In this document: one piece after another, positions 1 to 64,000 of the stretch
Layout of the letters: each line of letters starts with the position of its first letter
How positions within the stretch are numbered: position 1 is the stretch's first letter
Assembly: GCA_007693505.1 (NCBI GenBank)
Contig: REDL01000082.1
Coordinates: forward strand, 62,001-126,000
Length of the DNA stretch: 64,000 nucleotides
Direction: 5' to 3'
DNA from: Desulfovibrionales bacterium
Lineage (GTDB): Bacteria > Desulfobacterota > Desulfovibrionia > Desulfovibrionales > Desulfonatronaceae
Notes under the pieces: model-generated
What the model saw: only the letters and a program-made list of their open reading frames with translations
Databases searched by the model: none
Told to the model about the DNA's origin: nothing
Translations under genes and position numbers: made by a program

Positions 1-27
1 CACCCTATCGGTTTAGGTATCAACACC

Positions 28-1548
28 CTACATGCTGCTCCCATTGCTCCCAGCGTGACCCCGAAAGTCGCTCTCCCGCGACTCTGAAGCCAGGGCTTTC
101 CAGATATTGTAGCACATGAGCAACAACACGAAATTGAAGGGCAAGGCCGCGGTGATGGCCATCCGCTGCAAGGCCGCCAGGCCTCCGGATACGAGCAGGA
201 TCGCGGCCACGGAGGACTGGGTGATCCCCCAGACGATTTTCTTGGCCAGGGGCGGGTTGGGCGAGCCGTTGCTGGTCATGATCCCCAGCACAAAGGTAGC
301 TGAATCCGCGGAGGTGACGAAAAAGACGATCAGCAGCAAGATGGCGGCATTGGAGAGAATCAAAGCCCCGGGGAAATGATCGAAGACCAGAAAGAGGCCC
401 GTGGAGACATCCTGCTGCACCATGGCACCGATACCCGCTCCCTGTTCCAGTTCCAGAAACAAGGAGGCCCCGCCGAACACGCTGAACCAGGCAAAGGTTA
501 ACAGGGTCGGCACCAGCAGGGCTCCGCTGATGAACTCCCGGATGGTCCGTCCCCGAGATATGCGGGCCACGAAAATGCCCACAAACGGCGACCAGGCAAT
601 CCACCACGCCCAGTAAAACAGTGTCCAGTTCTTGTACCATTCCTGACCCAAAAATGGATTCACCGCCAAGCTCATTTCCAGCATGTTGCCGATATAGCCA
701 CCGATAGTGTCCGTGAACACGTTGAGCATGTAGGACGTCGGCCCGGCAACCAGCATGAACAGGAGCAGGACAAAGGCCAGGAAAATATTCATCTTGCTCA
801 GCGTCTGAATACCTTTGTCCAGTCCAACCGTGGCGGAAATCATGAACAGCATTGTGGTGCCGAGGATGATCAGTAACGTGACCATGGTGGAGGATGGCAG
901 GCCGTACAAATGTTCAAGGCCGCTGTTGATCTGGATCGCACCGAGCCCCAGGGAGGTGGCAATGCCAAAGATGGTGGCGAACACGGCCAGGATGTCGATA
1001 AAATGGCCCATGGGTCCGTAGATGCGGTTGCCGAGCATGGGATAAAAGCAGGAACTGATCAGCGGCGGCATGCCGCGGCGGAAGGAAAAATAGGCAATGC
1101 CCAGGCTCATCACGATATAAATTGCCCAGGGGTGCAACCCCCAATGGAAATAGCTGTAGCGCATGGCAAAGGTGGCGGCCTCGCCGGTTTCCGGCGAAAT
1201 GAACTCCGGCGGGTCCATGTAGTGGCTGAGAGGTTCAGCCACACCCCAAAAAATCAGCCCAATGCCCATCCCGGCGGCGAACAGCATGCTGAACCAGCCA
1301 AAATAGGTATATACCGGCTTTTCATGATCCCGACCCAGCTTGATGTCGCCATACCGGCTGAGCGCAAGAACCACGCAAAATACCAGGAAGAAAAAGCCGG
1401 AAAGCATGTAGGCCCAGCCAAAATGCGCAATGATTGCCCCATGCAACCGGGCAGAACCTCTATCCAGCAGGTCGGCATCGACCACCCCGGCAAGGACGAA
1501 CACGGCAACGATGAGTAGGGAAATGCAAAAAACCCTGTTTTGAAACAT
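28..1548 (-). CDS. BCCT family betaine/carnitine/choline transporter
   Basis: A 506-residue polytopic membrane protein with about twelve hydrophobic segments. It carries the family glycine-rich stretch GMGIGLIFWG at residues 93-102 and the Trp-rich BCCT signature around residues 308-339 (YWAWWIAWSPFVG, then the ARISRGRTIREF loop). BCCT proteins import compatible solutes such as glycine betaine by Na+ or H+ symport, which suits osmoadaptation. The ATG start follows GGGGATATTGCC. The gene lies upstream of nothing visible on its strand before the window edge and 27 bases follow its TAG. A universal stress protein gene sits just upstream on the same strand, so co-transcription is possible. The substrate cannot be told from sequence alone. 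Confidence 0.93.
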   Translation of the reverse strand: MFQNRVFCISLLIVAVFVLAGVVDADLLDRGSARLHGAIIAHFGWAYMLSGFFFLVFCVVLALSRYGDIKLGRDHEKPVYTYFGWFSMLFAAGMGIGLIFWGVAEPLSHYMDPPEFISPETGEAATFAMRYSYFHWGLHPWAIYIVMSLGIAYFSFRRGMPPLISSCFYPMLGNRIYGPMGHFIDILAVFATIFGIATSLGLGAIQINSGLEHLYGLPSSTMVTLLIILGTTMLFMISATVGLDKGIQTLSKMNIFLAFVLLLFMLVAGPTSYMLNVFTDTIGGYIGNMLEMSLAVNPFLGQEWYKNWTLFYWAWWIAWSPFVGIFVARISRGRTIREFISGALLVPTLLTFAWFSVFGGASLFLELEQGAGIGAMVQQDVSTGLFLVFDHFPGALILSNAAILLLIVFFVTSADSATFVLGIMTSNGSPNPPLAKKIVWGITQSSVAAILLVSGGLAALQRMAITAALPFNFVLLLMCYNIWKALASESRESDFRGHAGSNGSSM

Positions 1549-1575
1549 GGCAATATCCCCAACTTCCTTGGTTGA

Positions 1576-2373
1576 TCACGGAATCAGCAGCACAGAGCTG
1601 GATACTCCGGAAGTGACCCGTGAGCAGGTTGAGCCCAGCAGCTTGGACGGAAACGGCTCATTCAGACGTCCCAAGACCACCAGATCGGCCTGGATCTGCT
1701 CGACGACGTCAATAATGTGTCTGGCCGGAGAACCGATGCGGGACATCAGGGCAATGTCCTGAAAATCGACCTTGAATTTTGCGTTCAGCTCACTGAGCAT
1801 CCTATCAGCATGCTCCCTGCGAAGCTGCTCCGTATCCGGGTCAGCGGCACGCTCCCCCACGTGCAGGATTGTCAGTTTGGAAACGTACCGGCCCAGCATG
1901 CGCACATACAGCCAAGCCCGGCTGGCTGCTTGCCGAAAATCCGTGGCAAAAACGAGATGGCGCACCTTTTCGGTACGAACCAGTTCCGGGCGGAGCTTGT
2001 GCATGAAGACAGGCAGGTCAGAGAGGCGAATGACGTCCTCGGTGGTGCTGCCAAGAAATGATGAGACCAGGATGTTTTTGCGACTTGCCGGCAGGTAGAT
2101 CACGTCAGCGGCCACTTCCATGGCAGTGCGCGTGATCTCCGATGCCACATGGCCTTCCGTCACCAAGCATCGGGCCTGGATGCCCACGCTGCCCAAGGCA
2201 TCCACAAGATGGGTCAGACGTGACTGCATCAAGGACTTGTCTCCAAGACCAGGATTCATGACATGGACCAACACGATTTCTTCCCCGCCGAATCGGTCAA
2301 TGAATGAGGCACGCATTTTGACCTCGGCGAGGGACTCGCTCATATCCAACGGCTGGACAATTTTCTTCAGCAT
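1576..2373 (-). CDS. Universal stress protein (UspA) family
   Basis: A 265-residue protein with two Usp-like halves. The N-terminal half begins MLKKIVQPLDMSES, and the C-terminal half ends in a nucleotide-loop-like segment (VVLGRLNEPFPSKLLGST) followed by a Val/Leu strand. Usp proteins bind ATP or signalling nucleotides and are induced by stress, and many accompany transporters. The ATG at 2373 is chosen over the TTG one codon upstream because AGGGAAG precedes it at good spacing. It is 27 bp upstream of the BCCT gene on the same strand, so the pair may be one operon in which Usp modulates the transporter. That functional link is inference. Confidence 0.85.
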   Translation of the reverse strand: MLKKIVQPLDMSESLAEVKMRASFIDRFGGEEIVLVHVMNPGLGDKSLMQSRLTHLVDALGSVGIQARCLVTEGHVASEITRTAMEVAADVIYLPASRKNILVSSFLGSTTEDVIRLSDLPVFMHKLRPELVRTEKVRHLVFATDFRQAASRAWLYVRMLGRYVSKLTILHVGERAADPDTEQLRREHADRMLSELNAKFKVDFQDIALMSRIGSPARHIIDVVEQIQADLVVLGRLNEPFPSKLLGSTCSRVTSGVSSSVLLIP

Positions 2374-2414
2374 CAAACTTCCCTTTTCTCAGGGTTCCGC
2401 TCGTTGTCGCGTTC

Positions 2415-2897
2415 TCAGTACTCGGTCTTGTTTTCCAGCTGCTCCCAGTCGGTGAATGCCTGGCCGGCTTCTTCCGGGAGCAGGCTGATCATCGGAATGG
2501 CCCGATCTTCCGGCTGAAGGCCCAGTTGCTCATAAATGAAGGCGTCATCGAATCCGATGCGCGCCGCGTCCCGTTTGCTGTTCCCGTAGTAGATGGCGTC
2601 CAGACGTGCCCAGTAAATGGCCCCCAGACACATCGGACATGGCTCACATGACGTGAACAGGGTGCAACCCGAGAGATCAAACGTGTTCAGTGCATGGCAG
2701 GCTTGCCTGATTGCGTTGACTTCGGCATGGGCGGTCGGGTCGTTGGTAAGCGTAACGCTGTTTGATGCAGCGGCGACAATCTCACCATTTTTGACGATCA
2801 CCGCGCCGAACGGTCCACCCCCGTTACGAACGCTTTCCCTGGAGAGCGCCAGTGCCACACGCATGAAAGTCTCTTGCTGCACCAGCTTCAAGGACAT
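2415..2897 (-). CDS. Cytidine/guanine deaminase-type zinc nucleoside deaminase (GuaD-like)
   Basis: A 160-residue protein of the CDA-fold deaminase family. The zinc site is visible: HAE at residues 57-59 and PCxxC with Cys87 and Cys90, with Glu59 as proton shuttle. The length and the C-terminal ending (DWEQLENKTEY) resemble guanine deaminase GuaD, which converts guanine to xanthine, more than TadA tRNA deaminases. An in-frame extension reaches 3035, but the ATG at 2897 is preceded by GGAGTGAAC and gives the normal family N-terminus. It lies about 40 bp upstream of the Usp gene on the same strand. Specificity for guanine rather than another base is inferred. Confidence 0.85.
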   Translation of the reverse strand: MSLKLVQQETFMRVALALSRESVRNGGGPFGAVIVKNGEIVAAASNSVTLTNDPTAHAEVNAIRQACHALNTFDLSGCTLFTSCEPCPMCLGAIYWARLDAIYYGNSKRDAARIGFDDAFIYEQLGLQPEDRAIPMISLLPEEAGQAFTDWEQLENKTEY

Positions 2898-3061
2898 GTT
2901 CACTCCTGACTCCCTGTTGCACCCGCACCAGCTGCCCAAATGCGGCTTTGTTTTGCAACCGTCGGTATCAAGGCATGTCTGTATTTGGCCTGTCGGTCTC
3001 AGGCAACATGCCGTAGCCAAAAGGCCGAAGAGCATCGATACACATTCGATTTATGGATGGC

Positions 3062-3096
3062 AAAAAAGAGCGCCCCATCCGTGGGATGGGGCGTTC
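3062..3096 (-). terminator. Rho-independent terminator of the qrc operon
   Basis: Read on the minus strand, a perfect 10-bp stem (CGCCCCATCC paired with GGATGGGGCG, triloop at 3081-3083) is followed directly by CTCTTTTTTG. It lies about 55 bp beyond the qrcD stop codon. GC-rich stem plus T-run is the classic intrinsic terminator form. Confidence 0.88.
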
Positions 3097-3148
3097 TTGG
3101 GCATTACTGCACAGTTCAAGGCCTGGACCAAGCGAGGTCCAAGCGTTG

Positions 3149-4384
3149 CTACGCCGGGTTCAGCTTCCGCTCCTGCGGAAAAACCGGCAGGTACCGATAC
3201 GCCAGGCTGAGAATCAAGGCACCATAGGCGACAACCGCCAACGAAGGAGCCCATTCCGCCCAGGTCGGCACATACACGTACCAGCGATCAAACGGCATGA
3301 CCGGATGGGCCAGTGTTTGAGCGGTTTGGACGTAGCGGTTGATGATCACTCCAATGCCTACCATGGTACACGCGGAGTAAAGAATCCACGGCGTATTGCG
3401 GGTTTTGGAATAAAGCAACAGGACACAAGGGACCAGGCCGAAAACGATCAATTCCGAGAACAGCAACCACTTGCCGTAGGCCAAACCGTAAAACATCTCA
3501 GAAAAGGTCAGGCCGGAACGGGGCAGGATTCCGGCGTACCAGCCCCATGTATCCAGGTACTTGAAGATCAGGTAGATGGCCAGCATGACTCCAGAAATCT
3601 TGCCCATCAGGGCCTTGACGCTGAAGTCCACCAGTTTGCGGCCGGTCATCTTTTCCATCAGCGTGGCCACCAGCATGGTAAAGCCCGGTCCGGAGGCCAC
3701 GGCGGAGAGAATGAACAGGAAGAAGGTCCAGGGCCAGATGAAAAACCCTTCCCGGAATGCGTAAGGCCGAGAGAAAAGCACGCCGTACATCCCGCCCAGA
3801 GAGCCTTGGTGAAAAAAGGACAGAAAGGCGCCAACGCCGGCAAACAAGGGCATGATCACGTGGAAATTGTGGGCCACATGATGCAGGAACTTGACCTTGT
3901 TCAGTTTGCGGTTTTCCAGGATGATCGGAATGAACTCGATGGTCAGCACGATCATGTAGCAGGTGATGCAAAAGATGACTTCCGTGAGCATGGAGTGAAC
4001 GTTGGGGTGCCAGAAGCCAAACCAGGCCCGCAAGGGCTGACCAACTTCCAGGGTCAGAATCAGCAGCGCGCCGGAATAGCAGATGAAGCCGATGATCACC
4101 GCCAGATTGATGATGTTCTTCAGGCCGTCAACGCGGATCAGGTAATACAAAAGCCCGCTGAAAAAGGCTCCGGCACCGAGGGCGATGACGGCAAGGTCAA
4201 AAATAATATACAGGCCAAAAGCGAAATAGTTGTCCATGCCCGTAACAATCAATCCGCCGGACCAAACCACATACGCGGCATACAGGCCCCAAGCCATTAC
4301 AGCGAATATGACCAAAAGCCAGGCAATGAACAGCTTCAAGGAGCAACGCTGGACCCCTTCGGGCCACAATTCTTTATCGCACAT
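3149..4384 (-). CDS. qrcD: QrcD, NrfD-like membrane subunit of menaquinone reductase
   Basis: A 411-residue integral membrane protein with about ten transmembrane segments and NrfD/PsrC-family character. In the Qrc complex described from Desulfovibrio, this subunit binds menaquinone and anchors the periplasmic subunits. Qrc takes electrons from the type I cytochrome c3 pool (fed by periplasmic hydrogenases and formate dehydrogenases) and reduces menaquinone for sulfate respiration. It begins 3 bp after the qrcC stop and is the last gene of a four-gene operon that ends at the terminator near 3080. The gene order A-B-C-D and the family of every subunit support the call. Confidence 0.93.
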   Translation of the reverse strand: MCDKELWPEGVQRCSLKLFIAWLLVIFAVMAWGLYAAYVVWSGGLIVTGMDNYFAFGLYIIFDLAVIALGAGAFFSGLLYYLIRVDGLKNIINLAVIIGFICYSGALLILTLEVGQPLRAWFGFWHPNVHSMLTEVIFCITCYMIVLTIEFIPIILENRKLNKVKFLHHVAHNFHVIMPLFAGVGAFLSFFHQGSLGGMYGVLFSRPYAFREGFFIWPWTFFLFILSAVASGPGFTMLVATLMEKMTGRKLVDFSVKALMGKISGVMLAIYLIFKYLDTWGWYAGILPRSGLTFSEMFYGLAYGKWLLFSELIVFGLVPCVLLLYSKTRNTPWILYSACTMVGIGVIINRYVQTAQTLAHPVMPFDRWYVYVPTWAEWAPSLAVVAYGALILSLAYRYLPVFPQERKLNPA

Positions 4385-4387
4385 GGT

Positions 4388-5161
4388 CTAGACCCCTCCG
4401 ACCGTTTCATGTTCCAGGAAGTTGTCACCCTGCCTCCGGACCCACTCCCGCTGGCTGTAGTAGTACAACTGCGGATCGGTGTTCAACCGCTCCAACAACC
4501 GAAATGCGTAGGGGCTCTTGGAGAGTTTGTGCACCTTGTGTTCGGGATTTGCCAAATCTCCGAAGGTGATGGCGTTTGTCGGACACATTTCCACGCAAGC
4601 CGGGATATAGTCGTCTTCGGCCAAGGCATTGGGGTCGCGGCCCTCGATGCGCGCCTTGTCCCGGGCGTACATGAACCGGTGGTGACAATACAGACACTTT
4701 TCCACCACGCCGCGTGGTCGGGTGGAAACGTCCTGGGTGAGGGTTTTTTCCATGCCCTCGGGCCATACCGGGTCATGCCAGTTGAAGTACCGGGCATGGT
4801 AGGGGCAGGCAGCCTGGCAGTACCGGCAACCGATGCACCGGGCATTGACCATGCTGACGATTCCACCTTCCTGATTCTTGTCCGTGGCGATGACCGGACA
4901 GACCGGCACGCAGTTCGGCTTGCCGCACTGCAGACAGGGGCGGGGCATGTAGGCGACATCATGGTTGGGGTAGGGCTGCTTGTTTGAAAGCTGGTAAACC
5001 AACATCCAGGTCATGCTGTAGCGCTTGTTGGAGGCATCCACCGGCGGGGCAAGGTTGTTTTCCGCCTGGCAGGCAACCATGCAGGCCCCACAACCGGTAC
5101 AGCGGTCCAGGTCGATGACCATTCCCCATTTGACTTTGAATTCCTTGAGATACAAAACCAT
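4388..5161 (-). CDS. qrcC: QrcC, periplasmic iron-sulfur subunit of menaquinone reductase
   Basis: A 257-residue ferredoxin-like protein of the DmsB/NrfC type. Cysteine groups are visible in order: CTGCGACMVAC at residues 21-31, CLQCGKPNCVPVCP, CIGCRYCQAACP and CLYCHHR with a later CVEMCP. These can hold three to four iron-sulfur clusters that carry electrons between the QrcAB module and the membrane subunit QrcD. It has no signal peptide of its own, as expected if it is exported as a complex with the Tat-dependent QrcB. The ATG at 5161 follows GGAAGGGATGATCTA. Confidence 0.94.
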   Translation of the reverse strand: MVLYLKEFKVKWGMVIDLDRCTGCGACMVACQAENNLAPPVDASNKRYSMTWMLVYQLSNKQPYPNHDVAYMPRPCLQCGKPNCVPVCPVIATDKNQEGGIVSMVNARCIGCRYCQAACPYHARYFNWHDPVWPEGMEKTLTQDVSTRPRGVVEKCLYCHHRFMYARDKARIEGRDPNALAEDDYIPACVEMCPTNAITFGDLANPEHKVHKLSKSPYAFRLLERLNTDPQLYYYSQREWVRRQGDNFLEHETVGGV

Positions 5162-5180
5162 TAGATCATCCCTTCCTTTC

Positions 5181-7340
5181 TTAGGCTTTGGCGATGCGCA
5201 CGCGGGAATCAGCCCAAACGGCCAGATTGCTTCCCGGTTCGCGACGAACCGTCAACACTTTGTAAATGTTGTCACCCTTGTTTCGGCTGAACTTGTCCCA
5301 TGCCGTGTGGCCAAAGCCCAGTGGTGCGGCAACCATATTCCGGCCCACACCCTCGAAAATGCGCACTCGAGCGAGGCAGGAACCGGACGGGCCGGTCAGC
5401 TGGACCTTGTCTTCAGCCTGCAATCCATAGCTGCGGGCCGTGGCGGAATTCATCCAGACATAGAATACGTCCCCCTGAATTTCCTGTTCATGGAGCAAGG
5501 GCAGGCAAAACGGTGGTATGGCGATATGACGCGATCCGTAGGTCCGGCTGTCCATGGACACAAGGCTGACCGGAAAGGCCCAGTCCTCGCTGTCCGGCGG
5601 AGCGGTTTGGGAGATGATCGTTGAGCCAAGTAGCATTTCCGTGGGAAAGGGTTCCGCGATGGAAGCCCAGACCGCGCCTCGGGAAATGGTCCGCCACGGA
5701 TTTCCGGATACCGCTGAGACCGACTCTCCGGTTCGGGCCTCCCAGGGCTGGACGGATTCCACAAGAAATCCCTCCAATTCGGCCAGAGCGGAAACCTTGG
5801 CCTCCAGAACCTTGTCGAATGAGGTGAATCCAAGATCGATATCCAGGGCCTTGGCCACGCCGAGCACAACCTCACCTGTGGGTTTGGTATCAAAAATGGG
5901 CTGCCGAATAACCGGCCGGGTCAGACTGTAACTGGCGAACCCGGAGCCGTACGGGGTCTGCACATCATCAAAACGTTCCATGAAGGTGGGCGTCGGCAGG
6001 AGCAGGTCAGCCTGGGCCGCGGTTTCGTCGTAGAACGTACTGAAGCTGACCAGATACGACCCCTCGAAAGCCAGAGCCGTCACCTCGGGCTGAGGCAGAG
6101 CAAAGAGAGGATTGGCTTCGTAGACCATGTACAGGCCGGGTTTTTCCGTCCGGCCTTCGGCCACGGACTGAATGTACGCGACGAAATCCCTGGCTCGGAT
6201 CAAGGCCGTATCCTGCGCTCCCGGGACCACTGTGGGCAGGTCCGGCAGAACCTGAATCCCTCCGGGGACATTGACGTTGTTGAACAGCAGGTTCAGGCTC
6301 AATGCAGCGGCAAACCCGAACACCCCGCCACCCTGGGCTATGGATGAACCTGGTACGATCAGTGGCCTGTCGGCGTTGCGCAGCATCTCGGCCAGCTTGG
6401 CGACCTGATCCGGGGTGACGCCGGTCAACCGTTCCACGAAATCCGGAGTGTAGCGGTTGATGACTTGATTCCGGTAGGAGACAAAGTCATGGGCTTGCGG
6501 TGCGGTCAGTCCGGCCTGCAGCAGGTGATACGCAATCCCAAGGGCCAGGACGCCCTCCATTCCCGGAGCAACGGCAATCCATTGATCCGCGGCGCCGCCG
6601 GTAATGTTCTGCATTGGCCCGACATAGACATATTTGGCGGAAGCTTCTTCACCAATGGGATGCGCCGCACCAAAAGCTTTCTTGTTGCGGACAATGGTGC
6701 CCCAGCTGTCCAGGAGATCAGGGCCGAAAGCCAAAACGAAGTCCGCATTCTCCAGGTCGTAGCCAATGCTGCCTTGGCGCAGCACCCTGGAGGCTACCTG
6801 CCGCTCTCCGGGCATCTGATAGCAGGCTTCCGACCCCAGACCGCCAAGCAGGGCGGAAAAAAGCTCGTTGATGGTCCCGTTTTCATCTCCACTGACGCAG
6901 ACGACCGCGTCCTCCTTCCCTCGCTGTTCAGCCAATTTTTCCTTCAGCAAGGCCTCGGCCTCGTCCCAGGAAATCGGTTGGTGGGTTCCATCCGCCTGCT
7001 TTTGCATCGGCCCCTTGATGCGGGCCGGCAGATACAGAAGCTGTACCGCGGCGGACCCAAGAGGGCAGATTCCACCCTGACTCAATGGGTGATCGGTCCG
7101 CCCTTCGGCAGCCACCGGCCGACCACTGACCGTGCGGATATTCAGGCCGCATCCGGCGGGGCAGAGTTTGCATGTTGTCGCGGCATATGCCTGTGCCCCG
7201 TATTCCAGCCGAGGAATCCACGGCCAGTTCTGGGTCCAGATGGCCGTATCATCGATGGACTTCCAAATAACCGGGGTGAACAGGGTTCCTGCGACACCCC
7301 CGGCAGCAAACGTGAGAAAACTTCTCCGATTAAGTGCCAT
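5181..7340 (-). CDS. qrcB: QrcB, molybdopterin-oxidoreductase-like subunit of menaquinone reductase
   Basis: A 719-residue protein with an N-terminal twin-arginine signal (NRRSFLTFAAGG, residues 4-15) and a [4Fe-4S] motif C57-x2-C60-x3-C64-x27-C92. It belongs to the molybdopterin oxidoreductase superfamily. The Desulfovibrio QrcB is reported to lack the molybdenum cofactor and to serve as an electron-transfer scaffold. Whether this copy lost the cofactor ligands too needs alignment. It lies between qrcA (15 bp away) and qrcC (19 bp), all on the minus strand. The start ATG and signal peptide agree. Confidence 0.93.
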   Translation of the reverse strand: MALNRRSFLTFAAGGVAGTLFTPVIWKSIDDTAIWTQNWPWIPRLEYGAQAYAATTCKLCPAGCGLNIRTVSGRPVAAEGRTDHPLSQGGICPLGSAAVQLLYLPARIKGPMQKQADGTHQPISWDEAEALLKEKLAEQRGKEDAVVCVSGDENGTINELFSALLGGLGSEACYQMPGERQVASRVLRQGSIGYDLENADFVLAFGPDLLDSWGTIVRNKKAFGAAHPIGEEASAKYVYVGPMQNITGGAADQWIAVAPGMEGVLALGIAYHLLQAGLTAPQAHDFVSYRNQVINRYTPDFVERLTGVTPDQVAKLAEMLRNADRPLIVPGSSIAQGGGVFGFAAALSLNLLFNNVNVPGGIQVLPDLPTVVPGAQDTALIRARDFVAYIQSVAEGRTEKPGLYMVYEANPLFALPQPEVTALAFEGSYLVSFSTFYDETAAQADLLLPTPTFMERFDDVQTPYGSGFASYSLTRPVIRQPIFDTKPTGEVVLGVAKALDIDLGFTSFDKVLEAKVSALAELEGFLVESVQPWEARTGESVSAVSGNPWRTISRGAVWASIAEPFPTEMLLGSTIISQTAPPDSEDWAFPVSLVSMDSRTYGSRHIAIPPFCLPLLHEQEIQGDVFYVWMNSATARSYGLQAEDKVQLTGPSGSCLARVRIFEGVGRNMVAAPLGFGHTAWDKFSRNKGDNIYKVLTVRREPGSNLAVWADSRVRIAKA

Positions 7341-7355
7341 TACATCACCCCTCTC

Positions 7356-7946
7356 TTATTTATGACAGATCTGGCAGGCATTGGGAGCACCAAAAAACCG
7401 CTCCGGTTCCTTGGCGGCCACCTCGGCGTGACATCGCTCGCATGTCTTCATTTTCATCGTATCCCGGCTGTACCCGGTTATCCGGTTTTGAAAAAGTGGA
7501 GGCATCTCGTTGGAACTGCCCACGTCTGGATGGCATCCGGCGGTTGTACAGTCGAATTCCTGGTGCGCGGCATGGGAGAAAAAGACGTTGTCAGGCTGGT
7601 ACTGGTAGACCAGCCATGGCACCTCGACACCTTTTTCGTAAAATTCCTCCACGAACCTGATTTCCTCTGGGTGGTCTCCCAAGGGGAATGAGTGGCACTC
7701 CGCGCACTTGGCATTGTCCGGCAGACCGGAGAAGGAGCCGTCTCGCCGGAAAAAGTGACAGTCCTCGCACTGCATTCCGTACAACTCGATGTGGTTTTGG
7801 TGCGTGAAAAGGAGTGGTTGGGTTTTCTTGCTGTACAAGAGATGCGGAACTCCCCACCACCCAAAGGCCAACGCGGCCACAAACCCCAACAAAAATGGCA
7901 GAAAAACTCCGCCCGCACTCGATCCCCCTTTCTTTTCTTCCATCAT
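7356..7946 (-). CDS. qrcA: QrcA, membrane-anchored multihaem cytochrome c subunit
   Basis: A 196-residue protein with one N-terminal membrane helix (about residues 13-35, uncleaved) and covalent haem motifs CEDCH, CAECH, CERCH and CQICH, plus one CTTAGCH of the CX4CH type. That gives five recognisable sites, while the characterised Qrc cytochrome is described as hexahaem. QrcA receives electrons from cytochrome c3 in the periplasm. It is the first gene of the operon. A second ATG at 7943 is slightly better spaced from GAGG and may be the true start. Confidence 0.92.
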   Translation of the reverse strand: MMEEKKGGSSAGGVFLPFLLGFVAALAFGWWGVPHLLYSKKTQPLLFTHQNHIELYGMQCEDCHFFRRDGSFSGLPDNAKCAECHSFPLGDHPEEIRFVEEFYEKGVEVPWLVYQYQPDNVFFSHAAHQEFDCTTAGCHPDVGSSNEMPPLFQNRITGYSRDTMKMKTCERCHAEVAAKEPERFFGAPNACQICHK

Positions 7947-8018
7947 GTTGCCTCACATGCTGTAATGTTGATGACGAAAAGAGCCTCATCCTTCCATACA
8001 TGGTTCCAATTATTCGGC

Positions 8019-8048
8019 ACCCTATGCAAGAGCGCAAAGCACTGTCAA
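8019..8048 (-). promoter_or_regulatory. Candidate sigma-70 promoter for qrcABCD
   Basis: On the minus strand a perfect -35 hexamer TTGACA (8048-8043) is followed after 18 bp by TAGGGT (8024-8019), about 75 bp before the qrcA start. The -10 match is only moderate. Confidence 0.4.
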
Positions 8049-8061
8049 GGGCAAATGAAAA

Positions 8062-8109
8062 AATTCACGAAACTTCTGGGAGACTTTAGTCAAGTAATTC
8101 ACGAAAGTT
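8062..8109. repeat. Direct repeat pair upstream of the qrc promoter
   Basis: Two copies of AATTCACGAAA(C/G)TT occur at 8062-8075 and 8096-8109, 34 bp apart start to start. They lie immediately upstream of the candidate qrc -35 element. The spacing is close to three helical turns, which suits an activator bound on one face of the DNA. No regulator is identified. Confidence 0.4.
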
Positions 8110-8146
8110 ACAACAAAAACCTCTCCATTGCGGTTGCATCCTTGCC

Positions 8147-9595
8147 TTATGCCGCCCGGGGCTGATTACGTCCGTACACATCGTCAAACCTGACGATGTC
8201 ATCCTCCTCAAGATAGGGACCGCTCTGGATCTCGATGATCTCCACCGGGACCCGTCCGGGGTTGGACAAGCGATGCAGGGTGGTCTTGGGAATGTCCACG
8301 GACTGATTCTCCACCACGAGCATTTCCTTGTCTCCCACCTGGACCTGCGCCGTTCCCTTGATCACCACCCAGTGCTCGCTGCGATGGTGGTGCATCTGCA
8401 GGCTCAGCCTGGCCCCGGGATAAACCATGATCCGCTTGATTTTATAAAAACGCTCCTCTTCCAGTACCGTATAGCTGCCCCAGGGCCGGCGCACGGTGAC
8501 ATGGGCCTCCACCAAAGTGGACTTCTCGGCTTTCAGCCGATTGACGACATCCTTGACCCGCTGAACCTGATCCAACGGACAAACCAGTGTTGCGTCCCTG
8601 GTCTGGATCACGGCCAAGCCCTCCAGGCCCACTGCGGCCAGCTTGCCTCCATTGGAAATCAGCAGACTCTCGCGGCAATCCATGGCCAAAACGTCGCCCT
8701 TGACCACGCAGTGGTCCACGGCGTCCTGCTGTCCCATCCGGAACATGGCCTCCCAGCTGCCCAGGTCATCCCAGGAGAATCCGGCCTCAACCATTGCCAA
8801 GCGCTCGGCATGTTCCATGATGCCGTAATCCACTGAAATATCAGGAATCTCCGCGTAACCGGAAACAAGTCCGCGGCCTTCCCGTTCCTGCCACCAAGAC
8901 CAGAGGCGCGGTTGGTGGATCTTCACAGCCTCTAGAAACGTCATGCCGGGCACAATGAACATTCCGCTATTCCAGGAGTGGCTCCCCCCGGCAACGAATT
9001 CCCGGGCCGTATCGAGTGGCGGTTTTTCCACAAAACCGGCTACCTGAAACGCTCCGGGAACCAGTTTCTGCGCCTTGGCAATGTATCCGTAGCCGGTTTC
9101 CGGTTTGGTTGGCGGAATGCCGAATGTTACAAACCAGTCCTGCTGGGCCAGTTGCAATCCCATTTCCCAGTCCGACTCGAAACGGTCCTGGTCCCCGATC
9201 ATGTGATCCGAGGGAAAGACGCCAACAAGCGGTTGCCCAAGGTCCGGATTCTGGGACGCGACAATTCTGTCCAGTCCGAGCAGAATCGCCGGAAGAGTAT
9301 TTCGAGCCATGGGCTCCTTGAGTACGTGCCCAGTAAGCCCCGGCTGCAGTTCGGCCAGTTGAGAGCAGACCTCGAAATAGTGCTCCTCATTGGTCACGGT
9401 AACGATGCGTTCCGCGGGCAGCCGGCCCAAAAGCCGTTGCGCGGTCTGTTGCAGAAGGGTTGCGTCGCCGTTCAGGGCCAGAAGCTGCTTCGGGAGCAGG
9501 GAGCGGGACATGGGCCACAGGCGGGTGCCGGAACCGCCGGCCAGGATCACGGCCCAGGCTGCCCCCCAGACATCGGAAGTTGCAGATTGTGTCAT
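8147..9595 (-). CDS. manC: Mannose-1-phosphate guanylyltransferase / mannose-6-phosphate isomerase
   Basis: A 482-residue bifunctional type II enzyme. The N-terminal nucleotidyltransferase domain has the GGSGTRLWPMSR signature at about residues 20-30 followed by LLPKQ and makes GDP-mannose. The C-terminal cupin domain (from about residue 345, WGSYTVLEEERFYKIKR and the MHHHRSEHW metal-site region) is phosphomannose isomerase. The product feeds polysaccharide or lipopolysaccharide synthesis. The ATG at 9595 is preceded by GGAGGAG, so the 36-residue upstream extension is rejected. It stands alone, downstream of and codirectional with nothing else visible, and shares the 8.0 kb gap with the qrc promoter. 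Confidence 0.93.
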   Translation of the reverse strand: MTQSATSDVWGAAWAVILAGGSGTRLWPMSRSLLPKQLLALNGDATLLQQTAQRLLGRLPAERIVTVTNEEHYFEVCSQLAELQPGLTGHVLKEPMARNTLPAILLGLDRIVASQNPDLGQPLVGVFPSDHMIGDQDRFESDWEMGLQLAQQDWFVTFGIPPTKPETGYGYIAKAQKLVPGAFQVAGFVEKPPLDTAREFVAGGSHSWNSGMFIVPGMTFLEAVKIHQPRLWSWWQEREGRGLVSGYAEIPDISVDYGIMEHAERLAMVEAGFSWDDLGSWEAMFRMGQQDAVDHCVVKGDVLAMDCRESLLISNGGKLAAVGLEGLAVIQTRDATLVCPLDQVQRVKDVVNRLKAEKSTLVEAHVTVRRPWGSYTVLEEERFYKIKRIMVYPGARLSLQMHHHRSEHWVVIKGTAQVQVGDKEMLVVENQSVDIPKTTLHRLSNPGRVPVEIIEIQSGPYLEEDDIVRFDDVYGRNQPRAA

Positions 9596-10018
9596 TGAAC
9601 GCTCTCCTCCTGTAAGGCTGATTCCTTGGCAATATGGCGGCACGGCGGATTCACATGTCCGTAGCAGTTCATGACGGCCATGGCCCGTTAAGGCACCAGG
9701 CAAAAAACCATTTGCATGGTGAGCACCAGGGGCTGTTCCCTTCTTCCCGCGAACACTTTCGCGAACACTCGCGGCCCCCCCTTACCCTGCTCAGGCCGTC
9801 CCTGCAACCTGTTCGTTGTTTATGCACCAGGGTCTTTTTGTCTTTTTTTCTTGCACCGGCATGAATCACCATCCACACATGGCGGTGGAAGCGAAACGCA
9901 TTGTCCACCAGCCTTGGTTAGCCACCCAAGACATCCTGGGATTTGACTGCGATTGTCGGTGGAACGCTCTTTGCCCCGAGCGTCCATCCTGATGAGGTTT
10001 ACCAATTCTGCCTTATCA

Positions 10019-10160
10019 ATCCGCTGAAAAACACCCAATTGCTGCGTCACCGCAAAAAGTTCAAACTTTCACGTATGAATAACGACGCTTCGACCTTGAT
10101 TTTTTGTTGCTCCTTGCACTTGGATTTTTTGAACGGACTGTGGATCAGGACTTTTTCATC
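10019..10160. repeat. MITE-like dispersed palindromic repeat
   Basis: A block of about 140 bp starts with GCTGAAAAACACCCAATTGC and ends with GAACGGACTGTGG, then a segment reading GGACTTTTTCATC. The ends are imperfect inverted copies (TGAAAAA at both ends). A partial inverted copy of its right half lies at 48757-48815, and a short piece (GTCACTGCAAAAAGT) recurs at 39166-39180. It has no coding capacity and looks like a non-autonomous mobile or palindromic repeat element. Confidence 0.6.
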
Positions 10161-10227
10161 ACAGCTATGGTTTTGAAATTCTCCGAATGCTCCGCTTTGA
10201 CCTGGACACCGGGATTGAGTAGTTTTT

Positions 10228-10269
10228 GAAGACCCGTAGGCGACAGCCGTCTTCCGGTTGCGTTTTTTT
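10228..10269 (+). terminator. Stem-loop with T-run in the ferritin leader
   Basis: GAAGAC (10228-10233) pairs with GTCTTC (10249-10254), with an inner GGC/GCC pair, and is followed by a run of seven T at 10263-10269. It lies about 50 bp upstream of the ferritin start on the coding strand. It may be a terminator of an upstream transcript or an attenuator. The bulged stem makes it weak. Confidence 0.35.
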
Positions 10270-10321
10270 CCCGGTGATATTTTCACATAGCACTCCCGAC
10301 CTCAACGAAGGAGAACTCCTC

Positions 10322-10840
10322 ATGCTGAATTCCCGCATCGAACAGGCCTTGAATGACCAAGTCAACGCGGAACTCTACTCGGCTTATCTTTACCTGGCCA
10401 TGGCCGCCTATTTCAGCGAACAGAACCTGGAAGGATTCACTCACTGGATGAACATGCAATCCCAGGAGGAACTGACCCACGCCATGAAATTTTACGCCTT
10501 CATCAATGAGCGTGGTGGCCGGAACACCCTCAAGACCATCGAGGCCCCGCCCGCGAACTGGGACTCCCCAACTGCGGTATTCGAGGCGGTACTCGAACAT
10601 GAACAAAAAGTGACCAGCCTGATCAATGAGCTGGTGGACATGGCTTTGGCCGAGAAGGACCATGCCACGAACATCTTTTTGCAGTGGTTCGTCACCGAGC
10701 AGGTGGAGGAAGAGGCCAGTGTGAATGCCGTACTCCAAAAGCTCAAGCTTCTCGGCGGCGACAGCAGTGGCATGTTCATGATCGACCGGGAACTGGCTGC
10801 TCGAATTTCAGCCTGCCCCTGCGCCCAGCCGACCCCCTGA
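10322..10840 (+). CDS. ftnA: Ferritin (non-haem, bacterial Ftn type)
   Basis: A 172-residue four-helix protein of normal ferritin length. Ferroxidase-centre residues can be seen in the first helix (NAELYSAYLYLAMAAYF), in QEELTHAMKF of the second and in TEQVEEEASV of the fourth. It oxidises and stores iron as a mineral core, protecting an anaerobe during air exposure. The ATG at 10322 follows GAAGGAGAACTCCTC. An in-frame extension to 10226 crosses the leader stem-loop and is rejected. Next downstream on the same strand is korA, 182 bp away behind a large hairpin. Confidence 0.93.
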   Translation: MLNSRIEQALNDQVNAELYSAYLYLAMAAYFSEQNLEGFTHWMNMQSQEELTHAMKFYAFINERGGRNTLKTIEAPPANWDSPTAVFEAVLEHEQKVTSLINELVDMALAEKDHATNIFLQWFVTEQVEEEASVNAVLQKLKLLGGDSSGMFMIDRELAARISACPCAQPTP

Positions 10841-10876
10841 CTGTCCGCTCTCCCCGCCACACCCATCATCCATGTC

Positions 10877-10919
10877 TTCCGCATCGGCGGCTCCCTTTAG
10901 CTGCAGCCCCGATGCGGAA
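10877..10919. other. Perfect 11-bp inverted repeat between ferritin and korA
   Basis: TTCCGCATCGG at 10877-10887 is the exact complement of CCGATGCGGAA at 10909-10919, with a 21-base loop. There is no T-run. It could be a factor-dependent terminator or an mRNA processing hairpin separating ferritin from the kor genes. Confidence 0.45.
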
Positions 10920-11022
10920 CATTGCGGGATCAAGCGATCTCCTGACCCGGGCCGCGGCGTATGCGGCCCAAAGACCCACAACACCCTCCTCTCAACCACC
11001 ATCCCCCTATCTGGAGTCGTTC

Positions 11023-12762
11023 ATGCGCGCATCCCGCAACATCCTGATCGCCGGCGAGGCAGGACAGGGCCTGATCACGATCGGCATGCTCCTGGCCAAA
11101 GCTTTGGCGAGAACAGGCTATGAAATTTTCGTCACCCAGAGCTACGAATCCCGAATCCGCGGCGGCCACAACACCCTGGCCATCCGCACCGGTACCGGAC
11201 CGCTTCGGTCCACGATCCGGGAGGTGGACATGCTGATTGCCCTGAACCGGGAAAGCATTGGCCTGCACCAGGACGAACTGGCCGAAAATGCCCTGGTACT
11301 GTTCGATGCCGAGCACGACAGTGGTCTTCCCGAGGGTTCCGATCAACCACGTATCCTGCAGATCCCTTTTGCCGACCTGGCTCCAAAGAAGGTATTCCAG
11401 AATATCGTCGCCATGGGCGTTGCGACCAAGCTTCTTGGTCTGCCCGAGACCGTGGTTACGGATTTGGTCCGGGAAACGTTTGCTGCCAAAAAGGCCGAAC
11501 TGGTGGAGCAAAATCTGGAAGTCCTCAGGTCCGCCATGGATTGGGCCACTGACCAGTCCGTTCCCGGTTCAGCCTTACCCAGCGAGCCCCCAGGCTCGAC
11601 CAGCCGGATGGTCCTGGACGGCAACCAGGCCGTGGCTCTCGGCGCCCTTGCCGCCGGAATCCGTTTTTGCGCGTTCTACCCCATGACCCCGGCCACCGGC
11701 GTGGCCTTGAACCTGATCAGCGCAGCCGACCGCATGGGTCTGGTGGTGGAGCAGGCCGAGGACGAGATAGCCGCGGTGAATATGGCATTGGGAGCATCCT
11801 TTGCCGGTGCACCGAGCATCGTGCCTACGTCCGGCGGAGGCTTTGCGCTGATGACCGAGGGTGTCAGCCTGGCCGGAATGACCGAAACGCCCATCGTCCT
11901 GGTCCTGGGACAGCGCCCCGGCCCAGCCACCGGGCTGCCCACCCGCACGGAACAAGGCGACCTGAACCTGGCCCTGTACGCCGGGCATGGCGAATTTCCC
12001 CGGGCCATTCTGGCACCGGGGAGCATTGAGGAGTGCTTTCAGTTGACCCATGTCGCCGTGAACCTGGCTGAACGCTTTCAAAGCCCGGTGATTGTCATGA
12101 CCGACCAGTTCCTGGCCGACACCATGCAAGCCGTTCCGGCCTTTGATCTGAACCGACTTACCGAGCCGGCCCGTGCCGGGCTGACCTGCGACACCCCCGA
12201 AACATACAGACGGTATGCCTTCACCGAGAGCGGCATCTCTCCCCGCCTGCTGCCCGGTACAGGTGAGCACCTGGTTGTGCTGGACAGTGATGAACATACG
12301 GAGGACGGTCACATTACGGAGGATCTGACAGTTCGGGTGAAAATGGTCGACAAGCGTCTCGCCAAAGGCCGAAATCTTCGCGAAGCCGTCCTGGCACCAA
12401 CCTATATCGGCGATGAATTGAGCGATTTGTTGCTGATTTGCTGGGGTTCGAGCCTTGGACCGGCCGAGGAGGCCGTCGAATTGCTCCGCAAGGAAGGAAA
12501 AAATGCCGGGTTGCTCCACTTCCGCCAGGTTTGGCCGCTGCGTTCGGACCAATTCATGGAACGGCTGGAGAATGCCAAGGAAACCATCTGTGTCGAGGGC
12601 AACGCAGGGGCCCAGTTCGCCGGCTTGCTGCGCAAAGAGGTCGGTTTCAGTGTCTCGCGTTCCATCCTGCGCTACGATGGGTCTCCCTTCAGCGCTCAGG
12701 ACATTTTACGGGAACTATCGGACGGTGCCGAGTCGGAGCCGTCCAGGACCACAAGGAGATGA
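11023..12762 (+). CDS. korA: 2-oxoacid:ferredoxin oxidoreductase, fused gamma-alpha subunit (KorA type)
   Basis: A 579-residue fusion. The N-terminal third (about 1-185) is the gamma domain (AGEAGQGLITIGMLLAKAL and the ESRIRGGHN loop). The rest is the alpha/pyrimidine domain beginning GNQAVALGALAAGIRFCAFYP. With KorB it decarboxylates a 2-oxoacid, probably 2-oxoglutarate, to its CoA ester with reduction of ferredoxin, and runs in reverse for reductive carboxylation. The ATG at 11023 follows CTGGAG. A longer open frame reaches back into the ferritin gene and is rejected. The TGA is 5 bp from korB. Confidence 0.9.
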   Translation: MRASRNILIAGEAGQGLITIGMLLAKALARTGYEIFVTQSYESRIRGGHNTLAIRTGTGPLRSTIREVDMLIALNRESIGLHQDELAENALVLFDAEHDSGLPEGSDQPRILQIPFADLAPKKVFQNIVAMGVATKLLGLPETVVTDLVRETFAAKKAELVEQNLEVLRSAMDWATDQSVPGSALPSEPPGSTSRMVLDGNQAVALGALAAGIRFCAFYPMTPATGVALNLISAADRMGLVVEQAEDEIAAVNMALGASFAGAPSIVPTSGGGFALMTEGVSLAGMTETPIVLVLGQRPGPATGLPTRTEQGDLNLALYAGHGEFPRAILAPGSIEECFQLTHVAVNLAERFQSPVIVMTDQFLADTMQAVPAFDLNRLTEPARAGLTCDTPETYRRYAFTESGISPRLLPGTGEHLVVLDSDEHTEDGHITEDLTVRVKMVDKRLAKGRNLREAVLAPTYIGDELSDLLLICWGSSLGPAEEAVELLRKEGKNAGLLHFRQVWPLRSDQFMERLENAKETICVEGNAGAQFAGLLRKEVGFSVSRSILRYDGSPFSAQDILRELSDGAESEPSRTTRR

Positions 12763-12767
12763 GGATC

Positions 12768-13622
12768 ATGGCCACTATTGAGGACTTTGGTGAATTTGAA
12801 ACGGCCTGGTGCCCGGGATGCGGAAATTTCTCCATCTTGAAGGCGCTCAAAAAGGCGTTGGCTGACAGTGGCCTGCAGCCGCATCAGGTGCTGATGGTTT
12901 CCGGCATCGGCCAGGCGGCCAAGGGGCCGCATTACCTGCGCTGCAACGCGTTTAACGGCCTGCACGGAAGAGCGCTGCCCGCGGCAACCGGCGCAAAACT
13001 GGCCAACCCGAAGCTCCATGTCTTTGTGCAAAGCGGGGATGGCTGCTCCTACGGCGAGGGGGGAAACCACTTTCTGGCCGCGTTGCGCCGTAATCCGGAC
13101 ATCACCATGATGGTCCACGACAACCAAGTCTACGGTCTGACCAAAGGACAGGCCAGCCCCACCACCATGCACGGTCAGCCCACAAAGGCCCAGCCACATG
13201 GGGCACCATCGCAGGCGTTCAATCCGGTGGCCGTGGCCGTGACCATGCAGGCGGGTTTCGTGGCCCGCGGATTCGCCGGAAAGCCGGATCATTTGGCCGA
13301 TTTGATCCGCCAGGCCCACACTTTCAAAGGGTTTGCCCTGGTGGACATCCTGCAGCCCTGCGTGTCCTTCAACAACGTGAACACCTATGCGTGGTACAAA
13401 GAGCGCGTTGAGACCATTTCAGACGACCACGATCCCAGCAACTGGGAACAGGCCATGAGCCTGGCCCGCCGCTTCGGAGATCGCATTCCCATCGGGGTCA
13501 TCTATCGCAACCCCGACCGACCCACCTTTGAATCCCATTTTCCAATCCTCCAGGAGGGATCACTGCTGGCCCGCACCCCTGACAAATCCGGCCTGGAAGC
13601 GATCATGGCCGGCTACAGGTAG
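12768..13622 (+). CDS. korB: 2-oxoacid:ferredoxin oxidoreductase beta subunit (KorB type)
   Basis: A 284-residue thiamine-diphosphate subunit. CPGCGN at residues 15-20 opens the cluster/TPP region. The TPP-binding segment reads GDGCSYGEGGNH, with Cys where many family members have the second Asp of GDGD; the rest of the motif (GGNH, then DNQVYGLTKGQASPT) is intact. No separate ferredoxin-like delta subunit is present, as in two-subunit Kor enzymes. RBS AAGGAGATGAGG precedes the ATG. Substrate range (2-oxoglutarate versus other 2-oxoacids) cannot be settled from sequence. Confidence 0.9.
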   Translation: MATIEDFGEFETAWCPGCGNFSILKALKKALADSGLQPHQVLMVSGIGQAAKGPHYLRCNAFNGLHGRALPAATGAKLANPKLHVFVQSGDGCSYGEGGNHFLAALRRNPDITMMVHDNQVYGLTKGQASPTTMHGQPTKAQPHGAPSQAFNPVAVAVTMQAGFVARGFAGKPDHLADLIRQAHTFKGFALVDILQPCVSFNNVNTYAWYKERVETISDDHDPSNWEQAMSLARRFGDRIPIGVIYRNPDRPTFESHFPILQEGSLLARTPDKSGLEAIMAGYR

Positions 13623-13739
13623 CGTGCGGACCACCTGCATGCCGCTTGTTTTTCGCAAGGATTCCCAATTCCCACCCAAGGTTTGCGGGCCTTTCGGGGT
13701 GCTAATGATCGCATGAACTATCCAAACCGGGGTGACTCA

Positions 13740-14519
13740 TCAGGTTTTGGCCATAATGTGGTCGTACACGCGGGATGTACGCGTGAGCACCGAGGGCTGA
13801 ATCGTGCCGTCGTGCGGGTCCGGCAGGTCTTCAAGGGTTGGAGGAACCCGCGGGGAGCCCGATGGCAGCGCCTCCCAGCCATTCGGAAGGTCGGGGCGCA
13901 GCGACCGGCGATCCAGAGGCAGAAAATAGTCCAATGAGGCGAGCATCATCCCGTCCGAACTGCGCAGAATCATCGCCGTAACGTAGATCCGGCCGTAAAC
14001 CACGGTATAGGTTCCCGTGAGCACGGCAAAGGCATTGGTGTCCGCATTGATCTGCTCCAGTTCCCGGGAAAGGGCGAACTCTCCCTGCCCCTTGCGGACC
14101 AGCAGAGACTGGGCGCGCAAGCGCACGTCCACCAAGTGCAGACCATGCTGGGTGAACCGGGAACCGATCTGTTGCGGGATGATCCGTCCCAACGGACTGG
14201 TCCGATCCAGGTTGTCCAGCAGCACAAAAGAGGACATCAACAGGGGGAGCTCGCAGGGCTCCGTCCCGCACAAGGCCTCGTACAAGGTGTCCGCCACGGT
14301 ATAATTGACCATGATCAACTCGCTGGCCGGCTGGTGGATGACAACCCGTCCCTGGGACCGCGAACATCCGGCCAGCCAAACCAGCACCATGACCAAAACC
14401 ATCGCCGCCAGAACAGTCCCGGGCACGTGGCCCGGCCTGGACACCGTTTCCCGAAAGCCGGACCACCTGCCGAACACGCTGCGCTCCTGCCGCACTCTCC
14501 GCAACATTTGCCTGACCAT
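13740..14519 (-). CDS. FlgO-domain outer membrane lipoprotein
   Basis: A 259-residue protein with a basic N-terminus, a hydrophobic stretch (VLAAMVLVMVLVWLAGC) and a lipobox LAGC, so it should be a lipoprotein. The mature part matches the FlgO domain: FVLLDNLDRTSPLGR, then a GEFALSRE segment, then VLTGTYTVVYGRIYV. FlgO is known in Vibrio as an outer membrane lipoprotein needed for flagellar stability. Start at 14519 follows AAGGGGAG; an alternative ATG at 14552 also has a plausible RBS. It is convergent with korB and divergent from the next gene. No flagellar genes are nearby, so a flagellar role is not shown here. Confidence 0.8.
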   Translation of the reverse strand: MVRQMLRRVRQERSVFGRWSGFRETVSRPGHVPGTVLAAMVLVMVLVWLAGCSRSQGRVVIHQPASELIMVNYTVADTLYEALCGTEPCELPLLMSSFVLLDNLDRTSPLGRIIPQQIGSRFTQHGLHLVDVRLRAQSLLVRKGQGEFALSRELEQINADTNAFAVLTGTYTVVYGRIYVTAMILRSSDGMMLASLDYFLPLDRRSLRPDLPNGWEALPSGSPRVPPTLEDLPDPHDGTIQPSVLTRTSRVYDHIMAKT

Positions 14520-14770
14520 CTCATCTCCCCTTTGCGCCAGCACAAAGTCCATTCCGTCTTCCTCTAAAGAAAATCCCGCAACCGCCGATAAAAAAGACAT
14601 CCGGAACACTTCATGAGCGATCCGGCAGCATGCCGATCTGTCCCTGGAAAGGGTTTTGGAATGCAAAAATTGCCGATACGCCGGCTTCATATTGGGAAAT
14701 AGCAAATATCGCTCCACAGCAGTGTGCCCAACGTTGCGGCATGCTGAAGATTCTCAAAGGAACACCCCGC

Positions 14771-15517
14771 ATGCGGATATCGTCGCTCGGAATCCTCCTC
14801 GGCATTGCCCTCCTGTCCAGTTCGCTGTCCAGCTCAGGGTGCACCCCGTATCATCCCGCAGAAATGATGTACACGCCCTTGCCGGTGTTGGCCCAAGCCC
14901 CGGTTCCCACGGCCTTCCCGTTGAACACCCAACCCAAAATGCAGGCGGTCCACCACTGGGAAGTTTTGGCCGAAGACGTGGCCCGCCAGGTTCATGATGT
15001 CCTGGAGCGTCGCGTTCTGGAGCGGCAGTTTCCCGTCCATGTCGCTCCAGCCGGCACAACCCCGTTTGCCAAATCCTTCCATGCCTTGCTGATCACCAAA
15101 CTGGTGGACCGGAACATTGCGGTGACCAGCAGTTTCTCCGATGCCCTGGCTCTGAGCTTTGACATCGAAATGGTCCGTCATGGCCAACGGTTTCTCCGCA
15201 CCGGCAAAGGTGTATACAAGGCCCTGACTCCAAACGTCTTCGTCCACCGGGCGTCCTTGCTCACTCCAAGCGGTGGAGGGGCACTGATCAACCAGGCCAT
15301 GCTGGAAGCCGCCGAGGTCAACGTGGAGTCCGGCACCTATACCCATGCCCTGCCCAGGATGGAGGTGCTGATCACCACATCCCTGGCCTTCGAGGAACGC
15401 TTCCTGATGCGGGACTCTTCCATCTATTACATCAACGACACCGAGTGGTGGCACTACAAGCAGCACACCCTGCCCAGCCAGCCGGGCACGGTAACCATCC
15501 GGCTCGTGGACCGGTAG
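14771..15517 (+). CDS. Lipoprotein of unknown function in FlgO cluster
   Basis: A 248-residue protein with a signal sequence ending in SSGC (lipobox-like) at about residues 21-24. The mature part has no fold I recognise; it holds an alpha/beta-looking region with a long segment shared with nothing else in the window. It is placed 11 bp before a second FlgO-domain gene and divergent from the first, suggesting that the three act together at the outer membrane. The ATG at 14771 is chosen because it gives a clean signal sequence and follows AAAGGA. Upstream in-frame ATGs at 14630 and 14741 would bury the signal. Confidence 0.7.
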   Translation: MRISSLGILLGIALLSSSLSSSGCTPYHPAEMMYTPLPVLAQAPVPTAFPLNTQPKMQAVHHWEVLAEDVARQVHDVLERRVLERQFPVHVAPAGTTPFAKSFHALLITKLVDRNIAVTSSFSDALALSFDIEMVRHGQRFLRTGKGVYKALTPNVFVHRASLLTPSGGGALINQAMLEAAEVNVESGTYTHALPRMEVLITTSLAFEERFLMRDSSIYYINDTEWWHYKQHTLPSQPGTVTIRLVDR

Positions 15518-15528
15518 AGGGACGCCCC

Positions 15529-16380
15529 ATGACCAGACACTTCTTTGCGGGTCTGATGCTCGCCACGCTCTTCGCCTTGGCCCAGCCTACCGCGGCCATG
15601 CAACCGCTCACGAGCTTCGCATCGACACCAAGCCAGCGGGGGGTTCATGGCTTGGCCTATGCCTTGGCCGACGGCCTGAAACACAACTTGGTACATTACC
15701 TGGATCGGACCCGACCAATTCTCTTCACCAGCTTTGTGGACCTGGACGATCTCAATACGTCCAGCACTTTCGGACGATTGCTGGGTGAACAGGTCGCCGC
15801 ACGCATGTCCCAGCACGGTTTTCGGGTCGTTGAACTCAAACTGCGCCAGGACTCGATGGTCTTCAGCCAGGAAGCTGGTGAAATGGTCCTGTCCCGAGAC
15901 CTGCGCGATGTCCGCAGCCACCAGGACACCCAGGCCGTGCTGGTCGGCACCTACGTGGTGACTCAAGATGCCGTGATCGTTTCGGCCAAGCTGCTGAGCA
16001 CCCTGGACGGCACCATTTTGGCCACCAGGAATGCAACCCTGCGCAAAACCCCACAGATTCAGGAACTGACGGCCAAGAACCGCACAACGTTTCGACCAGC
16101 CGACCGCCAGCCGACCCACTCCGCATCCGAACAGGAAGCTGTTCGCGAGGGCCCTCTGGCCCGAGGGGCCATCCTCTTGGACCCCGGCAACGCCCTGGCC
16201 GCCCGCCTGATTCAGACCCGACTGGCGGAATTGAACTACTATACCGACCGGATCGACGGCATTTGGGGCAGAAATTCCAGGGCGGCGTTGAATCGCTTCA
16301 AATCCAATCGTCAGCTGGCCTCCCCCACCACATGGGATCTCTCGGCGCAGAGGGAGCTGTTCAAGGGCACAGGCCAATGA
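15529..16380 (+). CDS. FlgO-domain exported protein with C-terminal peptidoglycan-binding-like domain
   Basis: A 283-residue protein with a cleavable signal peptide (about residues 1-23, ending in PTAAM). The FlgO domain covers roughly residues 40-180 (FVDLDDLNTSSTFGRLLGEQ, then GEMVLSRDLRD, then VLVGTYVVTQDAVIV). The C-terminal 65 residues (ARLIQTRLAELNYYTDRIDG, then IWGRNSRAALNRFK) look like a PG_binding_1 repeat, which would tie the protein to the cell wall. RBS GAGGGA precedes the ATG. It is the second FlgO-domain protein within 2 kb, and the domain pairing suggests an outer-membrane to peptidoglycan link. Confidence 0.8.
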   Translation: MTRHFFAGLMLATLFALAQPTAAMQPLTSFASTPSQRGVHGLAYALADGLKHNLVHYLDRTRPILFTSFVDLDDLNTSSTFGRLLGEQVAARMSQHGFRVVELKLRQDSMVFSQEAGEMVLSRDLRDVRSHQDTQAVLVGTYVVTQDAVIVSAKLLSTLDGTILATRNATLRKTPQIQELTAKNRTTFRPADRQPTHSASEQEAVREGPLARGAILLDPGNALAARLIQTRLAELNYYTDRIDGIWGRNSRAALNRFKSNRQLASPTTWDLSAQRELFKGTGQ

Positions 16381-16420
16381 CGGACGCAATCCAGTCTGGA
16401 CAACCCCACGGAGCAACCTG

Positions 16421-16687
16421 ATGAAATCCCTGACGATCATCTTCATTTTGGCCGGCATGGCCCTGGCCCTGTCCTCCTGCTGCCCTCTGCGCGCCACCTG
16501 CACCCCGGTGGTGGTCATGCAGGGAGTCCCTGCTGCCGCCATGCCGGTGCTCCCCACCTATGGCGTTCAACGGTGCCAGCCCGCGTACCTCAACGCCTGC
16601 GTGCCGTACCATCTGCCCTATGTGACCAAACCCAGAGCCGTTCCCCCGCTCGCGGCTCCCCCGCCCTCCTGCTGCTTTCCCTGGTGA
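16421..16687 (+). CDS. Small cysteine-rich lipoprotein
   Basis: An 88-residue protein with signal sequence and lipobox (ALSSC, Cys near residue 20). The mature part is rich in Pro and Cys (seven or more Cys, ending PPPSCCFPW) with no recognised domain. The RBS GGAG lies 9 bp before the ATG and the gene follows the FlgO gene by 40 bp on the same strand, so it probably ends that operon. It could be a structural envelope peptide; the function is unknown. Confidence 0.6.
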   Translation: MKSLTIIFILAGMALALSSCCPLRATCTPVVVMQGVPAAAMPVLPTYGVQRCQPAYLNACVPYHLPYVTKPRAVPPLAAPPPSCCFPW

Positions 16688-17058
16688 CGGCTCGCCCTGT
16701 TCATGAACAGGGCGAAGCACCTTCCTGGTCATCCGACTGGCTTTCCCTGCGTGTTGAACAAGTCCTTGTCCGGCAGTCCGCTCAAATACTCCAAGTGCTC
16801 TGAGTAATTGAGAGTATTCCACTTTTACCCAGAAATACGTCCAGGAATCCATCCAGGGTTCCGGGCAGGACGCCCCGATGACCACCACTTGACGAAACGG
16901 CACTGGTCCGGCACCTGATCCTTTGCTCAGGATCATGAACGCTGCTCTTTTCACCTTGTGTCATCATCTCCGATGCGATGTCGCATCGCCGGCGACATTC
17001 TGCCTGGAAAATTTCCGGACAAGGTCGTCGCCCCCCACCTCCCTGAAAGGCCCGCCAT
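16688..17058. other. 371-bp gene-free region with two perfect palindromes
   Basis: No coding region was found. It holds a 22-bp perfect palindrome at 16693-16714 (arms CGCCCTGT/ACAGGGCG) just after the small lipoprotein stop, probably its terminator although it lacks a T-run. It also has an 18-bp hairpin at 16971-16988 (CGATGCGA, TG, TCGCATCG) 70 bp before the next ATPase gene, which may be an operator. Confidence 0.6.
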
Positions 17059-18921
17059 ATGCCAGGAAACATCGAATCAATAGGAGAAATTTCCAAGATT
17101 CTCCTCCAGGAAAACTGCATCTCGGAGAAACAACTGGGGTATGCCAAGCGCGTCCAGGCGAAACTGGGTCATCACCGGCTGCTGGTGGATGTCCTGAAGG
17201 ACCTGGAATTCGTCACTGAGGACCAGATCACCGCCGCGATTCGCAAAAACCGCTTGGAAATGCGCCTTGGAGGAATGCTTCTCGAACTGGGCATCATTTC
17301 CCAGAGCGACCTGGATGCGGCGTTGCACATCCAGAATACAGAGGAGCAAACTCGAAAAATCGGCGATATTCTCGTCGATCAGGGTTTTTTGGACGAAAAA
17401 AAGCTCACCGAAGTGCTCGCGTTGCACATGGGCATTCCCGTGGTCGAGGCCCGTTTCAAGCAGATTGACCCTGAACTGATGCAAATGGTCCCCCCTGCCC
17501 TGATGGACCAGGCATCCTTCCTCCCCCTCTCCCAGGATGAAGACCACCTTGTCGTCGCATTCACCGATCCGCAGGATCCCGTCGCCCTGGATCAGGTACA
17601 GCAAGTTTTCCGCCAAAAAATCAAGCCGGTCATCGCCACGAAGTCCGACATCCAGGAAGCCGTCATTCGCTACCGCAAAAGCAGTTCGCGAAGTACGGCG
17701 ATTGACGAGGCTTCCGTGGTCAGCATTGTCGAGACCATCATTTTGAAAGCCATCGAGGACAAGGCCAGCGACATCCATATCGAGCCGTTGCCGGATCGTC
17801 TTCGAGTCCGGTTCCGCAGGGACGGGGTCATGGAACAATACAAGGAATTCCCTGTTGAGATCGCCGCGTCGCTGATCAGTCGCATCAAGATTCTCTGTCA
17901 GGCCGACATCGCGGAAAAGCGCCGGCACCAGGGTGGCCGTATTTTGTTCGAGCACCCCGGGGGAGAGCTTGACCTTCGAGTTTCCTTTTACGTCACCATC
18001 CATGGTGAAACCGTGGTCATGCGCCTGCTGAGCCGTCAGGGAAAAATGATGGACATTCGGGATATTGGGATGCCCAAAAGAATGTTGAAGCGGTTTCTCC
18101 AGGAGGTGCTACATCAGCCCAGCGGCGTTTTTCTGGTCACCGGGCCCACCGGATCAGGCAAAACCTCCACGGTTTACAGTTGCCTGCAGTATTTGAACAC
18201 CCCCCATGTCAGTATCATCACAGCCGAGGACCCGGTAGAATTCGTCATTCCCGGGATCACGCAATGCTCCATTGACCCCAAGCTTCAGGTTACCTTTGAG
18301 GAAACCTTGCGCCACATTGTCCGCCAAGACCCTGATATCATTCTCATCGGTGAAATCCGGGACGCCTTTTCCGCGGATATTGCCGTACAGGCCGCCCTGA
18401 CAGGTCACAAAGTCCTGACGACCTTTCATACGGAGGACAGTGTTGGTGGCCTGATCCGGCTCCTCAACATGGATATTGAATCCTTCCTGATTGCCTCAAC
18501 GGTCACCGGCATTGTTGCCCAACGTCTGCTTCGCCGAGTCTGCCCCGCATGCGCCGAGCCCTACAAGCTGAAACCTGCCGAGCTGCAACTCCTGGGCTAT
18601 GATTTCAGTGAAACCCTCGGCCAGTCCTTTCGCCATGGCAAAGGTTGCGGTGCCTGCCGGAATACCGGATACAGCGGCCGCGTGGCTGTATTCGAATCAT
18701 TGATTATCAATGAAGACATCCGCCATGCCTTGCTGGAACGACGCACAAGCCACGACGTCCGAAACATCAGCATCAAGACCAGCGGACTGGTAACCCTGCT
18801 GGAGGAAGGGCTTGTCAAGGCCGCGCGAGGCATTACCAGCATTGAGGAAGTGTTTCGTTGTCTGCCGATGGTTCTCAAGCCCCGCCCACTGGGAATGTTG
18901 CAAACGATCCTGGGAGACTGA
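17059..18921 (+). CDS. GspE/PilB-family secretion or pilus assembly ATPase
   Basis: A 620-residue hexameric AAA-like traffic ATPase. N-terminal MshEN/T2SSE_N-like segments occupy about residues 1-205. The catalytic core has Walker A GPTGSGKT at 362-369, Asp box around 390, Walker B-like DIILIGEIRD and His box. A C4 zinc site is visible at C495-x2-C498 and C530-x2-C533, typical of extension ATPases GspE and PilB. It powers type IV pilus extension or type II secretion. It is 6 bp from an HDOD gene, and two PilT-like retraction ATPases lie 5 kb downstream, favouring a type IV pilus role. No pilin or platform protein gene is in the window. Confidence 0.88.
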   Translation: MPGNIESIGEISKILLQENCISEKQLGYAKRVQAKLGHHRLLVDVLKDLEFVTEDQITAAIRKNRLEMRLGGMLLELGIISQSDLDAALHIQNTEEQTRKIGDILVDQGFLDEKKLTEVLALHMGIPVVEARFKQIDPELMQMVPPALMDQASFLPLSQDEDHLVVAFTDPQDPVALDQVQQVFRQKIKPVIATKSDIQEAVIRYRKSSSRSTAIDEASVVSIVETIILKAIEDKASDIHIEPLPDRLRVRFRRDGVMEQYKEFPVEIAASLISRIKILCQADIAEKRRHQGGRILFEHPGGELDLRVSFYVTIHGETVVMRLLSRQGKMMDIRDIGMPKRMLKRFLQEVLHQPSGVFLVTGPTGSGKTSTVYSCLQYLNTPHVSIITAEDPVEFVIPGITQCSIDPKLQVTFEETLRHIVRQDPDIILIGEIRDAFSADIAVQAALTGHKVLTTFHTEDSVGGLIRLLNMDIESFLIASTVTGIVAQRLLRRVCPACAEPYKLKPAELQLLGYDFSETLGQSFRHGKGCGACRNTGYSGRVAVFESLIINEDIRHALLERRTSHDVRNISIKTSGLVTLLEEGLVKAARGITSIEEVFRCLPMVLKPRPLGMLQTILGD

Positions 18922-18926
18922 CATCT

Positions 18927-19811
18927 ATGTCCTCAAAACCCGCTCTGCTGGACGTTGTCCAGGAATATATCCATGCCCAGACGACCAGGCTACCGGTATT
19001 CAATCGCACCGGTTTGGTCATTCAACAGGAAATGTCCAAGCCCGAGCCCAGTTTCCAGGTTCTGGAAAGGGAAATCTCTCGGGACCAGGCTTTGACGTCA
19101 CAACTGTTGCGAACCGCCAATTCGGCATTCTATCGCGGCATGCGCCCCATTTCGACTATCCGTGACGCTATCCTCCGCCTGGGCACGGAAGAAGTCGCGA
19201 ACATCGTTTCCATGCTGACGCAACAGGAACTTTTCCGGACCAACGATCCCTTCCTAAGAAGGTACATGAACGACCTCTGGCTGCACTCGGTCTGCTGTGC
19301 CTCGGGAACCTACTGGCTAACCAAACGACTCAAAATGCCCAGCGAGACCCCCAAAGCCTTCTTCGCCGGGCTGCTTCACGATGTGGGCAAACTCTTCCTC
19401 TTGCGGGTCATCGAGGAACTGCAACGCAGCAAAAAAATTGACATGGCCATGACACCGGAATTCCTCCAGGAACTCATTGCCAACCAGCATGCCGCGCAAG
19501 GCTATGAATTGATGCAGCATTGGAATATCCCCAAGGAATACTGCGTGGTTGCCAGGGATCATCACCTGGAAAGCTTCGATGTCAACGACACGCTCCTGGC
19601 GCTCGTCCGGTTGGCCAATGCAGCCTGCGCCAAGCTGGGCATCGGACTGCACCAGGACGACAATATTGACCTGGCTTCTTGTAAAGAAGCCATGATTCTG
19701 GACATTTCTGAGGTGAAACTGGCGGAACTGGAAATCCGCCTTGAAGATACCTTGTCCTTTCTGAACGCCAATCTGGAGTCTCCGGCCACAGTTCAGCAGG
19801 AGGAGAGCTAG
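18927..19811 (+). CDS. HDOD domain signalling protein
   Basis: A 294-residue protein, mostly a single HDOD domain (about residues 20-215): LLRTANSAFYRG, then ISTIRDAILRLG, then FFAGLLHDVGKL, then HWNIPKEY. HDOD is a non-hydrolytic relative of HD phosphohydrolases used in signalling and motility control. It starts 6 bp after the GspE-like ATPase, so the two are almost surely cotranscribed, and it may regulate the ATPase or respond to it. A longer open frame from 18858 overlaps the ATPase and is rejected. Confidence 0.85.
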   Translation: MSSKPALLDVVQEYIHAQTTRLPVFNRTGLVIQQEMSKPEPSFQVLEREISRDQALTSQLLRTANSAFYRGMRPISTIRDAILRLGTEEVANIVSMLTQQELFRTNDPFLRRYMNDLWLHSVCCASGTYWLTKRLKMPSETPKAFFAGLLHDVGKLFLLRVIEELQRSKKIDMAMTPEFLQELIANQHAAQGYELMQHWNIPKEYCVVARDHHLESFDVNDTLLALVRLANAACAKLGIGLHQDDNIDLASCKEAMILDISEVKLAELEIRLEDTLSFLNANLESPATVQQEES

Positions 19812-20043
19812 ACAGTGCATAATCCGTTGCTTCCAGCATCGACAATCCACCAAATCAAAAGAATGCACGGTTTACCCCTTCAGTGAGGGCTGCTCAGATG
19901 TTTTCAACAGGTGAAAACCGCATCCACTATGCCAAACCCTGGGCAATTTGTTCAGAATCGGCTTGCAACGGAATATGGACCTGTCTAAAGTTATCATGCT
20001 TCGGACCATCTTCCTTCTCCCACCTGAACCAGCGAGGGTCACC

Positions 20044-20613
20044 ATGCGCCGTCTTCAGCACACCCTGATCGTATGTATTGCCTTACTCTTTCCCATCCAG
20101 TCTCTTGCCCAGGAAGGCCCCTTCAGCCCAGGCGACCACCTGCCGGCCTTTTCCATGACCGCCCCGGAATCCGCTGCGCACCGAAATGCTTTAGGCCTGT
20201 CCACGGAAGTGGCCACGTTCACCCTGGCCGACGTTGACGCTCCGGCCGTCCTGATCCAGATATTCAGCATGTATTGCCCCATCTGCCAACGCGAAGCCCC
20301 CGAGATGAACAGGCTTTATGAACTCCTGCGGGAGGAAGGCTTGGCGGATCAAATCACAATCCTGGGGCTTGGCGCAGGAAACTCCGACTTGGAAGTCCAG
20401 GTCTTTCAGGAGCGATACAATGTCCCGTTCCCCATGATTTCCGACCCGGACTACATCCTGCACCAAGCTTTTCACGCTGTGGGCACGCCCTATTTCATCC
20501 TGGCACAACCCACCGATTCTTCGGAAACGGGCCATGTCGTCCGGCTCTCGCATCTCGGCGCGTTTGATTCCGCGGAAACCTTCCTCGAAAGCCTCTTGGA
20601 CGCCAAACAATAG
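20044..20613 (+). CDS. Exported thioredoxin-like (TlpA/redoxin) protein
   Basis: A 189-residue protein with a cleavable signal peptide (about residues 1-22, ending SLAQ) and a thioredoxin-fold active site CPIC in the context FSMYCPICQREAPEMN. It is expected to act as a periplasmic thiol oxidoreductase. RBS GAGGGT precedes the ATG at 20044. The frame extends upstream to 19948 without signal-sequence character and is rejected. It is 8 bp upstream of an exported peroxiredoxin, so the pair may form a periplasmic reductant-peroxidase couple. Confidence 0.82.
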   Translation: MRRLQHTLIVCIALLFPIQSLAQEGPFSPGDHLPAFSMTAPESAAHRNALGLSTEVATFTLADVDAPAVLIQIFSMYCPICQREAPEMNRLYELLREEGLADQITILGLGAGNSDLEVQVFQERYNVPFPMISDPDYILHQAFHAVGTPYFILAQPTDSSETGHVVRLSHLGAFDSAETFLESLLDAKQ

Positions 20614-20621
20614 GAGGCATC

Positions 20622-21254
20622 ATGCATCCCCTTCATCTCCTGAAATTCATGGTGCAGACAGCTCTGCTTACCGGCATTACCTGGGTGGTGTTTCTTGCCG
20701 GAGCGGCTTTTGCGGCACCATCTCAAGACTTTGCCGGACAAATTTATCAACCCCAACACCTTACGCCCATTGACAGCGAATTGAACGTCCGGGTGGGAGA
20801 CCAGGCCCCGGATTTCACTCTGCCCGGCACGCAGGGCGGGACCATCACCTTGAGTGACTTCAAGGGCCGGAAGAACGTGATGCTGTCCTTCGTGCCCGCT
20901 GCCTGGACACCGGTCTGTTCGGACCAGTGGCCCGGATACAACATCCTGCAAGACATTTTTGACGCCCATGAGACAATAATTTTGGGAATTACCGTGGACA
21001 ACATACCCACGCTCCACTCCTGGATCGCGGCCATGGGCGGGCTCTGGTTCCCTGTTCTTTCCGACTTTTGGCCCCATGGGCACACCGCGGAAGTCTATGG
21101 ACTGCTCCGAAGCGACGGCACCACGGAGCGCGCGCTGATCTTCGTCGACAAGCAGGGAGTGATCCGCTTTGCGCATGTGGAGGACATCAATATCCGTCCT
21201 CCACTGGAAATCGTCATGGAAGGCTTGCAGGCCCTGGGTAACCCTGCCCCGTAA
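20622..21254 (+). CDS. Exported AhpC/TSA-family peroxiredoxin
   Basis: A 210-residue protein with an N-terminal signal (about residues 1-32, ending AAFAA) and an AhpC/TSA domain with the peroxidatic-cysteine motif [12 protein letters not shown]. It has one Cys in the mature domain, so it is 1-Cys-like and would need an external thiol donor, for which the upstream CPIC protein is the obvious candidate. Peroxiredoxins are normally cytoplasmic, so the export signal is notable. RBS TAGGAGG precedes the ATG. Confidence 0.83.
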
Positions 21255-21387
21255 CCGGAACGCCACAGCCCCTGCCCAACATCTTCACGTTGACTTGGGC
21301 GCAAAAATTTGTTTTCAAACCGGGGTTCAGGTTCCTGGCTTGCCGGGAAATTCGCAGGCTCGAAAGAGGCTACCGCGGGGCACCGGA

Positions 21388-22032
21388 TTGAGAATTGATC
21401 CAGTACGCAATAGAGAACGCATGGTTCGCGAGCAGATCGCGTCACGGGGCATCACGGATACGCCGGTGCTTGCGGCCATGCGCAAGGTTCCCCGGCACAT
21501 GTTCGTGGAAGAGGCCTTGCGATCCCAGGCGTACGAAGACCACCCCCTGCCCATCGGCTACGGCCAAACCATCTCCCAGCCGTTCATCGTGGCGCTCATG
21601 ACCTCCGTGCTGAACGTCCAGCCGGGTATGCGCGTTCTGGAAATCGGCACGGGTTCCGGTTATCAGGCCGCGATCCTGGCCGAGATGGGCGCCGAGGTCT
21701 ATTCCGTGGAGCGAATTCAAAGCCTGTATTCCGCCGCGCTGACCCGCTTGAACACGTTGCGCTATTTCAATGTCCATCTGAAACTGGATGACGGCACCAT
21801 GGGCTGGCCGAAAGAGGCCCCTTTCCAGCGGATCATGGTCACAGCCGGCGGGCCGGACGTACCGCCGCCGCTCCTGGAGCAACTCGACGAGTCGGGCATT
21901 TTGATCATCCCTATTGGATCTCGACAGCGCAGCCAGGAACTGATCCGATTCGTCAAGAAAGAAGGCAAAATCATGAAAGCAAACCTGGGTTCGGTCATGT
22001 TCGTCGACCTGGTCGGCACCCACGGATGGTAA
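21388..22032 (+). CDS. pcm: Protein-L-isoaspartate O-methyltransferase
   Basis: A SAM-dependent methyltransferase that repairs isoaspartyl residues. Motif [18 protein letters not shown] and the family segments [18 protein letters not shown] and VTAGGPDVP are present. The TTG at 21388 gives the usual PCMT N-terminus ([15 protein letters not shown]) and 214 residues. The ATG at 21421 is the conservative alternative (203 residues); neither has a strong RBS. It sits between the peroxiredoxin and an Mrp-type ATPase on one strand, a protein-damage and repair neighbourhood. Confidence 0.88.
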
Positions 22033-22042
22033 CCGAGGCACC

Positions 22043-22981
22043 ATGGTCAATGCATCCAATTCTTCTTCAGCCCCCACCTGCACCTCCTGCCCGTCTCGCA
22101 GGAAGGGCGGTCTGGATGGGCGCTCCGCGGCGAACACCGCGCAAGACCGGCTGATCAAATCCACCCTGGACAACATCCGGTTCAAACTCTTCGTGATGAG
22201 CGGCAAGGGTGGCGTGGGCAAAAGTTCCATTGCCGTGAACTTGGCCGCTGCCCTGGCCTTGAACGGCTATCGGGTCGGGTTGCTGGACGTGGACATTCAT
22301 GGCCCCAGCATTCCGCACCTCCTGGGCCTCTCCGGCACCCTGGACAAATCGCGCGGCTCCTTGATCGCCCCAAAACAATACGGGGAGCGACTCTTCGTGG
22401 TCTCCATGGAATCGTTGCTGAAAGATCCGGACCAGGCCGTGCTCTGGCGCGGCCCGATGAAGACAGCGGCCATCCGCCAGTTTATCGCCGACGTGGACTG
22501 GGGCCACCTGGACTTCCTCGTGGTGGACTCTCCCCCCGGCACCGGCGACGAACCCATGACCGTACTGAAGACCATTCCTGAGGCATTGAGTATCGTGGTC
22601 ACCACGCCTCAGGAAATCTCCCTGGCCGACGTGCGCAAATCCATTAACTTCCTGCAGTACGCCCATGCCAACATTCTGGGCCTGGTGGAAAACATGAGCG
22701 GTCTGATTTGTCCGCACTGCACGCAGCGAATCGAGCTGTTCAAGACCGGCGGAGGCAAGGCTTTAGCTGAAAAGTATGGTCTGGATTTCCTGGGTGCGGT
22801 CCCCCTGGACCCGGCGGCCGTGGTCGCCGGCGACCTGGGCAGACCCGTGGTCATGCTGGAGGAGGAAACGCCCGCCAAACAGGCCCTTTTGCAGCTCGCG
22901 AACAGGGTTGTCCAAGCCTCTGAAAACAGTCTCGAGGCCACTGCCCGCGCGATGGACCTGGAGGAAGGACCCCAAACTTGA
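22043..22981 (+). CDS. mrp: Mrp/NBP35-family iron-sulfur cluster carrier ATPase
   Basis: A 312-residue P-loop ATPase with deviant Walker A SGKGGVGKSS near residues 54-63, switch motifs LDVDIHGPSIPHLLG and DSPPGTGDEPMT, and the C-terminal CPHC pair that holds a bridging [4Fe-4S] cluster. A second Cys pair near the N-terminus (CTSCPS) is typical of NBP35-like members. It transfers Fe-S clusters to apoproteins, important in an organism rich in Fe-S redox enzymes. It starts 10 bp after pcm with a GAGGCACC leader, and its stop overlaps the spacer of the next gene's RBS. Confidence 0.92.
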   Translation: MVNASNSSSAPTCTSCPSRRKGGLDGRSAANTAQDRLIKSTLDNIRFKLFVMSGKGGVGKSSIAVNLAAALALNGYRVGLLDVDIHGPSIPHLLGLSGTLDKSRGSLIAPKQYGERLFVVSMESLLKDPDQAVLWRGPMKTAAIRQFIADVDWGHLDFLVVDSPPGTGDEPMTVLKTIPEALSIVVTTPQEISLADVRKSINFLQYAHANILGLVENMSGLICPHCTQRIELFKTGGGKALAEKYGLDFLGAVPLDPAAVVAGDLGRPVVMLEEETPAKQALLQLANRVVQASENSLEATARAMDLEEGPQT

Positions 22982-22992
22982 GGAGGTCGCCA

Positions 22993-23595
22993 ATGCAGAC
23001 GAACACCCCCCGCTTCCTCTCCATTGTCGGAGCACTCATCAGCACGTTGGTGATGCTGCTGCTCTGGACAGGAATCTGTGCTGCGGGCACAATTTTCTTC
23101 TACAAGGATGAGCATGGGGTGATGCATTTTACAGACACCCCCAGTTCGGCAAAATTTCGCCCCTTTCAATCGTTACGTTCACGCATGACTAGCAGCGCGG
23201 ACCGGGCTTCCATCGCCCGGTACGTGGACCGGTACAGCCAGCAACATGGCATCGACCCGCTTCTGGTCATGGCCGTGATCGAAATCGAGTCCGGTTTCAA
23301 TCACCGGGCCGTCTCCCGGGCCGGAGCCCAGGGCTTGATGCAGATCATGCCCGCCACCCAGCAGGACCTGGGACTGGCAGCGCCCTTTGATCCCGCGGAG
23401 AATATCGAAGCCGGCATCCGTTACCTCAAAATGCTCATGCATCGCTTTCCTGACCTGTCCCTGGCGCTGGCCGCCTACAATGCCGGGCCAGCCAACGTGG
23501 AGCGCTACAACGGCATCCCCCCCTTCCGGGAGACCCAAAACTACGTCCGCAAAGTCCTGGCCAATTACGATCGCCGGCGGGCGGCGCTCAACTAG
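22993..23595 (+). CDS. Lytic transglycosylase (SLT) with DUF4124 domain
   Basis: A 200-residue exported protein: signal peptide (about 1-34), a DUF4124-like segment (FYKDEHGVMHFTDTP), then an SLT domain with the catalytic glutamate in IEIESGFNHRAVS and the signatures GAQGLMQIMPAT and LALAAYNAGPANV. It cleaves peptidoglycan glycan strands with 1,6-anhydro product formation. The start at 22993 follows GAGGAGG; a start 15 bp earlier is in frame but badly placed. It lies between mrp and pgsA. Confidence 0.92.
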   Translation: MQTNTPRFLSIVGALISTLVMLLLWTGICAAGTIFFYKDEHGVMHFTDTPSSAKFRPFQSLRSRMTSSADRASIARYVDRYSQQHGIDPLLVMAVIEIESGFNHRAVSRAGAQGLMQIMPATQQDLGLAAPFDPAENIEAGIRYLKMLMHRFPDLSLALAAYNAGPANVERYNGIPPFRETQNYVRKVLANYDRRRAALN

Positions 23596-23602
23596 ACGCC
23601 CC

Positions 23603-24154
23603 ATGCTCAACCCCGCCAACCAGGTCACCCTGGCACGGATCCTGGCCATTCCCGCCCTGGTCCTGCTTCTCTCCTTCCCAAGCAAGCCGGTCAACGCCGT
23701 CGCCATGGTCGTCTTTATACTCGTCGCATTGACCGACCTTGCCGACGGATTCATCGCCCGACGTTGGAATCTTGTTTCCAACCTGGGAAAATTTCTTGAT
23801 CCCCTGGCCGACAAACTGCTGATCAGCTCCGTCTTGATCATGCTTGTTTTCCACGGCTGGATCCACGCCTGGATCGCCATTGTGATCATTGCCCGCGAGC
23901 TGACGGTCACCGGGTTGCGGGCCATTGCCGCGGATCAGGGATACATTCTGGCCGCGGACAGTTTCGGCAAACTCAAGGCCGTCATCCAGGTGGTCGCCTT
24001 GTGTCCGCTGATCCTGCACTACCCCTGGTGGGGATTTGACCCCCAACCTTTGGGCGCGGTGTTGCTCGCTTTAGCCCTGGTTCTCACCGTTTTTTCCGGG
24101 GCAAAATACGTGATCCACTTCTTTCGTGAAGTGAATCGGGACGACGCGCCATAG
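23603..24154 (+). CDS. pgsA: CDP-diacylglycerol--glycerol-3-phosphate 3-phosphatidyltransferase
   Basis: A 183-residue membrane enzyme making phosphatidylglycerol phosphate, the precursor of phosphatidylglycerol. The CDP-alcohol phosphotransferase signature is perfect: DG-x2-AR-x8-G-x3-D-x3-D (DGFIAR, then GKFLDPLAD). About four to five membrane segments are evident. The ATG is 8 bp after the transglycosylase stop. Confidence 0.93.
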   Translation: MLNPANQVTLARILAIPALVLLLSFPSKPVNAVAMVVFILVALTDLADGFIARRWNLVSNLGKFLDPLADKLLISSVLIMLVFHGWIHAWIAIVIIARELTVTGLRAIAADQGYILAADSFGKLKAVIQVVALCPLILHYPWWGFDPQPLGAVLLALALVLTVFSGAKYVIHFFREVNRDDAP

Positions 24155-24202
24155 CCGGGGGGCCGATAGTGCGGCTTACGCCCTCATCCCCAGGAGAACA
24201 CC

Positions 24203-25285
24203 ATGGCCCAGATTGACGCCTTTTTCCAAATGATGCACGAACTGGGAGCATCGGACCTGCACCTGTCTTCGGGATCACAACCAATTATTCGCCTGCACGG
24301 CGACCTGCAGCGCGTCAAATACAAAGTATTGGAGCATGATGAACTGAAGAAAATGCTCTATGAAATAACCCCGGAACAAAAGGTCAAGGACTTCGAGGAG
24401 AGCGGAGATGTGGACTTTTCCTACGAGATCCCCAATCTGGCCCGCTACCGGGTCAATTTTTTTCAACAGCGTCGCGGTTGTGCCGCGGTGTTCCGGGAAA
24501 TTCCTCAGAAAATTCTCAGCATCGACGACCTGAACCTGCCCCCCCTGTTCAAGAACCTGGCCATGCTGCCCAAGGGTTTGGTCCTGGTCACCGGACCCAC
24601 GGGGAGCGGAAAGTCCACAACCCTCGCGGCCATCGTGGACTATGCCAACCGCCATCGCAAAGACCATATCCTGACCATTGAGGACCCCATTGAATTCGTC
24701 CACAAGCCGGTCAGCTGCCTGATCAACCAGCGAGAGGTTTCCAGGGACACTTTGAGCTTCAAGTCCGCCCTGCGTGGGGCGTTGCGCGAGGACCCGGATA
24801 TTATCCTGGTCGGGGAAATGCGCGACCTGGAAACCATTGAGCTGGCCATCGAGGCCGCGGAAACAGGTCACCTGGTCTTTTCCACCTTGCACACCATTTC
24901 CGCATCCAAGACCGTGGACAGAATCATCGAGGTATTCCCCGGAGACGTCCAGGGTCAGATCCGCTCCGGTCTTTCCGAATCACTGCGGGCGGTGATCTCC
25001 CAGAACCTGTTCAAGCGCATCGACCGTCCCGGCCGTGCCGCGGCCCTGGAGATCCTTGTGGGTGTACCGGCGGTGCGCAACCTGATTCGGGAAAACAAGA
25101 CCTTCCAACTCAATTCCGTCATCGAAACCGGACGCAAGTACGGCATGCAATCCCTGGACGACGCCATTCTCAAACTGCTCCAGGAAGGCGCCGTCTCGCC
25201 AACGGACGCCTACAACAAGGCCGTTATCAAATCCAAGTTCCGGGACTTCCTGACCGAGCCTCCGCAGGATTTCACCGAGGTCTGA
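24203..25285 (+). CDS. pilT: PilT-type twitching motility ATPase
   Basis: A 360-residue retraction ATPase. The N-terminal PAS-like region begins with GASDLHLSSG; Walker A GPTGSGKST is at 131-139. The Asp box (TIEDPIEFVH), Walker B-like DIILVGEMRD and His box (TGHLVFSTLHT) are intact, and the C4 zinc site of PilB is absent, as expected for PilT. It depolymerises type IV pili. RBS AGGAGAACACC. It is followed after 3 bp by a second PilT-like gene. Confidence 0.92.
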   Translation: MAQIDAFFQMMHELGASDLHLSSGSQPIIRLHGDLQRVKYKVLEHDELKKMLYEITPEQKVKDFEESGDVDFSYEIPNLARYRVNFFQQRRGCAAVFREIPQKILSIDDLNLPPLFKNLAMLPKGLVLVTGPTGSGKSTTLAAIVDYANRHRKDHILTIEDPIEFVHKPVSCLINQREVSRDTLSFKSALRGALREDPDIILVGEMRDLETIELAIEAAETGHLVFSTLHTISASKTVDRIIEVFPGDVQGQIRSGLSESLRAVISQNLFKRIDRPGRAAALEILVGVPAVRNLIRENKTFQLNSVIETGRKYGMQSLDDAILKLLQEGAVSPTDAYNKAVIKSKFRDFLTEPPQDFTEV

Positions 25286-25288
25286 GCC

Positions 25289-26476
25289 ATGGAACGTTCC
25301 CATCTCGACAGCATCATCGCCGAGGTTTTGCAAAAGGCCCCGGACACTTCGGATATTCTGTTCACCGTGGGCAAGCCCATTCAGGCCGAGGTTCACGGAA
25401 AACTGACCGACATTTCCACAACTCTGCTCCCCGCGGCCCTGGTTCCTTTCCAAATCGAGTCCATCGGCTTTTGCATGGTGCTCAACAAGCTCTCCGGCAG
25501 CTTGCGCCTGTTCCAGGATCTGATCGGCAACGGCTCGTGCGACCTCTCTTACGACCTTCGTGGGTATTGCCGCTTTCGCGTGAACATGTTCTTTCAGAAG
25601 GGGTCGCCATCCCTCGTGATGCGCAAAATGCCCAGCCAGATCCCGACCCTCAATCAACTCAACCTGCCGCCGCTTTTCGACCACATGGCCGATGAGCAGT
25701 ACGGCCTGATCCTGCTGACCGGAGGGACGGGCACCGGTAAATCCACCACATTGGCGGCGTTGATCGACGCAATCAACGCCCGTTATGCCAAACACATCCT
25801 GACCCTGGAAGATCCCGTGGAATTTGTGCACCAGCATAAGCGCGGCACGGTCAACCAGCGAGAACTGGGGTTAGACTTCGATCAGTTCTCGTCGGGGCTG
25901 CGCGCCGCGTTGCGGCAGGCTCCCAAGGTGATCCTCGTCGGAGAAATTCGCGACCGGGAAACCATTGAGATCGCCCTGCAGGCATCGGAAACCGGTCACC
26001 TGGTTCTGGGCACTCTGCACACCAGCGATACGGGCCAAACCATCAATCGCATCATCGGCATGTTTGAGCTGGCCGAAGAACGCCTGATCCGCCAACGCTT
26101 GTCTCAGGCCCTGAAATATGTCGTCTCCCAACGACTGATGCCGCGCCTGAGTGGCGGACGTGTCGCCGCACTGGAAATCCTGGTCAACACCCTGCGCATC
26201 CGGGAATTGATCGTCAATGGTGAATCCGGGGAGAAGACCTTCTACAACGTGGTCGAATCCGGGGAAGCCTATGGCATGTTCACCTTTGATCAACATTTGG
26301 CGAAACTGTTTCAAGAAGAAGTGGTCACTGAAGAGGCGGCCATGAACACGGCCTCGGATCGTTCTCGTCTGGGCCAGTCCATCAATCGCATCAAATTGAT
26401 CCGTGGTGAAAAGGTCACGAATATCGAAGGCCTGGAACTGGATGTCACCTATGACGAACAAAACAGCCGGGCCTAG
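25289..26476 (+). CDS. pilU: PilT paralogue, PilU-like retraction ATPase
   Basis: A 395-residue PilT-family ATPase with Walker A GGTGTGKST at about 145-153, Asp box (TLEDPVEFVHQHK), KVILVGEIRDRET and TGHLVLGTLHTSDT. Arrangement as pilT-pilU is common; PilU boosts PilT-dependent retraction in species where it was tested. The symbol is by position and family and would need a tree against PilU. It lies 3 bp after pilT, and its codirectional neighbour downstream is a zinc-ribbon receiver-like protein. Confidence 0.85.
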   Translation: MERSHLDSIIAEVLQKAPDTSDILFTVGKPIQAEVHGKLTDISTTLLPAALVPFQIESIGFCMVLNKLSGSLRLFQDLIGNGSCDLSYDLRGYCRFRVNMFFQKGSPSLVMRKMPSQIPTLNQLNLPPLFDHMADEQYGLILLTGGTGTGKSTTLAALIDAINARYAKHILTLEDPVEFVHQHKRGTVNQRELGLDFDQFSSGLRAALRQAPKVILVGEIRDRETIEIALQASETGHLVLGTLHTSDTGQTINRIIGMFELAEERLIRQRLSQALKYVVSQRLMPRLSGGRVAALEILVNTLRIRELIVNGESGEKTFYNVVESGEAYGMFTFDQHLAKLFQEEVVTEEAAMNTASDRSRLGQSINRIKLIRGEKVTNIEGLELDVTYDEQNSRA

Positions 26477-26535
26477 GCCGTGATCGAAATTACCTTGCCC
26501 CACTCATTCTCCAATTTCGGAGCCGGAGTTCCCGC

Positions 26536-27162
26536 ATGCGCCTAACGTGCCCGCATTGCCAGTCGCCACTGAATCTGCCCGACGACAAAGTCCCGAAGGG
26601 TCAGCGCTTCAAGCTGACTTGCCCCCAGTGCACCAAACCCTTCATCGTTGATCCGGAAAACAAGACCGCGCAAACCGCGGTGCCCCCCCCTGAGCCAGAT
26701 CCCCCTGCCCACACCGAGGAAATGGAGTTTTACCCTCCCGGCGCCAAGGTGGCGTTCCTTTTTGTACAGGATCCGGATTGGGTCACCGCCCTCAAACACT
26801 GTCTCAAGCAACGGGAATATCATGTGGCTGTTGCCGGAGATCAGGCCGAGGCACTTCGCCGAATTGACGCGGTAGGATACCATCTTATTTTCATTGAACA
26901 GACCCCCGGGGCCGTCGACGTCGTGCGTCGCGTCCATGCCTGGGCTGGTATTCAGCGCCGATCCGTGAATGTCATCCTCATTGGCCATGAATTTCAAAGC
27001 CTTCATCCCCGGGCCGCATTTCGCCACGGCGTCAACGGGTACTTCCACCATGCCGACAGTCAAAACACCCCATGGCTTGTCCAGTCGGCCATAGACGGCT
27101 ATGATGAATTCTATAAAGTTTGGCGGTTAGCCGCGCAAACACTGAACAAAGTCCACGTATGA
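26536..27162 (+). CDS. Zinc-ribbon protein with response-regulator-like C-terminal domain
   Basis: A 208-residue protein. The N-terminus is an MJ0042-type zinc ribbon (C5-x2-C8 and C29-x2-C32). After a Pro-rich linker the C-terminal 130 residues look like a receiver fold (KVAFLFVQDPDWVTALKHCL, YHLIFIEQTPG, NVILIGHEF), but the phosphoacceptor aspartate seems lost or shifted (IFIEQ). It is probably a pseudo-receiver linked to the adjacent pilus ATPases. Function unknown. Confidence 0.65.
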   Translation: MRLTCPHCQSPLNLPDDKVPKGQRFKLTCPQCTKPFIVDPENKTAQTAVPPPEPDPPAHTEEMEFYPPGAKVAFLFVQDPDWVTALKHCLKQREYHVAVAGDQAEALRRIDAVGYHLIFIEQTPGAVDVVRRVHAWAGIQRRSVNVILIGHEFQSLHPRAAFRHGVNGYFHHADSQNTPWLVQSAIDGYDEFYKVWRLAAQTLNKVHV

Positions 27163-27169
27163 ACTGAGC

Positions 27170-27442
27170 ATGGAAATGCGGAAGAGAGCCCGATTAATGA
27201 ATTGTCTGGAGACCATCCTGGAAATGGAGTCTCAACTGCACACCTTGCGCGAACCCGATGCCCTGGTGACCGAATTGACCTCTCTGCGCACCCTGATCCG
27301 TGACCTTGAACTGGAGCAAACGCGCCTGGACGAAATGGATGTGCAGCGGATTGAACTGGCAACCACGATCTTTTTGCAGGAACTGGAACTCCACTTTCAG
27401 TGCCGGGAAACCGCGCCATTGTCTGGCAGGTTGCTCCACTAG
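27170..27442 (+). CDS. Small helical protein of unknown function
   Basis: A 90-residue protein, strongly helical with heptad-like Leu/Glu spacing (ETILEMESQL, LRTLIRDLELEQTRLDEMD), so probably a short coiled coil. It starts 8 bp after the preceding gene and is 50 bp before ftsB. ATG codons at 27170, 27176 and 27197 are all possible. No family is recognised. Confidence 0.5.
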   Translation: MEMRKRARLMNCLETILEMESQLHTLREPDALVTELTSLRTLIRDLELEQTRLDEMDVQRIELATTIFLQELELHFQCRETAPLSGRLLH

Positions 27443-27492
27443 CACCAATCCTGAAAAGTACTCTCCCCCGGCCTTGACGGAAAAAACACGCC

Positions 27493-27792
27493 ATGCATTG
27501 GATTCGCCTGCTCTGCTTGCTGCTGTTGCTGCTCAACGGCTTCCTGGTCTGGAAAATTCTGGCCCATGAGCAGGGCTGGGATTCATACCAGGAGCTGCGA
27601 AACCGCCGGGATGTGCTGGTGACGCAAATCGCCGCCACGGAAGAGATCAATCTGGACCTGAGCCGTGAAATCCGCCGCCTGACCACGGACCACGAATACG
27701 TGGCCAGCGTAGTCCGCGTGGAAATGCATTATCTGCGGCCCAACGAGGTGCTCTATATCCCGCAAAACGAAACCTTCCGGAGGCTGCCGTGA
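27493..27792 (+). CDS. ftsB: Septum formation initiator (FtsB/DivIC family)
   Basis: A 99-residue bitopic protein with one N-terminal membrane helix (about residues 5-22) and a periplasmic coiled coil (LRNRRDVLVTQIAATEEINLD) ending with the family tail IRRLTTDHEYVASVVRVEMHYLRPNEVLY. FtsB joins FtsL and FtsQ in the divisome. Its stop overlaps the GTG start of the following TPR gene. Confidence 0.85.
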   Translation: MHWIRLLCLLLLLLNGFLVWKILAHEQGWDSYQELRNRRDVLVTQIAATEEINLDLSREIRRLTTDHEYVASVVRVEMHYLRPNEVLYIPQNETFRRLP

Positions 27793-29030
27793 CCGAAAAA
27801 ATTGCCTGGCTCGAGGAAGTGCTGCGCCTGGAACCCAATTCCAAACTGTTTTTTTCCCTGGCCCAGGCATACCTGCGGGAACACCGAGCCCCTGATGCCG
27901 TGGCGACTTTGCGCAAGGGCCTGGCCTTTCACCCAGAGCACCTGGAAGCCCGCCTGCTCTTGATCGACTGTCTCTCCCACCCGGATATCTCCGTGCCGGA
28001 AGAGCAGGAGCGCCCTCAGGGACCATCCCCGGAGTTGGCCTCCCTCATTGCCTCCCTCTCGTCCCATCCCGGTTTCTGGAGAAAATGGGCTGATACATGC
28101 AGGGACCAGGGGCGCGCCGACCTTGCCGTAACCCTGGACCTGCTGGCCGTTCAGATCAACGACGGCCCCATCTCCTGGGGATCGCTCCTGGAAGAGGGCC
28201 TGCGCGCCGTGACCGGCCAACGGCCCAAGGGGCGAGTGGCCACCGGGCAGATTTGCGAGGCGGCTCAACTGGCCACCCCGCCAATGCCCACCGCGGTATC
28301 GCCGCCGGTATCGCCACCAGATGCGATCGCGGCTGACGATGCTGACCCACTCCCGTCACTGGCATCCACACCGCCACCACCCGGCACAGCAGCTGACACA
28401 GCACCCGACACGGCGTTCGAAGCTCCATCCAGCGGTTCTCCGGCCCCTGAACCGGAACCGGAACCATCCTCCGACTCCGGATTCCCTCCTGTGGACCAGT
28501 ACGATCCAGAATTCGTGGACGAATGGACAGCAGAACCCTCCGACGCGATCCAGTCCACGACGCTGAACGTTCGTGAACCCCAGGCAGAAGTCTTTCCAGC
28601 TGACCCTCAGGCTGCCCAGGCTGTTGAGGACGCCACCGACCCGGAGAGCCTGGAGGAACAGCTCACCGAGGGAGAGCGGCACTATTACGAGACAAAAACC
28701 TATGCCGATCTGCTGGCCAAACAGGGTGAGCACGACGAGGCCCTGGATTTGTACGCCAAGCTGCTGCAAACCTCTCCGGACGACGAACAGCGCCAGGACT
28801 TGCGGACCCGAATCGCGGAACTTCAGGAACGGATTGCCGGAAAGACCCGGGAGGAATCAACGCCTCCGGAACAAGACCCTGACTATCCGGGGAGCGCCAC
28901 GAGCCAATCGGCGCCAACCACCGGGGAACCCGTGACCTCCTCCCCTCAAAGGCCTGCATCCAAGACCACGTCCACAAAGAAAACCCTGCAAAAGCTTGCT
29001 CAACGCCTGGAATCTCGGGCCGGACACTGA
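27789..29030 (+). CDS. Tetratricopeptide repeat protein
   Basis: A 413-residue protein with TPR-like repeats at the N-terminus (about residues 10-65, PNSKLFFSLAQAYLREH) and a C-terminal repeat (about 305-345, YADLLAKQGEHDEALDLYAKLL), joined by a long Pro/Ala/Ser/Glu-rich, probably disordered linker. The GTG start overlaps the ftsB stop (GTGA) and follows CCGGAGG. TPRs mediate protein contacts; the ftsB coupling hints at an envelope or division role. Function not known. Confidence 0.75.
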   Translation: MTEKIAWLEEVLRLEPNSKLFFSLAQAYLREHRAPDAVATLRKGLAFHPEHLEARLLLIDCLSHPDISVPEEQERPQGPSPELASLIASLSSHPGFWRKWADTCRDQGRADLAVTLDLLAVQINDGPISWGSLLEEGLRAVTGQRPKGRVATGQICEAAQLATPPMPTAVSPPVSPPDAIAADDADPLPSLASTPPPPGTAADTAPDTAFEAPSSGSPAPEPEPEPSSDSGFPPVDQYDPEFVDEWTAEPSDAIQSTTLNVREPQAEVFPADPQAAQAVEDATDPESLEEQLTEGERHYYETKTYADLLAKQGEHDEALDLYAKLLQTSPDDEQRQDLRTRIAELQERIAGKTREESTPPEQDPDYPGSATSQSAPTTGEPVTSSPQRPASKTTSTKKTLQKLAQRLESRAGH

Positions 29031-29104
29031 ATCGGCCCGAATCCGGCCTGAATCCGGCCTGACCCGCGCTTTTGCACAATAGCCCGAAGGAACCATCAAA
29101 GATC

Positions 29105-29881
29105 ATGTTTACCCACGTTTTTCTTCCTCTCTCCCTTGCTCTCCTGCTCTTTTCCCTGGTCGGCTGTTCAACCGTGCGCAGCGCATGGGAGAAGACCACC
29201 GAAGCCTACGAAACCTATGTGGACCCCAGGCCGGAGATCAACCTGGATCGCCGTCCCGGATTGTCCCGCGCCGAGCAATACCTGGCCATGCAGTTCAGCT
29301 TGATGGACCAGAACCTGGAAGAGGCGCTGCGCGCCCTGGCTCCACAAGACCGCTTTCCGTCATCGGGATGGTTCACTGACTTTCTGGAGCGCTTTCCCTG
29401 GATGACCGCCATTGTGGCCGTGGACACACAAGGGCGAATATTGACCGGCCGGCCGGAAACCCCGATAAAATCCATTGATCCTGCCCCCCTGCTGGACCGT
29501 GAATGGTCCATGTTTCAGCGCGGGCTGCAGGGATTCACCCAGGACACACCCCTGGGTCCGGAGATGATCATCGCCAGTCCGTTTTTTCGCGATGGAACAT
29601 GGCAAGGCTTGCTCATCGCCCATTTTGACCCTCGAGCTCTGGTCCGCTTTGCCACCGCTCCGGAACGCCTGGTCCTTTTGACCCCGCAAAAGCTTCTCTG
29701 GAGCGGGGCAGATCAAGCCACGACCCAGCACATCATGGAAGCTCCCTGGGAGCGTATTCTGCGAGACCGGGTGCATGGCCGCAAGAGCGCGGAAATCGAC
29801 ACTGTCCGCTGGCTGTCCCGGCCCATTGGCGACCTGCAGCTGATTTACGCCCTGGCCCTGCCCAATCGGGCGGAGCCGTAA
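29105..29881 (+). CDS. Lipoprotein with cache-like sensor region, unknown function
   Basis: A 258-residue lipoprotein: signal plus lipobox LVGC (Cys near residue 17). The mature part contains WMTAIVAVDTQGRILTGRP and FFRDGTWQGLLIAHFDPRALV, segments that resemble a PAS/Cache sensor fold. It is codirectional with the TPR gene, 74 bp downstream. It may sense an extracellular signal or simply be structural. Homology is weak. Confidence 0.65.
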   Translation: MFTHVFLPLSLALLLFSLVGCSTVRSAWEKTTEAYETYVDPRPEINLDRRPGLSRAEQYLAMQFSLMDQNLEEALRALAPQDRFPSSGWFTDFLERFPWMTAIVAVDTQGRILTGRPETPIKSIDPAPLLDREWSMFQRGLQGFTQDTPLGPEMIIASPFFRDGTWQGLLIAHFDPRALVRFATAPERLVLLTPQKLLWSGADQATTQHIMEAPWERILRDRVHGRKSAEIDTVRWLSRPIGDLQLIYALALPNRAEP

Positions 29882-30279
29882 CCACTCCTGTCCAAACCTG
29901 CCCGCACCAGAGGTCGCTGATGCCGGACACATGTCCACTCCGCTTGCACCCCGACCCTCGTCCGCCCTCAGGGCAGATTTGTTCACGCACTCCGGGCGCT
30001 CTGAATCGCGATTCATGAGTCAAAATAATCATTGAAATCAATAAGTTACCAGAAACAGGCTTCAATCAGGATTCTGATTTCATTGGTTGCTGGCCCAGCC
30101 TGGAGGGTTCACGTGAGCACGTTGCAAGCTAATAATTTGAAATTATAGATTTTTTATGAACAACAACATGGCCCTGCGCCCGTTCTCCCCTGGCCTTTGC
30201 CTTGCGTTGCATCTTCGCTATATTCCTCCTGCCCTCGCCAGACGGACCAATCAACACTTCCACGCCCAAGGAGTTTTCC
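29882..30279. other. 398-bp gene-free region upstream of fbp
   Basis: No coding region was seen. A 14-bp perfect palindrome TGAATCGCGATTCA lies at 30002-30015 and may be an operator. An AT-rich stretch around 30129-30158 (AATAATTTGAAATTATAG) is a likely promoter zone for fbp, but no precise -35/-10 pair is assigned. Confidence 0.5.
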
Positions 30280-31287
30280 ATGCCCCAGATCACGGTCATT
30301 GAGCATCTGCTTTACCACCAAAAGGAATCCCCCATGGCCACGGGCCGATTCACCCGTCTGCTCTCCGAAATGATCCTCTCCGGAAAGATCATTAACCAGG
30401 AGGTGAACAAGGCCGGATTGGCGGAAATACTTGGAATGACCGGAGAGACCAACGTTCAGGGCGAAAAGGTGCGCAAGCTGGATGAATTTGCCAACAGGGT
30501 TCTGGTGCACCGCCTGCAGCGGGCCGGAGTGCTCTGTGCCCTGGCATCAGAGGAAAATGCCGACCTGATTCCCATCCCCGCCGACTGCCCCCAGGGTGAC
30601 TACATCCTGATTTTCGACCCCCTGGACGGCTCGTCGAACATTGACGCCAATGTCAGTATCGGCACGATTTTTTCCATTTTTCGCCGTGTCAGCCCCTGTG
30701 GGGAGCCGGTTTCCATGGCCGATATTCTGCAAAGAGGCATCCAGCAGGTGGCCGCCGGATATATCATCTACGGATCATCCACCATGCTCGTTTACACCAC
30801 GGGCAACGGGGTGCACGGCTTCACCCTGGATCCCAGCATCGGTGAATTCCTGCTTTCCCACCCGGATATCCAAATTCCGGAACGGGGTAAAATCTACTCC
30901 GCCAACGAAGGCTATCGACACTACTGGGACCAGCCGACATGCAAAGCTCTCGACTATTTCAAGGACCCGAACAACGACTCCGGGCGGGTCTATCGATCGC
31001 GGTACATCGGTTCTCTGGTGGCGGACTTCCATCGCAACCTGCTGTATGGAGGCATCTTTCTCTACCCCGCGGATTCAAAAGACCCCAACCATCCCCATGG
31101 CAAGCTGCGCTTGATGTGCGAAGCCAATCCCCTGGCCTTGATCGTGGAGCAGGCCGGGGGCATGGCCACCGACGGCATCAATCGTATTCTGGATATTCAG
31201 CCTGACGAACTCCACCAGCGCGTTCCCCTGGTCATTGGTTCCAAACAGGATGTTCTCAAGGTCCGTGAACTCCTCCAGGCCGGCTGA
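30280..31287 (+). CDS. fbp: Fructose-1,6-bisphosphatase class I
   Basis: A 335-residue gluconeogenic enzyme. The metal/substrate site [20 protein letters not shown] is at about residues 113-132, with downstream GGIFLYP and [20 protein letters not shown] regions intact. It hydrolyses fructose 1,6-bisphosphate, needed when growing on lactate or CO2-derived carbon. The ATG at 30280 follows AAGGAG; a 26-residue upstream extension is rejected. Next is tsaD, 43 bp away on the same strand. Confidence 0.95.
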
Positions 31288-31330
31288 GTCGGATTGGGAT
31301 TCCTGAATCCAGGCTCCTGTCACCCAACAA

Positions 31331-32470
31331 ATGAACTTGACGTCCCCCATGTTGTGCCTCGGCATTGAAACTTCCTGTGACGAGACCGCCCTGGCCCTGG
31401 TCCGGGACGGTCGACTGGTGGATCAGTGCCTGCACAGCCAGGAAAAGCTCCATGCCCTGTTCGGCGGCGTTGTGCCGGAATTGGCTTCCCGGAGCCACCT
31501 CACGGCCCTGCCTGTCCTTCTGGAGCGCCTGCTGGAACGAACCGGCACGAAGATCGGGGATATTCAGGTCGTTGCCGCGGCCAGAGGACCCGGCCTGCTT
31601 GGCAGCCTGCTGGTCGGCCTGGGCATGGCCAAGGGCTTGGCCCTCTCTCTGCGGGCCCCTCTTGTAGGTGTCAATCACCTCCATGCGCACCTGCTGGCTG
31701 CCGGGATGGAACAGGACATTTCCTTTCCAGCCCTGGGCCTGTTGGTCTCCGGCGGCCACACCCAGCTGTACCGGATCAGCTCCCCCTTCCACTTCGAACT
31801 GCTGGGACGCACTCTGGACGACGCTGCCGGAGAGGCACTGGATAAAGCCGCGACCATGCTCAACCTGCCCTATCCAGGCGGCCGGTACATCGACGCCTTG
31901 GCCGCGGGGTCCACGCCGGATCCCGCGCTGTTCCCTCGCCCCTACCTGGAAAACCGCAACCTGGATTTCAGTTTCAGCGGGTTGAAAACCGCCTTTTCCC
32001 AGTATGTCGGCGAACATCCCCAGCTGCGCTTTCCCTTCCAGGCCGATGACGCTCAGCTGCGAGCATGGGCCGAAGCCCATCCGGAGCTCGGCAGGGTTTG
32101 CGCTTCACTGAACTGGAGCATCGCGGAAACACTGCGAATAAAAGTCCTGCGGGCTCTGAACGACGGGGGGCCCTATCGCAGCCTGATCACGGCCGGGGGA
32201 GTTGCCGCCAACTCCATGCTTCGTTCACTGCTCACGCAGACAACACAGGGCCACGACCTGGAATTGATTTTGCCGAGCCCCGGCCTGTGCACGGACAATG
32301 CGGCAATGATCGCCTACACAGGATGGCTATTGGCCGAAGCCGGGTGGCACCATGATCTGACTGTTGAGGCCATCCCCCGGGGCAAGCCCATTGCCTGGGA
32401 TTATCGACGCCTGCCGGACATGGAATCGGCCAAGCCAGGCTACCTTGACACCTGCCGTCCGCCCAACTAA
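31331..32470 (+). CDS. tsaD: tRNA N6-adenosine threonylcarbamoyltransferase
   Basis: A 379-residue ASKHA-fold enzyme that transfers threonylcarbamoyl to A37 of ANN-decoding tRNAs. The iron/zinc site motif HLHAH and the nucleotide-binding ETSCDETA and VSGGHTQLY segments are present, along with GGVAANSMLR near the C-terminus. An ATG at 31349 is an alternative start. A universally conserved gene; regulation not visible. Confidence 0.96.
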   Translation: MNLTSPMLCLGIETSCDETALALVRDGRLVDQCLHSQEKLHALFGGVVPELASRSHLTALPVLLERLLERTGTKIGDIQVVAAARGPGLLGSLLVGLGMAKGLALSLRAPLVGVNHLHAHLLAAGMEQDISFPALGLLVSGGHTQLYRISSPFHFELLGRTLDDAAGEALDKAATMLNLPYPGGRYIDALAAGSTPDPALFPRPYLENRNLDFSFSGLKTAFSQYVGEHPQLRFPFQADDAQLRAWAEAHPELGRVCASLNWSIAETLRIKVLRALNDGGPYRSLITAGGVAANSMLRSLLTQTTQGHDLELILPSPGLCTDNAAMIAYTGWLLAEAGWHHDLTVEAIPRGKPIAWDYRRLPDMESAKPGYLDTCRPPN

Positions 32471-32575
32471 CTAGAAAAGTTGCCCAGGTGTTGAATATAC
32501 CCCTACCATCGGCCGGTCACGAACGACCTTGCGACTATCCCCACAGAAGAACCTGCAAGCGAAAAGGAGATGATC

Positions 32576-32893
32576 ATGGCACATGAACTCAACGATACAA
32601 ATTTTGACGCCGAAGTCCTGCAATGCGACCTCCCGGTCCTGGTCGATTTCTGGGCACCCTGGTGCGGCCCGTGCCGTGCCATCGCCCCGGTCATCGAGGA
32701 ACTCAGCCAGGAACTGACCGGACAGGTCAAGGTTGCGAAAATGAACGTGGACGAAAGCTCCAAGACTCCTTCTCGCTTCGGCATCCGGGCCATCCCCACC
32801 CTGATTCTCTTCAAGAACGGGGAAGTGGTGGAGCAGTTGACCGGTGCTGTTTCCAAAAGCAGCATCAAGGATATGATCGCCAAAAAAATCTAG
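32576..32893 (+). CDS. trxA: Thioredoxin
   Basis: A 105-residue thioredoxin with active site WCGPC (Cys30, Cys33) and the cis-proline loop ([11 protein letters not shown]). It reduces cytoplasmic disulfides. The ATG at 32576 is 6 bp after AAGGAG; the ATG at 32570 overlaps that RBS and is rejected. Seven bases separate it from trxB. Confidence 0.96.
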
Positions 32894-32900
32894 ATCGCGC

Positions 32901-33821
32901 ATGCAATCATTTGATGCAGTCATCATTGGGGGCGGCCCGGCAGGCATGACGGCCGCCCTCTATCTCTTGCGCTCCGGCGCTTCCGTGGCCTTGGTGGAAC
33001 GCCTGGCTCCCGGCGGACAGATCCTGACCACGGAATGGATCGAGAACTACCCTGGCTACCCCAAGGGAATCAAAGGCTACGAGCTGGCGGACCTGATGGC
33101 CGACCATCTCAAGGAGTATCCCCTTGTAACCCTGCGCAACGAGGTCCGTGCCATGGAACACCATGGACCAGGGCGCAATACCGTACACCTGGATGAATAT
33201 CCCGTGCAGGCCAAGGCCGTCGTGATCTGCTCCGGGGTGGCCTGGAAGCGGCTTGGGCTGGAGCGGGAGGAGTACTTCGTCGGCCGGGGTGTTTCCTATT
33301 GCGCCCTCTGTGACGCAAACTTCTTCAAAGGCCAGGCTGTTGCCGCGGTGGGCGGTGGAAACACGGCATTGGAAGAGTCCATCTACCTCGCCAAAATTGT
33401 CAAGAAAGTCTACCTGATCCACCGCCGTGACGCCTTTCGTGCTGATAAGATTTTTCAAAAGCGTGTCCAGGATACCCCGAACATTGAGTGCGTGATGCAT
33501 TCCGTGCCCACGGAACTCCTGGGCGAAACAGAGCTGCAAGGCGTCCGGGTAACGCACCTCCCCGATGGATCCCAGCGCATTCTGGACATCGCCGGACTGT
33601 TTGTCTTCGTCGGCTCTGAAGCCTTGACGAATTTTGTCCCCCCAGCCTTGTCCCTTTCCCCGTCCCGCTTCATTCCCACGGACCAGTCCATGGCCACCAA
33701 CCTCCCGGGGATCTACGCCGCCGGGGATGTCCGGGACAAACACTGTCGGCAGGTGGCCACGGCCGTCGGGGACGGTGCCAACGCCGCCCAATCCGCATCT
33801 CTTTTTCTGGATTCCCTGTGA
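32901..33821 (+). CDS. trxB: Thioredoxin reductase
   Basis: A 306-residue FAD/NAD(P) flavoprotein. FAD motif GGGPAG near residues 10-15, redox-active CALC (Cys134, Cys137) and NAD(P)-motif GGGNTALEE are seen. It passes electrons from NAD(P)H to TrxA. The stop codon overlaps the GTG start of bamD. Cofactor preference (NADH or NADPH) is not decided here. Confidence 0.96.
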   Translation: MQSFDAVIIGGGPAGMTAALYLLRSGASVALVERLAPGGQILTTEWIENYPGYPKGIKGYELADLMADHLKEYPLVTLRNEVRAMEHHGPGRNTVHLDEYPVQAKAVVICSGVAWKRLGLEREEYFVGRGVSYCALCDANFFKGQAVAAVGGGNTALEESIYLAKIVKKVYLIHRRDAFRADKIFQKRVQDTPNIECVMHSVPTELLGETELQGVRVTHLPDGSQRILDIAGLFVFVGSEALTNFVPPALSLSPSRFIPTDQSMATNLPGIYAAGDVRDKHCRQVATAVGDGANAAQSASLFLDSL

Positions 33822-34552
33822 ACAGATCACCCATTTTTGCACTCCTGCCCTGCCTGCTCCTGACGCTGTTTCTCTCAGGCTGCGGCATCATCGACTACTA
33901 TTTTCTCACCCCCCCGGAGGACACGGCCCAGGAACTGGCCCAGGCCGGCTTTGAGGCCATGGAGGCCCGGGAGTATCGCCAAGCTGTGACCTATTTTACC
34001 AGGCTGCGGGACCGCTACCCGTTCAGTCCCTTTACCTCTGCGGCGGAACTGGCCCTGGGGGACGCCTACTTTCTTTCCGGACAATACCAGGCCGCGGCCC
34101 AGACCTACCTGGAGTTCGAGTCCCTCCATCCAGGCCATGAGGCCATTCCGTACGTCCTCCATCAGATCGGAATGTCCTACTTGCGGCAGTTTCGCTCAAT
34201 CGACCGGCCCATCGACAACCTGCACCAGGCCTTGCAGTATTTTCGGCGTCTGCAGCAAACCTATCCCCAGTCCCCCCAGGCCCAAGAGGCGGAACAGGCC
34301 ATTTTGGAAACCCGGACCCGAATTGCGGAGCACGAACTGTTTGTGGCGGATTTCTACTGGCGCCGCAATCAATATGGCCCAGCCTGGCGCCGGTACCAGT
34401 CCGTTGTCCGCGACTTTGGCGACATTCCGGAAATCGGGGAATACGCCGAACGCCAGGCAAACTTCGCCTACTACCACTTCCAAAGACAGCAGGCCCAGGA
34501 AGATCGGGAAGAACGCGAAGGCACCTGGAAGCGGCTGCTGGATTGGCTCTGA
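33818..34552 (+). CDS. bamD: Outer membrane protein assembly factor BamD
   Basis: A 244-residue lipoprotein with lipobox LSGC (Cys22) and TPR-type helical repeats from about residue 40 (QAGFEAMEAREYRQAVTYF onward). It belongs to the BAM machine that inserts outer membrane beta-barrels. GTG start overlaps the trxB TGA. The length and YaiO/BamD family features are normal. Confidence 0.9.
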   Translation: MNRSPIFALLPCLLLTLFLSGCGIIDYYFLTPPEDTAQELAQAGFEAMEAREYRQAVTYFTRLRDRYPFSPFTSAAELALGDAYFLSGQYQAAAQTYLEFESLHPGHEAIPYVLHQIGMSYLRQFRSIDRPIDNLHQALQYFRRLQQTYPQSPQAQEAEQAILETRTRIAEHELFVADFYWRRNQYGPAWRRYQSVVRDFGDIPEIGEYAERQANFAYYHFQRQQAQEDREEREGTWKRLLDWL

Positions 34553-34624
34553 TCCGTTTTACATTCCTTTTGACGATGCCATTGGCTGCTGTTTCGTCGA
34601 GTCTCTCCAGATTTCCCGCGCACC

Positions 34625-35530
34625 ATGCCTGAGCTGTGCTCAACGCTTCCCGAAGCCTGGCGCGTCCCGGATGACGTCCTGGCCCAGGCGTACGCAGACG
34701 TCAGTGATGTGGATCGCTCCTGGATCAAAAAAAACATCGCCCAGCTCTATGCCCTGCATCCTCCCGCGGGGGTGGACCGTCTCAGCCGTCGGATCTCCTG
34801 GTCCGGGGGCTTTTCCACGTCAGCCCACCGGTCTCCCAGACCCTGGGCCTGCCTCCTTTCCTCCCGGTCCCAGGCGTCTCCGGCCCAGATCCTGGCAGCT
34901 TTGGTTCCGGTGATGACCGCGGGCATTGCCGACATCCTGGCCATCCTCGATCCCTCCTCGATCCGGTCCGCAAGGGTGCTCACAAGCCTGGAGCTGTGCG
35001 GCGTGGAGCAGATCTACACCGTTCCCGCGGCCCCATTGACAAACGCTTCCTGTTCCCTGACTTCAGAGACCGTCGGGCAGATGCTCCACCACCTCGTCGC
35101 CACAAAGCCCGCCGGGCTCATTCTGGATCTTGACGGCGCGCTACGCCACGGCCTGCTTGCCTGCGACGCTTTTGCGCAGGTTGCCGCCTGGAGCCCCGGC
35201 CCCGTTCCGTTGATCCGCATCTGGTGTGACGCATCTGAGCAATGGAATTGGCCGGTACTGAAATGGAACCACCCTGAAATCCGCATCGAGGCATGGGGCG
35301 CTTACCGCGAAACCGCACCAGAGCACATCCCTCGCTCCCAGGGATCATGGGACGCATTTCAACATCCCGACGGCAGTGTACTGGGCATCGGCACGCATCT
35401 CCTCCCCTCGTCAATCATCCCCAACACAAGATTGACTCTAACCCCGGGCCAGGAAGGATGCTGGGTTTGGCCGGAACTGCACCCGGTCGCACTGTGCTTC
35501 CAGGAAGGCATGGTGCTCTCCGACACGTGA
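34625..35530 (+). CDS. Conserved-looking protein of unknown function, weakly like histidinol dehydrogenase
   Basis: A 301-residue soluble protein. One segment (PAQILAALVPVMTAGIADIL, then LTSLELCGVEQIYTVPAA) faintly resembles the substrate-binding part of HisD, but the zinc-binding and catalytic His residues of HisD were not found. No signal peptide. It is an isolated gene between bamD and the EF-G paralogue. The ATG at 34625 lacks a clear RBS. Function is not assigned. Confidence 0.55.
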   Translation: MPELCSTLPEAWRVPDDVLAQAYADVSDVDRSWIKKNIAQLYALHPPAGVDRLSRRISWSGGFSTSAHRSPRPWACLLSSRSQASPAQILAALVPVMTAGIADILAILDPSSIRSARVLTSLELCGVEQIYTVPAAPLTNASCSLTSETVGQMLHHLVATKPAGLILDLDGALRHGLLACDAFAQVAAWSPGPVPLIRIWCDASEQWNWPVLKWNHPEIRIEAWGAYRETAPEHIPRSQGSWDAFQHPDGSVLGIGTHLLPSSIIPNTRLTLTPGQEGCWVWPELHPVALCFQEGMVLSDT

Positions 35531-35638
35531 ACCGTCCCGGCGCATCCACTTGGTTTTGGGGAGATCCTCAAAAACCTTCCGGGGCGTCCATTCATTCCCA
35601 TGCAACCGTCCCTGCCCGGCTTTCACTTGTAAGGCTGA

Positions 35639-37765
35639 ATGTTCATCTGTAAAATCCCCCTCATGAGCAAAGCCACATCTTCCTTGACAACGTCCCCCGG
35701 TTCCGGCCGGGGAAAGGGAGGCCATCCTCGATTGTCCCTGATCCGAAACATTGGAATCATCGCCCACATCGACGCCGGCAAGACCACGGTCACCGAACGC
35801 ATCCTGTATTTCAGCGGGGCTATCCATCGCATGGGCGAAGTCCACGATGGGAATGCCACCATGGATTATCTGCCCGAAGAACAGGAGCGGGGCATCACCA
35901 TTACCTCGGCGTGCACCTCCACCCAGTGGCGCGACCACGCCCTGAACATCATCGACACGCCGGGGCATGTGGACTTCACCATCGAGGTGGAGCGCAGCCT
36001 GCGCGTCCTGGACGGAGCCGTGGGGGTTTTCTGCGCCGTGGGTGGTGTCGAACCCCAGTCCGAGACGGTCTGGCGGCAGTCGGAAAAATTTCGTGTTCCC
36101 AAGCTGGCCTTCATCAACAAACTTGACCGGCTGGGTGCGGACTTCGCGGCGGTCCTTGATGACATGCGTACCAAACTGCATGTCATCCCCCTGCCCCTGC
36201 AGATCCCCGTGGGCCAGGGTCAGGAGTTCCAGGGCGTGATCGATCTGTTGCGGATGCGCTTCTTGACCTTTTTGCCGGGTGACGGCCCTTCCGGGGAAAC
36301 CACGGAACTCTGGCATGAGGCGGAATTGACCCCTGAACAGGCCCAGGCCGCCCAGCCCTGGCGGGAACAGACCCTGGAACGCATCGCCGAGCAGGACGAC
36401 GGCCTGCTGGAAGCCTATCTTTCCGGTACCCCCTTGGATCTGGACGCCATCCACGCCGTGATCCGCCGAGTGACCCTTGAAGGGACCATGGTCCCGGTAC
36501 TCTGCGGTTCGGCCCTGAAAAACGCCGGAATCCAGCCCCTGCTGGACGCTGTCTGCGCCTATCTGCCGTCACCGCAAGAGACACCGCCTGTCCAAGGCGT
36601 CCATCCTCTCACTCACGCCCCGCTCACACTGAGCGCGGACCCGGCCGGCCCATTTGCCGCATTGATCTTCAAGATCACCATTGAGGCCGGCCGCCGTCTG
36701 GCCTATGCCCGGGTCTATTCCGGAACCGTGGCTGAAGGGGAGTTGGTGCGCAACGTGTCGCAACAAATGGACGAACGGATAGCCCATATTTACCAAATGC
36801 ATGCGGAAAAGAAACAGCGCCGGGACAAGGCCCAGGCCGGGCGAATCGTCGCCGTGTCCGGCTGCAAGACCACCCGGACAGGCGACACCCTGGCCGCTCC
36901 GGACAACCCGGTGCTCCTGGAACAGATCGCCGCGTACCAACCGGTCATTTCCCTGGCTCTGGAGCCCAAGACCCAGGCTGATGCCAAGAAACTCTCCGAG
37001 GTGCTCCAGCTCTTTCTGCTCCAGGATCCGACCCTGTTCCTGAACCAGGATGAAGACACCGACCAAATGATCCTCTCCGGCATGGGAGAGCTGCACCTGG
37101 ACGTCGTCCTGGAACGGATGCGCCGGGAATACGGCGTTGCGCCACGGGTCGGCAACCCCCAGGTGGTCCACCAGGAGACCATTCTCCGTCCCGCCGAGGC
37201 TCAGGGCATCTTTGAACGGGATTTGGCCAAAGTGCAGCACTTCGGCGCTGTACGCCTCGCCGTCAGGCCCCGCAAGCGCGACGTGGGCAACACCATCCGC
37301 TGGACCATGGACACCCAGGGCTGGCCGGATGCCTGGATCAAGGCCGTGGAGCAGGGCGTGGCCGACGGCCTGCAGAGCGGCGTGCTCAAAGGCTACCCGG
37401 TGCAGGATGTGCTGGTGGAGATCGCCAGCATGGAACGTCGCGACGGGGAATCCTCGCCAATAGGCTACCAGATGGCCGCGGCCCAGGCCCTGAGGCAAGC
37501 TCTGGACGCTGCACAGCCTGTTCTTCTGGAGCCGATCATGGCTATTGAATTGACCGCCCCGGATGAGTTTGTCGGCGACGTGATCGGCTTGTTCAACTCC
37601 AGAGGTGGGCGGGTGGACAACATGTTCGACCGGTCCGGAGCCAAGGTGATCACCGGCATGGCTCCCATGCGTCAGCTGTTCGGGTTTTCCACGGCCCTGC
37701 GTTCCGCCTCCCAGGGCCGGGCCGGCTTTACCATGCGTTTCGCCCGGTTCGACGCCCTGGCGTGA
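35639..37765 (+). CDS. fusA: Elongation factor G paralogue (stand-alone)
   Basis: A 708-residue GTPase with all EF-G G motifs: AHIDAGKTT (G1), GITITSA (G2), DTPGHVDF (G3), NKLD (G4) and the GSAL (G5) context. Domains II-V follow (GMGELHLDVV in domain III). The N-terminus carries about 30 extra residues, and the gene lies away from rpsL, rpsG and tuf, so it is a paralogue such as EF-G2 rather than the str-operon copy. It may act in recycling or stress translation; the name is by family. RBS AAGGCTGA. Its TGA overlaps the GTG of the next gene. Confidence 0.85.
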   Translation: MFICKIPLMSKATSSLTTSPGSGRGKGGHPRLSLIRNIGIIAHIDAGKTTVTERILYFSGAIHRMGEVHDGNATMDYLPEEQERGITITSACTSTQWRDHALNIIDTPGHVDFTIEVERSLRVLDGAVGVFCAVGGVEPQSETVWRQSEKFRVPKLAFINKLDRLGADFAAVLDDMRTKLHVIPLPLQIPVGQGQEFQGVIDLLRMRFLTFLPGDGPSGETTELWHEAELTPEQAQAAQPWREQTLERIAEQDDGLLEAYLSGTPLDLDAIHAVIRRVTLEGTMVPVLCGSALKNAGIQPLLDAVCAYLPSPQETPPVQGVHPLTHAPLTLSADPAGPFAALIFKITIEAGRRLAYARVYSGTVAEGELVRNVSQQMDERIAHIYQMHAEKKQRRDKAQAGRIVAVSGCKTTRTGDTLAAPDNPVLLEQIAAYQPVISLALEPKTQADAKKLSEVLQLFLLQDPTLFLNQDEDTDQMILSGMGELHLDVVLERMRREYGVAPRVGNPQVVHQETILRPAEAQGIFERDLAKVQHFGAVRLAVRPRKRDVGNTIRWTMDTQGWPDAWIKAVEQGVADGLQSGVLKGYPVQDVLVEIASMERRDGESSPIGYQMAAAQALRQALDAAQPVLLEPIMAIELTAPDEFVGDVIGLFNSRGGRVDNMFDRSGAKVITGMAPMRQLFGFSTALRSASQGRAGFTMRFARFDALA

Positions 37766-38343
37766 ATCCAATCTCCATGCAGCCAAAACGATCCAGAGTG
37801 TGGTGGGAGAACCTGATGCGGGGTCTTCGCCATGTGTACATGAAGGTATTGCGCATCAAATCCACGCCCCATGCCATTGCCCTGGGCATGGGCCTGGGGG
37901 TTTTCGTCGGCCTGTTGCCGATCATCCCCCTGCAGACTGTCGTTGTCCTGGCCCTGGCCCTGGCCCTGCGCAGCAGCAAGCTGACCGCGCTGATCGGCAC
38001 CCTGGTCACCAATCCCCTGACCATCCCCTTTTTCTACCTGACCATGCTCAAGATCGGCCGTTTCTTTCTTCCCGACGGCCGGGGGCGGCTCAATCCGGAC
38101 CACTGGACCATCGGTGAACTGCTGCAGGCCGGATGGCATTTCTACGCCAGCATGCTGTTGGGCGGCTTCGTGCTGGCCCTGCCCAGCGCCGTGGTGGCCT
38201 ATTTTCTGACCCTGGCCCTGACAACAGCCCACCAAAAGCGCCGCGCCAGGAAGATAGCCTCCTGCGCCCAGAGAAAAAAAAACCACCCCCCTGCGTCAAA
38301 ACTCTCGACGCCTTCCACTGATGCCGCGGTTTCCGGAAAATGA
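37762..38343 (+). CDS. DUF2062 membrane protein
   Basis: A 193-residue protein with the DUF2062 pattern (STPHAIALGMGLGVFVGLLP, then TNPLTIPFFY) and two to three membrane helices. The function of the family is unknown; some members occur fused to glycosyltransferases. GTG start overlaps the EF-G stop, and its TGA overlaps the rsmA ATG, so fusA, DUF2062 and rsmA form a tight cluster. Confidence 0.8.
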   Translation: MNPISMQPKRSRVWWENLMRGLRHVYMKVLRIKSTPHAIALGMGLGVFVGLLPIIPLQTVVVLALALALRSSKLTALIGTLVTNPLTIPFFYLTMLKIGRFFLPDGRGRLNPDHWTIGELLQAGWHFYASMLLGGFVLALPSAVVAYFLTLALTTAHQKRRARKIASCAQRKKNHPPASKLSTPSTDAAVSGK

Positions 38344-39200
38344 TCCCAAACGCAGCCCTGGGCGGGCACCGCCCCAAGCGCAGCCTGGGCCAGAATTTTC
38401 TCCACGACCAGGGCACGGCCCGTAAAATTGCCGCGGCCCTGGAACCATCATCAGCCCACCACGTCCTGGAAATCGGACCCGGGCAGGGAGCGCTGACCCG
38501 CTGGCTACGGGAGACCGGTTGCGCGCTGCATGTCCTGGAAAAAGACGACGCGTTGGCCGTCCGCCTCAAGGAGTGCTGGCCGGATGTTGCGGTGATCACC
38601 ATGGATGCCCTGAAGTTCCACTGGCGCAAGCTCCGTGGCCCCTGGCGGATCATCGGCAACCTGCCCTACAACGTTGCCTCCCCGATCATCTGGGACCTGG
38701 TCGCCGAGACCCCGCGCCTGGAACGCGGGGTGTTCATGATCCAGAAAGAGGTCGCCCAGCGCCTGGCCGCCTCCCCGGGCTCACGAAGCTACGGGGCGCT
38801 CAGCGTCTGGGTCCAGAGCCATGTGCAGGTCCGGAACCTGTTCACCGTCGGCCCCCAGGTCTTTCACCCCCGGCCCAAGGTGGATTCCGCCGTGGTCCGC
38901 TTCACCCCCCTGCAAGACCAGGAACGCCTGATGGATCCCGCTCCGTTGCGCTGGTTGCTGCCCCTTTGTTTTCAAAAACGCCGCAAGCAACTCAAAAACA
39001 TTCTCCGCCCATTCTGGGGCGACACCCTCTCGGCATGGTTCCAGGAGCAGGATGTGCGCCCGGAGTGCCGCCCGGAGAACCTGTCACCGCGCCAGTTCCA
39101 GGACTTGGCCCGTCGGCTTTTCCTTCGCCGTATTTCAGCCAACACAGCCGCACTTCCTGAGGTCACTGCAAAAAGTCCCTTTTCCCGCGAAAACGTGTGA
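38340..39200 (+). CDS. rsmA: 16S rRNA A1518/A1519 dimethyltransferase
   Basis: A 286-residue KsgA/Dim1-type enzyme. SLGQNFLHD at the N-terminus, SAM motif LEIGPGQGALT and catalytic NLPYN motif are all present. The last dozen residues (from EVTAKSPFSRENV) come from sequence that matches part of a dispersed palindromic repeat, so the C-terminal tail is probably non-ancestral. ATG overlaps the DUF2062 stop (ATGA). Confidence 0.94.
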   Translation: MIPNAALGGHRPKRSLGQNFLHDQGTARKIAAALEPSSAHHVLEIGPGQGALTRWLRETGCALHVLEKDDALAVRLKECWPDVAVITMDALKFHWRKLRGPWRIIGNLPYNVASPIIWDLVAETPRLERGVFMIQKEVAQRLAASPGSRSYGALSVWVQSHVQVRNLFTVGPQVFHPRPKVDSAVVRFTPLQDQERLMDPAPLRWLLPLCFQKRRKQLKNILRPFWGDTLSAWFQEQDVRPECRPENLSPRQFQDLARRLFLRRISANTAALPEVTAKSPFSRENV

Positions 39201-39232
39201 CGTGATTTTGCTCAACACCTTGGAAAGACTGG

Positions 39233-39252
39233 ATTCCGGCTTTTGCCGGAAT
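39233..39252. repeat. Short hairpin repeat (REP-like) downstream of rsmA
   Basis: ATTCCGGC and GCCGGAAT form a perfect 8-bp stem with a TTTT loop, in the context ACTGGATTC...GAATGACG. This pattern is a frequent dispersed repeat in proteobacterial genomes. It lies between rsmA and the phnD1 operon and may end the rsmA transcript. Confidence 0.55.
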
Positions 39253-39394
39253 GACGAATTTCAAGGTTTTGCGACTTTCTGCGGTAATATCCTTCCTGAT
39301 TCGTGACCAAAACGCCACACAATCGAGACCGATCCGTCACAACCCTGGTATAAAGTGGTTCCTTTCACCCACCCCTACGTAGGAGGAACCACTG

Positions 39395-40411
39395 ATGAAT
39401 ACTTGGTTGCGTTTCATTGGACTGAGGATGTTTATGGCGGTGTTTCTGGCGGCAATGATCTCGTTGCCCTCCGTCGGCATGGCCCAGGAATGCGAGCATC
39501 GGGGCATGCTGGACCCGAGGTTCTGCGACGAGGATCGGGATCTGGTGGCGGATCCGCCCAAGGATGCAAGCCGCTTCAGGGATCCCAGCACGCTGATCTT
39601 CACCTATACTCCGGTGGAAGATCCGGCGGTCTACCGGGATTTGTTCCAGCCCTTCATGGAGTATCTGGAGGAGGCCACGGGCAAACGGGTCACCTACTAC
39701 ACGGTGCACTCCAATGCGGCCCAGATTGAGGCCATGCGTTCCGGACGGCTGCACGTCGGCGGCTTTTCCACTGGCCCCACCGGCTTTGCCGTGAATCTGG
39801 CCGGAGCCGTTCCCTTCACCGTCAAGGGATTTCCCGACGGCCTGCAGGGCTACAACTTGATCCTGCTGGTCCGGGCCGACAGCCCCTTTCAGCAGCCTTC
39901 GGACCTGAAGGGCAAGCGCGTCGCCCATACGTCCCCGTCGTCCAACTCCGGCAACCTGGCCCCCCGGATCCTGCTGCCACCACACGGACTCGTTCCGGAA
40001 GAAGATTACGAAGTCCTCTTTTCCGGAAAGCATGACCAGTCGGTCATGGGCGTGCTGACCGGCGATTACGATGCCGCTCCGGTGGCCTCGGACGTTTTCG
40101 ACCGCATGGTCCGCCGCGGAACGGTCAATGCCGAAGACTTCCGGATTATTTACCGCAGCGATATCTTCCCCACCTCCTCCTTTGCCTATGCCCACGACCT
40201 GCACCCGGACCTGGTGCGGCGCATCGTCGGCGCATTCCATACCTACCGGTTCAACGAGGAAATGCAGAAAGCCTTTGACGGCGCGGACCGCTTCTACCCC
40301 ATCACCTACAAGAAGGACTGGGCCGTGGTTCGGCAGATCGCCGAAGGAACCGGCGTTTCCTACAGCCGTACCGGATTTGAGCAGGAATTTTCCACGCAAC
40401 TGCCGCAGTAG
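39395..40411 (+). CDS. phnD: PhnD-family phosphate/phosphite/phosphonate-binding protein (first system)
   Basis: A 338-residue periplasmic binding protein with a signal peptide (about residues 1-31, ending GMAQ). The type II binding fold shows FTYTPVEDPAVYRD, then TYYTVHSNAAQIEAMRSGRL, then GGFSTGP and AHTSPSSNSGNLAPRI. Relative to the second PhnD at 60563 it has an inserted region of about 30 residues after the signal, containing CEHRGMLDPRFCDEDRD with two Cys. Ligand could be phosphonate or phosphite. RBS GGAGGAACCACTG. First gene of a four-gene ABC operon. Confidence 0.85.
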   Translation: MNTWLRFIGLRMFMAVFLAAMISLPSVGMAQECEHRGMLDPRFCDEDRDLVADPPKDASRFRDPSTLIFTYTPVEDPAVYRDLFQPFMEYLEEATGKRVTYYTVHSNAAQIEAMRSGRLHVGGFSTGPTGFAVNLAGAVPFTVKGFPDGLQGYNLILLVRADSPFQQPSDLKGKRVAHTSPSSNSGNLAPRILLPPHGLVPEEDYEVLFSGKHDQSVMGVLTGDYDAAPVASDVFDRMVRRGTVNAEDFRIIYRSDIFPTSSFAYAHDLHPDLVRRIVGAFHTYRFNEEMQKAFDGADRFYPITYKKDWAVVRQIAEGTGVSYSRTGFEQEFSTQLPQ

Positions 40412-40417
40412 GCGGGT

Positions 40418-41278
40418 ATGACCACGCAATCCTCATCCGCTACGGATGAACCGCGAACCACTCCGGAGGACAGGGTGGCTCAGGCCGCCCCGTCCTCCGG
40501 GACCACCCTGGAAATCCGGAACCTTGTCAAAGCCTACACGCCCGGCAAGCCGGTCCTGAACAGCCTGAACCTCTCCCTGAACGGCAGTGGCCTGACCGCG
40601 ATCATCGGCCCGTCAGGCACGGGAAAAAGTACGCTGATTCGCTGCATCAACCGGCTGGTGGAACCCACATCCGGAGAGATCCGTTTTCAGGGACAGGACC
40701 TGGTCCGACTACGGGGCAAAGCCCTGCGCCAGGCCCGACGTCGGATCGGGATGGTCTTTCAGGAATACAACCTGGTGGAGCGACTCACGGTTCTGGAGAA
40801 CGTGCTTTGCGGCCGGCTGGGCTATGTTTCGGCATGGCGGGCCTGGCTGCGCCGATTTTCCCGAACAGACATCGACGCGGCCTTCAACCTGCTGGAGCAT
40901 GTCGGCCTAAGCGATTTTGCCCTGCAACGGGCCGATGCCCTGTCCGGGGGGCAACGCCAGCGAGTGGGCATTGCCCGGGCCGTGATGCAGAATCCCGGTC
41001 TGCTTCTGGCTGATGAGCCGACATCATCACTGGATCCCAAGACATCCGTGGAGATCATGGAACTGATGGCCGAACTGGGCCGAAGGCAATCCATCCCGAT
41101 CATCGTGAACATCCACAATGTAGCCCTGGCATCACGGTTTGCCGAGCGGATCATCGGGCTCTCCCAAGGCCACATCATCTTTGACGGACCGCCTCAGGCG
41201 ATCACGGACGAGATCCTCAAGCAGATCTACGGCGGTCAGGAATGGCTCCCCCAGACATCCTCCCCCAAAGCCTCCTGA
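40418..41278 (+). CDS. phnC: PhnC-type ABC transporter ATP-binding protein
   Basis: A 286-residue ABC ATPase. Walker [10 protein letters not shown], signature [13 protein letters not shown], Walker [15 protein letters not shown] and switch His (NIHN) are intact. A charged N-terminal extension of about 30 residues precedes the ABC domain. It powers the phosphonate/phosphite importer with PhnD and two permeases. It starts 6 bp after phnD and the stop is 33 bp before phnE1. Confidence 0.92.
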
Positions 41279-41311
41279 GAAGCCGCAAAACCTCTCCGCA
41301 CCAAATTCGTC

Positions 41312-42097
41312 ATGACCAACGCCTCGCCCCATGCAAATCCTTTCCGCGCTGGATGGCCCTCCCGGATTGGATGGACCCTCCTGGCCGTATACACCCTTTA
41401 TGCCCTGTCCATCCTGGATTTCAGCTGGCCCCGGTTTATCGCGGGTCTGGAAAACGGTGCCGTATTTCTGGGACGGATGTGGCCGCCTGATTTTACGCGG
41501 TGGAAGATCATGGTCGAGGATCTGATCGAAAGCCTGCAGATCGCCGTGCTGGCTTCGGCCATTGGGGTGACCCTCTCCTTGCCCATCGGTTTTTTGGCGG
41601 CGCGCAACCTGATGCCGCCCATGGTGACCTGGCCGGTACGCGGCTTCATCGTCCTGTGCCGCTCCTTCCATCCGGTGATCATGGCCATTTTGTTCGTCAA
41701 GGCCATCGGCTTCGGTGCCGCGGCCGGCATCGCCGCGCTGGTAGTCTTTTCCATCGGCTTTATCGCCAAGCTGTTCGCCGAAGCAGTGGAGGAAATATCC
41801 CTGAAACAGGTGGAGGCCGTGCGCGCCACCGGGGCCTCATTCATGAACGTGATCATCTTCGCAGTCATGCCCCAGGTATTCAGCCGATTTCTGAATTTCA
41901 GCACCTACCAGATGGAGGTCAATCTGCGGAATTCCACCATGGTCGGAATTGTCGGGGCCGGTGGCATCGGCGGCACCCTGTTCGCCGCGTTTCAGCGCTT
42001 TGACTATGATTTTGTCGCGGCCATCCTCCTGACCATCATCGCGTTGATCATGGTCGGCGAATTTCTTACGGATCGGGTGAGGGCGATCTTCCAATGA
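41312..42097 (+). CDS. phnE: PhnE-type ABC permease, first subunit
   Basis: A 261-residue membrane protein with about six helices and the coupling EAA-like loop EAVRATGASFMNVI near residue 165. The family segment STMVGIVGAGGIGGTLF is intact. It is one of two separate permeases here, in contrast to the fused double permease of the second system at 58133. Stop overlaps the next ATG by 4 bp. Confidence 0.9.
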   Translation: MTNASPHANPFRAGWPSRIGWTLLAVYTLYALSILDFSWPRFIAGLENGAVFLGRMWPPDFTRWKIMVEDLIESLQIAVLASAIGVTLSLPIGFLAARNLMPPMVTWPVRGFIVLCRSFHPVIMAILFVKAIGFGAAAGIAALVVFSIGFIAKLFAEAVEEISLKQVEAVRATGASFMNVIIFAVMPQVFSRFLNFSTYQMEVNLRNSTMVGIVGAGGIGGTLFAAFQRFDYDFVAAILLTIIALIMVGEFLTDRVRAIFQ

Positions 42098-42891
42098 CCG
42101 CCCCAGCCCATGAATGGCATCGATTCAGTCGAGGGCACCGCTTCCTGCGGTTCGTGGTCTACCTGGTCTCCGTGACTGTGGTGGTCTTCTCGCTGCGCAC
42201 CGTGGAGATCATTCCGGAATTTCTCCTGGACGCCCCGCAACAGATGGCCGACATGCTCTCCAGGATGTGGCCGATGGACACCGGCCACTATGCCAAGGGC
42301 GTCCACCAGTCTCTGATTGAAACCATCCACGTCGCCACCCTGGGAACCATTGGCACGGTCTTTCTGGCCGTGCCCACGGCGCTGCTGGCCTCAAACCGGA
42401 TCATGCCCTGGCGGGTGGTGAACACCCTGGCCAGATTGATCCTGGTCTCCTCGCGTTCCGTAAATACCCTGGTATGGGCGCTGCTGTTCGTTGCCGTGTT
42501 TGGCCCGGGAGCCGTCGCCGGAACCATGGCCATTGCCTTTCGTTCCATCGGCTTCGTGGGCAAGCTGCTCTCCGAGGCCCTCGAGGAGACTTCCGCCGGT
42601 CCGGTGGAGGCCCTGCGGGCCACCGGGGCTTCCTGGCTCAGCGTGTTCACCAAAGGGTACTGGCCGCAAGTCCAGCCAGCCTTCTGGTCGATCATCCTCT
42701 TTCGCTGGGACATCAATGTCCGCGAATCTGCTGTTCTCGGGCTGGTAGGGGCCGGCGGCATCGGCATGGCCCTGGATACGGCCATGAACCTGTTCTACTG
42801 GGACCGTGTGTCTCTCATCCTGCTCTCCATCTTTGTCGTGGTCATCCTGGTGGAAATTTTGGTCACGAACATCCGCAAGCGCATTATCTGA
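42094..42891 (+). CDS. phnE: PhnE-type ABC permease, second subunit
   Basis: A 265-residue membrane protein like its neighbour, with EALRATGASWLSVFTKG and ESAVLGLVGAGGIGMALD. It pairs with the preceding permease to form the heterodimeric channel. ATG overlaps the phnE1 stop (ATGA). The operon is D-C-E-E; no metabolic gene follows it directly. Confidence 0.9.
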   Translation: MTAPAHEWHRFSRGHRFLRFVVYLVSVTVVVFSLRTVEIIPEFLLDAPQQMADMLSRMWPMDTGHYAKGVHQSLIETIHVATLGTIGTVFLAVPTALLASNRIMPWRVVNTLARLILVSSRSVNTLVWALLFVAVFGPGAVAGTMAIAFRSIGFVGKLLSEALEETSAGPVEALRATGASWLSVFTKGYWPQVQPAFWSIILFRWDINVRESAVLGLVGAGGIGMALDTAMNLFYWDRVSLILLSIFVVVILVEILVTNIRKRII

Positions 42892-43030
42892 TTTAAAATC
42901 TGTTTGTATCCGCAGATACCCCGCTACATGGAACGTGTGGGCGATGACAATGAATTGTCGCCCACGTGACATGCGCTCGTCACACGCTCCTGCTAACGTG
43001 ACTCGAAAATTCAACCAGGAGGGAAAGCGC

Positions 43031-43402
43031 ATGACCCACGATCAACTGTTTGTTTTTCGGAACTTGCTGCACGGCCTGATGGATCAGATCCGGAACAAGG
43101 ACAAAGCGACGGCCGAGGCCATCAGCGAAGTCTATCAAGCCTGCCCGGACCTGAACGACCGGGCCACCCTGGAAGCGGAGCGCAACATGCTGATCCTGCT
43201 CGGCCAGCGTGAGCGCAGCCTGTTGCAGCAGATCCGTCAAGCCCTGACCCGCATCGACGACGGATCCTACGGGATCTGCCAGGAATGCGGCGAGACTATC
43301 CCCTTCAAACGCCTGGAATTTCACCCCACCTCTTCCCTCTGCGTCCATTGCCAGCAAGATCTGGAACAGGCAGCCGCCTTGAACGCGATGTCCTGCGCCT
43401 GA
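43031..43402 (+). CDS. DksA/TraR-family zinc-finger transcription factor
   Basis: A 123-residue protein with N-terminal coiled coil and a C4 zinc finger CQEC with CVHC (around residues 84-109). DksA-like proteins bind RNA polymerase through the secondary channel and alter the response to ppGpp. The coiled-coil tip lacks an obvious pair of Asp residues, so action may differ from DksA. RBS AGGAGGG. It stands alone after the phn transporter and before a hairpin. Confidence 0.85.
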   Translation: MTHDQLFVFRNLLHGLMDQIRNKDKATAEAISEVYQACPDLNDRATLEAERNMLILLGQRERSLLQQIRQALTRIDDGSYGICQECGETIPFKRLEFHPTSSLCVHCQQDLEQAAALNAMSCA

Positions 43403-43438
43403 AGCGACTGAGGTATTTTTCACTCCTGCAGCCTTGCA

Positions 43439-43467
43439 CGTCGGGTGCATAAAAAATGCACCCGACG
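43439..43467 (+). terminator. Perfect 12-bp hairpin after the DksA-like gene
   Basis: CGTCGGGTGCAT at 43439-43450 pairs with ATGCACCCGACG at 43456-43467, with an AAAAA loop. No T-run follows on either strand. It lies between two convergent genes and most likely serves as a bidirectional terminator. Confidence 0.6.
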
Positions 43468-43542
43468 CAATGCGTATACATCCAGGGACTGTCGATACCG
43501 TCAGCTTTGAATCCTGAGCAGCACACTTCAGCCCTTGTCTCC

Positions 43543-45438
43543 TCATCCCGTCATCGCAGACAGACAGTTCCCACGTGAACCATCCCTCCCATTAACCGAC
43601 TCCCCTTTGCCATCCCGGTGATAGGACAGAAAAACCTCTGCACCCTCCTTGCCCAGATATCGCTCCAGGGTCCGACGGTCGGTTTGGAGCAGGTCCACCA
43701 GGACCAAGCCGTCCAGGACATTGCTGAATTCCCGGTCCACGTTGAAGCCGAGCATCTTGCCCCCCAGTTTCAGGTACTGCCGCAGCAGCACCGGAACCCC
43801 GGACTTGTGGCGGTCGATGTCCGTGATAATCTCGGAAATGTCGTCAATGGTCTTGGACATCATGGTCAGCAACGAATCGTCCAGGCGAAAGATCCGGCGC
43901 TGGCGAAAAGGTCGGCGGGGCCGGACATGGTCGGCCAGTTCGTGCATATGCCCGTTGGCCCGCAAAAAACCAACGATCAGTTGCCGGGAGAAGCGGTGGT
44001 ACTCGTTGTCGATACTCACCGGGCCGAACAGGGTCCGGTATTCGGGATTGCGCAGAATGAATCGGGCGATGCCCTTCCAGAGCAGCAATAACGGCGCGTA
44101 ACTTTTCTGGTATTCCGGCCGGACAAAGGACCGCCCCATTTCCAGGGCAGGATCAATCTCGTTCCAGAAGCGGGACTGGAACGCAAAGAGTGTGTTCGTA
44201 TACAACCCCTTGGGGCCATGCTTCTTCAGGATCTCATCCGTGCGACCCAGTCTGTAGGCTCCGGCGATCCGTTTTGCCTGTTTGTCCCAGAGAAACAGGT
44301 GCAGGTAGTGGGCATCGAAAATATCCAGGTCAACCTCCTTGCCCGTGCCTTCCCCGGCATCCCGGAACGTAACTTCCCGCAATCTACCGATTTCGTGAAG
44401 TAAATTGGGGATATCCAATGCCTGGGCAAGGTGGACACAGAAGTCCTCAGTCTCCAGCAGCAGCTGTTCCGCGGACAGGGTTTGCTGTTCACGCTGCAAT
44501 GAGTTTTGGACCGGTGGCAATAGAGCGGTGATCCCATCCGGCCCGTTGGGCAAAGAGGGATGTATCTGCTTTGGCCGCTGCTTGCCCCCACAGTTCAAAA
44601 GATATGTGCGGTGTCGCAGATACGCGATCATCTCGGCATCCGTGGAGCAGTTGGCCAAATGCTTCGGCCCGAGAGGGCGTCCGATCCGCACTCGGACTTC
44701 CGATCCGGCCTTGCGCACCAGGGCATGGGGGAGCAGCATGGTCCTCAGGCGGGGATGAATTAATCCGGCCAGGTGGAACATGGGGCCGTTGGTACCTTGG
44801 AAGAACATCGGCACCGCCGTGGCCCCGGTCTTGCGAATGATCCTGGCCATGGACTCGCTCCAGGGAGGGTCGCCCATGGTCCGCCGCCGAACTTGCAAAT
44901 GAGAGACTTCGCCGGCTGGAAACACGCCCAATACGCCCTCCGACCGCAACCAGCCCAGGATCTTCCGTAAGGCCGATGCGTTTCGCTGTATCGTGGACGC
45001 TCCTCCCTCAAAGGGGTCAACAAACAGAAACAGATCCTGCAGCTCGTGCACCCTTCTGAGCAGATGATTGGCCATGATCTTCACATCCGGCCGCCGCCTG
45101 CGCAGCACAGCGGCCATGATCAACCCCTCAAGTGCTCCGAAAGGGTGATTGGCCACCACGACCACCGGTCCCTTTGGTGGAATGCGCTCCAGCTCGCGCT
45201 CATCCAGGACAATGCCCACATGCAACACGCGAAGAGCCCGCTCCAAGAAATCCTCTTGCGGACGGCTTTCCCGGGCATGGTCCTGCCCGTCCACGATCTC
45301 AGCGTATTTTCGATTCAAATACCGCAAGGCCAGCATCTTCTCCAGAGAAGGCTTGACCAATCCGAACAACCTATTCGGCAGCGGACGCATGAAGGGAGAC
45401 GGCAGGTCGATCAGGCAGTGCTGGGAAGTGGCGCTCAT
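43543..45438 (-). CDS. olsF: Bifunctional ornithine-lipid synthase-like protein (OlsF family)
   Basis: A 631-residue fusion. The N-terminal half (about 60-290) is a PlsC-like O-acyltransferase with an acyltransferase core VVVANHPFGALEGL (His98) and a later FPAGEVSH block. The C-terminal half (about 330-600) is a GNAT-like N-acyltransferase related to OlsB (REVTFRDAGEGTGKEVDLD and later VRPEYQKSYAPLLLLW). OlsF proteins convert ornithine to the phosphorus-free ornithine lipid. RBS GGAGGATG precedes the ATG at 45438. It diverges from the PHP-glycosyltransferase across a 228-bp region with Pho-box repeats. Substrate amino acid is inferred. Confidence 0.8.
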   Translation of the reverse strand: MSATSQHCLIDLPSPFMRPLPNRLFGLVKPSLEKMLALRYLNRKYAEIVDGQDHARESRPQEDFLERALRVLHVGIVLDERELERIPPKGPVVVVANHPFGALEGLIMAAVLRRRRPDVKIMANHLLRRVHELQDLFLFVDPFEGGASTIQRNASALRKILGWLRSEGVLGVFPAGEVSHLQVRRRTMGDPPWSESMARIIRKTGATAVPMFFQGTNGPMFHLAGLIHPRLRTMLLPHALVRKAGSEVRVRIGRPLGPKHLANCSTDAEMIAYLRHRTYLLNCGGKQRPKQIHPSLPNGPDGITALLPPVQNSLQREQQTLSAEQLLLETEDFCVHLAQALDIPNLLHEIGRLREVTFRDAGEGTGKEVDLDIFDAHYLHLFLWDKQAKRIAGAYRLGRTDEILKKHGPKGLYTNTLFAFQSRFWNEIDPALEMGRSFVRPEYQKSYAPLLLLWKGIARFILRNPEYRTLFGPVSIDNEYHRFSRQLIVGFLRANGHMHELADHVRPRRPFRQRRIFRLDDSLLTMMSKTIDDISEIITDIDRHKSGVPVLLRQYLKLGGKMLGFNVDREFSNVLDGLVLVDLLQTDRRTLERYLGKEGAEVFLSYHRDGKGESVNGRDGSRGNCLSAMTG

Positions 45439-45527
45439 CGCAAGACATCCTCCGGCTGGAAAGGTTCAGGACAGCAGGACAACCACATGCCCTGTACACC
45501 AATCCAGACCAAAAGCATCACCGAAAG

Positions 45528-45545
45528 GTTACCGTCAGGTGAAGA
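45528..45545 (-). promoter_or_regulatory. Weak Pho-box-like pair facing olsF
   Basis: Reading on the minus strand, TCTTCAC and CGGTAAC occur 11 bp apart (45545-45539 and 45534-45528), the Pho-box spacing, about 90 bp upstream of olsF. Matches to the CTGTCAT consensus are partial. Confidence 0.3.
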
Positions 45546-45562
45546 TTTGACGACAGCTTGGA

Positions 45563-45640
45563 ATGTCACCCAATTTTCACAGACCTGTCATTATTGGTCA
45601 CCTGCTGATCATCATCCCGTCATGTTTTCCGGTTACCTAT
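45563..45640 (+). promoter_or_regulatory. Pho-box array and -10 region upstream of the PHP-glycosyltransferase
   Basis: Six 7-bp units occur in direct orientation: ATGTCAC (45563), TTTTCAC (45574), CTGTCAT (45585), TGGTCAC (45595), TGATCAT (45606), CCGTCAT (45617). Five intervals are 11,11,10,11,11 bp. This is the tandem organisation of PhoB-binding Pho boxes. Ten bases after the last unit a -10-like TACCTAT lies at 45634-45640, the geometry of PhoB-dependent promoters. The gene starts 27 bp further on. Confidence 0.72.
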
Positions 45641-45666
45641 TTCCGAACAGAATACGGGAGGTGATT

Positions 45667-48117
45667 ATGGAACTGACGACCAAGGCTGATTTGCACGTTC
45701 ACTCCAAGTACTCCAAGCGACCATCACAATGGGTTCTGCAGAAAATTGGCTGCTCGGAAAGCTACACCGAGCCGCTGCACATCTACCAGACCCTGCGAGA
45801 CAAGGGCATGGACCTGATCACCATCACGGACCACAACACCATTGAAGGCAGTCTGGAAATCGCTCATCTGCCGGATACCTTTATCAGTGAGGAAATCACC
45901 GCCTACTTTCCCCATGACCGTTGCAAGGTGCATGTCCTGGCCTACAACATCACCGAAGACCAACACCGGGAAATCCAGAAGTACCGGGACAATGTTTTCG
46001 AACTGGCCGAATACCTGAACCAGGCAGATATACTCCACGCTCTGGCCCATCCGCTATTTTCGGTCAACGACAAGCTGACCACGGCCCACTTCGAACAACT
46101 GTTGCTTCTGTTCAAAATCTTCGAGATCAACGGCGCACGTGACGAGCATCTGAACACGAATTTACAACAAATCCTGGCTACGCTCACACCCGCGGACATC
46201 CGGCGACTGGAGAACATCCACGACCGGGCGGCCCTGATCAAGGAACCCTGGATCAAGCACCTCACCGGGGGCTCGGACGACCACAGTTCCCTGAACATCG
46301 CCCGGACGCACACGGTAATGACCGGAAAGCATGACCTGTCCGGCTTTCTCCAAGGCATCCGAGAAGGCCAGTCGTCCTTTGTCGGCAGGTCATCCTCACC
46401 CCAGACCCTGGCCCATAACCTCTACAGCATTGCCTACCAGTTCTATAAACAAAAATTTCAGCTCGGAAAGCACGTCAACAAGGACATCCTGCTCAAATTC
46501 GTCGATCGAAATCTGGACCCAGGCCATGAGGACGAAACCGGCCTGCTGGGTTCGCTGCACGCTCTCTGGTCACAACGGCTTCGTCCGAGAATCGGCGGCA
46601 CATCCTGGCGTAATCCCCCGGAACAGCTTCAGGATCTGCTGCGTCACGAGACTGCCAAGCTGATTTGGAATGATCCCAAGCTGATGGACATCGTTCGTTC
46701 CGGTGACAGCAGCCAGGAAGGTCAGGACAAGGCCTGGTTTGCGTTTGTGAACCGTTCGGCCAACAAGGTTCTGAAGCATTCCGCTGATCACATGCTCCGC
46801 AAAATCTCCCAGGGCAGCATCTTCGACATCTTCCACTCCCTGGGTTCCGCGGGTGCATTGTACACCTTGTTGATGCCCTATTTCCTGTCCTATTCGCTCT
46901 TTGCCCACGATCGCAAATTCAGTGGAGACGTCCGGAAGGCGTTTGCCGCAACCAAGAACCTGCCTTTGACAGATGCCGACTCCGGACCACGGGTGGCTCA
47001 CTTCACGGACACCTTCTACGAAGTCAACGGCGTGGCCCTGACCCTCCAGCAACAACTGTCCATGGCCCGCTCTTCCAGCAAGAACATGACCATCATCACC
47101 TGCGCCCCTGATGAAGCGGCTCCCTCAGCGGACGGGGTTCGCAACTTCGCCCCCATCGGCGTGTTCGAGTTGCCGGAATACCCGGAACTGAAGCTTTTCT
47201 ATCCACCGCTGCTGGAAATGATGCACTTCTGTTTCGAAAACCAAATCAATCACATCCACACAGCTACTCCGGGCCCCATCGGCCTTGCCGCCTTGGCCCT
47301 GGCCAAGCTGATGCACTTGCCCATTTATGGCACCTATCACACCTCACTACCGCAATACACCCAGTACCTGACCCAGGACTCGGCCATGGAGGAACTGATG
47401 TGGCGGTTCACCCTGTGGTACTACGACCAGATGGACTTGGTCTTTGCTCCGTCCCATGCCACAGCCAACGAACTGATCGCCAAAGGCCTTCGACCGGACA
47501 AGGTACAGGTCTATCCCCGGGGTATTGATATCGACCGGTTTCATCCCTCCAAACGCAATGGATTCTATTCCAAGCGCCACCAACTCCGGAATGAAATCAA
47601 GCTGCTCTACGTTGGACGGGTTTCCAAGGAAAAGAACCTGCACATCCTGGAGGAAGCCTACCGGCGCCTCCAGGTTGAGGGCCGTGACGTGCGTCTGATC
47701 GTTGTCGGTGACGGGCCGTACCGGGAACAAATGGAGCACAATCTCAGCGGCACCCAGACAATATTTACCGGCTATCTGGACGGTGACGCCCTGGCCGAGG
47801 CCTATGCCTCGGCGGATATCTTCGTCTTCCCCAGCACCACGGACACCTTCGGCAATGTGGTCCTGGAGGCCCTGGCTTCCGGCCTGCCGGTGATCGTCTC
47901 CGCCGAGGGCGGTCCCCAGGAAAATGTTATCCCCCACCAAACCGGCATCATCGTCCCCGCCTCCACGCCGGAAGCCTACCATGCCGCCATAGCCGACCTT
48001 CTGGACGATCCATCCCTGCTGAAAACCATGAGCAACCAAGCCAGAAATTCCATGGAAAGCCGCTCCTTCGGAGCCTCTTTCGACCAGGTTTGGTCTTATT
48101 ATGGGCAGACGGGCTAA
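45667..48117 (+). CDS. PHP phosphoesterase-glycosyltransferase (GT4) fusion protein
   Basis: An 816-residue protein. Residues 1 to about 230 form a PHP domain with the metal motifs intact: DLHVHS, TDHNTI, EEITAY, ALAHPLF and GGSDDHSS. Residues 240-430 are helical and unassigned. Residues about 430-816 are a GT4/GT-B glycosyltransferase (VAHFTDTFYEVNGVALTL, then YPRGIDIDRFHP, YVGRVSKEKNL and the nucleotide-sugar EALASGLPVIVS). No signal peptide. RBS GGGAGGTGA at ideal spacing. It diverges from olsF and sits behind a strong Pho-box array. A role in making a phosphorus-free glycolipid is inferred; the acceptor is unknown. Confidence 0.85.
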   Translation: MELTTKADLHVHSKYSKRPSQWVLQKIGCSESYTEPLHIYQTLRDKGMDLITITDHNTIEGSLEIAHLPDTFISEEITAYFPHDRCKVHVLAYNITEDQHREIQKYRDNVFELAEYLNQADILHALAHPLFSVNDKLTTAHFEQLLLLFKIFEINGARDEHLNTNLQQILATLTPADIRRLENIHDRAALIKEPWIKHLTGGSDDHSSLNIARTHTVMTGKHDLSGFLQGIREGQSSFVGRSSSPQTLAHNLYSIAYQFYKQKFQLGKHVNKDILLKFVDRNLDPGHEDETGLLGSLHALWSQRLRPRIGGTSWRNPPEQLQDLLRHETAKLIWNDPKLMDIVRSGDSSQEGQDKAWFAFVNRSANKVLKHSADHMLRKISQGSIFDIFHSLGSAGALYTLLMPYFLSYSLFAHDRKFSGDVRKAFAATKNLPLTDADSGPRVAHFTDTFYEVNGVALTLQQQLSMARSSSKNMTIITCAPDEAAPSADGVRNFAPIGVFELPEYPELKLFYPPLLEMMHFCFENQINHIHTATPGPIGLAALALAKLMHLPIYGTYHTSLPQYTQYLTQDSAMEELMWRFTLWYYDQMDLVFAPSHATANELIAKGLRPDKVQVYPRGIDIDRFHPSKRNGFYSKRHQLRNEIKLLYVGRVSKEKNLHILEEAYRRLQVEGRDVRLIVVGDGPYREQMEHNLSGTQTIFTGYLDGDALAEAYASADIFVFPSTTDTFGNVVLEALASGLPVIVSAEGGPQENVIPHQTGIIVPASTPEAYHAAIADLLDDPSLLKTMSNQARNSMESRSFGASFDQVWSYYGQTG

Positions 48118-48217
48118 CTGCCGGGCTTCGCGAAGGTCATCACGTGGCCTCGCCCATGAAGTGAGCAGAGCACACCTTGCCCGAACAGCGCGTAATACAT
48201 GAACAATCCGTTAACAT

Positions 48218-48327
48218 CTTACCAGCGCATCACCAACAGACCGAGACAGATGACCAGTGTCCCGAGCAGACGCAGCAACCAATGTTACCGTTCTCCCAGG
48301 ATGAAGATGGAAACCAGGCTGGCCAGG
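48218..48327 (-). pseudogene. Duplicated 3' fragment of an EamA-type permease gene
   Basis: About 110 bp matches the 3' end of the intact EamA permease at 49512-49620, same orientation, about 90% identical by eye (roughly 11 mismatches). It retains the stop and the last 35 codons only. At its upstream end it is joined directly to a DUF4143 gene fragment. Confidence 0.75.
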
Positions 48328-48332
48328 GCATT

Positions 48333-48719
48333 CGGGAAGCCATATACGGACACAACCAGAGAGATATTAACCAGATTTTGGAAAACATCGTTTACCTCGA
48401 ACTGTTGCGCAGGGGATACACGGTGCGGATCGGAAAATCGAATGGAAAAGAGATCGACTTTGTGGCAGAAAAAGCGTCCCAGAAAATCTACATCCAGGTT
48501 GCGTACCTGATCCCTGACCAGACCGTGGCGGAGCGGGAATTCTCGTCACTTCTGACAATTCAGGATAATTTCCCCAAAATGGTCTTGAGTCTTGACAGAT
48601 TTGACTTGAGCCGGGAAGGCATCATCCATAAAAACCTGATCGATTTTTTACTGGATCAGGGTTGGCCGGCGGAGTTGTCCCGGCCCGAGAATCTCGTGAC
48701 AATGCCAATAACGAGGTGA
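48333..48719 (+). pseudogene. C-terminal fragment of a DUF4143 (AAA ATPase) gene
   Basis: The frame reads IREAIYGHNQRDINQILENI, then VYLELLRRGYTVRIGKSNG, then EIDFVAEKASQKIYIQVAYL. This is the C-terminal DUF4143 part of an ATP-binding protein family. The P-loop half is absent, and the open frame upstream is antisense to the permease fragment. It ends at a natural stop at 48717-48719. It is a decayed remnant, not a working gene. Confidence 0.7.
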
Positions 48720-49154
48720 GTGAGGCTCGACCTCTCTCCTGCAGGATAGCCGAGTGTTTCAAAAGTCCTTATCCACGGTCCGTTCAAAAATCCCAAGTGC
48801 AGCACGCAAAAAAAGCTCTCCACACAGGTGCTGTTGTCTCGGCGAGGAACACGCTAGCAGCAGAGGATTGTCCGCACAATGACAGCCCCCTCGTTCACCC
48901 TTCCACGGGACGCTTCCGGCTCTTCCCAGAACCTACGGATATCCAAAGGACCGGCCCCACTTCAGTGGGGATCGCAGGAAACGGACGATCTTATTCCATT
49001 CCTTGGCACACCTTTCAAAGGTACAAACCATGCCCAATCCTCTTCTGGAATCACGGGCGGGGTGGGTGCGCTTGTTCTGGCGAGAGGAGGGCCCCCGTTG
49101 CGTCCCGGAAGAAGTACGGGCCCGGTGTGCGGTGAGGGTAGGGATGAGATGGCT
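48720..49154. other. Gene-free scar region
   Basis: No credible gene. It contains a partial copy of the dispersed repeat (48757-48815) and one isolated hairpin near 48950-48966 (GGCCCCAC/GTGGGG). It lies between the DUF4143 remnant and a LacI-family remnant. Confidence 0.55.
48757..48815. repeat. Partial copy of the dispersed palindromic repeat
   Basis: The segment with AAAAGTCCTTATCCAC, then GTCCGTTCAAAAA, then AAGTGCA is an inverted partial copy of the right half of the element at 10019-10160. It marks the scar region as a site of past insertion or recombination. Confidence 0.6.
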
Positions 49155-49313
49155 GACCACGGCGTCCCCCTGGCCCCGGGCGATTTCCTGTATCCCACCG
49201 ATGGCGACCGCAAAAACAGGATTGAGCAGAGACGGAGCCAGAACGCCAATGGTCCGTGTTTTCTGCTGCCGCAGCATCCTTTCGATGGAGTTTGGCCGGA
49301 AGCGCATCCCGGT
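49155..49313 (-). pseudogene. Fragment of a LacI-family transcriptional regulator
   Basis: On the minus strand the frame reads TGMRFRPNSIERMLRQQKTR, then TIGVLAPSLLNPVFAVAIGG, then IQEIARGQGDAVV. This spans the end of a LacI HTH/hinge and the first beta-alpha units of the sugar-binding domain. The first helices and most of the C-terminal domain are missing, so it cannot function. Confidence 0.7.
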
Positions 49314-49333
49314 CATCGTTGTCTTCACGGTGT

Positions 49334-49459
49334 CACCTGGGCGCCGAAGGCCTGCACTTTATCCCGGCAATGGAAAGCCCGGATCCAGAGGGAAGGGCAA
49401 TCCTTCTTGTCGGCAATGAGGTCAGCGGCACCACAATCATTTTTGCAGTGCACCCATAA
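49334..49459 (+). pseudogene. C-terminal fragment of a choice-of-anchor-I/alkaline-phosphatase-like gene
   Basis: The frame reads HLGAEGLHFIPAMESPDPEG, then RAILLVGNEVSGTTIIFAV and a TAA stop. This resembles the C-terminal end of the choice-of-anchor-I family of secreted proteins (usual form DLGPEGL, then ANEVSGT). Only about 40 codons remain. It abuts the LacI remnant with a 20-bp junction. Confidence 0.55.
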
Positions 49460-49511
49460 ACAACTTCAGGCCGCCATGTTGATTTGATCCTGCAGCCGAG
49501 AATATCAAACC

Positions 49512-50363
49512 TTACCAGCGCATTACCAGCAGACCGAGACAGATCACCATTGCCCCGAGCAGGCGCAGCACCCAGTGTTGCCGTTCTCGCAGAATGAAGA
49601 TGGAAACCAGGCTGGCCAGGACGATCCCGGCATTGGTGTAGGCCACGGCTTCCGCCGAGGGCATGAAGCGCATGGCATGGATGACGAGCACGTAAGCCGT
49701 CCCGACGCTCAGACCCCCGAAAAGCAACGTGACCGGACTGATGCACTGCCGGGGAATTACCCGGCCGGTTTTCCGATACAAGTCCAAGCTGATGCCCACC
49801 CATGCCGCGGTATAGCCGAAGGTAATGAAGCCCAGCAGGCCCGCGAAACTGGTGATTGATGCCGTTGCGGCCTTGTCACTCAGGGAATAGATGCTCGTGG
49901 CGAACATGGCCAGAAGCATCCAGGGCAGAGCAGCGCTATCCCGACAGTTTCGCGCGCTGGTGGCCATGACCAGCAATCCGAGCACGCTGGTCACGATCCC
50001 TGTCCAGGTCAGCACCCCGAATGCCTCGCCAAGGAACAGTGAACTCCAGACGGCGATGAAGAGTGGCGAACTCCGGACAACCGGATAGACCAGGGCCACC
50101 GGAGCATGCTCATAGGCCCGACGCAGACCAAGGAAATAGACCATGTTCGCCGTGGCCGAGGTTGCCAACAGGGCGACGAAGGCGGATGTCCAGGCGACCT
50201 CTGACAGCAGTGCGGACACACCCAAGGGCCCGAGCAGGAGAATGTGCGCAAGCAGAATCCACCAGAGAGCGCAGGCCTCCTGGGGCTGTGTGCGGACCAT
50301 CAGGTTCCAGATCACGTGCAGCAATACCGATCCGGCCAGGGCCAGCCCCGCTTCAGGAAGCAT
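49512..50363 (-). CDS. EamA/DMT-family permease
   Basis: A 283-residue protein with ten predicted membrane segments, typical of EamA transporters (two five-helix repeats). It follows phnN by 66 bp on the same strand and so may be the last gene of the C-P lyase operon. It could export or import a phosphonate breakdown product; substrate unknown. A duplicated fragment of its 3' end lies at 48218-48327. Confidence 0.85.
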   Translation of the reverse strand: MLPEAGLALAGSVLLHVIWNLMVRTQPQEACALWWILLAHILLLGPLGVSALLSEVAWTSAFVALLATSATANMVYFLGLRRAYEHAPVALVYPVVRSSPLFIAVWSSLFLGEAFGVLTWTGIVTSVLGLLVMATSARNCRDSAALPWMLLAMFATSIYSLSDKAATASITSFAGLLGFITFGYTAAWVGISLDLYRKTGRVIPRQCISPVTLLFGGLSVGTAYVLVIHAMRFMPSAEAVAYTNAGIVLASLVSIFILRERQHWVLRLLGAMVICLGLLVMRW

Positions 50364-50429
50364 TTCGCCGGGCAGTTGTGAAGCTGTACTTGAGCAGAAG
50401 AAGAGGAACCATTTCGGTCCGACGGAAAG

Positions 50430-51005
50430 TCATCCGCTTCCCGGAGGGGAATCGATTTCCCGCAAGATGGCCGCCACGAGCTGCTCACCAGCCTCCGCAA
50501 CCAGGCCGTCATTGGAGAGGACCACAGCACCTTCCACGAAGCCGACTGAAAATCGGATATCGCGTTCCAGGCGCTCCTGAATCTGCTCGGCGTTTTCCCG
50601 GCCACGGGCCATTAGCCTGGTTCGGATGGTATCCTCACCGGCGGCGATCCAGATCAGCCGCAAGTCGGGATGGCTCTTGTGCGCCTGAGGAAGATAGGCT
50701 CTTGAGCCATTGACCACCACGCTTATCCCCTTGGCCAGCCAACAGTCGATCTCAATTCCGACTCCGTAGGCTGTCCCGTGGGAATGCCAGCTCATCGCGA
50801 ACAGGCCGGTGCGGTGGCGCATCTCGAACTCCCCGCCCGTCAAGGCGATATGATTCTCGCCACCGGCATCCGCGGGGCGGGTGATATACCTGTGCGCAAA
50901 GGCGATCCGGCCGGCACCGTCCAGCCGCTGCCGGGCATAATCAAGCAGGGTATCCTTGCCGGAACCCGAGGGGCCGACAACATAGATCAGCTGGCCGCTA
51001 ACCAT
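50430..51005 (-). CDS. phnN: Ribose 1,5-bisphosphate phosphokinase
   Basis: A 191-residue guanylate-kinase-fold enzyme with P-loop GPSGSGKD near the N-terminus. PhnN phosphorylates ribose 1,5-bisphosphate to PRPP, ending the C-P lyase route. The start at 51005 overlaps the end of phnM and gives the same N-terminus as E. coli PhnN (MVSGQLIYVVGPSGSGKD). An ATG at 51029 is possible. Confidence 0.9.
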   Translation of the reverse strand: MVSGQLIYVVGPSGSGKDTLLDYARQRLDGAGRIAFAHRYITRPADAGGENHIALTGGEFEMRHRTGLFAMSWHSHGTAYGVGIEIDCWLAKGISVVVNGSRAYLPQAHKSHPDLRLIWIAAGEDTIRTRLMARGRENAEQIQERLERDIRFSVGFVEGAVVLSNDGLVAEAGEQLVAAILREIDSPPGSG

Positions 51006-52158
51006 GACAAAACGACGCCGTGAACACACAGCGCCCTTCGCTCCAGACCCGTTCCACCAGGGGTTGTCCTCCGACCTCCCGTACCGCGATCAGATCGGCG
51101 CGCTGGTTCGCGGCTAAGATTCCCCGATCATGAAGTCCCGCGGCAACGGCTGGATGCCGCGTGACGAGCTTCACAGCCTCATGCAGAGGCATTTCAGCCT
51201 GTTCCCGAAGCTTGAAAACGGCTGCAAGCAGGGCCCCAGGCGCATAATCCGCGCAGAGAACATCCGCGACGCCCTCCAGGACCGCGTCCAAGGCGCGCAT
51301 GCATCCGGAATGGGAGCAGCCGCGCAAAATGTTCGGGGCGCCGAACAGGGTCCGCAGCCCTTGAGCCTTGGCTGCCCGGGCAGTGTCGATGTTCACGGGA
51401 AACTCGGAAATCGTGGCCCCCAGGCTCTGCATCAGCTCGATCTTTTCCGGATTGTCGTCGTCATGGCTGGCCAGAGCAACATTATGCTTGCGGGCATCCT
51501 CGGCCAGGCCGCGAATCCGTGCCAAAGCACCTTTGGCATTGACCAGCTTGGACTCCAGTAAATCGTCCAGTTCCTGCTCGGACTGCTTGTAGGTCTTGGC
51601 CAAAAAACGGCGATAGGCCTCAACGTCCCGGTAACTGCCCTGTCCCGGCGTATGATCCATGAACGACAAGAGATCCAGCTCATTTCGCTCCATCATCTCC
51701 AGAAGCAGTTCCGGAGCCTCGGTGTCCGTGACCTCGTAACGGGCATGGGTCAGGTTATCCACGAGCGCGCACCGGTTCCACTCATGCACGGCCCGGAGCA
51801 CCTGTGCCGCCACCGTGTTGTTGCGCACGCCGAGTTCCGCCTGGGCAAAGGACAGGGAGTGAAAGACCGTGGTGATTCCGGCCGCGGCGTTGCGCTTGTC
51901 GGCCTGGGCGCAAGCGTGGTCCAGGGGGAAGTAGACGTTGGGCCGCGGTTCCACGTCTTTCTCCAGCGCATCGCAGTGCAGATCGACCATGCCGGGCATC
52001 AACACCCGCCCTTCAAGGTCGATTTCACGAGCCCCGTTGCCCGAAAGGGGTTCCACGGCACTGATGAACCCGTCCTCCACCAGAATTGCCCCGTCAGCAA
52101 GAGTTTCCTGGTCCAAAACCAGTTGGGCCCGGGTAATATAAAAGCTGTTTTTCGGCAT
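50998..52158 (-). CDS. phnM: Alpha-D-ribose 1-methylphosphonate 5-triphosphate diphosphatase
   Basis: A 386-residue amidohydrolase-family enzyme. VDLHCDALEKD supplies metal ligands; ALASHDDDNPEK and the DVLCADYAPGALL segments are typical for PhnM. It removes pyrophosphate from the ribosyl triphosphate made by PhnGHIL. The start at 52158 follows GGAG at 6 bp spacing; an ATG at 52170 has none. It overlaps phnN by 8 bp and is separated from phnL by about 130 bp. Confidence 0.93.
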   Translation of the reverse strand: MPKNSFYITRAQLVLDQETLADGAILVEDGFISAVEPLSGNGAREIDLEGRVLMPGMVDLHCDALEKDVEPRPNVYFPLDHACAQADKRNAAAGITTVFHSLSFAQAELGVRNNTVAAQVLRAVHEWNRCALVDNLTHARYEVTDTEAPELLLEMMERNELDLLSFMDHTPGQGSYRDVEAYRRFLAKTYKQSEQELDDLLESKLVNAKGALARIRGLAEDARKHNVALASHDDDNPEKIELMQSLGATISEFPVNIDTARAAKAQGLRTLFGAPNILRGCSHSGCMRALDAVLEGVADVLCADYAPGALLAAVFKLREQAEMPLHEAVKLVTRHPAVAAGLHDRGILAANQRADLIAVREVGGQPLVERVWSEGRCVFTASFCHG

Positions 52159-52222
52159 GAAATGCTCCATTTTCTCGATATCAAATCAGAAATGAGGGCC
52201 CCGCCGGAGGCTCAGAGTTAGC

Positions 52223-52240
52223 GGTATTGCACACAATACC
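52223..52240. other. Intercistronic hairpin between phnL and phnM
   Basis: GGTATTG at 52223-52229 pairs with CAATACC at 52234-52240 (4-base loop). It lies in the only sizeable gap of the phn operon and may mark an mRNA processing site. Confidence 0.4.
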
Positions 52241-52291
52241 GGCTATCCGGTGCGTCGCACCGAACACCGAGCACATCGCAGGACGAAAAAA

Positions 52292-53035
52292 TCAGCACAC
52301 GCAGTCCGGACTTCTCTCCTTCCCCGGAGCATCCGCTTGTCCCGGCATCGTGAAAATCCGGTCGGCCACGGCACTTCGGACCTGCTCATCGTGAAAAATG
52401 CCCACCACCGCGGTTCCCGTGGCCTTGGCCTCCAGGATCATCCGGATCACTACGTCCCGATTTTCTGCATCCAGGGAGGCCGTGGGCTCATCCAAAAGCA
52501 AAACCGGACATTCCCGGGCAAAGCCCCTGGCGATATTCACCCGTTGCTGTTCCCCTCCGGAAAAGGTCTTGGGGGCCAACGACCACAGGTGGGGTCCAAT
52601 ATTCAACCGAGACAGAATTGCTTGGGCTGTTTGACGGGCCAAGTCCCTGCTCCGCCCGTTGAACTGGGCCGCCTCGGTGACGATATCCACGGCACTGACA
52701 CGGGGAATGACACGGAGAAACTGGCTGACATAGGCAATGGTTCCGCGACGGACGTGTTGGATCCATCGCGGTGGTGCCGAAGCCAGGTCGATATATGCAT
52801 TTTCGTGCAACACGAAGATACTGCCCATGTCCGGCTTGTAATTGCCGTACAGGGAACGCAGCAGAGAGGACTTGCCGGTGCCGCTGGCCCCGGCCAGGGC
52901 CAAGCATTCCCCGGCGGCAACCTGCAGATCCAGATCCTGGAACACATTGATCCGCACTCCACCCTGGTGATGCAGGACAAAGGACTTGCCCAGCCCCTGA
53001 ACACGAATTCGCAGCAATGCCATAGTTGTGGTCAT
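52292..53035 (-). CDS. phnL: C-P lyase ABC-type subunit PhnL
   Basis: A 247-residue ABC ATPase-like protein with GASGTGKSS, FSGGEQQRVNIARG and LLLDEPTASLDAENR. PhnL acts with PhnGHI in forming ribose 1-phosphonate 5-triphosphate; it is not a transporter. Its ATG overlaps the phnK stop by 1 bp. Confidence 0.93.
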   Translation of the reverse strand: MTTTMALLRIRVQGLGKSFVLHHQGGVRINVFQDLDLQVAAGECLALAGASGTGKSSLLRSLYGNYKPDMGSIFVLHENAYIDLASAPPRWIQHVRRGTIAYVSQFLRVIPRVSAVDIVTEAAQFNGRSRDLARQTAQAILSRLNIGPHLWSLAPKTFSGGEQQRVNIARGFARECPVLLLDEPTASLDAENRDVVIRMILEAKATGTAVVGIFHDEQVRSAVADRIFTMPGQADAPGKERSPDCVC

Positions 53036-53922
53036 TACGCCTCCAGAATCGACGCAACCAGCAGTTGCGTATACGGGTGGTGAGGATCATCCAGAACCTG
53101 GTCCGTCAACCCGCTCTCCACAACCCGTCCGCACTGCATCACCAGCAGCCGGTCCGCCAGGAGTCGGGCCACGCCCAGGTCGTGGGTCACCAGGATCACG
53201 GCCAGATGCAGCTCGGAACACAGCGAGCGCAACAGGTCCAGCAGACGAGCCTGCACCGAGACGTCCAGACCGCCGGTGGGCTCGTCCATGAACATCAACC
53301 TGGGCTTGGTCACCAGATTCCGGGCGATCTGCAGGCGCTGCTGCATGCCCCCGGAAAAGTGCAGGGGGAGGTCGTCGATCCGATCGCCATTAATTTCGAC
53401 CTTGCGCATCCAGGTCAGGGCCTCATCCCGGATAGCCCCGTAGTTGCGCTGCCCCAGGCTCATCAGCCGCTCCCCAATGTTCGCCCCGGCACTGACGCCC
53501 AGACGCAATCCGTCCCGAGGATTTTGGTGCACCAGCCCCCACTCCGTGCGGTGCAGCTGGCGCAGGACATGCTCGGGGGAGGTAAAGACATCCATCTCGC
53601 CAAACGTCGGCGAACAATAGCTGGTGCGGCCATTGTCGGCACGGATTCCCGCGCTCAGACAGCGCAATAAAGTGGTTTTTCCGGAGCCGGACTCTCCAAC
53701 AATGGCCAGGACCTCCCCGGGCCAGAGCATAAAGGAAATGTCCCGGCAGGCCGGTGTTCCATTAAAGGATTTGCCCACATCCTCGACAATCAGCAACGGA
53801 TTGTCATCCACGCCCGGAGAGCATGGCTTGCTTGATGCCGTTTTCCGCTCCGTCTCTGCGTCCGGATCTGATTGTTCCGGCACGACTGGATATGGCGCTT
53901 CCTTGTTGATCAACTGGCTCAC
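53035..53922 (-). CDS. phnK: C-P lyase ABC-type subunit PhnK
   Basis: A 295-residue protein. After an unusual N-terminal extension of about 50 residues (rich in Pro, Ser, Glu) the ABC domain shows GESGSGKTT, a Q-loop VHQNPRD, LHFSGGMQQRLQIAR and MFMDEPTGGLD. It binds the PhnGHIJ core. The GTG start at 53922 is preceded by GGAGGTGAAGGC and overlaps the phnJ stop. The extension is longer than in E. coli PhnK. Confidence 0.92.
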   Translation of the reverse strand: MSQLINKEAPYPVVPEQSDPDAETERKTASSKPCSPGVDDNPLLIVEDVGKSFNGTPACRDISFMLWPGEVLAIVGESGSGKTTLLRCLSAGIRADNGRTSYCSPTFGEMDVFTSPEHVLRQLHRTEWGLVHQNPRDGLRLGVSAGANIGERLMSLGQRNYGAIRDEALTWMRKVEINGDRIDDLPLHFSGGMQQRLQIARNLVTKPRLMFMDEPTGGLDVSVQARLLDLLRSLCSELHLAVILVTHDLGVARLLADRLLVMQCGRVVESGLTDQVLDDPHHPYTQLLVASILEA

Positions 53923-54842
53923 GCCTTCACCTCCCGTGTTTCCCGGCCATTCTCCGGGACAACCGCGGTTGGTCCGGAGTCTTCGGTCTCCCGACGGGAG
54001 CGGCAATAATCGCTGTCCGAGCAGACGAACATCCGCTTGCCGCGGTCATCGAGAATGATCTCGTCCAGATAGCTGTTCCGGGAGCCGCACAGACCGCAAC
54101 TTTCCACCCACCTTTGGATTGCAAAGGGATGGTCCTCGAAATCCAGGCTTCTGACCTCTGTGTAGGGCGGGATGGCATAGACCCGGCGCTCCCGTCCGGC
54201 TCCGAAGATCTGCAGGGCCGGGCAGTCGTCCATTTTCGGGTTGTCGAACTTGGGAATAGGCGAGGGGCTCATCACGTACCGGCCCGCCACGCGCACTGGA
54301 TAATCGAAGCTGGTCACGATCCGGCCGTGGCGGGCGATGTCCTCATAAAGCTTGACGTGCATCACGCCGTACTCCTCCTGGGCATGCATCTTCCGGGATT
54401 CCGTTTCCCGGGGCTCCAGCCAGCGCAAGGGCTCGGGCAGAGGGACCTGATAGACGAGAATCTGGTCTTCCCGGAGCGGCGTCTCCGGGATGCGATGCCG
54501 GGTCTGGATGATGGTGGCCTCTGCAGTGCGTTCCGTGGTCCGCACCCCGGCTGTCCGCTGGAAGAACTTGCGGATGGATACCGCGTTGGTCGTATCGTCG
54601 GCCCCCTGATCAATGACCTTGAGCACATCGTCCCGGCCCAACAGGGCCGCGGTCAACTGGATGCCTCCCGTACCCCAGCCAAAGGGCATGGGCATCTCCC
54701 GGCCAGCAAAGGGGACCTGGTATCCCGGGATGGCCACGGCCTTGAGGATTGCCCGGCGGACCATCCGCTTGGTCTGCTCGTCCAGGTAGGCGAAATTATA
54801 GCCGTCGCCGGAATGCCGTGTCGTCTTGTCCGTGCCGCTCAT
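53919..54842 (-). CDS. phnJ: Carbon-phosphorus lyase, radical SAM subunit
   Basis: A 307-residue protein, the catalytic subunit that cleaves the C-P bond. The cysteine set C249-x2-C252, C274 and C280 matches the cluster and radical cysteines of PhnJ, and a glycyl-radical-site region AIPGYQVPFAG (Gly40) is present. The start at 54842 overlaps the phnI stop (ATGA); a long upstream frame is rejected. Methylphosphonate or similar would give methane and the 1,2-cyclic phosphate. Confidence 0.95.
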   Translation of the reverse strand: MSGTDKTTRHSGDGYNFAYLDEQTKRMVRRAILKAVAIPGYQVPFAGREMPMPFGWGTGGIQLTAALLGRDDVLKVIDQGADDTTNAVSIRKFFQRTAGVRTTERTAEATIIQTRHRIPETPLREDQILVYQVPLPEPLRWLEPRETESRKMHAQEEYGVMHVKLYEDIARHGRIVTSFDYPVRVAGRYVMSPSPIPKFDNPKMDDCPALQIFGAGRERRVYAIPPYTEVRSLDFEDHPFAIQRWVESCGLCGSRNSYLDEIILDDRGKRMFVCSDSDYCRSRRETEDSGPTAVVPENGRETREVKA

Positions 54843-56071
54843 AATGACCCTTCCTCCCCGTCGTCCTGCCCCTTTGCCGCATGAGCGGCCCGCAACCGCC
54901 GGACGATTTCCAGTTCCGCCTGGAAGTCCACGTAATGCGGCAGCTTGAGATGCTGCACAAAGCCCGAGGCCTCCACGTTGTCGCCATGGCTGAGGACGAA
55001 CTCCTGGTCCTGGGCCGGGCCCTTGACGTCCTCGCCGAACTCGTCGTGCCGCAGGGCCCGGTCCACCAGGGCCATGGACATTGCCTTGCGCTCGCAATTG
55101 CCGAAGGCCAGGCCATATCCCTGGGAGAAATGGGCCGGACGATGGGTATCGCCGGAATATTTCCCGAGCATCTGACATTCCGTGAGCAGAATTTCGCCTA
55201 TGCACACTGCAAACCCCAGCTCTTCGGGCACAATCTCAACCTCAACTCGTCCCACACGGATTTCACCGGCAAAAGGATGCATCGAGCCATAGCCGCGTTG
55301 GGTCGAGTAGCCCAGAGCCAGGACAAACCCCTCGTCTGCCCGAGCCAGGCTTTGCAATCGCTGATCCCGAGTCGCCGGAAAGGTCAGCGGGTCCCTGGTG
55401 ATATCCTTGGGTGCGCCGTCATGACCCTGTTGTTCTTCAATCAGGCCCTCGCCGCGCAGGAGTTCGGCAATCGAAGGCATTTCCTTGCTTCCAGGCTCCC
55501 CGAGTGGAAGTGTATCCGCTGTCCGCGAGTCTTGCGGAGCCAGACCCGTCACCATTGGCGACGACCCTTCGGCATCCAAGTTGTCATCCGGTGCCTGCTC
55601 AGCTTCCTGTCCGGGCGCCTGCCCAAGAGGCTCTTTGGACGCCTGCGCAGGAGCCTGTTCAGGGCAGTCCAGCAGCTGGAAATCAAGCAAGCGGTGCGTA
55701 TAGTCGAACGTCGGCCCAAGTAACTGCCCGCCGGGCAACTCCTTGAAGCAGCTGGAAATTCGGCGTTGGACACGCATCTTTCCGGTTTCCACCGGTGTGC
55801 TCACTCCAAAGCGCGGCAGGGTCGTCCGATAGGCCCGCACCAGAAATATTGCTTCCACCAGGTCGCCCTGGGCCTGCTTGACCGCCAAGGCAGCCAGATC
55901 GGGGTCATACAAGGAACCTTCACTCGTCACGCGATCCACGGCCAAGCTCAATTGCTCGCGAATCTGCTTTACACTGATTTCCGGGATATCCGGACTGCCA
56001 CGACGTGCCGCATCCAGAAGTTGGTGGGCATTTTCAATGGCTTTCTCCCCGCCCTTGACCGCTACGTACAC
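54839..56071 (-). CDS. phnI: C-P lyase core subunit PhnI, with long acidic insertion
   Basis: A 410-residue protein; E. coli PhnI has about 354. The extra length lies roughly between residues 135 and 200, in a Gln/Ala/Pro/Glu-rich stretch (EQAPAQASKEPLGQAPGQEA and following). The flanking regions (YVAVKGGEKAIENAHQLL; FSQGYGLAFGNCERKAMSMA) are well conserved. PhnI has nucleosidase activity on ATP/GTP in the complex. GTG start at 56071 with RBS GGGAGG; it overlaps phnH by 10 bp. Confidence 0.92.
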   Translation of the reverse strand: MYVAVKGGEKAIENAHQLLDAARRGSPDIPEISVKQIREQLSLAVDRVTSEGSLYDPDLAALAVKQAQGDLVEAIFLVRAYRTTLPRFGVSTPVETGKMRVQRRISSCFKELPGGQLLGPTFDYTHRLLDFQLLDCPEQAPAQASKEPLGQAPGQEAEQAPDDNLDAEGSSPMVTGLAPQDSRTADTLPLGEPGSKEMPSIAELLRGEGLIEEQQGHDGAPKDITRDPLTFPATRDQRLQSLARADEGFVLALGYSTQRGYGSMHPFAGEIRVGRVEVEIVPEELGFAVCIGEILLTECQMLGKYSGDTHRPAHFSQGYGLAFGNCERKAMSMALVDRALRHDEFGEDVKGPAQDQEFVLSHGDNVEASGFVQHLKLPHYVDFQAELEIVRRLRAAHAAKGQDDGEEGSL

Positions 56072-56679
56072 AAGACCTCCCTCACCATGACGGATCGTGG
56101 CAAACAGACCATTTCTCCGTCGCCGACAAAAATGAAATCCACACCCTGGGGAAACATGGCGCTGTTTGCTGCCACGTATTTCCAGAACCCCGGGAGCGTG
56201 CCCGCAACCCGGATTACCGCCTGATCTCTGACCCCGGGCCCCTGAATCATCGATCCATTACCCGTTTCCAGGGACTCCGCGACAACCACGATCGTTGCGG
56301 AACGGTCCGGATACTCAGGAAGCCCCGGATTAAATTTCCCCAACATTTCCGGATTTATATCCGCATGAACCAGCCCGAATACCGCCTCACTCGGCTGCTC
56401 CACGACCGGACATCCGCAATGAAAGGTCAGAAACTCCCTGAGCACCGCCTTACGGTGATCGTCGCTGAGCCAGATCGGCGTATCAAAATCAGCCAGGGAG
56501 AGCAGAACCGACAGGGCCGCATCAGGAAAACCATGAAAAACCTCAGGTTGAACAGGAACCGACAAACGTTTTCCCGGTCGGGACATGGCCTCAAGCAGCA
56601 CCCGAAACGTGGCCTGGGCATCGTGCACCGGAGAGGAAAAGCCCGCGGGAATACCGCCGGGCCCGGCCAAATTATTCAT
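56062..56679 (-). CDS. phnH: C-P lyase core subunit PhnH
   Basis: A 205-residue protein with PhnH hallmarks: FSSPVHDAQATFRVLLEAMSRPGK near the N-terminus and MFPQGVDFIFVGDGEMVCLPR near the C-terminus. PhnH is required for nucleotide transfer to the phosphonate. Start at 56679 overlaps phnG by 8 bp. It overlaps phnI at its 3' end. Confidence 0.93.
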   Translation of the reverse strand: MNNLAGPGGIPAGFSSPVHDAQATFRVLLEAMSRPGKRLSVPVQPEVFHGFPDAALSVLLSLADFDTPIWLSDDHRKAVLREFLTFHCGCPVVEQPSEAVFGLVHADINPEMLGKFNPGLPEYPDRSATIVVVAESLETGNGSMIQGPGVRDQAVIRVAGTLPGFWKYVAANSAMFPQGVDFIFVGDGEMVCLPRSVMVREVLCT

Positions 56680-57121
56680 GACCGTCCTCACCTCGTACCA
56701 GGGTAAAAAAATCCACCGCTGTGGTCCGCGTGGCCGTGTCCTGCTCCACCCGCCTCGTACGCAACTTGCTTTCCAGGGGGGCAATCAGCTTGGTCTCCAG
56801 TTCCGGTCCGGTCTTCTCGTCCTGAAGCATGGCATCGAAATAGGCCGCGAGTTCGGCATGCTCCCGTGATCTTCCTGCCACGAATCCATATCCCACCAGC
56901 CCCGTCACCGTGCGCACCACACAGCGGGATACCGTCATCTCCCCAAGATTGAAGGCCGCACCATCCCCGCTGATCCGTCCCCGGATCATGACCAGCCCGA
57001 CCTCCGGAGCCCGCAAAAAAGAATACTCGGGACCGGGAAATTGCCCGGCAAAGTGCCGCAAATCATCTCGATCGCTCAGTGCCAATGTGCGCATCCACAC
57101 CTTGCGCTTTTCGTTATCCAT
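56672..57121 (-). CDS. phnG: C-P lyase core subunit PhnG
   Basis: A 149-residue PhnG protein (RAPEVGLVMIRGRISGDGA, NLGEMTVSRCVVR, GYGFVAGRSREHAE). First gene of the operon phnGHIJKLMN and presumably EamA; the coding order matches the core of the E. coli locus. Start at 57121; divergently arranged with phnF with a 105-bp gap. Confidence 0.94.
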   Translation of the reverse strand: MDNEKRKVWMRTLALSDRDDLRHFAGQFPGPEYSFLRAPEVGLVMIRGRISGDGAAFNLGEMTVSRCVVRTVTGLVGYGFVAGRSREHAELAAYFDAMLQDEKTGPELETKLIAPLESKLRTRRVEQDTATRTTAVDFFTLVRGEDGHE

Positions 57122-57178
57122 GACTATCTCTTACCTCGATTCTTGTTGATTCTGAAAGCAACTTTTCCAATCCTTGCA

Positions 57179-57207
57179 ATTTCGGCATGTACTGTAAATT
57201 CCGAAAT
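57179..57207. promoter_or_regulatory. Candidate PhnF operator
   Basis: ATTTCGG at 57179-57185 and CCGAAAT at 57201-57207 form an inverted repeat with a 15-base centre, midway between phnF and phnG. Its position in the divergent gap suits a GntR-type autorepressor. No Pho box was seen in this gap. Confidence 0.4.
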
Positions 57208-57226
57208 CCAGCTTCCGAGACGATCC

Positions 57227-57964
57227 ATGACCACACCTCTGGAACACGGGACCGGAGTCGCCCTTTGGCGACAGATCCAGCAAATTCTTGCATCGGAAAT
57301 CCAGGAACAGCGTTTCCTCCCGGGTAGCAAACTGCCCACGGAGCATACCCTGGCCGCACGATTCGCCGTGAACCGGCATACGGTCCGCCGGGCCCTCTCC
57401 GAGCTGGAAAGCCAGGGGCTTGTGGTCATCGAACAGGGCAGAGGGGCGTTTGTGACCAGCCGGATGGTCCGCTACCACCTTCAGGAACGGGTTCGCTTCA
57501 CCCAGAACCTGCTCAAGCAGAGCATCGCCCCCCAGGGCCGTCTGCTCGAGGCATCGGTCATTCCCGCGGAACAGGATGTCCGTGAGGCCCTCCGTTTGCC
57601 TCCCAAAACAATGGTGAATCGGCTGGTCATCCTACGCGGTACGGACGAACTGCCGTTGAATCTTTGCACGTCGTATTTTCCCCACGATCGGTTTCCCAAC
57701 CTGATCCCGGCCTACAAGGCCGCCTTCTCCGTCACCAAGGCCCTGCAGGCCTGCGGCCTTGACGATTTCATCCGTTTGTCCACCCGGCTCACGGCCCGGA
57801 TGCCCACGGCCCACGAAGCCCGCCTTCTCCAGCAACCCCGCAGCAAGCCGGTGATGGTCAGTGAGGTGATCAACACTGACCTGCACGACGTTCCCGTGGA
57901 GTTGGGGATCGCCCGCTGGGCTGCGGAGCGCGTCGAGTTCTTCGTCCAGCAGGAAACGGGGTAA
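57227..57964 (+). CDS. phnF: GntR-family transcriptional regulator PhnF
   Basis: A 245-residue HutC/GntR-type regulator: winged-helix DNA-binding domain at about 10-75 (LPTEHTLAARFAVNRHTVRR) and a UTRA ligand-binding domain after. In other bacteria PhnF represses phn genes. Start at 57227 lies 105 bp from phnG. It is convergent with the phnE end at 58133. Confidence 0.9.
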   Translation: MTTPLEHGTGVALWRQIQQILASEIQEQRFLPGSKLPTEHTLAARFAVNRHTVRRALSELESQGLVVIEQGRGAFVTSRMVRYHLQERVRFTQNLLKQSIAPQGRLLEASVIPAEQDVREALRLPPKTMVNRLVILRGTDELPLNLCTSYFPHDRFPNLIPAYKAAFSVTKALQACGLDDFIRLSTRLTARMPTAHEARLLQQPRSKPVMVSEVINTDLHDVPVELGIARWAAERVEFFVQQETG

Positions 57965-58132
57965 TCCGGCATGACGTTTGCGATCGCCAAATAAGCTCGC
58001 TCCCCTTGCCGCAGTGGAAACAGGATACTGTTCTTCTGTTGCGATCGTGTGACAAAACAGGTGGCAGGACAGTCGGATTCCATAGACAAATCAAGCTGTT
58101 GTCGTGTCTTTGCCAACGTGGTGCACCATTTT

Positions 58133-59677
58133 CTAGACAATTTTTTTGCGCAGATAAGTGGACAGGTAATCCACAGCCAGGATGACCGCGAAGATCAGCA
58201 GGATAATCGCTATGGCCTGCGGCCAGTTGTACATCCGCATGCTGATGGTCAATTCAAAGCCGATCCCGCCAGCCCCGACAATACCCAAAACCGTTGACGC
58301 CCGGACGTTGCGATCCAGAACGTAGAGATTGTAGTTGTTGAACAGGGGCAGGACCTGGGGAACCACGGCATGGCCGATGCGCTGCAACGGATGCGCTCCG
58401 GTGGCGTCAATGGCTTCCACAACTCGTGGATCGATATTTTCAATCGCTTCAGCGTAAAATTTGCCTAAAAAACCGATGGAACTGAGCATCAGGGCTACGA
58501 CACCGGCAAACGGACCCAGACCAACCGCGACCACGAAAAACAAGGCAAAGAGAATATCCGGCATTGCTCGTAAAAAAGTCGTGACCCCGCTCATTGCCCA
58601 GGTTACCAGTCGAAAACGCATGATGTTGCGCGCCGCCAGGATGCCGATGACGATGGAAGCCAGGACCGCCAATACCGTTCCGGCAATGGCCATGCCCAGA
58701 GTTTCCACCATCAGCCCCAGATACTTCGGCGTTTCGCTGAAATCCGGAGGAATCATGTTCAGGATGATCTCCGCGATCACCGGCAAGCCCCGTAAAAGCC
58801 CCCCCAGCTGGCCAAAAACATTGGGCAGTGAGACGCCGAGCAAGACAAACAACCCACCGAGGATCGGCCAGTCCCAGCGACGGTTCTGCCTCGAGAGAAA
58901 CGTCCCCTTGATTGTTTCCTGACGGACATAGGCGGAGATCCGGTCGATAACCAGAACGACCAGAAAAATGATGATGATCATTGCCGCGACCTGATCGTAC
59001 TGAAACTGGCGCATCCGCCGGAATAGTTCCAGTCCGATTCCTCCTGCACCGACGATGCCCACCGCCACTGTCACCCGGATATTATGATCAAGAATGAACA
59101 GGGTGTATCCGCTGAACAGGGTGGTCAGCTGAGGCAGGATGGAATGGCGAATGACGTGAATGAACAGCGATCCCGTGGAACTTACTGCCTCCACGGGCTT
59201 GCGGTCCACGTTTTCAATAGCCTCGGAAAAAAACTTGCTGGCCAACCCCACGGTATGAATCATGATGGCGATGATACCTGGGAGATTGCCGATCCCAACG
59301 GCCGCGACAAGAATCAGAGCGTAGACCAACTCCGGAATAGACCTGGTCAAGGTGACCAGGCTCTTGAAAAAAGCGTATATCCACTTCGAGGGCGAGGTGT
59401 TCGTCGCTGCCAGAAAGCCGATGGGCAGGGAAATCAGCGTTCCGAGAAACGTTCCCCAGACCCCGATGACGATGGTTTCCCACATCAGGGAAAGGTAACG
59501 CCGCCAGAACGTGAAATTGGGCGGGGTCATCTCCAGGAGCATGTCGCCCATCATCGGCAGCCCTTTGGACAATGCACCAAAGCTGAAGGCCGAAACATTA
59601 AACGCGTAAATCAAGGTAGCCAGACAAAAAACCGGCAAGAGGACTTTTTTCGCAAATGCTCGCAAATGATTGCTCAT
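58133..59677 (-). CDS. phnE: PhnE-type ABC permease, fused double permease
   Basis: A 514-residue membrane protein made of two PhnE-like permeases in one chain. Each half has about six helices and its own coupling loop (EAVSSTG at about 163 and EAIDATG at about 428) and terminal GAGGIG segment. The first phn system in the window uses two separate proteins for the same task. It ends the phnDCE operon and is convergent with phnF. The RBS TTGAGGAG precedes the ATG. Confidence 0.9.
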   Translation of the reverse strand: MSNHLRAFAKKVLLPVFCLATLIYAFNVSAFSFGALSKGLPMMGDMLLEMTPPNFTFWRRYLSLMWETIVIGVWGTFLGTLISLPIGFLAATNTSPSKWIYAFFKSLVTLTRSIPELVYALILVAAVGIGNLPGIIAIMIHTVGLASKFFSEAIENVDRKPVEAVSSTGSLFIHVIRHSILPQLTTLFSGYTLFILDHNIRVTVAVGIVGAGGIGLELFRRMRQFQYDQVAAMIIIIFLVVLVIDRISAYVRQETIKGTFLSRQNRRWDWPILGGLFVLLGVSLPNVFGQLGGLLRGLPVIAEIILNMIPPDFSETPKYLGLMVETLGMAIAGTVLAVLASIVIGILAARNIMRFRLVTWAMSGVTTFLRAMPDILFALFFVVAVGLGPFAGVVALMLSSIGFLGKFYAEAIENIDPRVVEAIDATGAHPLQRIGHAVVPQVLPLFNNYNLYVLDRNVRASTVLGIVGAGGIGFELTISMRMYNWPQAIAIILLIFAVILAVDYLSTYLRKKIV

Positions 59678-59693
59678 GTTCTCCTCAAAAATG

Positions 59694-59733
59694 GCTTCGC
59701 CCTTCCCGCCGCGGGACGGACAAAGGGCGAAGC
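59694..59733 (-). other. Intercistronic stem-loop between phnC and phnE
   Basis: GCTTCGCCCTT at 59694-59704 pairs with AAGGGCGAAGC at 59723-59733 (18-base loop). It lies 33 bp after the phnC stop and 16 bp upstream of phnE on the minus strand. There is no T-run; it may set the relative yield of phnD/phnC and phnE by mRNA stability. Confidence 0.6.
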
Positions 59734-59766
59734 GATGAGGTTCGAAGAAGTGGATATTTTCTGGTT

Positions 59767-60552
59767 TTAGGCCGCGACGGCCAGTTCTTCCTCGAACTGT
59801 CCTCCATAGATGCTTTCCAGAGCCTCCTGCTTTTCAAGCAGCAGCGGATCGCCATCAAAGGCGACCTGACCATCTTTCATGGCGATGACCCGTGAAAAAT
59901 AGTCCTTGACCATGTGGAAATGGTGGATGACCGTGACCACGGTAATGTTGCGCTCCTGGTTTACCTTGTGCAGGAGGTCCAGGATTCGCTGCGAGGTCTT
60001 GGGGTCGAGATTGGCAATGGGTTCGTCCGCAAGCAAGACGGTGGGATCCTGCATCAGGGCGCGGGCTATGGCCACCCGCTGTTTCTGCCCCCCGGATATC
60101 ATGTCCACACGGGCTCCGGCCTTGTCCTTGAGTCCGACAAAGTCCAGGATCTCCATGGCTTTCTTCCGATCACTCTTGCTGAAATACCCAATGGCCGAAA
60201 GGATTATATCCAACGCCTTGTCCTTGGAGCCCAGCGTGCCAGTGAGGACGTTGTGCATCGCGCTGGTCCGTTCCACGAGGTTGAACAACTGGTAGATCAT
60301 GCCCACGTTCTTGCGCAGCTGCCGCAGATTTCCAAGGTTGGCATAATCCACCCTCTGCTCATTGACATAGACATTACCCGCGCTGGGAACGACAAACCCG
60401 TTGACCGTGCGGATCAAGGTCGTCTTGCCGCCTCCAGAGGCCCCGATAACCGCCACGAATTCTCCTTCGTTGATGGTCAGGTTCACCCCTTTCAGAACAA
60501 GTTCGTTGCCGAAACGCTTCTGGATATTTTCAAATCGAATCATGGGTCGCAT
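59767..60552 (-). CDS. phnC: PhnC, phosphonate ABC transporter ATP-binding protein
   Basis: A 261-residue ABC ATPase: Walker A GASGGGKTT, Q-loop YQLFNLVERT, signature ISGGQKQRVAIAR, Walker B LLADEPIANLDPKT, switch HHFH. It is translated from the ATG at 60552 after AGGAG with 7 bp spacing. The frame extends upstream but overlaps phnD. It lies 10 bp after phnD. Confidence 0.92.
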   Translation of the reverse strand: MRPMIRFENIQKRFGNELVLKGVNLTINEGEFVAVIGASGGGKTTLIRTVNGFVVPSAGNVYVNEQRVDYANLGNLRQLRKNVGMIYQLFNLVERTSAMHNVLTGTLGSKDKALDIILSAIGYFSKSDRKKAMEILDFVGLKDKAGARVDMISGGQKQRVAIARALMQDPTVLLADEPIANLDPKTSQRILDLLHKVNQERNITVVTVIHHFHMVKDYFSRVIAMKDGQVAFDGDPLLLEKQEALESIYGGQFEEELAVAA

Positions 60553-60562
60553 GGTCGTTCTC

Positions 60563-61591
60563 CTAGAGTCGATCCAACAACTCTTTGATTTCCACAATGA
60601 TCTGGTAGTCCTCCTCGGTCACGATCTGATAGCCCTTGTAGGTCTCCCCCTGGGTTCGGGCGATTTCTTGAGGCATGTCCGCAAAGGCCTGCTGGATTTT
60701 CTTGATGATTTCCGGATCAAGGTCGCGCCGGAAGGCGATGGGTGACTCCGGAATCGGGCTGGACCTGAAGATCTTGACATTTGTTTCCGGCGAGATGGTT
60801 CCTGCGCTGATCATCTCATGGTAGCGCTTGTCCCAGACTGCTGCGATGTCGATGGTGCCCTGACGAATCATCATCTGCCCTGCATCATGGCTGCCGGAGA
60901 AGCCAACCCGGCTGAACCAGTCCTCGGGCTCGCCGCCGTTGGTGCCTTGATGGATGTTGAAGCGGGGAACGGCGAAGCCAGATGTGGAAGCCGGATCGGT
61001 GAAGGTGAAGGAGAACTGCCTCTTGTGCGGCTCAAGACGGCGGAACAATTCCTGAATGCCTTCCTTGCCCTCCAACGGTTCGGTGATATTCAAGACCCTG
61101 GCCACCTCCGGCGAGGAGATGAAATAGGAACGATAGCTGACGCTGCCGTCATCATGCATTGCCACGGCGACGGGCACGGCATTGGCACGTTCCGCGGCCA
61201 GGACATAGGAAAACGGCCCAAACCAGGCCATGTGGATCTGTCCGGCGCGCATGGCTTCGACCACACCCGTATAGTCTGTTGCGAAAAACACCCTGATCGG
61301 TCGTCCCAATCGCTCGGAAAGGTAGTCGGTCAAGGGCTTCTGCCGCTCCAGGGCAATGGACGGATCTTCTGCCGGGACAATGCCCATCACGATGGTATCC
61401 GTGGGGACAAGGTCACCGAGGCGGGCACGATGCTGTGCGGAGGACGTGCCGGCGGATACAATCAGCAGGCAGATTGCAACCATGAACACGGAACAAACGG
61501 TGCGATACATCCTTGACGTTTTTTTCCCCTTGGTCCCCAAGATTTTTTTCTCCCAGGCTTTCCCTTCCGAGTACTTCTGAATCACAGACAT
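60563..61591 (-). CDS. phnD: PhnD, phosphonate-binding periplasmic protein (second system)
   Basis: A 342-residue substrate-binding protein. A basic N-terminus of about 27 residues precedes a signal-type hydrophobic stretch (MVAICLLIVSAG) and a cleavage-like site SSAQ, so the export signal is long. The PhnD fold is clear (MGIVPAEDPSIALERQKPL, FFATDYTGVVEAMRAGQIHM, FTFTDPASTSGFAVP). RBS AAGGAGAGGTGC. It is the first gene of phnDCE, about 114 bp downstream of a Pho-box promoter. Functions with the C-P lyase genes divergent on the other side of phnF. Confidence 0.92.
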   Translation of the reverse strand: MSVIQKYSEGKAWEKKILGTKGKKTSRMYRTVCSVFMVAICLLIVSAGTSSAQHRARLGDLVPTDTIVMGIVPAEDPSIALERQKPLTDYLSERLGRPIRVFFATDYTGVVEAMRAGQIHMAWFGPFSYVLAAERANAVPVAVAMHDDGSVSYRSYFISSPEVARVLNITEPLEGKEGIQELFRRLEPHKRQFSFTFTDPASTSGFAVPRFNIHQGTNGGEPEDWFSRVGFSGSHDAGQMMIRQGTIDIAAVWDKRYHEMISAGTISPETNVKIFRSSPIPESPIAFRRDLDPEIIKKIQQAFADMPQEIARTQGETYKGYQIVTEEDYQIIVEIKELLDRL

Positions 61592-61704
61592 GCACCTCTC
61601 CTTTTCATCATTGTAATGATCGTTAACGACAGATTATGCTTGACGATCCTGATTAAGAGCAAAAACACCTTTGCCATCACTTTGCCCCACATCGAGGCAA
61701 GCGA

Positions 61705-61761
61705 ACGATAGAAGCATCCTGTTACGGTTCGATGGCATTTACATGGCATTCACTGTGACGG
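61705..61761 (-). promoter_or_regulatory. Pho-box array and promoter upstream of phnDCE
   Basis: On the minus strand, units CCGTCAC (61761-61755), ATGCCAT (61749-61743), ATGCCAT (61738-61732) and CCGTAAC (61727-61721) lie 12,11,11 bp apart. Exactly 10 bases later comes TATCGT (61710-61705), a plausible -10. The box-to--10 spacing is that of PhoB-dependent promoters. Confidence 0.62.
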
Positions 61762-61892
61762 CGGTAGACAAGCTGCATGGTTGTCTAAAAAAGCAAAAAA
61801 TAAATTGACCAAAAAAATGAACTTCATTATCAAAATCTATCGGATAGTTGCCTCTTCCGAATGAAACGCCCCCCTGCATCAGCATCCCGCAA

Positions 61893-61932
61893 AGTTCACC
61901 GTAGTTTCATGAAAATGTAACGCTCCTGTCAT
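61893..61932 (+). promoter_or_regulatory. Pho-box array upstream of SorC regulator-phoH
   Basis: Four direct units are perfectly spaced at 11 bp: AGTTCAC (61893), GTTTCAT (61904), ATGTAAC (61915), CTGTCAT (61926), each followed by a 4-bp spacer. The last matches the CTGTCAT Pho-box consensus exactly. No strong -10 follows at 10 bp (GATTTT at 61943-61948). The downstream genes start at 62078. Confidence 0.65.
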
Positions 61933-62077
61933 ACTCTTCGCCGATTTTCGCGATAGTTGTTCCTGAAGTGTGAAATACTGTCATGGACAAGGAACATTAC
62001 TTCAACCAGGTTCAACAACTTAGCGATCATATTGGCCATTGCCATGATGTTGAGTCACGAAGATCAGGTTAGATTTG

Positions 62078-63109
62078 ATGCGAAACAGAGATCCTGATGC
62101 GGATGAGCATCACCAGGCCAGGATTGCCTGGATGTACTTCAATGACGAGATGACCCAAGCGGACATAGCCCAGCAATTGAACATGACCAGGGCCAGGGTG
62201 AACCGGATTCTGCAGGCTCTTCGGGATAACGGCCTGGTTCAGGTGGTCATTCATTCCCAGTTGGCCTCCTGTGTGGCCCTGGAGCGACATCTGGAGAAAG
62301 CCTACCACCTGAAACGGTGCATTATCGTCCCCACGCCGCGAGACGAAGAGCGGTTGCATGTCACGCTGGGCCGTGCTGCCGGCCAGTATCTATCCAGGAT
62401 CATTCATTCCAGACAAACCCTATGTTTGGGCTGGGGAAAAACAGTGGATGCCTCGATTACGGGGTTGATGGTCAATGGGTTGGAGAATGTCCGGATCGTC
62501 TCACTGTTCGGTGGTTTGGCGCGGGATTTCGTCGGCAATCCAGGCACGATAGCCGCAAAGGCGTCCGCCAAATTGAGTGCTGGTGAATGCTGGTGCATCC
62601 CGGCTCCCATGTATGTTGACTCGCCGGAGCTCCGAGACTTGCTGGCCAGACAGGAAATGTTCCGGAGTCTCTTCGCCAAGGTTGGGCAGGCGGAAACTGC
62701 CTTGATCGGTGCCGGCGATCTGACATTGCGCTCTTCCAACCTGCTTTCCGGAGCCGTCAATGAGGCCGACTGGAGTACCTTGTTGCAAGCCGGAGCCGTG
62801 GGCGAAATATATGGACGTTTTCTGGATGCGTCCGGAAGGGTGGTTGCCCACACGTTGAACAATCGGTTTACCGGCCCGAACTTTTCGGCCCTTCGCCGCA
62901 TCCGACATGTTGTACTGGTTGCCGGCGGACGGCGAAAAGCCGCCATTTTGCGGGCGGCCCTGAGCAAGGGTTATGCCCATGTATTTGTTTCCGACGAAGA
63001 AACCGCCACGGCACTGGTCCGTAGTGATGCCTTTCCATTACCGTCCAGGGATACCCATTCCCCGCATACCCCGTACACTTCCCAAATCCTCGAGGAGTCT
63101 CGAGCATGA
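62078..63109 (+). CDS. SorC/DeoR-type sugar-binding transcriptional regulator
   Basis: A 343-residue regulator. The N-terminal helix-turn-helix (MTQADIAQQLNMTRARVNRI, about 25-45) is followed by a sugar-isomerase-like effector domain. The ATG at 62078 is chosen over the upstream TTG. SorC proteins bind sugar phosphates; a ribose phosphate from C-P lyase would be a plausible effector but that is inference. It overlaps the next ATG (ATGA) and so is translationally coupled to phoH. Confidence 0.83.
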   Translation: MRNRDPDADEHHQARIAWMYFNDEMTQADIAQQLNMTRARVNRILQALRDNGLVQVVIHSQLASCVALERHLEKAYHLKRCIIVPTPRDEERLHVTLGRAAGQYLSRIIHSRQTLCLGWGKTVDASITGLMVNGLENVRIVSLFGGLARDFVGNPGTIAAKASAKLSAGECWCIPAPMYVDSPELRDLLARQEMFRSLFAKVGQAETALIGAGDLTLRSSNLLSGAVNEADWSTLLQAGAVGEIYGRFLDASGRVVAHTLNNRFTGPNFSALRRIRHVVLVAGGRRKAAILRAALSKGYAHVFVSDEETATALVRSDAFPLPSRDTHSPHTPYTSQILEESRA

Positions 63110-64000
63110 AACAGCGGTTCATGGACCAGGAATCAAGAGCACCACTCCCCAAGAATTACTTCATCGACACCAACGTCCTGCTGGACGACCCGGAAAGCAT
63201 TCTCGTGCTGCGCAACGGCCTGGAGAACAATATTTTTCTTCCCCACACCGTCCTGGAGGAACTGGACAAACACAAAACCGATAACCGGCTGGGACATCAG
63301 GCCCAGCAAGCCCTGTCCTACCTGCTTGAACACAAGGATGAATTCGATTTGTTGGCCCGGAGCCGCGAAGACCAAGGGACATCCTGTCTCGGTGACAACA
63401 GAATTCTCGACGAAATCCTGTCCGCTGCCGTGGATTCGCCGATTCTGGTGACCAACGACAAGACCATGCGGATCAAGGCGCATAAACTGGGCATGAAAAG
63501 TGAGCCATACTTTCGTGCCAATCCATTCTATCAAAACGAATCCCAGAAATACACCGGATTCATTGCCGAAGGAGATGACATCGTCGCCAACTCCTTTTCC
63601 TGGGAGAACGGCAAGCCCATATTCAACCGTCCGGATGAACGCCGGATGATCAGTCATCAGCACAAGGTCTGGAATGTCTCGCCCCGCAATGTTTACCAGA
63701 ACCTGGCCATGGAATTGCTGCTTTCTCCGGACATTGACTTGGTCACTCTGGAATCCGAGGCTGGCTTCGGAAAAACCTTTTTGTCCCTGGCTGCCGCGCT
63801 GCACCTGGTCTTGAACGAAAAACGCCACCACAAGATCTATATCGTCAAGCCATATGTGGAAATTGGTCGCTCCATGGGCTACCTGCCTGGAGCGGTCAGC
63901 GAAAAAATGGCCCCCTACGTCCGCAACATCCGGGACCTGATCCTCAAGCTCCACACCATTCGACCGGCGAACAAGCTGTTTGTCGATGCCGAAGCCCCTG
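63106..64000 (+). CDS. phoH: PhoH-family protein with N-terminal PIN domain (partial)
   Basis: The first 298 codons of a longer gene that runs off the window. A PIN nuclease domain occupies residues 15-145 (KNYFIDTNVLLDDPESI, then VTNDKTMRIKA). The PhoH ATPase domain begins about residue 200 with Walker A-like SEAGFGKTF at about 223. Members with PIN plus PhoH are RNA-related ATPases; phoH itself is a phosphate-starvation gene in E. coli. ATG overlaps the SorC stop. Confidence 0.88.
   Translation, partial: MKQRFMDQESRAPLPKNYFIDTNVLLDDPESILVLRNGLENNIFLPHTVLEELDKHKTDNRLGHQAQQALSYLLEHKDEFDLLARSREDQGTSCLGDNRILDEILSAAVDSPILVTNDKTMRIKAHKLGMKSEPYFRANPFYQNESQKYTGFIAEGDDIVANSFSWENGKPIFNRPDERRMISHQHKVWNVSPRNVYQNLAMELLLSPDIDLVTLESEAGFGKTFLSLAAALHLVLNEKRHHKIYIVKPYVEIGRSMGYLPGAVSEKMAPYVRNIRDLILKLHTIRPANKLFVDAEAP

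Follow-up and report, generated by a model that had tools for sequence, protein, structure and literature searches.

The window analyzed here, a 64-kb stretch of a Desulfovibrionales genome, encodes an 816-residue protein in which a PHP phosphoesterase domain is joined through a helical linker to a GT4 glycosyltransferase domain. The gene is divergent from one for an OlsF-like acyltransferase and has the following features and neighbors:

39395–42891, + strand: phosphonate uptake genes phnD, phnC, phnE and phnE (family matches)
43543–45438, − strand: divergent OlsF-like bifunctional acyltransferase (NF052615, E 3.5e-119, below cut-off; PF13444 and PF19576)
45563–45595, + strand: predicted Pho-box array of three 11-bp-spaced repeats, score 22.1 of 24.6 (repeat scoring; position conserved at −103 to −105 within the genus)
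45595–45627, + strand: weaker adjoining repeat array, score 19.1 (repeat scoring)
45656–45663, + strand: ribosome-binding site GGGAGGTG (from the sequence)
45667–48117, + strand: PHP-GT4 fusion gene, 816 aa (full length kept in 144/348 class genomes)
45667–46395, + strand: PHP phosphoesterase domain, residues 1–243 (AlphaFold model, fold match Z up to 17.9, ligand positions invariant)
46399–46968, + strand: helical linker, residues 245–434 (AlphaFold models)
46984–48114, + strand: GT-B/GT4 glycosyltransferase domain, residues 440–816 (Pfam, structure match; H558 and D726-x7-E734 invariant)
49512–57121, − strand: phosphonate-utilization genes, comprising a phn_DUF6 membrane protein, phnN-, phnM- and phnL-like genes and phnK (TIGR02323) by family matches, and putative phnJ, I, H and G by order and sequence

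The 5′ end of the open frame (45046–48117, + strand) runs into the divergent gene, and the best start is the ATG at 45667, just downstream of the ribosome-binding site, rather than position 45439. The interval 45439–48117, to which an earlier note had assigned the gene, contains all of it, but the start must be moved since 45439–45666 is the intergenic region between the fusion gene and its neighbor. We refer to this neighbor as 'OlsF-like' because its score against NF052615 (398.9 bits, aligned over positions 49–569 of 570) is under the equivalog cut-off of 620.

The fusion was found in 36 of 59 Desulfovibrionia genera (144 of 348 genomes), and in a sample of the phylum it was recovered from 42 of 297 genomes, in more than 20 other Desulfobacterota families and mostly at full length. 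Nearly all carriers have a single copy, and the fusion is old and conserved. Most of the glycosyltransferase half is missing in G020/L092, apparently by deletion, and the copy in L051 is apparently split by a change of frame; these partial copies were left out as evidence for separate genes.

Pho-box array and gene neighborhood

The 64-kb window was scanned with a simple custom score for three 11-bp-spaced CTGTCAT-like repeats. The array at 45563–45595, situated between the fusion and the OlsF-like gene where the earlier note had placed it, is the best site in the 64 kb, with shuffled windows giving 0.00 matches at scores of 20 or above, and the second-best array (61904–61936) lies upstream of the other phnD gene. 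Upstream regions from the wider family gave p ≤ 0.05 in 15 of 55 cases as opposed to ∼3 expected, and in many others of the 55 no array was found. The form of the array agrees with that of the E. coli PhoB box, which consists of 7-bp repeats with a 4-bp spacer. Agreement with the D. vulgaris box, a 6-bp repeat with a 4-bp spacer (PMC3333781), is only approximate. These repeats point to probable control of the fusion by PhoB, which would be expected to bind at 45563–45595.

In the window the fusion is flanked by two sets of phosphonate-uptake genes and by C-P lyase genes. The second set (58133–61591, − strand), also of phosphonate type, includes a long permease (514 aa) that is apparently duplicated, and the set is accompanied by the Pho-box-like array at 61904–61936. 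Across Desulfovibrionia the fusion is found recurrently near olsF or phosphate genes: at least one phn-, pst-, phoU- or olsF-type gene is present within ∼7 kb in 19 of 41 fusion loci, and among 40 control stretches taken from these genomes 1 has such a gene (p 3e-6, for a set of genes chosen in part after the loci had been seen and for related genomes that are not independent). The fusion is near olsF in genera g1, g5, g18 and g21 and within 10 kb of it in g2 and g40, and its neighbors elsewhere include 2-aminoethylphosphonate transporter genes, pst, PhoU-type genes and phoH, as well as phn genes in Desulfatitalea (L050). Fusion and OlsF are found together in 106 of 247 genomes (125 fusion and 130 OlsF carriers; the associated p value ignores phylogeny), and 19 of the 125 fusion carriers are without a detected OlsF.

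Several other genes were seen close by. In 13 of 57 loci a gene for a radical SAM protein, possibly part of this lipid pathway, accompanies the fusion, on one side or the other and across different orders (L042, L044–L049, L051, L078, L079, L082, L091 and L094; for example L044:6686-8035). Genes for DksA/TraR-type zinc-finger proteins lie near the fusion or olsF in ∼9 loci (42806–43402 in the window; L055, L058, L075, L077, L081, L082, L088 and L091), and GAK-system genes (CofD-like, HprK-related kinase B) recur near the fusion together with a PhoU-domain gene (L060, L061, L062, L069, L081, L083 and L088). In Desulfosarcina-like genomes (L044, L045, L047, L048 and L051) the neighbors of the fusion include a gene for phosphatidylserine decarboxylase and two others.

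The glycosyltransferase half

The C-terminal half matches PF00534 (E 5e-38) and, in structure, MshA (Z 39.5). When it was compared with 72,556 plasmids the lowest E value listed, 3e-40, was that of a gene on a P. aeruginosa plasmid adjoining cerN, plcH and plcR, which from this gene order we take to be of the PA0842 (Agt2) type; a plcP-agt operon of Roseomonas was matched as well. Agt2 of P. aeruginosa makes GADG (PMC8528852). In the reverse direction, the Roseomonas Agt was used as a query against 120 class genomes, giving matches at E 1e-25 in 59, all of them fusion carriers, and in 58 of these 59 the match falls inside the fusion (coordinates compared by eye). The only other matches in Desulfovibrionia are rare separate Agt genes. 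With its GT4 fold, catalytic His and D/E-x7-E motif, and with Agt enzymes as its closest relatives, this half is likely the Agt-like enzyme of Desulfovibrionia, forming glycolipids during phosphate starvation.

One separate, single-domain Agt-like gene is found in the genome of the window itself, ∼19 kb downstream of the fusion and past the window end (L114:18308-19318), and its product is 50% identical to the Roseomonas Agt. Such genes were ruled out as the main lipid glycosyltransferase of these bacteria, being present in only 6 of 247 class genomes. P. aeruginosa Agt1 and Agt2 each yield glycolipid when expressed alone in E. coli (PMC8528852), so that a glycosyltransferase of this kind needs no fused phosphoesterase.

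Sulfate reducers can replace more than 90% of their phospholipids upon exhaustion of phosphate, and a mutant of Desulfovibrio alaskensis G20 in Dde_3613, an 'Agt homolog', is without any glycolipid (MGDG, GADG) at low phosphate (PMC5193443). Bosak et al. found homologues of Dde_3613 at E < 1e-100 in more than 50 delta-proteobacteria and handled the protein as a plain glycosyltransferase, with the PHP domain unmentioned (PMC5193443). Because the fusion is the only Agt-like family that we find to be widespread enough in Desulfovibrionia, Dde_3613 is probably a member of the PHP-GT4 family and an ortholog of the window gene, an assignment made from family spread. The sugar-lipid function is then probably known already, under the name Dde_3613/Agt.

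The PHP half and proposed function

The earlier description of an intact PHP domain joined to a GT-B glycosyltransferase proved accurate: all four motifs were located (HVHS at residues 10–13, TDHN at 54–57, AHP at 127–129 and GSDDH at 202–206) and both folds are matched by the AlphaFold model, which has a PHP fold over residues 1–243 joined by a helical linker to a GT-B fold over 440–816 (pLDDT 76 for the whole protein and 81 for residues 1–434). PF02811 (PHP) is below the cut-off for the window protein alone (E 0.18) and matches weakly in 14 of 16 relatives (best E 0.003). The PHP half gave no match among the plasmid sequences, and because a PDB sequence search with it returned nothing significant we turned to fold comparison, modeling this half separately since a structure search with the full-length model (Foldseek) was filled by matches to the glycosyltransferase half. 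Residues 1–243 have the distorted TIM-barrel fold of the PHP phosphoesterase superfamily, the solved PHP enzymes matched including 3e38 (Z 17.9, 194 aligned, 2.9 Å), 3o0f (17.0), 2anu (16.9) and RNase AM (14.6). For the long helices of the linker the structure comparison gave no trustworthy fold match; a stretch at ∼380–415 is conserved and moderately hydrophobic, with a mean hydropathy less than that of a typical transmembrane helix, and might contact the membrane.

In the established pathway PlcP supplies diacylglycerol to Agt (PMC8231724). A search for PlcP in the genome of the window gave no match, and none was found in the 125 fusion-bearing class genomes in which it was looked for. Of the 247 class genomes, 3 have PlcP; these are fusion-free, belong to one genus and carry the gene adjoining olsF. 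PlcP is also present in 5 of 237 genomes of the phylum sample, none of which is a listed fusion carrier. In one fusion-free Desulfovibrio (L112) the gene order is olsF, plcP, MGDG synthase. Given that no PF00149 gene of the PlcP type was detected, the genome of the window does not belong among those with the PlcP-Agt pathway, though the fusion may work like such a pathway. The earlier idea of a single polypeptide that carries out both steps predicts that PlcP should not be found alongside the fusion, and the results agree with it, with 0 in 125 carriers and PlcP in the place of the fusion in one lineage. Replacement of PlcP by the PHP half is the most economical reading of this distribution, which is suggestive and involves few lineages.

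Our preferred reading, to which we assign a probability of roughly 0.5, is that the fusion is a glycolipid synthase in a single polypeptide, controlled by PhoB and serving in phosphate starvation, in which the PHP half provides diacylglycerol. When phosphate is scarce PhoB would bind at 45563–45595 and turn on the fusion gene and probably also its divergent olsF-like neighbor. The PHP half would hydrolyze a phosphate ester of a glycerophospholipid, either phosphatidic acid or, in the manner of a phospholipase C, PE or PG, releasing diacylglycerol and phosphate that can be recycled, and the GT4 half would then move glucose or glucuronate from a UDP-sugar, the presumed donor, to the diacylglycerol. 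The resulting monoglycosyl- and glycuronosyl-diacylglycerols would replace phospholipids along with ornithine lipids. Computation establishes the fusion, both folds, the conserved ligands, the Pho boxes, the link to phosphate genes and olsF, the relationship to Agt and the failure to detect PlcP; we infer the kinship with Dde_3613, binding by PhoB, the sugar donor and, most of all, a lipid as substrate of the PHP half. A role for this half as the supplier of diacylglycerol is plausible; the broader claim that it acts on lipids as a phospholipase C or phosphatidate phosphatase, feeds the fused glycosyltransferase and has replaced PlcP across Desulfobacterota is put forward tentatively, at slightly under even odds. 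Of the lipid-remodeling interpretation offered in the earlier note, the predicted Pho regulation, the repeated nearness to olsF and to phosphate genes and a glycosyltransferase half that probably forms glycolipids have held up, while the lipid substrate of the PHP half stays a proposal.

The strongest rival, which we consider unlikely, also has the protein as a glycolipid synthase, with the PHP half acting on a soluble phosphate (the by-product UDP or UMP, or a sugar or nucleotide phosphate) so as to pull the glycosyltransferase reaction and recover phosphate, and with diacylglycerol coming from other enzymes. The evidence from the glycosyltransferase fits equally, and the closest solved folds are PHP enzymes that act on nucleotides or nucleic acids or are uncharacterized (3o0f, 2yb1 with AMP, RNase AM, EndoQ); known PHP enzymes have soluble phosphates, nucleic acids or phosphotyrosine as substrates, and we know of no lipid-acting member. 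However, most of these relatives are too distant (∼20% identity) for substrates to be transferred, and this explanation does not account for the failure to find PlcP in carriers, nor for its position next to olsF being confined to fusion-free genomes.

A further rival, improbable in our judgment, is that the PHP half is a structural or regulatory metal-binding module without catalysis, making the protein an Agt with an added domain. The Asp that usually serves the third metal site is absent in 55 of 55 relatives, position 17 being T, K, R, S or E there, and PHP domains can be inactive, as they are in certain DNA polymerases. On the other hand, 8 of the 9 expected metal-ligand positions are present, as assigned by motif (H10, H12, H56, E76, H89, H128, D204 and H206), and these eight and D55 are invariant in the 55 relatives (for H10 and H12 partly by construction, as both are in the pattern used to collect these sequences). 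Invariance of the other ligand positions over ∼45% identity and many families suggests, at the level of sequence, that catalysis has been kept. Finally, it is very improbable that the protein has nothing to do with lipid remodeling and serves as a glycosyltransferase for capsule, O-antigen or exopolysaccharide, and the capsule/O-antigen reading was rejected: GT4 is broad and many glycan GT4 models match weakly, but the homologues do not lie mostly in capsule or O-antigen clusters, as the earlier note had said they would if its lipid interpretation were wrong (another GT4-like gene is present in only 1 of 41 fusion loci, equal to controls), the best relatives are lipid glycosyltransferases and the context is one of Pho boxes and olsF.

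Neither a PHP-GT fusion nor a PHP domain that acts on lipids came up in a search of the literature available to us, and the fused PHP domain and the replacement of PlcP appear to be new. Nor did we find in the literature a statement of which enzyme supplies diacylglycerol in sulfate reducers. Should the PHP half do so, lipid remodeling in a major anaerobic phylum would use a different phosphoesterase, contained in one polypeptide, and would be overlooked in these bacteria by searches for PlcP; the protein would be a one-enzyme converter of phospholipid to glycolipid and its PHP half the first lipid-acting phosphoesterase of this fold known to us.

Comparison with known systems

Among characterized proteins Dde_3613, presumed to be of the same family, is needed for MGDG and GADG at low phosphate and has been described as a plain glycosyltransferase. 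The Agt of Agrobacterium, GTcp of SAR11 and Agt1 and Agt2 of P. aeruginosa are GT4 enzymes with ∼30% identity to the fusion and with the catalytic His and D-x7-E in common with it; all are Pho-controlled, as the predicted Pho-box array suggests for the fusion, and, unlike it, all are single-domain proteins (PMC8231724, PMC8528852). Agt1 and GTcp have a separate plcP gene as partner, whereas the fusion has its PHP half built in.

The PHP enzymes 3e38, 3o0f, tm0559, RNase AM, CV1693 and PsfC have the fold (Z 14–18) and most metal ligands in common with the fusion, at ∼15–21% identity to its PHP half; those chains have no glycosyltransferase partner, and the third-site Asp usual in PHP phosphoesterases is missing from the fusion. 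The role proposed for the PHP half is that of the PlcP of rhizobia, roseobacters and Pseudomonas, which converts phospholipid to diacylglycerol at phosphate starvation. PlcP, not found in fusion-bearing genomes, is a calcineurin-like metallophosphoesterase (PF00149) whose fold is unrelated to that of the PHP half. Another pairing of a phosphatase with a glycosyltransferase was seen in an Acinetobacter record (L096:3318-5192), in which a gene for a PAP2-family phosphatase comes after a related GT4 gene. The olsF-plcP-MGDG synthase cluster of the fusion-free Desulfovibrio apparently does the same job as the fusion, also next to olsF, but with three separate genes and with a PF00149 phosphoesterase where the fusion has PHP and an MGDG_synth/GT28 transferase where it has GT4.
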